Assembly: GCA_946403965.1 (NCBI GenBank)
Contig: CAMJBT010000031.1
Coordinates: 1 to 34,666, forward strand
Direction of reading: 5' to 3'
DNA: 34,666 bases
Origin: an uncultured Pseudobutyrivibrio sp.
GTDB lineage: Bacteria; Bacillota; Clostridia; Lachnospirales; Lachnospiraceae
Below the pieces are notes generated by a model, which saw nothing but the letters and a program-made list of their open reading frames with translations, ran no database searches and was not told where the DNA came from. Both the position numbers and the translations under genes were made by a program. The first letter of the stretch is position 1, and each line of letters begins with the position of its first letter. Of the stretch, positions 1 to 34,666 are shown piece after piece.

Positions 1-299
1 AGGACGATTATCCCAATGCTATGAAGAGCTGGTACAAGAACTGGGACGTAATATCACCGATTTTTAAGTTCTCCTCAGACGTCAGGAAGATCATTTATAC
101 TACCAACGCTATAGAGAGCCTTAACAGTGGCTATCGCCGTCTGAACAAGCAGAGGAGTGTATTTCCGAGCGATACAGCGCTCCTGAAGGCTCTGTATCTT
201 GCAACACATGAGATAACTAAGAAATGGACTATGCCGCTGCGAAACTGGGGTAAAGTTCTTGGTGACCTCGAGATCATGTACCCTGACAGGCTCGGCTGA
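1..299 (+). CDS. IS256-family (mutator-type) transposase, C-terminal part; 5' end outside window
   Basis: The open frame is already running at the left edge (codons from base 3 read DDYPNAMKSW), so the ATG at 21 is not the true start. The roughly 98 visible residues carry the C-terminal hallmark of IS256/mutator transposases: a Trp-rich stretch, then RKIIYTTNAIESLN, then an Arg/Lys-rich segment, FPSD, and a terminal KKWTMPLRNW block. This is the end of the DDE enzyme that cuts and joins the element; the catalytic Asp residues lie outside the window. Whether the element is intact cannot be judged. Immediately downstream are a 13-bp inverted repeat and a consensus-like promoter pointing out of the element. 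Confidence 0.92.
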   Translation, partial: DDYPNAMKSWYKNWDVISPIFKFSSDVRKIIYTTNAIESLNSGYRRLNKQRSVFPSDTALLKALYLATHEITKKWTMPLRNWGKVLGDLEIMYPDRLG

Positions 300-305
300 G
301 CTACC

Positions 306-358
306 GGATATCAGCCTGATTCCATTCCGCTGCGCTCCATTCCAACAGGCTGATATCC
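306..358 (+). terminator. 13-bp perfect inverted repeat just after the transposase stop
   Basis: Bases 306-318 (GGATATCAGCCTG) are the exact reverse complement of 346-358, with a 27-base loop holding two copies of TCCATTCC. The position 7 bases after the transposase stop suggests a transcription-ending or insulating hairpin of the insertion sequence. There is no U-run behind it, so it could instead be a structural element of the IS end. Confidence 0.5.
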
Positions 359-366
359 AAAGAACC

Positions 367-395
367 TTGACAAATTACAGTATCTATTGTATACT
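367..395 (+). promoter_or_regulatory. Consensus-like sigma-A promoter facing out of the IS256 element
   Basis: TTGACA at 367-372, a 17-base spacer, and TATACT at 390-395. The -10 also sits in a short inverted repeat (ACAGTAT 377-383 with ATACTGT 391-397). It reads toward the zinc-ribbon gene at 670. A 7-bp hairpin (406-412 with 425-431) followed by a short T-run at 441-445 lies about 10 bases downstream and may attenuate it. Confidence 0.55.
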
Positions 396-405
396 GTAAA
401 AAAAT

Positions 406-445
406 CTGAGCGGCTGAATATAGTCGCTCAGATAATAACGTTTTT
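406..445 (+). terminator. Weak hairpin with T-run (possible attenuator)
   Basis: CTGAGCG at 406-412 pairs with CGCTCAG at 425-431 around a 12-base loop, followed after a few bases by a T-rich stretch. The rest of 300-669 holds only short AT-rich frames. A hydrophobic 61-codon frame at 387-572 starts inside the promoter -10 and is not believable. Confidence 0.3.
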
Positions 446-669
446 ATCACAGTTTTTGAATTTACAGAAATTTTTTCGCAGAGCCGCATTTATTTATAAA
501 TTCCTCTTTATTAAAGTTGTGTTTGCTTTCATAATTGGAATTAGTCACCTTTTCATATTCTTGTGTTATTGATATTTAGAGATATACAAACCTTGAATTA
601 TTGGCCATGTTGTTGAAAATGTATTTGAAAGGAAAAATTTAATCAAATTACGATATAAGGAGAAATATT

Positions 670-1560
670 ATGATTTACACATGTGATAACTGTCATTATA
701 CATTTGCAAGTGATAAACAGGAATATGTTTGTCCTGAATGCAAAGTATCATCGATAGAGAGAAAACTTGGAAAGTATATTACTTCTGTTCCTGCATTACG
801 TGAAGCTACTAAATGGGAGACTGATATGTATTTAGCTCAAGCAAATACAATTGTGCCTACTGTAATAGGTGATCCACTTTTAAAAATTCTTTGCAATTTA
901 GAGAAAACAGGTGTTGTATTCGCTAAAATAGGAAAGAGTTCCGACTGCACTAGAGGCAAAGGGGAGCATTACCCATACAAAATAGGCTTAACCCCTTATA
1001 ATCCACGGAACTCATTTACATTTGAACCGATAAATATTGTACATAATTATATGCATTATGGAGATGAATTAATAGTTTTCAGCTTTACGGAAATGCTAAA
1101 AAACCATAAGAATGAAGTCGATGATATCTTAGCTATTTGTGAAGACAGTAAAAATAGAGGCTGTTTTCAAGCAAATATGCTTTATGTTTCTGAAACTATA
1201 CCGCTTAATTCCAAAAGAGCTATTGATAAAATGGTTCCTTATGTGCCCGAAACTGAGATTGAAAGTATATTGGCTAATTATTATAATAATGATGAAGGAG
1301 ATTTTGATACCATATGTTATTTGGAGCAAAAATTGAGGGAAAGATTCCCAACATTTACAAAGCAGCATACAATGTCAGGAGATATTGAAAAAACAAAAAT
1401 ACGCATTTTTAGATTAAAAAAGCTTATTAGAGAAACAATAAAAATAAACTATGTTACATATAGGCGACTTCGCGATATTTTTCACGGAAACACAATGCCA
1501 ATAAATTCAAAGCCTATTGTAGTTAACGGGATAGAATATAATAATGTTGAATTGGGATAG
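670..1560 (+). CDS. Zinc-ribbon protein of unknown function (296 aa)
   Basis: The start is well placed: AAGGAG at 656-661 lies 8 bases before the ATG. The N-terminus is a rubredoxin-like zinc ribbon (C5xxC8 and C21xxC24, the second as CPEC), which should bind one zinc. The remaining roughly 270 residues are soluble, mixed alpha/beta, with no membrane segment or signal peptide, and end in a basic region (YRRLRDIFHGN) and a short hydrophilic tail. I do not recognise the main domain. The gene stands alone between the IS256 remnant and a decayed region, so context gives no function; it may be passenger DNA brought in with mobile elements. The open frame, codon use and ribosome site support a real gene. 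Confidence 0.75.
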   Translation: MIYTCDNCHYTFASDKQEYVCPECKVSSIERKLGKYITSVPALREATKWETDMYLAQANTIVPTVIGDPLLKILCNLEKTGVVFAKIGKSSDCTRGKGEHYPYKIGLTPYNPRNSFTFEPINIVHNYMHYGDELIVFSFTEMLKNHKNEVDDILAICEDSKNRGCFQANMLYVSETIPLNSKRAIDKMVPYVPETEIESILANYYNNDEGDFDTICYLEQKLRERFPTFTKQHTMSGDIEKTKIRIFRLKKLIRETIKINYVTYRRLRDIFHGNTMPINSKPIVVNGIEYNNVELG

Positions 1561-1647
1561 ATACATAAGAATATTTTTTATGGAAATAATCGCTGTTTTG
1601 TTTCTGAAAAACCACCAGTTTTACTGTGAGGTTCAGAAAACAAAGAA

Positions 1648-1673
1648 AAAGCCGATGCAAATGCATCGGCTTT
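1648..1673 (-). terminator. 12-bp hairpin; T-run suits minus-strand termination
   Basis: AAAGCCGATGCA (1648-1659) pairs with TGCATCGGCTTT (1662-1673). Read on the minus strand, the stem is followed by a good T-tract; on the plus strand the tail is short, so it may work in both directions. It closely resembles the hairpin at 1954-1982. Confidence 0.5.
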
Positions 1674-1699
1674 AGTAAGCGTCAAATAAAGCGCGTCTT

Positions 1700-1904
1700 A
1701 AAAAATGGAGTTCCAAAGTGTATAATAGAGTCTAAGCAAGTCCATAGACTAAATATAAAACCTATATTTCTTTACAAAGTTATAATGAAGATAACGCTGA
1801 TATATATATATTTAAATGAAATAATTGAAAAGGATAAAGAGGCAAGCGCCCATTTGAAAGATTATTTAAAAAATCAAAAAAATGATTGGTTGAATGTGGA
1901 TTAA
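1700..1904 (+). pseudogene. Decayed coding remnant with probable TA-slippage frameshift
   Basis: The frame ending at 1904 gives a natural-looking hydrophilic C-terminus (LNEIIEKDKEASAHLKDYL), but upstream it becomes basic and unnatural and would start in the 1648 hairpin. Just before a TATATATATAT run at about 1799-1812, a neighbouring frame reads SLQSYNEDNADIYI, which joins smoothly to LNEIIEK if the TA tract has slipped. No ribosome site precedes it. Best seen as the tail of a lost gene trapped between two hairpins. No family recognised. Confidence 0.3.
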
Positions 1905-1953
1905 GTATACATTTGTTCTTGGTACTGCATATACGTAATTCTTTGACTATAAT

Positions 1954-1982
1954 AAAAGCCGATACATAATGTATCGGCTTTT
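1954..1982 (+). terminator. Rho-independent terminator (14-bp stem)
   Basis: AAAAGCCGATACAT at 1954-1967 pairs with ATGTATCGGCTTTT at 1969-1982, followed by T-rich sequence. It shares the GCCGAT/ATCGGC core with the hairpin at 1648. The stretch 1983-2130 holds nothing recognisable. Confidence 0.65.
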
Positions 1983-2136
1983 ATTTACTATTCAGTATGG
2001 TTTATTTGATGCTTACTAACATAGATGCTTTGTTAAAAATGGTGGTTATTTGTACTAGTAGGGATTGCATTATATTGAGATATTAATGTTAGTAGGGCAG
2101 TAATTTTTAGTTTTAAAGTATAGGATAAAAGATTTT

Positions 2137-2165
2137 GTCCTAAAGCGACTTTATTATGTCCTGAA
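2137..2165 (+). promoter_or_regulatory. Two GTCCTRAA direct repeats at 21-bp period (operator candidate)
   Basis: GTCCTAAAGCGAC at 2137-2149 is followed by GTCCTGAA at 2158-2165, start-to-start distance 21 bp, i.e. two helical turns on one face. The same arrangement with the same distance lies at 10394-10422 before sigma copy 1. It sits just upstream of the promoter of the secreted peptidase. LytTR-type activators use imperfect direct repeats at about this period, but the core bases are not a clear LytTR match. Confidence 0.5.
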
Positions 2166-2180
2166 AAGCAAAAAATGATA

Positions 2181-2224
2181 TTGATTTTCACTAAAATTTA
2201 TGATATTCTATAATTATCATAAAT
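2181..2224 (+). promoter_or_regulatory. Promoter of the secreted peptidase with overlapping palindrome
   Basis: TTGATT at 2181-2186, 17 bases, then TATTCT at 2204-2209; a TATAAT at 2209-2214 is an alternative -10. Over the -10 lies a 10-bp perfect inverted repeat: ATTTATGATA 2196-2205 with TATCATAAAT 2215-2224, spacer 9. This could be a repressor site or, if transcribed, a 5' hairpin. Confidence 0.45.
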
Positions 2225-2270
2225 AGAATTTTATGTGCTATATTATGTATATAAAGAAGGAGTGTGTTTC

Positions 2271-3434
2271 ATGAAAAACGTCAAAAAAGTTTTATCTGCT
2301 ACAGTTGCATCTGTTCTTACATTGTTATCCATACCGCTTAGTGTAAATGCTGAATCAAACAATTATGAGAAAGATGTTGTACAAAAGTATATTCTAAGCG
2401 ATTCTGTTCCTGACGCCGCTGTAGATTATGCAAATCAATATTTTTCAACATATACAGAAGACGAATTGCTTGATTTAAGCTTTACTCCATTAGAAATTAA
2501 GAGATTGAGTCTTTCGAAACCAATTACAGCATTTGAATATGATGAATGCGATTCTAATCGTTATTATTTTCCAGTGCTTCATGATGATGATATTGTGGCG
2601 ATGCTCACAATGGTTGATCCGGGCGATGGCTATTATTCGATTCGACTTGGAAAAAGCAAGTTCGCAGACTCTTTGAATGAAATTAATAATACGATTAATA
2701 GTCCAGTATCACTTGTCATTACAGATGATGCAATGTATACAATCGACAAATATGATTCTCTTACTGTTGTGGATGAGTTTTCGTGTTCTTCAAGTATTAC
2801 CAACAAATCATATATACAACCACAGGTGTCATACAATGACGTTATTGACGTAAATGAGAATATTGTTCCTATAAATAGTCAAACATATATTGATTTTAGC
2901 AACAAAAATCCGACCAATTCAACTAAGGTACTTGTTCAATATGGCTTGAATGTTCCTTTTGTAGCAAATGGTTCAAATAGCTCATATCCAGGTGGATATT
3001 GTTGGGCTTCGTCTGCAGCATCTGTAATAAAATACAGAACTACCACCTCTCTTACAGCCACACAGATTAGAAACCAGCTTTTACAAGGGGGCTTTGCAGG
3101 ATATGATTACGAAATTCAAACAATATTCCAGACAGAGATTGGTGGGACAATTACACTACTCTCTGGCAATGGGTTTATGTATTACACCACACTAAAGCCA
3201 ATAATTGATAGCAATAGGCCCATTTATACAGATTGGCAAAATTTCACAGACGGTAAAGCTCATGCTATGGTTGTGAGAGGTTATTACTATGATACTGCTA
3301 TCTATGGTCCTTTAACTGAACGTGCTACAGTGATGGATCCAAATTATTCAACATATCAATCGATAGCACTTTATCCTTCTTTCAGATATAGCATAGGAAC
3401 TGGTGACTACGAATGGTACAGTTCTGTATATTAA
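2271..3434 (+). CDS. Secreted C39-like papain-fold cysteine peptidase
   Basis: The start at 2271 follows AAGGAG at a proper distance and gives a clean signal peptide (basic MKNVKK, hydrophobic core, cleavage near VNA-ES). The upstream in-frame codon at 2235 would bury this signal. Residues about 30-225 look like a propeptide or adaptor region. The C-terminal part has a papain-like catalytic set: C244 in GGYCWASSA, H331 in KAHAMVVRGYYYD, and D356 in VMDPN, matching the Cys-His-Asp order of C39/C70-like secreted peptidases. The likely role is peptide or protein cleavage outside the cell, or bacteriocin-style processing. The 387-residue protein overlaps the next gene by 22 bp. The promoter region shares a direct-repeat motif with the ECF sigma gene at 10519. 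Confidence 0.75.
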   Translation: MKNVKKVLSATVASVLTLLSIPLSVNAESNNYEKDVVQKYILSDSVPDAAVDYANQYFSTYTEDELLDLSFTPLEIKRLSLSKPITAFEYDECDSNRYYFPVLHDDDIVAMLTMVDPGDGYYSIRLGKSKFADSLNEINNTINSPVSLVITDDAMYTIDKYDSLTVVDEFSCSSSITNKSYIQPQVSYNDVIDVNENIVPINSQTYIDFSNKNPTNSTKVLVQYGLNVPFVANGSNSSYPGGYCWASSAASVIKYRTTTSLTATQIRNQLLQGGFAGYDYEIQTIFQTEIGGTITLLSGNGFMYYTTLKPIIDSNRPIYTDWQNFTDGKAHAMVVRGYYYDTAIYGPLTERATVMDPNYSTYQSIALYPSFRYSIGTGDYEWYSSVY

Positions 3435-4141
3435 GAAAAAAGTCAACCATTTTCATTCTTGGTACGATAATAATGATACATTCAGCTTTTATAGGATGTT
3501 CTAATAACAGCTCTTTATCATCAAAAGATAATACGTTATTTTCTTTGGATAATTCGACTTTTTCAAATATAGGAATTGAATATTCTTGGGAAAATTGGAC
3601 ATACGAAGAGGTATCACATGAAATAAATAATTACTTAGGAGAAAAGGTTGATGAACATACTCTCGCTTTAAAAAGCGAAACTGGGAAAAAGCCTGTTCCG
3701 CCAGGAAATTATCCTCCAGGTGTGCGTTTTGGAGAAAGTGATTGGAATAATTATTCTGTTGATTTTGATATATGTTTCAATGGTGCTGCTTCTTTTTTCT
3801 TTATCATATACGATGAAACAAATTTATTTGATTCGAATGAAAATGATAATGTACAACGATATTGGTTTAAGATATCAAGAGATGGCGATTTAACTTACGA
3901 AACGACATTAGGAACAAATATAGAATATTTATATGACAATGGCACGAAACTTGAAATTAAAGATTTTAATCCGGATTTATGGAATCATGTCTCAATAAAA
4001 ACGATAAACAATGATATCGTGTTATTTTTTAATAGCAATAAGATAGGAAAGATAGATACGTACAGTGATAATGATAAAGGAAAATTTGCCATAGATGGAA
4101 GTTCAGGATTGATGATAAAAGATTTACAGATATATTGCTGA
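3413..4141 (+). CDS. Lipoprotein with concanavalin/laminin-G-like domain (DUF1080-like)
   Basis: The N-terminus is a lipoprotein signal: basic RKK, hydrophobic core, and a lipobox-like FIGC followed by a Ser/Asn-rich linker. The mature part (about residues 50-242) is beta-rich with the pattern of a ConA-like jelly roll (VRFGESDWNNYSVDFDI, WFKISRDG, LWNHVSIKT, GKFAIDG, LMIKDLQIY), as in laminin-G and DUF1080 sugar-binding or glycoside-related domains. It probably sits on the outer face of the membrane and binds a glycan or protein. It starts 22 bp inside the preceding gene and lacks a strong ribosome site, so translation is likely coupled to the peptidase. Family placement is by fold pattern only. 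Confidence 0.65.
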   Translation: MVQFCILRKKSTIFILGTIIMIHSAFIGCSNNSSLSSKDNTLFSLDNSTFSNIGIEYSWENWTYEEVSHEINNYLGEKVDEHTLALKSETGKKPVPPGNYPPGVRFGESDWNNYSVDFDICFNGAASFFFIIYDETNLFDSNENDNVQRYWFKISRDGDLTYETTLGTNIEYLYDNGTKLEIKDFNPDLWNHVSIKTINNDIVLFFNSNKIGKIDTYSDNDKGKFAIDGSSGLMIKDLQIYC

Positions 4142-4192
4142 TTCCAATATCTACACATTCAAAACCATACAGCATAAGTTAAAATCATCATT

Positions 4193-5119
4193 GTGGAGCA
4201 TATCACAATAAGTATATATGCTAACGGCATACATTTACCACAAGGCTCTCGGAAACGCTGTGCAAACGTTTCCGAGAGCTTTCCATTTCATCGGTATGCT
4301 CTTTTCACACTCCACAGACATGGACGGCCGTGGTGGGTATTTTCATTCGCTGTGTGGCATAGCAAAAGATTCTGTAATTTCTGTAAAGCCATTAAAGCAT
4401 TATGTTATGCGGTTATTGATGCCCAAAAATGTACACCTTATTTTATAGGAAAAATAGATTATTATTCAAATGATGTTTGGCATTTGGGACTTTTTGCAAA
4501 TCAAGGAACAACAGCTTCGAGTTTGAAATGGGGAGTATCAAGTAACTATTCACCAACAACATCAACATATTATTCACATATTTTTGATTATGCAGATGTC
4601 TATGGTATTTCTAATATGAATACTTGTTTAAACGATTACTGGACGATTGCGTTAGCACGTAACACAACAAATACAACACAAATTTTATATACAAGGATAA
4701 TTGATAATTTAGGGGAAAATATTGCTCCAACAAATGTGGTTTTTAATTATATGAGTAACAATGTTTATTCATATTCTAAACAAATTAATTTAAAAAAAGG
4801 AAGAATATCCGTATACGATCACGAGAATTTGACTTCGGCGGATGCCTCGCTTCTGCAATCGTTCATATTAGGTAATACGGAATTATCTAATTTGCAAATG
4901 TACTTAGCTGATATGAATGATGATGAATCGGTAGATATATTTGATTTGGTAATTTTACGCCAAGCTATATTATCTCAAAACAACAATAGTAATTATTATG
5001 ATGAAATTATGAATGTATATATTCCTGAATTTGAATGTACTATTGAAGAATATATTTTATCTGAATATGGCGAAAAAGGGGTTCTATACGCTAATAGGCT
5101 ATTGACAAATTGTGTTTAA
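4193..5119 (+). CDS. Dockerin-containing protein, probably missing its N-terminus
   Basis: The open frame begins with a GTG at 4193, but its first 65 or so residues are unnatural (Cys/His/Trp-rich) and span a terminator hairpin. Believable coding starts around 4400 (CTPYFIGKIDYYSNDVWHL) without any good start codon or ribosome site. There is no signal peptide, although the product should be exported. Near the C-terminus is a type I dockerin: a degenerate first repeat (LTSADASLLQSFILG) and a clear second one (ADMNDDESVDIFDLVILRQ), which bind calcium and dock to cohesins. A short acidic tail follows. The N-terminal module is not recognised. I read this as a truncated, possibly dead, cellulosomal gene; translation from an unusual internal start remains possible. 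Confidence 0.5.
   Translation: MEHITISIYANGIHLPQGSRKRCANVSESFPFHRYALFTLHRHGRPWWVFSFAVWHSKRFCNFCKAIKALCYAVIDAQKCTPYFIGKIDYYSNDVWHLGLFANQGTTASSLKWGVSSNYSPTTSTYYSHIFDYADVYGISNMNTCLNDYWTIALARNTTNTTQILYTRIIDNLGENIAPTNVVFNYMSNNVYSYSKQINLKKGRISVYDHENLTSADASLLQSFILGNTELSNLQMYLADMNDDESVDIFDLVILRQAILSQNNNSNYYDEIMNVYIPEFECTIEEYILSEYGEKGVLYANRLLTNCV
4245..4279 (+). terminator. 13-bp hairpin (terminator) after the lipoprotein gene
   Basis: GCTCTCGGAAACG at 4245-4257 is perfectly complementary to CGTTTCCGAGAGC at 4267-4279 with a 9-base loop, followed by CTTTCC. It probably ends the 2271-4141 transcript. It lies inside the long open frame that continues into the dockerin gene, which argues that the first part of that frame is not coding. 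Confidence 0.55.
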
Positions 5120-5179
5120 GTTTTTTGAAGCAGTCAAAGAATTATAATAATTTTGGTAATCTTACGGATAATGTTATAT

Positions 5180-5220
5180 GTTAAAAGGGCTATTCTGAAA
5201 CGGAGAATAGCCCTTTTAAC
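5180..5220 (+). terminator. Strong terminator hairpin (17-bp stem)
   Basis: Bases 5180-5196 are perfectly complementary to 5204-5220 around the loop GAAACGG, with a GGGCTATTCT core and TTTT within the 3' arm. It lies 60 bases after the dockerin stop. Confidence 0.8.
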
Positions 5221-5264
5221 TTTATGAAAAACTGTGTATATAAAAAAACTATGACAAAAACATT

Positions 5265-5387
5265 ATGGTCTTTGATGGGGTCAACAATGTTAAACCAAAG
5301 GACAGGGGAATTTATTATACAGTGCTTGAAATCACCAATAACACTTAAACACAGTCAAGCTCAGCGTATTTAGAAACCAAAGCGTAA
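5265..5387 (+). pseudogene. Remnant of an extracellular beta-domain protein, interrupted by a stop
   Basis: One frame reads FDGVNNVKPKDRGIYYTVLE then ITNNT, a TAA stop at 5346-5348, and continues in the same frame as TQSSSAYLETKA to a second TAA at 5385. The two halves read as one beta-rich stretch split by a point-mutation stop, typical of Ig-like or binding domains. There is no signal peptide or start signal. The rest of 5388-5496 shows nothing recognisable. Confidence 0.3.
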
Positions 5388-5588
5388 ATATAATTAACAA
5401 TAAGCTTGGGATAGTTGGCGTATACCATCAATTTTTGTGAGGAAAAGCCTGTAAAGTTTGGAAACCCTCTGTATTGATTTTTAGTTTTATCTATAGTACA
5501 ATAATATACAGAAAGACTTGAGTTCTACGCATACTTTTTTCTGAATAAAACGTCTATTTGTATTGAAAAGAGCAGAGCTATAAAGAAG

Positions 5589-5798
5589 ATGAATCGTCAC
5601 GCTGTACATATGCAGGCGGATATAAATAAATCATGGCGGTCAGCAGAGCGTTGGCATAAGACTCCAGTAGTGCGAGTAATAGTAGCTTCAGAAATGTACA
5701 AAGAAGGATATAAGTTCGGTGTTACTGGAAATGAAGTCTGGTGTATTGAGAAAGTAACAGTGGAATATATTGGTGACATGGTTTATAATAAGACGTAA
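5589..5798 (+). pseudogene. C-terminal fragment of KptA/Tpt1-type RNA 2'-phosphotransferase
   Basis: The 69 residues match the second half of KptA/Tpt1, the NAD-dependent enzyme that removes an internal 2'-phosphate from RNA: MNRHAVHM corresponds to the RxHVHLS motif, WHKTPVVRVIVAS to the HGKPVxLxIDA strand, and MYKEGYKF...NEVWCIEKVTVEYI to the DGxKFY...NGVWLT...VPxxYI end. The family is normally about 180-200 residues. The N-terminal winged-helix-like half and the YHGT-type NAD-binding segment are missing. The frame stays open back to 5497 but shows no KptA features there, so this is most likely a 5'-deleted pseudogene. Family assignment is by motif recognition. Confidence 0.6.
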
Positions 5799-5856
5799 AA
5801 GGTTCAAATAAATTTAATAATTAGGCATGAATCTATGGCGATTAAGGTGATATTTT

Positions 5857-6339
5857 ATGTTGGATAAATATATTGAAATCTCTATATATGCAGTAATATG
5901 TGTATCTCTAATAATAGTATTATATGTTTTAAAACGTAATCACTATCCATTTACCCCTCTTACAGAAAATCTAAAGTCTGAAATAAAAAAATATGGACTT
6001 GTTCACTTTACATCTTCGTACAGAAAAGATATAATTGAACAAAGCAAAACCATGAAATCCGGCGATTCACTTTCTGGTAGTTTAAAGCGGAGTGCGATGT
6101 ACCGAGCCGAAAAAGGACTTATTTGGTTTTATTCAGGTAAGAATAAATTTACAGATTTAAGTGAGAAAAGTCAAAGGATACTGCACAAAAGAGAATGTGA
6201 GTTTGAGTGTAGATTTACAGATATTTCAGATGAAGATTTGAATAGAATAACATACAGAAAAAAAGACCTGGCTTTTGTATATAGAGGAACAATTGATATA
6301 AGTAGAATCAAGATTGAAAGGATATCTTTCGATAGGTAA
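5857..6339 (+). CDS. Membrane-anchored protein of unknown function, possible ART-like fold
   Basis: A GGTGATATTTT ribosome site precedes the ATG. Residues about 8-27 form one transmembrane helix, followed by KRNHYP, so the roughly 130-residue domain should face the cytoplasm. That domain opens with YGLVHFTSSYRKDIIEQ and continues through AMYRAEKGLIWFYSGK, resembling the H-x-T...II(L) opening of ADP-ribosyltransferase-like families (KptA, DarT, DUF952 types), then ends in short beta segments (CEFECRFTDIS, FVYRGTIDIS). The resemblance is weak. It is the first of four closely spaced genes up to 9859 and lies next to a KptA fragment. Confidence 0.6.
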   Translation: MLDKYIEISIYAVICVSLIIVLYVLKRNHYPFTPLTENLKSEIKKYGLVHFTSSYRKDIIEQSKTMKSGDSLSGSLKRSAMYRAEKGLIWFYSGKNKFTDLSEKSQRILHKRECEFECRFTDISDEDLNRITYRKKDLAFVYRGTIDISRIKIERISFDR

Positions 6340-6373
6340 CCAGCTATAAGCGTGATTGCAGATTGGAGAGAAA

Positions 6374-7402
6374 ATGATGAACAATCACTATATTCCTCAG
6401 TTTTTATTAAAGCATTTCTGCGAAGCCGGATTGATTCAATACTGCGATATTGAAAATAAGAAAGTTGAATCCAGAAATACTCGTTCAATCTTTTCTGAAA
6501 AGGGCTATTATCCCGATGAATTAGAACATGATTTGTGTAATAAAATAGAATCCCAGTTTTCTAAGTTGTTAAATGACAAATTGGCTGTTTCACGATATAA
6601 GGTCACGATAAATTCTGATGAAATGTTTTTATTAAAGAAGTATATGATTATAACTGCGTTAAGGTATAACTCGAGAGAATTGGAAGATGATCCTTTCATA
6701 TCTAAAATGCCGTTAGATGAGAAAACTAAGTTAATAGGCGATTTTTATGGAAGAATAAATAAGGTTCTTAATTGTAAGAATCATATCGAAATGCTTCAGT
6801 TAATTGACATAAATAAGCTTAATAATTTAGGGTTATTCTCTTATGTTAAGAACATTATGCATTCCTATACCATAATCGTAAAGACAAATAATTGCAAACA
6901 AGACTTCTTGATAACAGATAGAGGATGTACAAGGTATTCAGGAACATTAAGTGTTAAGAAAGCTTTTATGTTATTAGATGCTGCAAAAGAAACAAACGAT
7001 CCGTTTTTGGCACAATTAGCTTCAATGGTTACAATACATGATTACTCTGTGTTTCCAATTACAAAAAATATGGCAATTATTAACATGAGTGTCTTTTTTA
7101 AATTGTTTACAAAGACATCTCCATACAGAGCAATGTTCTCGAATTTATCATCGACAATCAGTACAGTTTTAGGATTTGGTGATATAAGCCTTATCGAAGA
7201 TCCAAAGGTTAAGAATATGCTCAATGGTTATAAGGAATATACGATGGAAATAAAACAGTTATCCTCAACAGATGTGTTCTTCTTAAACTCTTTATTATTC
7301 TCTTTATGTAAAAAAAACTTTGCTTTTGCAAATAAATCTCGAATAGAGCAGAGTTTGGAGTATATTCAAAAAGAGAAGAATATTGATCTATCATTTGTTT
7401 GA
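6374..7402 (+). CDS. DUF4238 family protein
   Basis: Two ATGs stand at 6374 and 6377, and GGAGAG at 6365-6370 favours one of these over the TTG at 6356. The product opens with NHYIPQFLLKHF, the hallmark HYxPxxxLxxF of DUF4238, followed by the usual YCDIENKKVESRN and an E-rich region (YPDELEHDLCNKIESQF). The middle segment CKQDFLITDRGCTRYSG sits where the family has a conserved ITxDxP-like motif. The 342-residue length fits. The family's function is unknown; members are common in accessory regions of bacterial genomes, and a nuclease-like role has been supposed but not shown here. It lies 34 bp after the membrane protein gene. Confidence 0.75.
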   Translation: MMNNHYIPQFLLKHFCEAGLIQYCDIENKKVESRNTRSIFSEKGYYPDELEHDLCNKIESQFSKLLNDKLAVSRYKVTINSDEMFLLKKYMIITALRYNSRELEDDPFISKMPLDEKTKLIGDFYGRINKVLNCKNHIEMLQLIDINKLNNLGLFSYVKNIMHSYTIIVKTNNCKQDFLITDRGCTRYSGTLSVKKAFMLLDAAKETNDPFLAQLASMVTIHDYSVFPITKNMAIINMSVFFKLFTKTSPYRAMFSNLSSTISTVLGFGDISLIEDPKVKNMLNGYKEYTMEIKQLSSTDVFFLNSLLFSLCKKNFAFANKSRIEQSLEYIQKEKNIDLSFV

Positions 7403-7454
7403 TAAAGAATATGTTACCTACACTTGCAGCTTTTTTACGAAAGGAAGATATCAC

Positions 7455-8348
7455 ATGAAATTCAGTAATCCAGTTATACTATATATTGAAAGAAACAATA
7501 TGATCAATGATTTTATATCATATAGCGTTTATATGCGCTTTCTTACTGGCCTATCATATTTTAACTCAGCTGTGCTTGTTGCCCAAAGACGAGGTATAGG
7601 TTTTGCTGCAAGTGAAGCAACGTGGAAAAATCGTTTTGGAAGAGAGATAAAGCCTGGTGCAAATCCGCTGGTTATAATTAAGCCGTTTGCTCCCATAGAT
7701 TTGTTTTTTGAAGCAAGTGACACTTATAGCCCCAAGGGTGATTCCCTCCCCAGCTGGATTGCTGAAGACTCATCTCACATTCCAGATTTCCCTTGTAGGC
7801 CATTTGGAGTTAATATTGATTCTATTATAAAAATGCTGAACAATCATGGCGTGTATTATGATGAGAGAGGAATGGGTGAGCGAGCAGGTGGCATTATGGA
7901 ATACTGTGAGGTCCCGGTATTTGTAAAAGCTTATCATAATAAGGAATATGCTAGCATTCAGACACATTATGCAATGGTTGTTAATTCAAGGAAATCATCA
8001 GAAGAGAAAGCAGCTGCAGTATTTCATGAGATTGGACATTTGCTATGTGGTCACTTGCCGCAGGATGAGACATTGAAAAAATATAGCTGGATTGATTTGT
8101 CTATTTCCAAACGTGATCGAGCGAATTTTACAACTGAGCAGAAAGAATATGAAGCCGAAACTGCCTGTATGTTAATAATGAAAGGCCTTGGTTATGAATA
8201 TGACCGATCTAAGTATCTTGATGGTTATCTTGTAAACGGAGTTGAACCACAGTATGACTTGGAAATGTCTATAGCTGCTGCAGATCAGTTTTTGAGATGG
8301 ATGAAAGGTGATTCAGAATTGCTGCATTATATTCCAAATATTGCATGA
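7455..8348 (+). CDS. ArdC/ImmA-IrrE-like zinc metallopeptidase
   Basis: AGGAAG upstream selects the ATG at 7455 over the frame start at 7383, which overlaps DUF4238. The first third resembles the ArdC N-terminal domain, which binds single-stranded DNA: NSAVLVAQRRG, then WKNRFGREIKPGANPLVIIKP (compare the WxxxGRxVxxGxxxIxIxxP pattern). The C-terminal domain is a gluzincin of the ImmA/IrrE (DUF955) class with HEIGHLLCGH (H191, E192, H195) and a downstream third-ligand region EYEAETACMLI. ArdC-type proteins protect incoming DNA from restriction, while ImmA-type ones cleave repressors; either would suit mobile DNA. It lies 52 bp behind the DUF4238 gene. Confidence 0.75.
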   Translation: MKFSNPVILYIERNNMINDFISYSVYMRFLTGLSYFNSAVLVAQRRGIGFAASEATWKNRFGREIKPGANPLVIIKPFAPIDLFFEASDTYSPKGDSLPSWIAEDSSHIPDFPCRPFGVNIDSIIKMLNNHGVYYDERGMGERAGGIMEYCEVPVFVKAYHNKEYASIQTHYAMVVNSRKSSEEKAAAVFHEIGHLLCGHLPQDETLKKYSWIDLSISKRDRANFTTEQKEYEAETACMLIMKGLGYEYDRSKYLDGYLVNGVEPQYDLEMSIAAADQFLRWMKGDSELLHYIPNIA

Positions 8349-8500
8349 TAAAAAACAAGAAACGAGGAAAGCAATTCAATGCCCCCTACTATTCTTATGC
8401 AGTCAGAACAAGAGACGATCTCTTACCGCAGAACAATACAAGCTTTTCTTACACATAATTACAGAAACACCTTTTGAAAGGATGGTCATTAGGAGAAACT

Positions 8501-9859
8501 ATGGAGTATAAAATCTCAGAAACACTCACTCTTAGTGATGATGTTATTAATGAATTGGATAAATGCTTTGCTACTTCTGCATTTAATGCGAGGAATGGAA
8601 GCAGATATATTGCCTGTGTAGGAGAAAATGGGGATTATGGGTTAGATACAATTTTTGATGGTTTTGCAGAAACAGTTAAAACCTTAATAGCCAGTATTGG
8701 TGAAGGAAAGAATTGTGCTGATCCTCTCGTTTATCCTATTTTATATTGTGTAAGGCATAGTATAGAATTGTTTCTTAAAATGTCCTATGAAATGATGTTT
8801 GCAATTAAAGGAATCAAATCGAATAAGTCTACATTCGAAAAAGCAAGGGATATTTCTTTGAAAATAGAAATGTTAAAAAAAGACAAACGAGATCCGTTTT
8901 TTACAGAAACTGATGAGGAGTGCGATTTAGTTAAACAACAGAATCAAAAAATTGATGAAACAATAGCTTTGCTTTCAGAGCAATATGATTCATGTTGGGA
9001 CAAAATACTCTGTAACAAAGAGAATCAAATGACTCATAATCTAGAATCATTACATAAAGATATTATTGCTATTTATAATGTTGATGAAAGAATTCAAACA
9101 GAATATGATTTTATTGCAAAATATCTGGAAGATTATCTCAAGCGAGATCCAAACGGAGATATGTATCGTTATCTTGTAAATGATCATAATAAAAGACACT
9201 TTGTAAGTAAAGGTATTCAAACAGTCGATCTTCTCAAAATTGGAGAACAATTTATACACTTAAAAGCACTATTTGAGGATTATTTGAGCAATTTGTCAAA
9301 TATTCACAGAGAATACTCTACGTTAACATATTCATCAAAACTATCACGTAAGCAATTAGAGGAAATTTCTTTTTTAGTTCCTAAGCCAGATGAATTCAGC
9401 TCGATGATAGAGGCGTTCAAAATACAAATAATGACCAAATATCAATTATCAAAAAGCGACTTTGATAAAGCACTTAAAATTATCAGAAATCATAATGAGT
9501 TTTCGTGGAATACGGGAAAAGAATTATTATGTCAAAAGATAAGAACTGATGTATTAGCATTGATCAAGCAATGTGCTTGTGGTGAAAAAGAGTGGGAAGA
9601 TGCATACAGTTTTTTATCAAAAGATGAATTCTACTCAATACTAGCATTTAAAGAAATTGGTCGTTATCCATATCAGTATTATTCTGAGGACTACTATATA
9701 ATAGTTCGCGATTTCCAAAATAGACGACTGGATCGATATGCTCTTAAGCCTAACGTTGATTTAAAATTTGTAATAAGGGGGATGATAATATGTGGACAAC
9801 ATACCTATGCAGAATTATTAAAAACTCTACAATCCAGTGATAAACAACTAATAAGTTGA
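8501..9859 (+). CDS. HEPN-like helical protein of unknown function
   Basis: AGGAGA at 8491-8496 points to the ATG at 8501, giving 452 residues. The protein is largely helical. Residues about 78-100 read YPILYCVRHSIELFLKM, and later NQMTHNLESLHKDI; the pair RHxIELxLK plus HNLxxL is the pattern seen in uncharacterised HEPN-like domains. A canonical R-x4-H catalytic motif was not seen there, so this copy may be non-catalytic. No signal peptide or membrane segment. The last gene of the 5857-9859 run, it is followed by a terminator hairpin at 9942. The first-choice name is only a fold guess. Confidence 0.6.
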   Translation: MEYKISETLTLSDDVINELDKCFATSAFNARNGSRYIACVGENGDYGLDTIFDGFAETVKTLIASIGEGKNCADPLVYPILYCVRHSIELFLKMSYEMMFAIKGIKSNKSTFEKARDISLKIEMLKKDKRDPFFTETDEECDLVKQQNQKIDETIALLSEQYDSCWDKILCNKENQMTHNLESLHKDIIAIYNVDERIQTEYDFIAKYLEDYLKRDPNGDMYRYLVNDHNKRHFVSKGIQTVDLLKIGEQFIHLKALFEDYLSNLSNIHREYSTLTYSSKLSRKQLEEISFLVPKPDEFSSMIEAFKIQIMTKYQLSKSDFDKALKIIRNHNEFSWNTGKELLCQKIRTDVLALIKQCACGEKEWEDAYSFLSKDEFYSILAFKEIGRYPYQYYSEDYYIIVRDFQNRRLDRYALKPNVDLKFVIRGMIICGQHTYAELLKTLQSSDKQLIS

Positions 9860-9941
9860 CTTGGATGCGGAGTTTTTTCAGAAATGTTTGGGAAATAGCG
9901 ATTTATCTTATGCCATTTTTTATCAATGACACACAGACTTT

Positions 9942-9970
9942 AGCATTATATTGCAAAATATAATGCTTTT
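9942..9970 (+). terminator. Terminator hairpin after the HEPN-like gene
   Basis: AGCATTATATT at 9942-9952 pairs with AATATAATGCT at 9957-9967 around a GCAA tetraloop, followed by TTT. Bases 9971-10113 hold no convincing gene. Confidence 0.6.
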
Positions 9971-10113
9971 GCACAGTATATACCTTGAAAAGAAAATGCT
10001 AATCTCCAAATGTCATTGTTTATTCTTTTCAATCAAGCCGTAAATGAAACTATTCAACTGATAAGAGAAGAAAGTAATCATAATACCTCTATTCAAAATA
10101 AAAAGGAGAAAAA

Positions 10114-10284
10114 GTGGCAAAAGTATCGGGAAATAATCATAGTAAAATACAAATGAATCATTATTCTAATCAGAAAAATCCTAATAATTCCACGCATAGG
10201 GCTGTGCAGAATAATCGTTCAAATCAGATGAACCCCAATAATGTTCGCTATAAGGGTGAAAATGCCAATAAGTCTGGCAAATAA
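10114..10284 (+). CDS. Small Asn-rich protein, 56 aa (GTG start)
   Basis: A good ribosome site (AAAGGAG at 10102-10108) lies 5 bases before a GTG. The product is 56 residues, strongly enriched in Asn, His, Ser and Lys, with the pattern MNHYSNQKNPNN and MNPNN, no hydrophobic core and no Cys. It is followed by a terminator, so this is a self-contained short gene. Similar short Asn/His-rich proteins are familiar to me from Firmicutes as hypothetical proteins; the function is unknown. A competing 48-codon frame (10010-10156) overlaps it but lacks a ribosome site. Confidence 0.6.
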   Translation: MAKVSGNNHSKIQMNHYSNQKNPNNSTHRAVQNNRSNQMNPNNVRYKGENANKSGK

Positions 10285-10329
10285 AAATTAAAAGTGTGTG
10301 GCACACATAAGGATAATATTATATTTATT

Positions 10330-10366
10330 AAAAGGTTGCATGATCATAAGGTCATACAACCTTTTT
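10330..10366 (+). terminator. Terminator hairpin after the Asn-rich gene
   Basis: AAAAGGTTGCATGA pairs with TCATACAACCTTTT with a single C-A mismatch and a T-run (10361-10366). It lies about 45 bases after the stop of the 56-aa gene. Confidence 0.7.
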
Positions 10367-10393
10367 CTTATGTTTATGATTAGTTATGAAAAT

Positions 10394-10462
10394 GTCCTAA
10401 AGGGACGTTTAGTTGTCCTGAACAGCATTGCTAAATAAACTGAGTATGTGTTACTATATAAT
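10394..10462 (+). promoter_or_regulatory. Promoter of sigma copy 1: 21-bp-period direct repeats and TATAAT
   Basis: GTCCTAAAGGGAC at 10394-10406 and GTCCTGAA at 10415-10422 start 21 bp apart, exactly as at 2137-2165. Downstream is TATAAT at 10457-10462, but the -35 position 17 bp above it (about 10434-10439, AATAAA) is poor. A good -10, a poor -35 and direct repeats ending about 12 bp above it are what an activator-dependent promoter looks like. The ECF-type motif found before 11269 and 13488 is absent. Confidence 0.5.
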
Positions 10463-10495
10463 TAAGAGATAGGAGATGATATGTAAGTTAGACAG

Positions 10496-11061
10496 ACAGC
10501 TACAAGAGGAGGTTTTCAATGGGCAATGATGCGAAATTATACCGCCGTTTCCTCGATGGTGATGACAATGGACTTGCTGAGCTGATTGATATATATAATG
10601 AAGGCTTGTCGCTTTATATAAATAGTATTGTCAATAATATTTGTGAAGCTGAAGAATTGATGCAGGAAACATTTGTTAAAATAGCAATCAAAAAACCTGG
10701 ATTTAATGGCAAATATACATTTAAAACTTGGCTGTATACGATTGCAAGGAATTGTACATATGATTATTTACGTCACAGATCGAGGTATGCAGATTTTACA
10801 ATAGACGAATGCTTTTATCTTTCAGACGAGATTGATATTGAGAGAAAGTATCTCATTGATGAGCAAAAAATCGAACTTCATAAAGCTATGCAAAAAATAA
10901 AGCCTGATTATTCCCAAGTTCTGTACCTGATGTATTTTGAAAATTTCAAGACAGATGATATTGCGAGAATAATGCATAAATCAAAAAGCCAAATCAAAGA
11001 TTTGATATATAGAGCAAAAAAGTCATTGAAATCTGAATTGGAAAGGGCTGGCTTTATTTAT
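10496..11061 (+). repeat. 566-bp direct repeat, copy 1 (sigma gene)
   Basis: From ACAGCTACAAGAGG to the end of the sigma factor body this stretch matches 13465-14030 without gaps. All differences I can see (about six) fall in the first 65 bases; the following roughly 500 bases are identical. The match ends inside the last codons of the gene. Confidence 0.9.
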
Positions 11062-11079
11062 ACGGATTTATCAAAATAG
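10519..11079 (+). CDS. ECF-type RNA polymerase sigma factor, copy 1 (no anti-sigma partner)
   Basis: The start has a strong ribosome site, AAGAGGAGG. The 186 residues hold sigma region 2 (about 15-95, including EAEELMQETFVKI and FKTWLYTIARNCTYDYLRHRSR, the -10 binding and melting part) and region 4 (about 120-175, helix-turn-helix IARIMHKSKSQIKDLIYRAKKSL, the -35 binding part). It directs core RNA polymerase to special promoters. It is nearly identical to copy 2 (K6 versus E6 and a different last few residues: TDLSK instead of EEL). Unlike copy 2 it is followed by a terminator and not by an anti-sigma gene. Likely targets are the TGCGAAAAAA/CGTTTAATATATAGA promoters at 11192 and 13416. Confidence 0.92.
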   Translation: MGNDAKLYRRFLDGDDNGLAELIDIYNEGLSLYINSIVNNICEAEELMQETFVKIAIKKPGFNGKYTFKTWLYTIARNCTYDYLRHRSRYADFTIDECFYLSDEIDIERKYLIDEQKIELHKAMQKIKPDYSQVLYLMYFENFKTDDIARIMHKSKSQIKDLIYRAKKSLKSELERAGFIYTDLSK

Positions 11080-11119
11080 CAACAATAATAGCCAGCAAGT
11101 ACTACAAAGATTATACAAG

Positions 11120-11160
11120 AAGTAGAAGCGCTCTATCTTATAACGGGCTTCTACTTTTTT
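11120..11160 (+). terminator. Terminator after sigma copy 1
   Basis: AAGTAGAAGC at 11120-11129 pairs with GCTTCTACTT at 11147-11156, followed by a T-run. It separates sigma copy 1 from the CotH gene, so CotH must use its own promoter. Confidence 0.8.
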
Positions 11161-11191
11161 ATATATACTAATTATGACTGTTCAATTAAAC

Positions 11192-11228
11192 TGCGAAAAA
11201 AATCAATTAGTTCCGTTTAATATATAGA
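11192..11228 (+). promoter_or_regulatory. ECF-type promoter of the CotH gene
   Basis: TGCGAAAAAA starts at 11192 and CGTTTAATATATAGA occupies 11214-11228. The same two words with the same 22-bp offset occur at 13416-13452 before sigma copy 2. A -35 with an AA-rich end and a CGT-type -10 are usual for ECF sigma promoters. Confidence 0.6.
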
Positions 11229-11268
11229 GGCAAAATCATATCATATAACTGAGGAGCTGAAGAATGGT

Positions 11269-13335
11269 ATGAAAAATAAATTGAAACTAAAGATTTTTGG
11301 TATATTCTCAGGCTTGACAATAATCTTTACACATACAATAGTTCATGTATATGCAGGGGATTACCAGCCTTATGATCGTATGCAAGACTTAATAATGCTT
11401 GACGGAGAAAAGCAAGAATTATCAGTAGAGAAGGAATTGAAGTATCAAGAAGTTCCTGTTAAGTCATTTACGATCAGCAATCTTTCTCCCGATATTACAA
11501 CCAATTTTGACTATACTGATTGGTGGTATAGTGAATGGGAGGATTGTCGTTATGTATTTCTTCCTGTTACTGCTGATCGCAGTAATCTCATTATTACCTA
11601 TAGTGCCGATGAAACGCTATATTTAAATGGTCAGGCTATTAAGTCGGGAGAAATGACCTCGATGTTAGTTGATGCTGATACATTTCAAATTACTGTCGGA
11701 GATAAAGATTGCGGTACACTGAAGATTATGCAATCTAACATTGGGTGTATCTATCTGTCGACATCACACGGCGGATTGAATACTCTTGATAATAACCGAA
11801 GTGTTATAATAACTGGAAAAGCCCTGATGCTGAATGCAGATGGAGGTACTGAATACAATGGTAATATTGAAAAGCTTACAGCACACGGGAATTCCTCATG
11901 GGATTACAGTAAAAAAAAGCCGTACAACTTGAAACTGCCGCAAAAGGAAAACCTATATGGTATGGGAAAAGCAAAGAAGTGGGCTTTATTGGCGAATTAT
12001 CTCGATCACTCTATGATGAGGAATAAGTTGACAGAAGAAATGTGCAAGGCGGCAGGAATGGAATACGTTATGGATTCTGCTTTTGTTGATCTTTATGCTG
12101 ACGGCTCATATCGTGGCACATATCAGCTTTATGAACGAGTGCAGATACAGAAGAACCGTATCAATATTCGTGATTTGGAGGAAGTGACCGAAAAGCTGAA
12201 CAGCCGTGACCTCAATGAGTATACACAATGGGTATTTGGTGCTGATAGTGCAAACGAATATAAGGAAAACAGCTATAAATATTATGATATTCCCAATAAT
12301 CCTGAAGATATAACAGGTGGTTATCTGTTGCAGTTTCAGCAATGGAACAGATACGGCTATAAATGTAAAAGCGGATTCGTAACATCAAGAGGACAGGCTA
12401 TCGGCATTGACGGTCCTGAGTATGCTTCAAAAGCACAAGTCGAATATATCCGTTCGTTTGTGCAGGATATGGAAGATGCAATATATTCTGACAACGGATA
12501 TAATGCCAAAGGCAAGCATTACAGCGACTATCTTGATGAGGAATCACTTATTATCGCATATCTTGTGCAGGAGATCAGCGAAAATATTGATGCCACATAT
12601 TCCAGCTTTTATCTGTGGAAGGATTCGGACTTTACTGGTGACGGCAAGATGCATTTCAGTCCGGCGTGGGATTTTGACCTTGCTTATAATAACTTCCCGA
12701 CATTGCGTGTCAATTCAGACGGAAATATCGGCTATTCGTATAAGCCTGATAATCTGTTCGCCGCATATTTCCCCATACATGGCTATGAGGACGGCGGACA
12801 GACCTCATCTTCTGGCAGTGGTCGTCCGACTGTCGGTATTAGTTGGATCGGACAGCTTTATAAGCAGGACAATTTCAAAAAGCGTGTGGCAGAGATATAT
12901 TTTGAACGATTTGAGCCGTATCTGTCGTCGCTGAACGATAATGATAATCTGAATTTATTCAAAATGGCTGAAAATATCCGTCCCTCGGCTGAAATGAACA
13001 ATGCTCGGTGGCACACCTATGGTGGTGCAAGTTATTCTGTGTTTGGTTCTGCAACAAGTGGCACATCATTTATGGAGTCTGTGAACAAGGTAGGCGATTA
13101 CATTCATCATAGAGCTGACTGGCTGAATGATCTATGGAAACCATATACCTATGTCAAGGGTGATGTGAATGGTGACGGCGAGTTTAATGTATCCGATGTT
13201 GCATTATTACAGAAGTGGCTGCTTGCCGTACCCGATATACCTCTGTCGCAATGGCGGGCTGCTGACCTGTGTAAAGATGATAGATTAGATGTATTTGATT
13301 TGTGTCTGATGAAGCGAGAACTGCTGTACCAATAA
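11269..13335 (+). CDS. Secreted CotH-family protein with C-terminal dockerin
   Basis: GAGGAG at 11251 and the signal peptide (MKNKLKLK plus hydrophobic core, cleavage near VYA-GD) support this start. After a beta-rich N-terminal part come CotH kinase signatures: HGNSSWDYSKKKPYNLKL, KKWALLANYLDHSMMRNKL, YRGTYQLYERVQ, and the catalytic-type MHFSPAWDFDLAYNN. CotH proteins are atypical kinases that phosphorylate other exported proteins; dockerin-linked forms occur in cellulosome-type Ruminococcaceae. The C-terminus (about 625-688) is a type I dockerin with GDVNGDGEFNVSDVALLQKW and the second repeat CKDDRLDVFDLCLMKREL, so the enzyme should be anchored to a cohesin scaffold. Its upstream ECF-type promoter matches that of sigma copy 2, placing it in the sigma regulon. 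Confidence 0.9.
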   Translation: MKNKLKLKIFGIFSGLTIIFTHTIVHVYAGDYQPYDRMQDLIMLDGEKQELSVEKELKYQEVPVKSFTISNLSPDITTNFDYTDWWYSEWEDCRYVFLPVTADRSNLIITYSADETLYLNGQAIKSGEMTSMLVDADTFQITVGDKDCGTLKIMQSNIGCIYLSTSHGGLNTLDNNRSVIITGKALMLNADGGTEYNGNIEKLTAHGNSSWDYSKKKPYNLKLPQKENLYGMGKAKKWALLANYLDHSMMRNKLTEEMCKAAGMEYVMDSAFVDLYADGSYRGTYQLYERVQIQKNRINIRDLEEVTEKLNSRDLNEYTQWVFGADSANEYKENSYKYYDIPNNPEDITGGYLLQFQQWNRYGYKCKSGFVTSRGQAIGIDGPEYASKAQVEYIRSFVQDMEDAIYSDNGYNAKGKHYSDYLDEESLIIAYLVQEISENIDATYSSFYLWKDSDFTGDGKMHFSPAWDFDLAYNNFPTLRVNSDGNIGYSYKPDNLFAAYFPIHGYEDGGQTSSSGSGRPTVGISWIGQLYKQDNFKKRVAEIYFERFEPYLSSLNDNDNLNLFKMAENIRPSAEMNNARWHTYGGASYSVFGSATSGTSFMESVNKVGDYIHHRADWLNDLWKPYTYVKGDVNGDGEFNVSDVALLQKWLLAVPDIPLSQWRAADLCKDDRLDVFDLCLMKRELLYQ

Positions 13336-13350
13336 GGTGCAGCAGTTCTT
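13317..13350 (+). terminator. Terminator overlapping the CotH stop codon
   Basis: AGAACTGCTGTACC (13317-13330) pairs with GGTGCAGCAGTTCT (13336-13349), one G-U pair; the TAA stop lies in the loop and TTTATTTATT follows. Confidence 0.7.
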
Positions 13351-13415
13351 TATTTATTGATAATGATTGTTAAACAATCAAAAAATAAACTTTAGGATAT
13401 TTTTTTGATAACAGG

Positions 13416-13452
13416 TGCGAAAAAATGCTCCTATCTACGTTTAATATATAGA
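13416..13452 (+). promoter_or_regulatory. ECF-type promoter of sigma copy 2 (autoregulation)
   Basis: TGCGAAAAAA starts at 13416 and CGTTTAATATATAGA occupies 13438-13452, the same words and 22-bp offset as before the CotH gene. A sigma gene behind its own type of promoter suggests positive autoregulation. Confidence 0.6.
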
Positions 13453-13464
13453 AAAGGATGATAT

Positions 13465-14030
13465 ACAGCTACAAGAGGAGGTCTCCAATGGGTAATGATG
13501 CGGAACTATACCGCCGTTTTCTCGATGGTGATGACAATGGACTTGCTGAGCTGATTGATATATATAATGAAGGCTTGTCGCTTTATATAAATAGTATTGT
13601 CAATAATATTTGTGAAGCTGAAGAATTGATGCAGGAAACATTTGTTAAAATAGCAATCAAAAAACCTGGATTTAATGGCAAATATACATTTAAAACTTGG
13701 CTGTATACGATTGCAAGGAATTGTACATATGATTATTTACGTCACAGATCGAGGTATGCAGATTTTACAATAGACGAATGCTTTTATCTTTCAGACGAGA
13801 TTGATATTGAGAGAAAGTATCTCATTGATGAGCAAAAAATCGAACTTCATAAAGCTATGCAAAAAATAAAGCCTGATTATTCCCAAGTTCTGTACCTGAT
13901 GTATTTTGAAAATTTCAAGACAGATGATATTGCGAGAATAATGCATAAATCAAAAAGCCAAATCAAAGATTTGATATATAGAGCAAAAAAGTCATTGAAA
14001 TCTGAATTGGAAAGGGCTGGCTTTATTTAT
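13465..14030 (+). repeat. 566-bp direct repeat, copy 2 (sigma gene)
   Basis: Gap-free counterpart of 10496-11061 at an offset of 2969 bp. The flanking DNA on both sides is unrelated, so only the sigma gene and its ribosome site were copied. Confidence 0.9.
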
Positions 14031-14042
14031 GAAGAACTCTAA
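13488..14042 (+). CDS. ECF-type RNA polymerase sigma factor, copy 2 (with anti-sigma partner)
   Basis: AGAGGAGG selects the ATG at 13488, giving 184 residues; the frame upstream to 13458 includes the ribosome site and is not used. Regions 2 and 4 are as in copy 1, with only E6 and the C-terminal residues EEL differing. The stop lies 14 bp inside the following membrane-protein gene, the usual arrangement of an ECF sigma with its anti-sigma. It sits behind an ECF-type promoter, so it probably drives its own transcription and that of its inhibitor. Confidence 0.92.
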   Translation: MGNDAELYRRFLDGDDNGLAELIDIYNEGLSLYINSIVNNICEAEELMQETFVKIAIKKPGFNGKYTFKTWLYTIARNCTYDYLRHRSRYADFTIDECFYLSDEIDIERKYLIDEQKIELHKAMQKIKPDYSQVLYLMYFENFKTDDIARIMHKSKSQIKDLIYRAKKSLKSELERAGFIYEEL

Positions 14043-15174
14043 AGAAATAGCTGCGACTGTTTTTAAGAAAAGAGATGAACATCTTAAAAACAGTATGATA
14101 AAGCGCAGAAGAATGAAAAAATATGCCTATGTAGGCTCAATAGCTTGCTTATGTGCTATTGTTGTAGCAGTAGCTGCAAATCTACTTAACAATAATAATG
14201 GCAAGCTGCCTTTTGTATCGGATACATTTATTTCTGAATTTACTCAAAGCTATACTGTAGTTGAAGAAATAACAGAAGATAGTTACATTCAGTCGAATAC
14301 AAGTAATAACTATAATAATTCAGAACCTTCATCAGTCTGTGCTAGTTCTGTTGAACAAAAGTCATCAAGTATTCGTACTGAAAAAAGTACTGACGGAGAA
14401 GCAACTAATGTTGATACTAAATTAAGTAACGGCAATCAAACTCAGACTTCTACTTCAAATACAAGCGAATTCATGACAGAAAACGAAACTGTTAGAGAAC
14501 GCAGATGGGATGAAAAAAAACTTACACAGCAATTTCCAGAATTCTCCTATCAAAATACGATGTATGGATTGCGCGACGCTATTATTGAGAATGACTATAT
14601 AGGCGATTCGATAGGCAATGTATCGCTTACTGGATACGATGTCTATGAGGATAAATCATATATAATATCTGCAAATATATACCAGATAACAGACATTTCG
14701 AATCAAGCTGCTATTGCATTAAGATTTGAAAATACATCTTCATATTACGTTTATTTCAACAGAAATTACATTCCAAATACATTAGGGATGCTGATTGATG
14801 ATTTGAAAATGGAAAGTCTCCTTGTAATTGAAACTATGTATGTAAATGGTAATATTCCTGTTGACAATTTTCCTGCCGATGCTATGATTGATTTGATATT
14901 GGACAGTAGAGAGTGTGAATGCACGACCGATGATGTAATTCATAATACTGTTGTCTCATTTAGTGCAAGTATTCCTTTGCTCGGTATAAAAAACAAATCT
15001 GTAGCTCTTACAAAAGATGGCTACATTATCACAAATATTATGGAGAATAATAATCAATTTTACATTGGTGAAGCGAAGGTAAATGAGATTTGTGAGATAC
15101 TTGGGGTATATGATATTAGCTATACCAATATTGTAGTTCAAGAGCCTCAAAGCAGCGATCTTGTACTTGAATAA
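14029..15174 (+). CDS. Probable membrane anti-sigma factor of the ECF sigma
   Basis: The gene overlaps sigma copy 2 by 14 bp. The protein has a short basic cytoplasmic part (residues 1-32, KEIAATVFKKRDEHLKNSMIKRRRMKK), one transmembrane helix (about 33-53), a long Ser/Thr/Asn-rich extracellular linker (about 60-160) and a folded C-terminal sensor-like domain. This layout, with a small N-terminal sigma-binding part and an outside sensing part, is common for Firmicute anti-sigma factors, though no ZAS zinc motif is present. It probably holds the sigma factor at the membrane until an extracellular signal arrives. The C-terminal domain is not recognised. Assignment rests mostly on position and topology. 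Confidence 0.75.
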   Translation: MKNSKEIAATVFKKRDEHLKNSMIKRRRMKKYAYVGSIACLCAIVVAVAANLLNNNNGKLPFVSDTFISEFTQSYTVVEEITEDSYIQSNTSNNYNNSEPSSVCASSVEQKSSSIRTEKSTDGEATNVDTKLSNGNQTQTSTSNTSEFMTENETVRERRWDEKKLTQQFPEFSYQNTMYGLRDAIIENDYIGDSIGNVSLTGYDVYEDKSYIISANIYQITDISNQAAIALRFENTSSYYVYFNRNYIPNTLGMLIDDLKMESLLVIETMYVNGNIPVDNFPADAMIDLILDSRECECTTDDVIHNTVVSFSASIPLLGIKNKSVALTKDGYIITNIMENNNQFYIGEAKVNEICEILGVYDISYTNIVVQEPQSSDLVLE

Positions 15175-15192
15175 TACAAAAAGGTGATTATA

Positions 15193-15717
15193 ATGAAATT
15201 GATACCAAAAATAATATCTACACTTCTTTGTTCTTCTATTCTTTTGTGTGGGTGTTCTGATAAGGAGACGTCTGAACCGAATATAACAGGAAATAATGAT
15301 CCAGCAACAATAACTGATGGCGAAAGAACAGTGCATAGTTTCTTGAATATTGAAGAAGAAACAAATTACGATAATCTCGTTGTTAAAACATCAGAATCTA
15401 CATATAAAGTAAGTGATGATATTGTTACTGGCGTGATAACAAATAATGATCCAGGTAAAGGATTCTATTATTATGAAATTCCATTTATTGAAAAGAATAT
15501 TAATGGAGAATGGGTTAGGTTTCTTAACAAATCCAATAGGCTTGATGTTGCTGTTTGGTTATTCTGTGGGATAGAAGGAAATAATGATAAACCAAACTCA
15601 TGTAACATTACCACTAAGTTTTCCGATTATGAACCTAAAATAGATGAAGGTAGCTATAGACTTGTTGTTTTTACAGCGGAGAAAGTTCTCTATGCTGAAT
15701 TTAATGTAATCAAATAG
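15193..15717 (+). CDS. Lipoprotein with Ig-like domain
   Basis: AAAGGTGAT precedes the ATG at 15193; the frame's GTG at 15184 lies inside that ribosome site. The signal is MKLIPKIISTLLCSSILLC with lipobox LLCGC and a Ser/Glu/Asn linker. Residues about 50-172 form one beta-rich domain beginning YKVSDDIVTGVITNNDPGKG and ending in GSYRLVVFTAEKVLYAEFNV, the pattern of bacterial Ig-like domains found in many gut Firmicute lipoproteins (usually with a xxGxYRLxK motif near the end). It follows the anti-sigma gene by 18 bases and may share its transcript. Role unknown, presumably cell-surface binding or inhibition. Confidence 0.7.
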   Translation: MKLIPKIISTLLCSSILLCGCSDKETSEPNITGNNDPATITDGERTVHSFLNIEEETNYDNLVVKTSESTYKVSDDIVTGVITNNDPGKGFYYYEIPFIEKNINGEWVRFLNKSNRLDVAVWLFCGIEGNNDKPNSCNITTKFSDYEPKIDEGSYRLVVFTAEKVLYAEFNVIK

Positions 15718-15783
15718 ATTGTATGCTAATTATAGCTTGAATGCTATGATTATATATTAAATTCATTGAAAGGAATGATCTAA

Positions 15784-16764
15784 ATGAAAAACAAATGGAA
15801 ATCCACAATTGCCGTAGCTCTGTCCGCAGTGTTGAGCGTTGCAGCCACAGGCATAACTGCGTCTGCTGAAACGTCCAATACGGAGCTTTCTGTTGTAACA
15901 TTTGACTATGCTACAAAGACAGAAAACACCGCCATTCTGGATGTTGATGCTCTTCACCAAAAAAATCAGAAGAAAATTTCTGATCTTAAACTCAGCGAGG
16001 AAACGATAAACGAAGCATATAATCCTGTTTCGGCATCATCGGAAATATCACCTCTTTTAGGAGGAGATTCTCCTGATTCGATTATAGGTACTGATGATCA
16101 GGTTCAGGTAAATCCTAACCAATTCCCCTATTGTGCTGTTCTTGCATTAAGACTTGGCCGTGATACAAATGGTGATGGCGTATCAGATACTTGGTATCTT
16201 GGTACTGGTTATCTTGAAGGTCATGATACTATGGCTACCGCTGGTCATAATTTCTGGACTGGTAGCGACTGGATTAATGAATGCCGTGTATATGTTAGAC
16301 AGAATAGCTCAACGTATGGAAATACATATTACTATCCTGCAAGCTGGATTTGCTCTACTGCTTATACCAGTAATTCCAGCGATAGCTATAATTATGATTG
16401 GTGCGTAGTAACGCTCCAAAATAATTTAGGCGGCTCTAATGGTTGGTTTGGTAAAGGAACTTCTTCCGGTAGTTTAGTAGATAAGTATGCATATATTGCT
16501 GGTTATCCTGCTGCTACAGCGTCAAAAGTTGGAAAACAGTACGTTGCTTCAGGCTATATTACCTACTCAGATGACTACCGGATCGGATACCCGATTGATA
16601 CAGAAGGCGGTAATAGTGGTTCTCCTGTATATGATTCTGATTATATTTCGTGGGGCATACATACAAGTGGTGGCACAACAAGTAATTATGGCGTAAGATT
16701 TACATCGGCTCTCTATGAAATTTTACAAAATAATTATCTTGAAGGCTTAGAACGTTGGACTTAA
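15784..16764 (+). CDS. Secreted trypsin/V8-like serine protease (glutamyl endopeptidase type)
   Basis: GAAAGGAATGATCTAA precedes the ATG. Signal peptide MKNKWKSTIAVALSAVLSVA with cleavage near ASA-ET, then a propeptide of about 70-90 residues. The catalytic domain (about 105-320) has the S1 triad in order: His in MATAGHNF, Asp in YNYDWCVV, Ser in EGGNSGSPVY. GNSGSP together with the TAGH form is typical of S1B enzymes such as V8 protease and glutamyl endopeptidases. It should be an extracellular endoprotease, activated by removal of the propeptide. It is followed 18 bp later by a repeat protein that may belong with it. Confidence 0.88.
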   Translation: MKNKWKSTIAVALSAVLSVAATGITASAETSNTELSVVTFDYATKTENTAILDVDALHQKNQKKISDLKLSEETINEAYNPVSASSEISPLLGGDSPDSIIGTDDQVQVNPNQFPYCAVLALRLGRDTNGDGVSDTWYLGTGYLEGHDTMATAGHNFWTGSDWINECRVYVRQNSSTYGNTYYYPASWICSTAYTSNSSDSYNYDWCVVTLQNNLGGSNGWFGKGTSSGSLVDKYAYIAGYPAATASKVGKQYVASGYITYSDDYRIGYPIDTEGGNSGSPVYDSDYISWGIHTSGGTTSNYGVRFTSALYEILQNNYLEGLERWT

Positions 16765-16782
16765 GTTAAAGTAGGTGAGAAT

Positions 16783-18462
16783 ATGAAGAACATGAAAAGA
16801 TTTATTATTCTTCTTTCTTCGTTACTGATTGTTTCTTCACTGTCAAGTGTTGTTGCTTTCGCAGAGGAGAATGAGTCTACGGGGGCATACATTCCAGAAG
16901 GAATTGAGATCGCTGATCCGATTGTTTCCGATGAAAACAAGATACAAAAAGATAACAAGGAGAACGATCTTAACGTAATTTCTGATGTCTCTGATTTAAT
17001 TACCGATCATGAAACAATCATCACGATGCTGAATGACTTTGTCAAGGGAAATCAGTTGTCCGATGTAAGAATTGGTGATGATAAGACCTCCGGCAAGGTA
17101 ATCTTATCTTACTATTACGTTTACCCTGGGCAGGGAGATATGTTCAAGAACTTTATCAGTGAAAAGAACATTGATGCCAATGAAATTATGATTTTAGTAA
17201 TGGAAGGTGCTATCGAAGCTCCTGATAAAGAGGAAGAAAACAGCTTAATCACCGACCATGAGACTATCATCGCAATGCTGAATGATTTTGTCAAGGAAAA
17301 TCAGATGTCAGACGTAAGGATCGGTGATGACGAAGCGTCCGGCAAGATTATCTTGTCTTATTATTACGTTTATCCTAAGCAGAAGGAGATGTTTGAGAAC
17401 TTTTTCAGCGAGAAAAACATCGATTCCAATGAGATTACGATGCTTGTAATGGAAGGTGCTATCGAAGTGTCTGATAAGACAAATGAAAACAGCTTAATTA
17501 CCGACCATGAGACTATCATCGCAATGCTGAATGATTTTGTCAAGGAAAATCAGATGTCAGGCGTAAAGATCGGTGATGACAAAGCGTCCGGTAAGATTAT
17601 CTTGTCTTATTATTACGTTTATCCTGAGCAGAAGGAGATGTTTGAGAATTTTATCAGCGAAAAGAACATTAATGCCGATGAAATTACGATTTTAGTGATG
17701 GAAAGTGCTGCTGAAGTTTCTGATAACTTAAAAGGCGATACTAACTGTGACAATCAGGTTGATCTTTCAGATGCGGTAATGATAATGCAAGCTCTTGCTA
17801 ATCCAAATAAGTATGGTTTAGACGGTACAGCAGAAAATCATATGACTGAACAAGGCAAGCTCAACGGTGATATGGATGGTGATGGTTTGACTGTTGGCGA
17901 TGCTCAGGCGATACAGCGAAAGCTTCTTGGACTGGAAGTTACCAATTCACAAGAGAATGATAATCAGCAGCCAGTTTCCGTTAAATATGAATCATTTTCT
18001 CATGATTATCCATATTACAATACTGTTTCTGACTTAGCAAATAAAGCAAATCAGGTTTTTAGCGGAAAAGTCACTAATATCTCATTTGAAATGCTCGATT
18101 TGAGAACGATGCAGCCGGTAAAAGCTGATGAGGATTCACAAAGGGCAATGATATGTACAATCTATGAAATTGAAGCTGAGGAAGTGTACGCTGGAACACC
18201 GACTATTGTGAAACTTAGAATTGAAGGAGGAATTCCCTCTAGCTTTGAGCAAGAACAAATCACACTATTAGGAAGCGATACAATTCCTGTTATGGAAGGC
18301 GCACCAGTACTTGAGGTTGGTTCAAATTATTTATTTGCCTTGTATCATGAAGATGGATCAGAGTATTCTTCTATTCTGAATCCAATGCAAAGCATTTATA
18401 CAGAAGATAATGTAAACACAGACGGAGTTTCAGGTGCCGATATTATTTCTTATTTCTCTTAG
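16783..18462 (+). CDS. Secreted protein: three 83-aa repeats, dockerin, and a C-terminal domain shared with the 20564 lipoprotein
   Basis: AGGTGAGAAT precedes the ATG, and the N-terminus is a signal peptide (cleavage near AFA-EE). From residue 72 there are three tandem 83-residue units, each starting LITDHETII and containing SGKIILSYYYVYP; the DNA period is 249 bp. Residues about 318-385 are a type I dockerin (KGDTNCDNQVDLSDAVMIM and GDMDGDGLTVGDAQAIQRK), so the protein should attach to a cohesin. The last roughly 160 residues (HDYPYYNTVSDLANKANQVF to the end) match the mature part of the lipoprotein at 20564. The repeat unit is not recognised. Its place directly behind a protease makes an inhibitor or substrate role possible, but nothing in the sequence proves it. 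Confidence 0.85.
   Translation: MKNMKRFIILLSSLLIVSSLSSVVAFAEENESTGAYIPEGIEIADPIVSDENKIQKDNKENDLNVISDVSDLITDHETIITMLNDFVKGNQLSDVRIGDDKTSGKVILSYYYVYPGQGDMFKNFISEKNIDANEIMILVMEGAIEAPDKEEENSLITDHETIIAMLNDFVKENQMSDVRIGDDEASGKIILSYYYVYPKQKEMFENFFSEKNIDSNEITMLVMEGAIEVSDKTNENSLITDHETIIAMLNDFVKENQMSGVKIGDDKASGKIILSYYYVYPEQKEMFENFISEKNINADEITILVMESAAEVSDNLKGDTNCDNQVDLSDAVMIMQALANPNKYGLDGTAENHMTEQGKLNGDMDGDGLTVGDAQAIQRKLLGLEVTNSQENDNQQPVSVKYESFSHDYPYYNTVSDLANKANQVFSGKVTNISFEMLDLRTMQPVKADEDSQRAMICTIYEIEAEEVYAGTPTIVKLRIEGGIPSSFEQEQITLLGSDTIPVMEGAPVLEVGSNYLFALYHEDGSEYSSILNPMQSIYTEDNVNTDGVSGADIISYFS
16996..17720 (+). repeat. Three tandem 249-bp repeats inside the dockerin protein gene
   Basis: Units begin at 16996, 17245 and 17494. 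Units 2 and 3 are closest to each other; unit 1 has diverged more, so the last duplication is the most recent. Confidence 0.9.
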
Positions 18463-18487
18463 CTGAAAGTATTATGGAATGAACTGC

Positions 18488-18518
18488 GGAGGTGATTCCA
18501 ATGTGCAACTATAACTAA
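18488..18518 (+). other. Near-perfect Shine-Dalgarno with five-codon minigene
   Basis: GGAGGTGAT at 18488-18496 matches the 16S 3' end over nine bases, and an ATG at 18501 opens the frame MCNYN followed by TAA. It lies between the dockerin gene and the metalloprotease gene. It may be a remnant of a lost gene start or a translated leader controlling the next gene. Confidence 0.35.
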
Positions 18519-18621
18519 TCTTGTAAGATAAAACGCATATCATGTTTTGTTTCGTAGAATGAAAATGCGAATGGTATGAACTGGGATCATGTAATGTTGA
18601 AATGTTGAAAGGATGAATAAA

Positions 18622-20535
18622 ATGATTTTAAAGAATGCAAGTAAAGTAATGTCAGTCATTCTCGCATCTGTTTTTGTTTTTTCTTCTGTTTCAATAACAA
18701 GTGTTGGAGCACAAGAAGAATCAAACAATACTAACCATGCTTATAATGTTGCCGAGGAACTGGTTGATGAAAACTTGATGAAATCCAATCATAACCTCAC
18801 CCGTCTCTACTCAAAAGAAACCTCGCTTGACACAATAATCTATAGCAACTCAGATGGGACAGAAACTGTATATATGTTTGACGAGCCAGTAAAGTACACC
18901 GATGCTGCTGGCAATGTTGTAGATAAAAGTAACATATTGTATGAAGTGAAAGATGATCCATGCAATGGCGGAATTTCGGCTTATGCTAATAAGTTCAACA
19001 ATATACGTACTTATTTTCCAGAAACACTTACAACTGATAATGGTGTCACCTTGGTTGCGAATGGTGAAACTCTCGAAATGACTCCAAACAATAGTTTTCA
19101 GTCAAAATCTTCGAGAAGAAACAATACTGTGATATATTCAAATGCATTTGGTAACAATACTTCTCTTCAATATTCCCCTGAACTCAATGGTTTTAAAGAG
19201 GAGTTGGTGCTCGATGCATATAGTGGAAATCAGTTTAGCTACACGTTAGAAACAAATGGGCTGATTCCCGTTATAGACGGACAATCTGTAAAACTCCTTA
19301 CCAAAACAGATGAAGAGTTTGCTGTAATCAACCCTATCTTCGTATATGATAGTTCTGATGATCCAAACATTACGCTCAACAACAAATACGAACTACGTTA
19401 CATTACTGACGACAAATACGAACTTACTACGGTTATTGACGATAGCTTTTTGTTGAGCGAAACCACTATTTATCCGGTGGTTGTTGATCCGACTGTTACG
19501 GTTTATGCTTCTGGTTCAGGAACGGCAAAAACGATTATAGACACTCCTATATATAATGGAAGCGCTGTTTCAGGACAAACCGCAGGTGTAAACCCTACAA
19601 GTGTTCTTGGATATGTGGATAGTGCTTATGGTTCAGGTAGATTGCTTATCCGTTTCCCTGGTTTGGCTAATCAGACTTTCTGGAATTATAATTATACGAT
19701 TGTAGATGCATCTGTTACATTTAGAGAAGTGTCAGGATTGTACGATACATCAAGTATTGGTGTCTATGAATATACAGGCGAAAGCTGGAATGAGTATTCT
19801 ACTTATAGTGCATCGAGATGGAATGGTTACGGTACATTCCAGACAAGCCAAAGTTTCAGTTATCCCAATCAGATTGTTGGAACATTTAACATCACAAACA
19901 TGGCAAAAATATGGCAATCATCTCCAGAACGCTTTAATCGTGGACTTATGTTTAAGAATCTTGACTCCGAAACAAACATTTCAAAACGGAAAATATTCTA
20001 TACGACAGAAGGAAGCATCAAACCATATATTACAGTAACCTACAACACAAGAACTGTTGAGCCCAGTGCATTAAAACCAACTGGTGGAAACATCAGTAGA
20101 AATGTTACTCTGAAAATGGAAGGTGCACTGACAACATCCTCTGAATGGCTTCCGATTCTTAATAATTCAAGGGATGCGTGGAATAATTCACCAGCTGGAA
20201 CATCGATTTCGTACACTACCTCAGGTTCTTCACCATATACTATAAAGGTTGAAAGTATGCCATCGGAAGTTACTTGGCTTGGACAATATAGCTGGGCAAC
20301 AGCTCCGGAAGGCCACGCATTACAAAGTTGGATTACAATCAATGCCACTACTCTTAGCGATGCATCAAATAATGCAAGACAAAGTACAGTTGTTCATGAA
20401 ATGGGACATATGCTATGGTTGAAAGATAATCCAACTACCTCTGATCCTACGCTTATGAGATATGATAGAGATCGTGAAAATACAATAAGACCTCAAGCGT
20501 TTGATGTATTTCATGTCCTATATCATTATTCATAA
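18622..20535 (+). CDS. Secreted DNRLRE-domain zinc metalloprotease
   Basis: AAAGGA at 18608-18613 fits the ATG at 18622; the ATG at 18613 overlaps that site. The 637-residue protein has a signal peptide (cleavage near VGA-QE), a long N-terminal region of about 280 residues, and a DNRLRE-type beta domain (about 290-475: SVLGYVDSAYGSGRLLIRFPG, DASVTFREVSG, FNITNMAKIWQ, GLMFKNLDSE). The C-terminal catalytic domain has VVHEMGHMLWLKDNP (first His at 592) and then PTLMRYDRDR as the Met-turn. The third zinc ligand position carries Asp (HExxHxxxxxD), as in snapalysin-type (M7) enzymes, unlike the His of most metzincins. It is probably a surface or secreted protease of the same regulon as the serine protease. 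Confidence 0.82.
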   Translation: MILKNASKVMSVILASVFVFSSVSITSVGAQEESNNTNHAYNVAEELVDENLMKSNHNLTRLYSKETSLDTIIYSNSDGTETVYMFDEPVKYTDAAGNVVDKSNILYEVKDDPCNGGISAYANKFNNIRTYFPETLTTDNGVTLVANGETLEMTPNNSFQSKSSRRNNTVIYSNAFGNNTSLQYSPELNGFKEELVLDAYSGNQFSYTLETNGLIPVIDGQSVKLLTKTDEEFAVINPIFVYDSSDDPNITLNNKYELRYITDDKYELTTVIDDSFLLSETTIYPVVVDPTVTVYASGSGTAKTIIDTPIYNGSAVSGQTAGVNPTSVLGYVDSAYGSGRLLIRFPGLANQTFWNYNYTIVDASVTFREVSGLYDTSSIGVYEYTGESWNEYSTYSASRWNGYGTFQTSQSFSYPNQIVGTFNITNMAKIWQSSPERFNRGLMFKNLDSETNISKRKIFYTTEGSIKPYITVTYNTRTVEPSALKPTGGNISRNVTLKMEGALTTSSEWLPILNNSRDAWNNSPAGTSISYTTSGSSPYTIKVESMPSEVTWLGQYSWATAPEGHALQSWITINATTLSDASNNARQSTVVHEMGHMLWLKDNPTTSDPTLMRYDRDRENTIRPQAFDVFHVLYHYS

Positions 20536-20563
20536 TGCAGATAATTAAAGGAGGGGTTCAAAA

Positions 20564-21247
20564 ATGAAAAAAGTAATAAGCATATTGCTATTTCTTTTGG
20601 GAGCGATTTCTTTAACTGGTTGCTCGGCATCAAGGAGTACAGAAAAAAACACCATAACCTCGCAAACCTCCAACACTTCTTTGAATAATACAACATTTTC
20701 AGTTAATTATGAGGACTTTCATGCAGACTATCCTCACTATGGTACGATTGATGAAATGAAAGAAAAGGCTAATCTTGTGTTCGTTGGAACGGTTCGTAGT
20801 ATTACCTTTGAACTGTTAGACATGTACACAATGAAACCAATCGATAATCTTGATTCGGCTGGCTTTCCTTTAATTAACACAATCTATGAGGTTGAGGTTA
20901 ATCATGCATATTCTGATATGAGCGATACAATAGTAAAAGTACGAATTGAAGGTGGAATGCGCGAGCAAATGCTTGATGAACAAGTTGCTACCGCAAAAAG
21001 CAATACTATCGTTGTACAGGATGATGCACCATCGTTGACCAGCGGAGAAAGCTATCTGTTTGCCGTGTATTTAGCAGACAATGCCAATTATGCATCAATC
21101 GTCAATCCGTTCCAGAGTATCTATTCATTAGAAAACATTGATGCTAAATCAGATGTTCAGGTATTCTCTGCTGCGGATATTATGTCAAGCTATAGTGATA
21201 ATGCTGTTTGGGAATTTCAGAATCAAAAAGGTGAATGGATGAAATAA
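20564..21247 (+). CDS. Lipoprotein sharing the C-terminal domain of the 16783 dockerin protein
   Basis: AAAGGAGGGG lies well placed before the ATG. MKKVISILLFLLGAISLTGC is a standard lipoprotein signal with lipobox LTGC, followed by a Ser/Thr/Asn linker. Residues about 45-215 match the end of the 16783 protein throughout: DFHADYPHYGTIDEMKEKAN against SHDYPYYNTVSDLANKAN, then LLDMYTMKP against MLDLRTMQP, VKVRIEGG against VKLRIEGG, and SIVNPFQSIY against SILNPMQSIY. One domain thus exists once lipid-anchored and once cohesin-anchored. The function is unknown. A hairpin at 21277-21306 ends the region's transcript. Confidence 0.8.
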   Translation: MKKVISILLFLLGAISLTGCSASRSTEKNTITSQTSNTSLNNTTFSVNYEDFHADYPHYGTIDEMKEKANLVFVGTVRSITFELLDMYTMKPIDNLDSAGFPLINTIYEVEVNHAYSDMSDTIVKVRIEGGMREQMLDEQVATAKSNTIVVQDDAPSLTSGESYLFAVYLADNANYASIVNPFQSIYSLENIDAKSDVQVFSAADIMSSYSDNAVWEFQNQKGEWMK

Positions 21248-21276
21248 GTAAATATAGGTGAAATATGCCGTATAAC

Positions 21277-21306
21277 AAACGCTCTCTGAACTCTCAGAGA
21301 GCGTTT
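21277..21306 (+). terminator. Terminator hairpin (13-bp stem) closing the exported-protein region
   Basis: AAACGCTCTCTGA at 21277-21289 pairs perfectly with TCAGAGAGCGTTT at 21294-21306 around a 4-base loop. The following 21307-21529 shows no gene. Confidence 0.7.
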
Positions 21307-21529
21307 CATGTTGGCGCTTTAATAGAAACGTATCCATATCTGAAGGAAGGCTTGAGAGGAGCATTATTGAATGTCATAAATGATGGAGTTGGAGGTATCA
21401 ATTTAATTTGAACACGAAACGAAACAGTCACTGTTAAAAAAATTTACAATGATTGTGCTTCTGTTAGATAAAAGCTGTTTTTCTCAAAGAAATTTCCTAA
21501 ATTATAGTACGAGTTTTGAAGAAAAATTA

Positions 21530-21558
21530 TTGAAATTACGCTCCAAACATTGTATAAT
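21530..21558 (+). promoter_or_regulatory. Strong sigma-A promoter with long untranslated leader
   Basis: TTGAAA at 21530-21535, 17 bases, TATAAT at 21553-21558. The next convincing gene starts at 21818, so about 250 bases of transcript precede it. In that leader a 30-codon frame (ATG 21613 to TGA 21705, starting MILITTHHINNK) lies just behind GAGGG, making a leader peptide or small RNA possible. Confidence 0.55.
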
Positions 21559-21817
21559 TATAATATAGGATTTTTTCAAAATCTATAGCTGTAACAAAAA
21601 GATAAGAGGGATATGATTTTGATAACTACTCATCATATAAATAATAAATTTTACATAATTGTAGGCGTATATAGTAAAAGAACAAATAGGTGGAGGTGCT
21701 TGTGATTAAATTCACAGAATCATACTGGGATGACTGAATATGTGACTTGCGTTAATGCAGTAGAAGTATTTCTAAAAAATTTCTAAGTTGTTTTATGATG
21801 TGAAAAGAGGAGGATTT

Positions 21818-22480
21818 ATGATTTGTCGTATACTTGAATTATATCTGAAGCAAAAAGAGGATTATAGAAAACGAAGTATACAGGTTACTAATGTTAAGTA
21901 TAATTTGATTGTAACTTACATATGCTTAATTATTTTTTCTGTATTGGGAATAGTGAATTTATTTATTCAGATTCCAGATTTCTTTTTCATTGAATTAATT
22001 ATCTTCGCCTTGCTGTATATGCTGTTATTCATAATGGATCGTAAATATATAAAAAAATCGAATGATAGAGTTAAAGCATATGATAGTTTTTTAGTTGAAT
22101 TACAAGAAAAACTAATTATAAACGGTGTGAATTGGACTGAAACTCAAAGAATAGATTATTTGATCAGCGAATGCGATAATTGTATTAGTGCTAAAAATAA
22201 AGAAAGGAAAAAAATAATAAGGTATGCCGAAATTATAGTATTACCTGTAGCAAAATTTATTGCTGAGATTGTAAAAGATAGGATAGGCATGGTATCTACA
22301 GTAGAAATAATAGCAATAATTTTGGTTATATTACTAACAGCATTTTCTTTCTTTGTTTTCATTAATTCAATAGCATCAGTAATTGATTTATTATTAAAAA
22401 CCGGATCTATAAATGAAATGAAAAATTTAAGGAACACGCTTATGGATATAAAGGTCAGATCAATCACATTGGATCAGTGA
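21818..22480 (+). CDS. Four-helix membrane protein of unknown function
   Basis: GAGGAGG at 21807-21813 selects the ATG at 21818, giving 220 residues. There are two helix pairs: about 32-52 and 56-76, then a charged cytoplasmic stretch of about 90 residues rich in Lys/Glu (with YLISECDNCISAKNKERKK), then two more near 150-200. N- and C-termini should face the cytoplasm. No known family is recognised; the layout resembles 4-TM effector-type proteins found near defence systems, but that is only a topology comparison. It lies about 200 bp upstream of the HEPN-KAP pair. Confidence 0.65.
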   Translation: MICRILELYLKQKEDYRKRSIQVTNVKYNLIVTYICLIIFSVLGIVNLFIQIPDFFFIELIIFALLYMLLFIMDRKYIKKSNDRVKAYDSFLVELQEKLIINGVNWTETQRIDYLISECDNCISAKNKERKKIIRYAEIIVLPVAKFIAEIVKDRIGMVSTVEIIAIILVILLTAFSFFVFINSIASVIDLLLKTGSINEMKNLRNTLMDIKVRSITLDQ

Positions 22481-22676
22481 GAAAAGATTTGAGTCATGGT
22501 GGTTGAAAGAAGTGGAATGTCCTTTATGGATTTATGTGATTTGGGTATATGCCGCTTTTAAGACCTGGTAGAAGAAAAATTATAATCGTGAGATTTATGC
22601 AACGCAAAATTTACTGTATCCATTTTAGTTGGCTTGTGTGTAATGTATTTTAGTAATGGATAGGAGAGTGAATAAA

Positions 22677-23429
22677 GTGACGGAAATGAATATTGAACAG
22701 AGAATTGATGAGTTTATGCATGAGTTATGCCAAAAAGCTCAAGAAGCTATTGATAATGGTAAAACTTATGATTTTAATGTTGGCGATTTTATAGCCAAAT
22801 ATAGCAATAGGAAAATTTCGGACATAAAATCAGAACCTATAGACAAATGGACTGAATATGGATGGGTTCCAATTTTACCGTCATTCAAAGGAAATGACAT
22901 ATTAAGTACGCTTATTCCTCCTGATAATTCAGAAAAAGCTGACGATTTTATGATGAAAAAGCTCAATAAGCATGAAATAGATACGATGTTTAATGAACTG
23001 CATAAATATGCAAATTTGTATAATCACAATGATAATACTTTATCTGAGGCTATTTCTGCTTTTAATAATCAGTTATATTCAGGATGTTCCTTGCTATTGT
23101 TTGCGATGATTGATGCCTGTTTTATTACTTTTCAACCGACTTCTTCAAAAAGTCGCCGCGCTCTTGCGGAAAGAGCAGCTAAAGATAAAATAGAGAACAT
23201 AGATTCATATCGACTTTCATGTGCCAATATAACACTATGTATTATCAAAGAGATTTTCAAAAATGCCGATGATTTTGCCACTGTAAATGATAACAAACTA
23301 AATCGAAATTTTTTGTCACATGGAATGAATAAGTATATGCCAACCTATAAAGATTGTCTAAAGGTATTTGTGCTGCTTTATAGTACATATGTTTTATTTG
23401 ATACAAATGTATTTAAATGGAAGAAGTGA
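22677..23429 (+). CDS. HEPN-domain protein (probable RNase), partner of the KAP NTPase
   Basis: AGGAGAG at 22662-22668 sits 8 bases before a GTG at 22677; an ATG at 22656 lies upstream of that site and one at 22686 follows, so the exact start is open. The about 250-residue protein is helical. Its C-terminal part carries the catalytic HEPN signature R-x4-H as NRNFLSHGM (R210, H215), preceded by a helix SGCSLLLFAMIDACF and followed by a long hydrophobic helix, as in HEPN ribonucleases of toxin and abortive-infection systems. Its stop lies 13 bp inside the next gene, a P-loop NTPase, which suggests a two-protein unit in which the NTPase controls the RNase. Confidence 0.7.
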   Translation: MTEMNIEQRIDEFMHELCQKAQEAIDNGKTYDFNVGDFIAKYSNRKISDIKSEPIDKWTEYGWVPILPSFKGNDILSTLIPPDNSEKADDFMMKKLNKHEIDTMFNELHKYANLYNHNDNTLSEAISAFNNQLYSGCSLLLFAMIDACFITFQPTSSKSRRALAERAAKDKIENIDSYRLSCANITLCIIKEIFKNADDFATVNDNKLNRNFLSHGMNKYMPTYKDCLKVFVLLYSTYVLFDTNVFKWKK

Positions 23430-25222
23430 AGAAAAATATGACATATGATGAACTAAATGAATTTATACTCAACTACCTCAAAAACGATATTACCGGAAGA
23501 GCCATTATGCTTAGCGGAGAATGGGGAGTTGGCAAAAGTCACTATATCAAAAACGAACTGAAGCCATTCATCATAAAAAAGGAAAAGAAATGTATTATAG
23601 TATCACTATATGGACTTTCTGATATAACTGAAATTAGTAAGGCTATTTTTCTTGAACTACATCCGCTCATAAAAAAACTATTGCCAGCAAAGAGTACGGC
23701 ACAAGCTGTGGGCAAAACTCTTCTAAATGCAGTATCAAATAAAATTGGTTTCGATATTGATAATCCGAGCGAAGAAACCTTAAAACAACTTTATGAATCC
23801 ATAAACCTTTCTGGGACACTGGTCATATTAGAGGATATCGAGCGAACTCAGATTGAAATTACCAAGCTACTGGGCTATATAAATAATCTTTGCGAAAATG
23901 ATCACGCCAAAGTATTGCTTATTACAAATGAAAACGAGTTACTAATGACATATGAAGGTACTAACAGCGAAGGAAAGAAAGTTAGATATTATACCGATTC
24001 AGCAATTGCATATAAAAGAATTAAGGAAAAAACTGTTGGAGATACAGTACGTTTCGTCTGTGACTTTAAATCTGCTATACATACTATAATAGGCTCATTC
24101 GGTATATATCTCAATAAATATAATACTGAAAAAAGTATCGAAGATATATTAAATATCTTCATGCGGTTGAATTCATTTAATTTGAGAGCTTTCATTTACG
24201 GCTGTCAAAAGTGTAAAAATCTTTTTGAGTTTATTTCAGATCGGAATATTATTATTAACGATAGAATTGAGGAAATGATTTTTTACGGAGTCATTGCGTT
24301 TACGCAACGAAAAAGCAAGGATTCGAATATCAAATTTGACTCTGATGTATACTTATCAGGGAGATTAGGAGTGGATGACAAATTACCTTTATTCCGTTTT
24401 TGCTATGATTACATTGAGTACCAGATGATTTCGGAAGAAGAAATCAAGAAATCGGTATCATACTATTCAGAATATTTAAAAAAAGGAAAATGGAATTCAG
24501 GCAGAGATAAAGATCTTAAGGTTATTAAGGCACATTATGTTGAAACAGAGAATAAAGTTAGAAAGGCTCTTTTAAATATTCCTAAAAAGATTATGGACGG
24601 ATCTATACCATATCATGATTATGGCGTTCTTGCTAATTGTGTCGTTGCTATTAGATATGACGCAGATATAGATTTTGACATTGAGGAAATTATAAAACCA
24701 ATAATTGATAGCCTAAAAACGATAAGTGACAATATTGATTTTGAGTCCTTATTTAGTTCGGGATATACTATATCAAGTAATGAGGGAATCGAGTATTTCA
24801 AAAAAGTAAAGCAAAGAATGAAAGACGCCTTAACTGGAGTATATGAGAATGATGAATTTCCATATACTCCTTCTGAAGTAAAAGACTACTACAAAAAGCT
24901 TACAAAAGAATCAAGAGAATATCTCAGAAGGAGAGGATTTGCTTATAAAATTGATATTAAGAGATTGATTTTTATGCTTAAACACTCCTCTTCTGAGGTC
25001 ATTAGTATTATCAGATCATTGTTTATGGAATTATATAGTGATGATTATACTTTTCGCGCTTCTGAGGAAGACATAAGTGCTTTAATTTCAATTCGTGATT
25101 CACTCGCTGTCCTTAGTGATTATAAGCAATATGACAAAATACAAAAAATGCAAATTAAGTGGTTTATCCAAAACTTATCAGATATGGTAATTGCTTTTGG
25201 AACTAAGAATTCAAATAAATAA
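23417..25222 (+). CDS. KAP-like P-loop NTPase
   Basis: The frame starts 13 bp inside the HEPN gene; an ATG at 23438 just after the HEPN stop is an alternative, and neither has a strong ribosome site. Walker A is GEWGVGKS (34-41), Walker B LVILEDIER (135-143), followed by a sensor-like VLLITNEN. The W-G-x-G-K-S form together with EDIER is typical of KAP and related STAND-like NTPases. The remaining roughly 420 residues are helical and Lys/Glu-rich without clear membrane helices, unlike many KAP proteins. The likely role is sensing and NTP-driven switching, here of the HEPN partner. Confidence 0.8.
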   Translation: MEEVKKNMTYDELNEFILNYLKNDITGRAIMLSGEWGVGKSHYIKNELKPFIIKKEKKCIIVSLYGLSDITEISKAIFLELHPLIKKLLPAKSTAQAVGKTLLNAVSNKIGFDIDNPSEETLKQLYESINLSGTLVILEDIERTQIEITKLLGYINNLCENDHAKVLLITNENELLMTYEGTNSEGKKVRYYTDSAIAYKRIKEKTVGDTVRFVCDFKSAIHTIIGSFGIYLNKYNTEKSIEDILNIFMRLNSFNLRAFIYGCQKCKNLFEFISDRNIIINDRIEEMIFYGVIAFTQRKSKDSNIKFDSDVYLSGRLGVDDKLPLFRFCYDYIEYQMISEEEIKKSVSYYSEYLKKGKWNSGRDKDLKVIKAHYVETENKVRKALLNIPKKIMDGSIPYHDYGVLANCVVAIRYDADIDFDIEEIIKPIIDSLKTISDNIDFESLFSSGYTISSNEGIEYFKKVKQRMKDALTGVYENDEFPYTPSEVKDYYKKLTKESREYLRRRGFAYKIDIKRLIFMLKHSSSEVISIIRSLFMELYSDDYTFRASEEDISALISIRDSLAVLSDYKQYDKIQKMQIKWFIQNLSDMVIAFGTKNSNK

Positions 25223-25293
25223 AAGAATATAATCAACTTTAGATATAATATGTGATTTTTGTTGCGATTTGGAGTGAACTTTCAATTTTTACG

Positions 25294-25322
25294 TTGACAA
25301 TTTAAAACAAATGTTTTATAAT
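25294..25322 (+). promoter_or_regulatory. Perfect consensus sigma-A promoter with palindromic operator in the spacer
   Basis: TTGACA at 25294-25299, 17 bases, TATAAT at 25317-25322. Within it lies TAAAAC (25303-25308), AAAT, GTTTTA (25313-25318), a perfect 6-bp inverted repeat covering spacer and -10 start. A bound dimer there would block polymerase; the XRE protein encoded next is the obvious candidate. Confidence 0.7.
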
Positions 25323-25359
25323 TGTAATATATTCAATGATGGAAAGGCGAAGTTGAAAA

Positions 25360-25569
25360 ATGACAATTTCTGAACAAATAAAGATTCTGTGCGTGTGTTC
25401 GAATATTAGTATCTCCGAATTAGCAAGAAGATTAGGAAAAACACCACAATCCTTTAATGCTAAATTAAAAAGGGGGAGCTTTACAATTGACGAGTTAATA
25501 AGTATTTCTGAGGTTGTTGATGCTAAGTTTTTACGTTATTTTATATTACCAAATGGTGAAAAAATATGA
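25360..25569 (+). CDS. XRE-family HTH regulator (69 aa)
   Basis: An AAAGG lies upstream of the ATG. Almost the whole protein is one helix-turn-helix of the Cro/CI class: ISISELARRLGKTPQSFNAKLKRG is the HTH (helices 2-3), followed by FTIDELISISEVVDAKFLRYF. It is likely a dimeric repressor of its own operon, acting at the palindrome in the promoter. Its stop overlaps the next start by four bases (ATGA), so regulator and downstream nuclease-like protein are translated together. Confidence 0.88.
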   Translation: MTISEQIKILCVCSNISISELARRLGKTPQSFNAKLKRGSFTIDELISISEVVDAKFLRYFILPNGEKI

Positions 25570-26333
25570 TTGATAAAAATAAAGAAGGATATTTAGCGAA
25601 AGATAACGTAGTTGTTTTTTATAATTCGGACGCGGATATTGGATACTATGCTAGGACAAGCACAAAGGGTAAAGAATTAGATCTTGTAAATAAATATATT
25701 GACTATTTAAAATTAGTGTATTCTAGGATGAAAACGAAAAGAGCTGCGATTTTTATTGAACCATTGCTTGAAACAGGTTATCCTGATATAGTGGTAGTTG
25801 AATATTATTCTACCCCAGATTTACAATGGAATGATTTGCGAAAATCACTTAATAGTACTGATTTAAAAATTCTATTCTTTATTCAAACAATGAAAAATAC
25901 GTCAATTGACATTATAAATGAAATGTTGGGATATTCATTTGAGATTATTCAAGGTACTGTTAAGAGATTATCTGCCTGTGGATTGATAAGATTATCAAAA
26001 GACAAATCTAATATTAAGAGTATTGCGATAAGTAGATATTGTCGTGTTAATAAAATAATTGCTATTGAAGCAAAAATTGACAAATGGAGAGATGCTATTT
26101 GTCAAGCTACTAAGAATATTTGGTTTGCTTCAGAATCATATATTTTGTTGAATAAAAAAACTTGTTCGGCTGAAGTGATAAATGCATGTTGCGAAAATGG
26201 AATAGGAATAATTACAATTAATGGTAAAGTTAATAAAATATTACCTGGAAGAAATGGCTATTTCCCAGTATCATACGCCTCACTTCAGTTTAATGAATTT
26301 TTGCTTCGCTGGTTTTATAGAAAGGAGTCTTAG
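25566..26333 (+). CDS. PD-(D/E)xK nuclease-like protein with inserted winged helix
   Basis: The start overlaps the XRE stop (ATGA). Residues 60-80 read AIFIEPLLETGYPDIVVVEY, giving E65 and PD at 73-74; residues 164-181 read KIIAIEAKIDKWRDAICQA, giving E168-x-K170 and a following Gln. Order and spacing fit a PD-(D/E)xK nuclease core. Between the two halves (about 95-155) lies a winged-helix-like segment (LKILFFIQTMKNTSIDIINE, then VKRLSACGLIRLSKD). After the core comes IWFASESYILLNKK, common in this nuclease-like group. It may cut DNA or RNA or act as a DNA-binding regulator. The ribosome site of the kinase (AAAGGAG) lies in its last codons. Confidence 0.65.
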   Translation: MIDKNKEGYLAKDNVVVFYNSDADIGYYARTSTKGKELDLVNKYIDYLKLVYSRMKTKRAAIFIEPLLETGYPDIVVVEYYSTPDLQWNDLRKSLNSTDLKILFFIQTMKNTSIDIINEMLGYSFEIIQGTVKRLSACGLIRLSKDKSNIKSIAISRYCRVNKIIAIEAKIDKWRDAICQATKNIWFASESYILLNKKTCSAEVINACCENGIGIITINGKVNKILPGRNGYFPVSYASLQFNEFLLRWFYRKES

Positions 26334-26335
26334 AT

Positions 26336-27181
26336 ATGAATCTATCTGAGTTGAAATCAAGATTTAAAATAAATGATAAGCCCAAAAAAGGAGGGCAAAA
26401 AATTGTTTATCGCGCAATTGGAAATAATGGTGAAAAATATGCTTTAAAAATTATTTCAAATACCAAAGATCCCAGAGTGATTCAAGAAATAACAATTCTT
26501 AAAGAATTAAATATTGATAACACTCCTAAGATTGTTGAAACTGGTATTGTATATGATGAAGGGATAGATGAAGATGTGTTATACATTGTTGAGCAGTATA
26601 TAGATGGAGTTTCTTTGCGAGATTGGTTGAATTTAGGTAATAAAACTAGTCTTTCTAAAGCTTTTGAAATCCTTAATACGTTGCTTGTAATAGAAGTTCA
26701 ACTTGAAGAGAATAATATACTTCACAGAGACATTAATCCCAATAATATAATTTTAGGGCAAGACGGATTAATCTATTTAATAGATTTTGGGCTAGCTAAA
26801 GTAATTGGTGGTCAATCTATTACGATGACAGCTGCAACACATGGGCCGTTTACTCCTGGTTATGCTCCTTTTGAACAGGTTGCAAATAATAAGATGCAGC
26901 AGGATGTACGAACTGATTTATTTCAAATTGGAGTTACAGTTTATGAATGTTGTACCGGTAAAAATCCGTTTGTAAAACCTCAAGATGGAATATTTCAAAT
27001 AGTATCTAGAACAATGACATTTGTTCCGCCGTCGTTAATTCTTGAAGGCGATACTAAAGGACTATTTGCACAGTTTGTTAATATGCTTATGGCTAAGAAT
27101 CAATCCCAGCGTCCTAACACTGCGGCAGATGCCCTTAGATATTTAAATGTAATAAAAACTACACTTGTTTTGGAGGATTAA
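26336..27181 (+). CDS. Soluble Hanks-type Ser/Thr protein kinase
   Basis: AAAGGAG at 26321 gives a clear start two bases after the previous stop. The 281 residues are just a kinase domain: Gly-rich loop KKGGQKIVYRA (18-27), ATP-binding K38 in YALKI, helix-C E51, HRD at 130-132 (LHRDINPNN), DFG at 150-152, and GYAPFEQ (175-181) in place of APE. All catalytic residues are present, so it should be active. There is no transmembrane helix or PASTA domain, unlike housekeeping PrkC/StkP. Tight linkage to the nuclease-like and TIM-barrel genes suggests it phosphorylates one of them. Confidence 0.9.
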   Translation: MNLSELKSRFKINDKPKKGGQKIVYRAIGNNGEKYALKIISNTKDPRVIQEITILKELNIDNTPKIVETGIVYDEGIDEDVLYIVEQYIDGVSLRDWLNLGNKTSLSKAFEILNTLLVIEVQLEENNILHRDINPNNIILGQDGLIYLIDFGLAKVIGGQSITMTAATHGPFTPGYAPFEQVANNKMQQDVRTDLFQIGVTVYECCTGKNPFVKPQDGIFQIVSRTMTFVPPSLILEGDTKGLFAQFVNMLMAKNQSQRPNTAADALRYLNVIKTTLVLED

Positions 27182-27182
27182 G

Positions 27183-28391
27183 ATGGAGTTATATTTGCAA
27201 TTAGGTCATGGAATGCAAAATTTGGCACAGGAATTATTAGGAATATGGGGAAAAGGGAATGTTATTATAAGCCCTGTAAACATTCAGAGGGACAAATTGA
27301 AGCGTTTTGCAAAAAAAATACGTTCCTGTGGTGGACAGGTTCTTTTTGATCCTCAAATGTTTTATCCTAAAGAGGGACATGAAAAATTACAAGCATATGA
27401 CTATTGGTTGCCAGAAGGAGTATCTATTACTTCGGAGGATGGATATAAAACAATTGATCAAGAACTATATAGAATTAATCAGGAAATTGAGAGTTCATGC
27501 ATAATACTTCCAGGAATAGAAATGAACGAACAATTATTTACATATGGAATTAAGTGGATGAAAGAATCTGCATCATATTTTTTAAACAAGACAGAAAAAC
27601 CATTGCTTGCAACATTATGTTTATATCCAGAAACTATCCGTAACAATGAAGCAATTGAAAATTTAGTTGAAAGGCTAAAAAATATGCCTGTACACGGTTA
27701 TTATGTTATTCCACATCCATCTAATAATGAATATATTATTTCTGATCCTATGTGGGTAGTTGGAATGATGAAATTATTAACATGTTTAAAACTTATGAAT
27801 AAAAAGGTAGTTGTTGGCTATTCAAATCATCAAAGTTTGATATATGCATTAGCTAAAGTTGATGCGATTGCTTCTGGAACATATATGAATACTCGATCTT
27901 TTGTGCCATCAAAGTTTAAATCGCCTAAAGATGATGGTATAAAAAATAAAAGTACATGGTACTATCTTCCATCGGCTTTTTGTGAGTATAAAGCTGCATT
28001 ATTGGATGTTGCTTTTCATAGAGGATTTCTTGATTTATTCTATTCATTAGGAGAATTTAATAATCAATATTCTGATATACTTTTTAAAGGTGCGCTTCCA
28101 TCAAGTACTAATTATAATGAGTCCAATTCTTTTAAGCATTATCTTTACTGTTTGAAGATACAATGTGATATGCTTTCATTAAAAACATATAAAGAAACTT
28201 ATGATACATACGAATTTATGCTGCAAACTGCAGAAAATCAGCTGAAAGAAATAAAGAAAAAAGGAATGAGTGGTCAAAATCGAGATTTTTCACCTGCTAT
28301 AGAAGTGAACAGAATTGCAATGTGCGCTAACGATGAGGATTATGGGTTAAAACTCAGGCTTGATTGGGACTGCGGAGATGTGCTTATATAA
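27183..28391 (+). CDS. TIM-barrel-like protein of unknown function (402 aa)
   Basis: GGAGG at 27172-27176 lies in the kinase's last codons and gives an ATG at 27183, one base after the kinase stop. The sequence alternates strand and helix eight times: ELYLQLG, NVIISPVNI, GQVLFDP, SCIILPG, LLATLCLY, HGYYVIPHP, KVVVGYS, and DAIASGTYM. This is the pattern of a (beta/alpha)8 barrel, perhaps near the tRNA-guanine transglycosylase type (compare the DpdA proteins of defence islands), but no family motif is certain. A helical C-terminal part of about 110 residues follows (KAALLDVAFHRGFLDLFYS). Likely an enzyme and the effector or substrate of the kinase operon. Confidence 0.6.
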   Translation: MELYLQLGHGMQNLAQELLGIWGKGNVIISPVNIQRDKLKRFAKKIRSCGGQVLFDPQMFYPKEGHEKLQAYDYWLPEGVSITSEDGYKTIDQELYRINQEIESSCIILPGIEMNEQLFTYGIKWMKESASYFLNKTEKPLLATLCLYPETIRNNEAIENLVERLKNMPVHGYYVIPHPSNNEYIISDPMWVVGMMKLLTCLKLMNKKVVVGYSNHQSLIYALAKVDAIASGTYMNTRSFVPSKFKSPKDDGIKNKSTWYYLPSAFCEYKAALLDVAFHRGFLDLFYSLGEFNNQYSDILFKGALPSSTNYNESNSFKHYLYCLKIQCDMLSLKTYKETYDTYEFMLQTAENQLKEIKKKGMSGQNRDFSPAIEVNRIAMCANDEDYGLKLRLDWDCGDVLI

Positions 28392-28447
28392 GGACGATTT
28401 TTCTTAAGTAATTTGTAATTGGGTGGGATTTTTGTATTATTATTCAC

Positions 28448-28476
28448 TTGAAAGCATAATAGATTCAGAATATCAT
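28448..28476 (+). promoter_or_regulatory. Sigma-A promoter for the DUF4869-ATPase pair
   Basis: TTGAAA at 28448-28453, 17 bases, TATCAT at 28471-28476, 55 bases upstream of the DUF4869 start. Confidence 0.55.
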
Positions 28477-28531
28477 TAATAAAATCTTACTCGATGCTTA
28501 CTTTGTAATTTATGTGAAAGGATATTGTTTT

Positions 28532-28981
28532 ATGCTTCGAATATACTATGGAGAGCCTGAATCTCCTAAATATATTTTTAATCCTGATGTTTTTTTTAAT
28601 AATACCTATGAAGAAGAGTGGATCACAGATCCTCTTTCGATGAAGATGATAAAAGATATAGATGGTTCTGAAGTTAAAGGTTCTAGACTTATAGATAGTC
28701 CATTTTTGGGAGCTATACCCACAGAGAGATTATCAGGTGGCGTCAAGACACTTATTCTTATGAATTTTGATACAGAACATATTTTTAATGCTTCAGCTTG
28801 TGGAGACAACTGCGCTTCATGGATACTTAAAATTGCTCAGAATAAGGATATCACAATCAGATTGGGGTACCTTATGAATTTTGGAGAGTCTCGTTTTAAT
28901 ATTGAGATCGTAAATATTAATAAAATTGTTCACACTATGAAAGAACTGAATGAAGCGGTATTAGACAATCAACTTATCTGA
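28532..28981 (+). CDS. DUF4869 family protein
   Basis: GAAAGG upstream selects the ATG at 28532 (149 residues). The sequence has the family features: MLRIYYGEPESPKYIFNPDVFF at the start, TYEEEWITDPLSMKMIKDID, SPFLGAIP.ERLSGGVKTLILM, and FNASACGDNCASWILKIA followed by IVHTMKELNEA. The family is small, soluble and without known function; it is typically followed by a P-loop ATPase gene, as here 12 bp downstream. It could be the regulator or effector of that ATPase. Confidence 0.85.
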   Translation: MLRIYYGEPESPKYIFNPDVFFNNTYEEEWITDPLSMKMIKDIDGSEVKGSRLIDSPFLGAIPTERLSGGVKTLILMNFDTEHIFNASACGDNCASWILKIAQNKDITIRLGYLMNFGESRFNIEIVNINKIVHTMKELNEAVLDNQLI

Positions 28982-28993
28982 GGTAGTGGTAAT

Positions 28994-29995
28994 ATGGTTG
29001 GGAAATATGAAATCAAGGTATATAACAATAAGGTCCAATATAAATTGACAATTAAACGAAATATAACGATTTTGCAGGGAAACAGTGCTACCGGAAAAAC
29101 TGAACTAATTCGTTTGATTAGTGAATATGAAGCTAATGGTGCATCTTCAGGCATTACACTTAACTGTGATAAAAAGTGTACTGTTTTAACTTCTGTCGAT
29201 TGGGAACTCAGATTGTTGAGCCTTAAGGAACATATCATTTTTATTGATGAAACTGCTAATTTCATAAAATCAAAAAGATTTGCAGAATTAGTAAAAGGTT
29301 CTGATAATTATTTTGTTATTGTAACGCGCGATGATTTGAGTCAGTTGCCATATAGTGTGGATGAAATATATGGATTAAAAAATGCGTCAGATAGTCAGAA
29401 ATATAAGAATTACAAGCGTATATATAATGAGATGTATAAGCTGTATTGTTTTGACGTTAGAGAAAGATTTGATCCTGATGTGGTTATAACAGAGGATTCC
29501 AATTCAGGACACGAACTATTCAGATTATTGTATAATGATAAGTGTATTGCAGCAAATGGAAAAAGCAATATATATCAATGCATTAGCAAGGCTAAACAAA
29601 AGAAAACTCTTGCGATAGTTGATGGTGCAGCGTTTGGATCAGAGATAGGCAAGATATATCGCTATATTGAAACAAGTCACATTAAATGCGTTTTATATGC
29701 ACCAGAATCCTTTGAATATTTATTGTTAGAGGCTGGCTTTGTGGATGTTCCTAAAGATATGCTGAAAAAAACTCATCAATATGCAGATAGTGTAAAGTAT
29801 ATGAGTTGGGAGGAATATTATACTGATCTTTTATTCCAAAAAACTAGAGATACTGTATATAAGTATAAAAAGTCTAAATTAGCATCAGCATATAAAACGG
29901 AAACGGCGTTGACAAAGATTTTATCCGTTATTCCAAATAAAATCATTCCTAATAATTCTTTTAATAATAAGCGTGAAAATGATGAAGAAAAATGA
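28994..29995 (+). CDS. P-loop ATPase with TOPRIM-like C-terminal half (DUF4869 partner)
   Basis: The first half is an ATPase: ITILQGNSATGKTE (Walker A, 29-37) and EHIIFIDE (Walker B, 81-86), then FVIVTRDD as sensor. From residue about 160 a second domain has the order of conserved parts expected for a DUF4435/TOPRIM-like fold: VVITEDSNSG (E167, D168), CIAANGKSNI (GK 189-190), and TLAIVDGAAFGSEI (D210). An ATPase plus TOPRIM combination recalls the OLD family, but in a shorter form (333 aa) and lacking ABC signature motifs. A Lys/Asn-rich tail follows. The cut-down catalytic core makes nuclease activity uncertain. Likely acts with the DUF4869 protein. Confidence 0.7.
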   Translation: MVGKYEIKVYNNKVQYKLTIKRNITILQGNSATGKTELIRLISEYEANGASSGITLNCDKKCTVLTSVDWELRLLSLKEHIIFIDETANFIKSKRFAELVKGSDNYFVIVTRDDLSQLPYSVDEIYGLKNASDSQKYKNYKRIYNEMYKLYCFDVRERFDPDVVITEDSNSGHELFRLLYNDKCIAANGKSNIYQCISKAKQKKTLAIVDGAAFGSEIGKIYRYIETSHIKCVLYAPESFEYLLLEAGFVDVPKDMLKKTHQYADSVKYMSWEEYYTDLLFQKTRDTVYKYKKSKLASAYKTETALTKILSVIPNKIIPNNSFNNKRENDEEK

Positions 29996-30101
29996 TATTC
30001 TTGATTATTATTAGAAAAATGATAATAATAATTATTATTATATGTAAATTGTTTAGGCGGCATAAAGAAGTATACATTTTTATGTGTAAGGAGAATTTTT
30101 A

Positions 30102-32126
30102 ATGGGAAATCAGTTTTTAACACAATGTAGTCTGTTCTACTGTAGCATCGATGATGTTCAGAGCACTTCACTAGCTTCAATTGTAGAATCATTACAAATG
30201 TATTCAGATAAAGAATCAAAACAAGTATATATACTCGACAGAATACTTGGAAACGAAAAGAAAACTAACTATAGTGCTTCAAATGTTGCTGTAATCCTTA
30301 TTCCTAAGCATCAAATCATTTTTTTGAATTATGGTAATAATTCGAAAAAGGGGCTTGATGACTTTAAATATGAATATATCGATGATTTAATGTTTCTTGC
30401 TAGAAACTTTGATTATTCTCTGATTCTTGGCAGACCACGTGATTGGAAAAATGATATTTGGTTTGATGTTAAAGATGTATCAGATTTTGATATTGATAAT
30501 TATGTAAAAACGGAGATAAAAAAATCCGAAGAACGTGCAATAGATTTACTTATTTCATTGGCTATTGGTTCAATTAACAGCATTGATAGAATTGGAACAG
30601 AAGAGCCTAAAAGCAAGCTTGAAAAAGTTAAAAGAAAAATAGTGCTTTTTGATGGTCAGCAAACAAAATTCATTTATAGCCATGATAGTGCTACTAAAAG
30701 AATAACTATTCAAGGCTTAGCAGGTACTGGAAAGACAGAACTGCTTATGAATAAACTAAAGGACATATACTTATCAAGTGATTCAATACGAGTTGCCTTT
30801 ACCTGTTTTAATAAAGTACTTGCAACAGAAATGAAAGAAAACCGAATTCCTCAATTTTTTAATTTTATGCAGGTTCGCAAGCAGATAGAATGGGGAACAA
30901 GACTTCATGCTTTTTCAAGTTGGGGTTCAAAGGGATTTCCAGAATCAGGATTATATAGTTATGTTACCAACTATTATGGAATTACTTTTTATAGGTTTTC
31001 CGAATGTAGAGATTTTGCAGTTGCTTGCCGCAAAGCAGTTGAAGAACTTAATGCTATAGAGGAGTTTGAGCCTTGTTTTGATTATGTTTTTATTGATGAA
31101 AGCCAAGATTTTAGTGAAGAGTTTTTTCAATTATGTGAGAAGGTAACTAAAGGAAAAGTGATAGTTGCTGGTGACATTTTTCAAAATATATTCGATTCAG
31201 ATAATTCTACAGAACAAGTTGATTTTCTTTTGAACAAGTGTTATAGAACTGAACCTAAAACATTAATGTTTGCTCATGCAATAGGAATGGGATTATATGA
31301 AGAACAAAAGGTTAATTGGCTAACAGATGAAGGATGGCGAAATTGTGGATATAATGTAAAACGCTACGATGGAAAAATCCAATTATCAAGAAGCCCTTTA
31401 CGTCGTTTTGAAGATCTTGATGCAACAGATACTATAAGATTTACTCTTATGGAGGAAGATAATGAAGTTGATAACACTATTACTGCAATAGAAAGTATTA
31501 TGCGTGATTATGAGGGCGTATCTCCTGACGATATTGCTATAGTGGTATTAAATCGTAATCATAATACAATGGTTTCATTAGTTAATAATATTTCGTATGA
31601 ATTATTCGATAAATTTGGATGGAATAGTAATAAAGGTTTTGAAACGAAGAAAAAAGTGCAAGGAACAGTATACATTAGTAATATCAATAATATAAAAGGC
31701 TTGGAATTCCCTTTTTTAATATGCGTATGTACTAATAAAATAACCAATAGCATTACTATAAGAAATCAAATATATACGGTATTAACACGTTCGTTTTTGG
31801 TTTCATATTTTTTGATTCAAAATGAAAACGAGGATTTCTTTAAAACATATATACAAGCACTCAAAGATATTAATGATAATGAATATATTGAAATAAATGA
31901 ACCTAATGAAGCGGAACGAAAACGTATTGAGACTCGCTTGGAAGAAGCAAAGAAACAGAAAAAGAGTGAATACGAAGATATAATAATTAGTTTTCTTGCA
32001 AGTAACCCTAGCATTTCAAGAGCTAAAATTGAAAGCAATGCACTTGAAATATACAATTCATTTGAAACCGATGATGAAATATTAAAGAAACTAACAGATC
32101 TTAGTAAGTTAATGGGGTGGATATGA
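30102..32126 (+). CDS. SF1 (UvrD/Rep-like) DNA helicase with N-terminal extension
   Basis: AAGGAG at 30088-30093 gives the start. Residues 1-190 are an unrecognised N-terminal domain. The helicase core follows: Q-like motif FDGQQTKFI (183-191), Walker A IQGLAGTGKTELL (203-215), motif Ia AFTCFNKVLA, Walker B YVFIDESQDF (328-337), CYRTEPKTL as motif IV, NIKGLEFPFLICV as motif V, and IYTVLTRS as motif VI. All motifs needed for ATP-driven DNA unwinding are present. A coiled, Lys/Glu-rich tail ends the 674-residue protein. The stop overlaps the next start (ATGA). Such helicases recur in phage defence, for instance GajB of Gabija. Confidence 0.88.
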   Translation: MGNQFLTQCSLFYCSIDDVQSTSLASIVESLQMYSDKESKQVYILDRILGNEKKTNYSASNVAVILIPKHQIIFLNYGNNSKKGLDDFKYEYIDDLMFLARNFDYSLILGRPRDWKNDIWFDVKDVSDFDIDNYVKTEIKKSEERAIDLLISLAIGSINSIDRIGTEEPKSKLEKVKRKIVLFDGQQTKFIYSHDSATKRITIQGLAGTGKTELLMNKLKDIYLSSDSIRVAFTCFNKVLATEMKENRIPQFFNFMQVRKQIEWGTRLHAFSSWGSKGFPESGLYSYVTNYYGITFYRFSECRDFAVACRKAVEELNAIEEFEPCFDYVFIDESQDFSEEFFQLCEKVTKGKVIVAGDIFQNIFDSDNSTEQVDFLLNKCYRTEPKTLMFAHAIGMGLYEEQKVNWLTDEGWRNCGYNVKRYDGKIQLSRSPLRRFEDLDATDTIRFTLMEEDNEVDNTITAIESIMRDYEGVSPDDIAIVVLNRNHNTMVSLVNNISYELFDKFGWNSNKGFETKKKVQGTVYISNINNIKGLEFPFLICVCTNKITNSITIRNQIYTVLTRSFLVSYFLIQNENEDFFKTYIQALKDINDNEYIEINEPNEAERKRIETRLEEAKKQKKSEYEDIIISFLASNPSISRAKIESNALEIYNSFETDDEILKKLTDLSKLMGWI

Positions 32127-32773
32127 AATTAATATCATTTACTAGAAATATTGACTCAAATCCAATACGAAATCGATTAGATATTATAAAGATAATTCTT
32201 CAAACTAATGATTATCTAATTGACAGGCAATATTCTCTTGTTCAATGCAATGAAAGAATTGATAAGAATTGTCCTTTTTTATATGTTGAAAAAATGAGTC
32301 GTTTATTTATTCCTGAGAATTCAGATGATCAGGTTCAAAAGTTATATAGTATAGTATTTCCGTTTTCATATAACGTTGAACAAAATGAATTATCAACCAC
32401 ACAAATAGCTATCAATAATTCTCTGAACTCTTGCCTAAAATCTATTGTATACTCTTTTGATAAAGCATTACCGGATTCTATGAACAAAATACAAGATTTT
32501 TGTTTGGAGGCTTGTGTGGATAACGATTTCCCAGATGTGCTTTATGAAATTGTTGTTACTATTCTTACTAGATTACTGACATTTGATGTTGGTTATATAA
32601 GGTATGATTATGATGAGGAGCATTACAATGGTAGAATTCATCCGCTACACCACTTGGATATAAATTATACTAATCAATCCACGTATAAAATCGGATTAAA
32701 TCAATCACTTGACATTTTGGAGTTCAAATCCATAATTGATAATCAGAAAGAGTGTTGGTTTTTACATAAATGA
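32123..32773 (+). CDS. Unknown protein coupled to the helicase, DUF2290-like pattern
   Basis: The ATG overlaps the helicase stop by four bases, and GGGGTGG lies just upstream. The 216-residue soluble protein starts with MKLISFTRNIDSNPIRNRL and contains YIRYDYDEEHYNGRIHPLHHLDINYTNQ, which resembles the core of DUF2290 (R-x-DYD ... HP-x-xHL), and ends with a hydrophobic-aromatic segment. I am not certain of the family. Coupling to the helicase gene implies the two work together. Confidence 0.6.
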   Translation: MKLISFTRNIDSNPIRNRLDIIKIILQTNDYLIDRQYSLVQCNERIDKNCPFLYVEKMSRLFIPENSDDQVQKLYSIVFPFSYNVEQNELSTTQIAINNSLNSCLKSIVYSFDKALPDSMNKIQDFCLEACVDNDFPDVLYEIVVTILTRLLTFDVGYIRYDYDEEHYNGRIHPLHHLDINYTNQSTYKIGLNQSLDILEFKSIIDNQKECWFLHK

Positions 32774-32822
32774 CGTTAAAACTTCACAATCAATAGTTTC
32801 TTTAATATTTCTAATATTTATA

Positions 32823-32850
32823 TTGTCATAATAATTTATGATAATATTAT
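32823..32850 (+). promoter_or_regulatory. Internal promoter with palindrome before the EEP nuclease gene
   Basis: TTGTCA at 32823-32828, 16 bases, TATTAT at 32845-32850. A perfect inverted repeat TCATAA (32826-32831) TAAT TTATGA (32836-32841) overlaps the -35. The EEP and TOPRIM genes may therefore be separately controlled. Confidence 0.4.
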
Positions 32851-32880
32851 AGTTCTATTAAAAGAGCGGGGGGGAATGAA

Positions 32881-33708
32881 GTGTTAAATATCTTATTCTG
32901 GAATTTGCATGGCAATTCCATTGAAGAAGTTATAGCAGAATGCTTGATTGAAAATAATATTTCTCTCGCTGCGTTTTCTGAATTTAGAGGTATTGATTTT
33001 ACTAAACTTGAAGGTTTGTTATTTAAACAATATCATCTTGTTCCGTCTTTGCGTGAGGAACCATCGCAAACGCAAGGTGTTATACATACTAGAATGTTTG
33101 TGAAAAATAACATTGAAGCAACTGCTATGCAAGAGCAAGGAAGGTACAGTATTTTCAAAATAAAAACAAGCATACAACAGTATATTTTAGCAACAATTCA
33201 TCTTCAAGATAGAATAAACAAAACAAATACTGATAGAATCAATACCATAAAGAGTATTAAATCTAATATTGAAAAATTTGAAAATGAACTTGAATGTTGC
33301 AATACAATAGTAATTGGAGATTTTAATGCTAATCCTTACGATGAAGAATTGCTTAGCGTTCATGCTTTTAATGCGGTTTTGTTTAAAGACCTTATTTTGG
33401 CTAATGAATATAGAACATATGAATACTTAGAATATAAGCATTTTTACAATCCTATACTTGATTTCATATCTGCTAGTAATGAAATGCATGGTAGTTTTTA
33501 CCACACAGGTGGTTCATATACACCTATTTGGCATTGTATCGATCAAATACTTTTGAGAAAAGAATTAGTACAATATTTTGAAGAACTAAAATATATAATG
33601 AAAATAGGAGATACTGATTTAATAAAAACAAAAAAACCTGATGGCTCAATAAGTGATCATTTGCCATTATTAGCAACTATCAAAGAGGAGGTAGATTCAG
33701 ATGAGTGA
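32881..33708 (+). CDS. Endonuclease/exonuclease/phosphatase (EEP) fold protein
   Basis: A G-rich ribosome site lies before the GTG start. The 275 residues carry the EEP motif series: N8 in FWNLHGN, E34 in AFSEFRG, H107 in LATIHLQD, D147 and N149 in VIGDFNANP, CIDQILLRKEL, and SDHLPLLATI near the end. These metal-binding and catalytic residues match DNase I/AP-endonuclease-type enzymes, so the protein should cleave a phosphodiester or phosphomonoester, probably in DNA. It has no signal peptide, so it acts in the cytoplasm. Its end overlaps the next gene by 8 bp, forming a unit with the TOPRIM protein and probably the helicase upstream. Confidence 0.85.
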   Translation: MLNILFWNLHGNSIEEVIAECLIENNISLAAFSEFRGIDFTKLEGLLFKQYHLVPSLREEPSQTQGVIHTRMFVKNNIEATAMQEQGRYSIFKIKTSIQQYILATIHLQDRINKTNTDRINTIKSIKSNIEKFENELECCNTIVIGDFNANPYDEELLSVHAFNAVLFKDLILANEYRTYEYLEYKHFYNPILDFISASNEMHGSFYHTGGSYTPIWHCIDQILLRKELVQYFEELKYIMKIGDTDLIKTKKPDGSISDHLPLLATIKEEVDSDE

Positions 33709-34666
33709 AAATTACTGGGGAAATATACTGCAATCTAATGATGAAAAAACAGATGGAATTATTAATATAATGAATGAGCAATGTAGGTATCTATCTGAAA
33801 ATACCAATCACAAGGTTTTAGCGGTCTTTGGTGAAATAAATAGAACCAATAATTATATTCAATCTGTTCTTAAGCCTCTTTTGGATTATTCATCTCTTAA
33901 TAGAAATAGAACCTACTCTGTTTTACAAGGCAAAGAATATATAGGTAGTGTTACAACGGAGAATAAAATTGATGCCGAAAGTATGTTTTACAGCAAGAAA
34001 TATGCATTTGAGATATATACAAAGACTTACAGATTCCGTTTATTTGAACTATTGCTTACACCGGCATATCCAATAGATATCACTATTGATGAGGGAATCT
34101 ATAATGATATTAGTGACAATTTAGTCGATTATAAAAATCAAAATGAAAAAAACAATAGCATTATCATTAATTCAGAATCTGAATTTTGTATAGTTTTAAA
34201 ATCACTTCTTCAAAACAGAAAAGTTAAATATGTTATAAATCAAATGCTTAAAAGGAGCGAAGAAGAACTTGCTAAAGAACATGGAAAAGATAGCAATGAA
34301 GTAAGAAAGAAAATTATTGTTTGCGAAGGCCCATCTGACGAAATTGTATTGCAAGCGTTAGCTCGAAAGCTAGAACGTTCAATTACCACAGTCGCGGCAG
34401 GTGGAAAACATCTTGTTCCTGCATATTTTGAAAGTATAAAAAAGCAGTATAAAGATGCTAAATTTCTAATTGTTGTAGATTCTGATGGCGATGAAAAAGG
34501 AACACGCTCATTTATTGAAGGTAAAATAGGAGAAAACACTTGTAATATTGTTATAATTAATAATAATATTGAGGATATGCTTGGTATTGATAGTAAAAAT
34601 TTAAGTGAATATAAATTAGCACAATCAATTATTGTAACTCTAGACAGTTTAGATGTTGAATCAAAG
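33701..34666 (+). CDS. TOPRIM-domain protein, 3' end outside window
   Basis: AGAGGAGG at 33684-33691 lies 9 bases before the ATG; the frame stays open for 322 codons to the window edge. The N-terminal about 200 residues are unrecognised (NHKVLAVFGEINRTNNYIQ, MFYSKKYAFEIYTKTYRFRLFE). From residue 203 a TOPRIM domain starts: KKIIVCEGPSDEIVL (E209), TTVAAGGKHLVP, and FLIVVDSDGDEKG (D260, D262). These are the conserved E and DxD of OLD-type nucleases. No ATPase motifs precede it, so it is not a full OLD protein; the ATPase role may lie with the upstream helicase. Confidence 0.85.
   Translation, partial: MSENYWGNILQSNDEKTDGIINIMNEQCRYLSENTNHKVLAVFGEINRTNNYIQSVLKPLLDYSSLNRNRTYSVLQGKEYIGSVTTENKIDAESMFYSKKYAFEIYTKTYRFRLFELLLTPAYPIDITIDEGIYNDISDNLVDYKNQNEKNNSIIINSESEFCIVLKSLLQNRKVKYVINQMLKRSEEELAKEHGKDSNEVRKKIIVCEGPSDEIVLQALARKLERSITTVAAGGKHLVPAYFESIKKQYKDAKFLIVVDSDGDEKGTRSFIEGKIGENTCNIVIINNNIEDMLGIDSKNLSEYKLAQSIIVTLDSLDVESK

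Follow-up and report, generated by a model that had tools for sequence, protein, structure and literature searches.

Three adjacent genes in an uncultured Pseudobutyrivibrio sp. probably constitute an antiviral system that has yet to be named, a candidate recognised from sequence alone. The genes lie within the window (the whole stretch of 34,666 nucleotides that was analysed) and encode a PD-(D/E)xK nuclease-fold protein (NUC), a eukaryotic-like Ser/Thr protein kinase (KIN), and a barrel protein with a predicted tRNA-guanine transglycosylase (TGT) fold (TIM). The assignment is made because the three genes are found together across distant hosts, in bacteria, archaea and viral sequences, and often near phage-defence genes. 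As TIM and the nuclease part of NUC lack credible database matches, automatic annotation would probably reveal little here beyond a lone kinase. The gene set is not described in the published titles and abstract openings that were found, a scope outside which lie subscription papers and preprints. If confirmed, the system would represent a new immune module across two domains of life, a TGT fold put to new use, and a coupling of protein phosphorylation to a DNA-cutting enzyme.

Gene content and distribution of the module

The genes are tightly packed on the forward strand. The gene for an XRE/Cro-type DNA-binding protein, a probable autorepressor (25360..25569, 69 aa), overlaps NUC (25566..26333, 255 aa) by 4 bp, with KIN (26336..27181, 281 aa) following after a gap of 2 bp, and TIM (27183..28391, 402 aa, ATG start at 27183) after a gap of 1 bp. 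These ORF coordinates agree with the close packing of four genes described in the initial annotation, but the four-gene cassette proposed there reduces to a conserved unit of three, NUC-KIN-TIM, with XRE being lineage-specific.

Among 39 distinct loci, TIM is adjoined by KIN in 38, a count that takes in a remainder in L017, and by NUC in 36. Truncation of the L017 kinase by a transposon was rejected, as the gap is a run of N; in L019, NUC is present as a C-terminal remnant only (9.9 bits). The 39 loci comprise 36 (34 found via TIM, plus L093 and L094 via a NUC search) and the viral loci L101, L102 and L105. Loci in the same or near-identical places were left out (L001-L005, L007, L028, L067, L074, L100, L103 and L104), as were short duplicate stretches among L043-L066, L081-L092, L108 and L109, a weak fragment (L073), loci without TIM (L098, L099, and L095, where NUC and KIN lie at the end of a contig), and L096 and L097, which were treated separately. 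The frameshifted TIM of L013 and the short TIM of L072 are within the 39 but outside the count of TIM conservation (34 of 36). L096 and L097 represent a variant, known from two genomes, where NUC and a TIM-like gene are followed by a SIR2-like gene, with no kinase match; SIR2_2 is above the cut-off in L097 only. The TIM-like proteins of this variant carry a CxCxxC + CVxH pattern.

In a reverse search, 12 of 398 genomes of the phylum showed matches to the NUC profile (E < 1e-5, extending beyond profile position 200), with a TIM-like or KIN gene beside NUC in 11 of the 12 genomes. Distances among the NUC, KIN and TIM proteins are correlated (0.928, 0.879 and 0.883), with none of 2000 permutations reaching such values, although shared ancestry alone raises them. 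Thus, from adjacency and correlated distances, the homologues do travel together. Their spread is sparse: counting the genome at the centre of each sample, TIM was found in one of 29 genomes of the genus, and homologues in three of 299 in the family sample, nine of 398 in the phylum sample (two of the nine being weak), and eight of 242 Halobacteria. A housekeeping role was rejected on these grounds, as only the source genome carries TIM among the 29 of its genus. Both findings, the joint travel and the sparse spread, support the defence reading of the initial annotation. No TIM match was found in 50,697 phage records with the window or L029 protein as query.

Predicted activities of the three proteins

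In the case of NUC, residues D74, E168 and K170 of the D...ExK motif are kept in 33 of 33 homologues, and their equivalents are invariant in 10 diverse alignment rows. Both the motif and the predicted fold place the protein in the PD-(D/E)xK nuclease superfamily, the fold also matching a type IIS restriction enzyme, and a winged helix is inserted at approximately residues 93-158 (25842..26039), splitting the nuclease domain. The earlier reading of gene 2 as PD-(D/E)xK plus winged helix is therefore supported. The nuclease part has no credible NCBIfam or PADLOC match (window protein), and, within the first 25 of 39 Pfam families, a single weak PDDEXK_9 match among 21 members.

KIN has Pfam matches of kinase type only (Pkinase, E 1.6e-28), and its best sequence match in the PDB is PknB (E 4e-22). 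The VAIK Lys, HRD Asp and DFG Asp that define eukaryotic-like Ser/Thr kinases are present, and K38, E51, D132, N137 and D150 are each kept in 34 of 34 homologues. The initial annotation, which credited the kinase with all catalytic residues, was nearly but not fully right, since the catalytic-loop Lys is replaced by Asn (HRDINP) in the window protein and five relatives, or 6 of 34. The best PADLOC match is PD-T4-6 (E 5e-40), with many other kinase profiles also matching.

For TIM, structure prediction upheld the barrel anticipated earlier, and the predicted fold is that of a TGT. The closest folds among the matches listed are tRNA-acting enzymes; the VIA list holds TGT entries only, and as TGTs are very numerous in the PDB, the margin over other barrels is unreadable from it. 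The first Foldseek row is pyruvate kinase. The link to TGT rests on a predicted fold. None of 22 TIM members matches PF01702 at E 0.5, nor did Pfam or PHROGs yield anything credible for 22 members, or NCBIfam or PADLOC for the window protein. Profile-profile alignment of TIM against TGT with hhalign was negative twice, and the positive control, TGT against phage DpdA, was negative too. An ungapped segment scan was ambiguous: TGT beta-7 is the top-ranking target of the TIM beta-7 segment, but the TGT nucleophile segment is that of the D56 segment, for which the DSG segment comes second or third, and the last-strand segment of TIM is not top at the TGT nucleophile. The nucleophilic Asp expected on the last barrel strand is absent from columns 228-231 in all 34 rows, with the position placed by eye and fold; L094 has a Glu at 230, and D227, although an Asp in many rows, is not conserved. 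The zinc-site pattern CxCxxC...H is likewise absent, by eye, from the TIM alignment of loci with all three genes. Without the TGT nucleophile, base exchange by TIM is unlikely. TIM as an ordinary TGT was rejected, the genome having a separate ordinary TGT elsewhere (L038).

Genomic neighbourhoods

Proximity to defence genes is frequent. Defence or DNA-methyltransferase neighbours were confirmed by HMM in at least 13 of the 39 loci, a raw count without control regions and a lower bound because neighbours were chosen by eye before HMM testing. In the window, the neighbour is a KAP-type NTPase (23417..25222, forward strand; KAP_NTPase, 1.3e-9) of the PADLOC candidate defence family PDC-S49 (5.9e-47). 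The other confirmed neighbours are AbiE (L009), a Septu-type gene (L010), PDC-S28 (L014), methyltransferase or restriction-modification genes (L012, L018, L020, L023 and L026), large restriction-modification proteins (L022 and L024), DUF1156/DUF499 (L068) and an HsdM fragment (L071). By eye, no obvious defence neighbour was seen at L006, L008, L016 or L021.

Genes of mobile elements also recur. The modules of L029 and L105, viral contigs distinct from each other (TIMs 58% identical), sit between M78 peptidase/repressor genes and an integrase; by eye, L006, L012 and L017 hold serine recombinases, and genes resembling integrases are found close to L025, L075 and L079 of haloarchaea. A metallophosphoesterase gene directly follows TIM in six of eight haloarchaeal loci (by eye, with Pfam run on L025 only), and a Metallophos gene lies beside TIM on the opposite strand in viral L102. 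In the window, Pfam found no phosphatase family among the 10 proteins scanned.

Relationship to known defence systems

The module shares with Dpd, a 7-deazaguanine restriction-modification system in which DpdA is a TGT homologue, a TGT-fold protein and a nuclease in a defence-type locus. It differs in including a kinase, in a TIM lacking both a PF01702 match and the conserved nucleophilic Asp, and in having no DpdB- or DpdC-type partner recognised by eye among the neighbours listed. A TGT homologue has also been recruited to a defence locus in BREX-related capture (BRC), but BRC contains PglZ, HerA/FtsK, DUF4007 and GNAT (PMC12839542), as opposed to a Ser/Thr kinase and winged-helix nuclease. 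A nuclease and a Ser/Thr kinase are united in one defence unit in PglW of type 2 BREX and some DndF proteins (PMC12839542); there, a NERD nuclease is part of a large fused protein, whereas the module consists of separate small genes with another type of nuclease. The kinase-kinase-phosphatase system KKP (PMC11341870) resembles the module in being built around Ser/Thr kinase activity and in its link to temperate phages, and most haloarchaeal loci add a phosphoesterase; however, KKP has two kinases and a phosphatase, whereas the module has one kinase, a nuclease and a TGT-fold protein, with no phosphatase among the 10 window proteins. For MADS (mad1-mad8 and a methyltransferase), the same 10 proteins do not supply the set: the kinase matches mad6 (2e-35), the others match only mad8 (8.4e-6) and mad1 (0.014), and mad2 is absent. 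KIN resembles PD-T4-6 and Stk2 in being a small eukaryotic-like kinase with a potential anti-phage role, but those kinases are single-gene systems, whereas KIN belongs to a three-gene unit in most loci.

A model for module function and its alternatives

Near-fixed gene content, co-varying distances, conserved NUC and KIN active sites, predicted folds, defence neighbours and viral contigs lead us to favour, by a little better than even chances, an accessory module, spread horizontally and directed against phages (or mobile elements), in which recognition by TIM is relayed by KIN to cutting by NUC. The TGT-like pocket of TIM would recognise a guanine-type base or a nucleic-acid feature of the invader, recognition would be passed on through KIN by phosphorylation, and the KIN signal may license NUC to bind and cut DNA. 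Which component senses and which acts is a guess. A more specific and rather unlikely version is a phosphorylation-gated restriction system of bacteria, archaea and temperate phages, where the nucleophile-less TGT fold would read (or hydrolytically excise) phage-modified guanines used to escape ordinary restriction, the kinase would relay, the nuclease would cut, and the kinase would be exchangeable for a SIR2 effector. If confirmed, the module would also offer a direct way of asking whether there is a defence dedicated to phages that resist restriction and carry modified guanines.

Alternatively, the genes could form an abortive-infection or toxin-antitoxin unit whose toxic effector is the kinase, with NUC and TIM as sensor and restraint, a SIR2-like NADase substituting for the kinase in some lineages, and the haloarchaeal calcineurin-type phosphoesterase as brake. 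We give this explanation a minor but real share of probability: KKP functions in this manner with two kinases and a phosphatase (PMC11341870), and the SIR2-like genes of L096 and L097 and the phosphoesterase genes of haloarchaea and L102 are consistent with it, but a mere restraint would not be expected to keep its catalytic residues in every homologue, as NUC does, the window neighbours scanned include no phosphatase family, and the SIR2 variant amounts to two genomes. That TIM acts on tRNA, as TGTs usually do, and that the module halts translation in infection through alteration or cleavage of tRNA, is very improbable; the closest listed folds of TIM do act on tRNA, yet the nucleophile Asp is not conserved, and NUC combines a winged helix with a fold that also resembles a type IIS restriction enzyme.

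The integrases and recombinases adjoining or near some modules would suit a role in regulating lysogeny or mobile-element maintenance rather than immunity. Defence genes, however, are just as commonly carried by mobile elements. In L018 and L020 the module adjoins restriction genes, and inspection by eye revealed no recombinase; the NUC nuclease residues are strictly kept, and we consider this role improbable. To self-marking restriction of the Dpd kind, in which TIM would place deazaguanine into host DNA and NUC would cut unmarked DNA, we assign next to no weight. TGT homologues do insert deazaguanine in Dpd systems (PMC12839542), and DNA methyltransferase neighbours are frequent, but TIM lacks the conserved nucleophile Asp and a PF01702 match, and no deazaguanine-synthesis gene was recognised by eye among the neighbours listed.

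Promoter and probable autoregulation

The window contains a single perfect match to the consensus sigma-70 promoter TTGACA-17-TATAAT (25294..25322, forward strand), as compared to a mean of 0.06 in shuffled sequences, 6 of 100 of which had one. A perfect 6-bp dyad, TAAAAC-AAAT-GTTTTA (25303..25318, read by hand), overlaps the spacer and extends into the -10 element, confirming the promoter with a spacer palindrome reported in the initial annotation. The dyad is the probable XRE operator, and XRE probably represses its own promoter there in this lineage. A strong promoter probably closed by its own repressor means that the operon could be induced. Helix-turn-helix matches of XRE in Pfam are weak and all below cut-off (for instance, HTH_26, E 0.0022).

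XRE was found by phmmer in 6 of 23 distinct loci (L001-L029 and the window), and in two of these, L012 and L015, NUC does not follow it directly. XRE was thus rejected as a core part, being directly upstream of NUC in the remaining 4 of 23. Those four loci (the window, L008, L010 and L011, the latter three with XRE homologues 67-68% identical) make up the upstream alignment, where TTGACA and the 17-bp spacer are conserved throughout. Read by hand, the dyads of L010 and L008 each contain one mismatched pair, and that of L011 is TAAACG/CGTTTA, with two paired changes relative to the window.

Gene organization and co-occurrence of the module

The initial annotation had proposed a four-gene defence cassette, and the close packing of its ORFs is borne out on contig 31 of this 3.44-Mb genome: the Cro-type gene XRE (25360-25569) and the nuclease-fold gene NUC (25566-26333) overlap by 4 bp, followed after 2 bp by the kinase gene KIN (26336-27181) and after 1 bp by the barrel gene TIM (27183-28391). 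As for the cassette itself, NUC, KIN and TIM stay together in other genomes, but the core consists of these three genes. TIM relatives were drawn from 19 loci in named genomes, viral contigs, a haloarchaeal plasmid and sampled genomes, with L093 and L094 added through a NUC search; 36 de-duplicated loci and three further viral loci made up the set of 39. KIN adjoins TIM in 38/39 loci if the incomplete KIN next to the run of N in L017 is counted; the one exception, L094, is truncated by the end of its contig. A neighbouring NUC is present in 36/39, the exceptions being L017 (N-run), L019 (NUC remnant) and L070 (no NUC found). Most loci are arranged NUC-KIN-TIM on a single strand. In L071 the order is KIN-TIM-NUC; in viral L029 and L105, NUC is convergent to a KIN-TIM pair.

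The homologues thus travel together, as the cassette proposal supposed, and their pairwise distances are correlated: r is 0.928 for TIM-KIN (32 loci), 0.879 for TIM-NUC (31 loci) and 0.883 for KIN-NUC (32 loci), with 0/2000 permutations as high in each case, a correlation that common descent of the hosts would also raise. The NUC profile matches in 103/398 phylum genomes, nearly all via the winged helix alone. Hits with E < 1e-5 extending beyond profile position 200 occur in 12 genomes, 11 of which have a TIM-like or KIN neighbour. In the exception, G346 (L098), the region 1249-8199 holds a gene whose product matches the C-terminal half of NUC and no more, upstream of a DUF1156-like gene (by eye), with no KIN or TIM hits at that locus.

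The module is accessory rather than housekeeping, the alternative raised in the initial annotation. TIM is present in 1/29 genomes of the genus, 3/299 of the family sample and 9/398 of the phylum sample (two of the nine weak), own genome counted, and in 8/242 Halobacteria, centre genome counted. Among the taxa in the record titles of the named-genome loci are Clostridia, Enterococcus, Deltaproteobacteria, Spirochaetia, Auribacterota, Acidobacteria and two haloarchaea.

Promoter and putative operator

The perfect promoter noted initially, TTGACA-17-TATAAT at 25294, is matched perfectly nowhere else in the window (expectation 0.06). Upstream DNA was aligned with that of the other loci with XRE directly upstream (L008, L010 and L011), whose XRE proteins are 67-68% identical to that of the window. 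All three keep the TTGACA with its 17-bp spacer, as well as a dyad across the spacer and -10, while most surrounding columns are variable. By hand, the dyad shows paired changes between the window (TAAAAC/GTTTTA) and L011 (TAAACG/CGTTTA), and one mismatched pair each in L008 and L010. Such a pattern is what an operator under selection might show, and XRE would be a repressor working at this dyad.

The kinase and its possible roles

KIN matches Pkinase (E 1.6e-28), and its best solved-structure matches are PknB kinases. The initial description of a kinase with all catalytic residues holds for the core residues, present in 34/34 homologues, but not for the catalytic-loop Lys of HRDxK, which is Asn at residue 134 (26735-26737); HRDIN replaces HRDIK in 6/34, namely the window and five close relatives. 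Another residue kept in 34/34, T163 of the activation segment, may be a phosphosite.

The nuclease residues of NUC are too strictly conserved for a purely structural role, the presence of a winged helix suggests DNA as the target, and the TIM pocket is conserved without the transferase nucleophile. On these grounds we favour a model in which TIM would be the recogniser, KIN the relay and NUC the DNA cutter. The rival explanation, that KIN is itself the toxic output, draws on two variants. In six of eight haloarchaeal loci (L025, L074-L078), a calcineurin-type phosphoesterase gene directly follows TIM as a fourth gene (by eye; Pfam on L025 only), and in viral L102 a Metallophos gene lies beside TIM on the opposite strand. 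In the other variant (L096, 3289-6756; L097, 6580-10111), a SIR2-like gene comes after NUC and a TIM-like gene, and neither locus has a kinase hit. SIR2_2 passes its cut-off in L097 (E 2.5e-5) but not in L096 (E 4.9e-4), NUC is without the winged helix, the TIM-like proteins carry a TGT-like zinc pattern, and the upstream gene matches PDC-M19A in L097. With the TIM-like pair as query, 2/398 phylum genomes were found, those two alone. Both the phosphoesterases and the SIR2 variant argue for a toxic kinase.

Deazaguanine-containing phage 9g DNA resisted about 71% of the type II enzymes tested, according to PMC5567051; if the module reads such modified bases, it would complement adjoining restriction systems.

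Neighbouring genes

Neighbouring defence or DNA-methyltransferase genes were confirmed by HMM in 13/39 loci, a lower bound, most others being assessed by eye only. The window has a KAP NTPase (PDC-S49). Elsewhere are found AbiEi/AbiEii 18 bp upstream (L009), a D12 methyltransferase (L012), PDC-S28 (L014), an N6 methyltransferase together with a specificity-subunit gene that overlaps NUC by 4 bp (L018), a type IIG enzyme (L020), C5 (L023) and N6/N4 (L026) methyltransferases, large restriction-methyltransferases (L022, L024), a Septu-type PtuA with an HNH protein (L010), DUF1156 and DUF499/HEPN (L068), and an HsdM fragment (L071). Viral L029 and L105 carry the module with a repressor/M78-peptidase region on one side and an integrase on the other, a usual site of lysogen-expressed cargo. 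In L028, the gene ahead of it matches a tape-measure protein (E 1.4e-8).

In the literature, PD-(D/E)xK nucleases are described near tgt genes, along with other DNA enzymes, in PMC5567051, sections 13, 25 and 27 of which describe no kinase unit there. The NUC-KIN-TIM set was likewise not found among the systems in the passages on TGT use in Dpd and BRC (PMC12839542), KKP (PMC11341870), kinase-repressor control by CapK/CapS (PMC13373217) and a defence system of E. coli that includes a Ser/Thr kinase domain (PMC9519451).

Other features of the window

Downstream, a DUF4869 gene is followed by a P-loop protein weakly matching mad8 (28526-29995). A possible second defence operon (30102-34666) includes an STM2767-family helicase (NCBIfam E 6.5e-228), strongly matched only in its own genome among 29 of the genus, with one weak match elsewhere; it also holds a 218-aa gene without assigned function, a weak match to endo/exonuclease/phosphatase and, truncated at the contig end, an OLD-type TOPRIM gene. 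In addition, two ORFs (10519-11079 and 13458-14042), sigma-factor-like by eye, flank a secreted dockerin-type protein (11269-13335), and the near-identity of their protein sequences points to a recent duplication.
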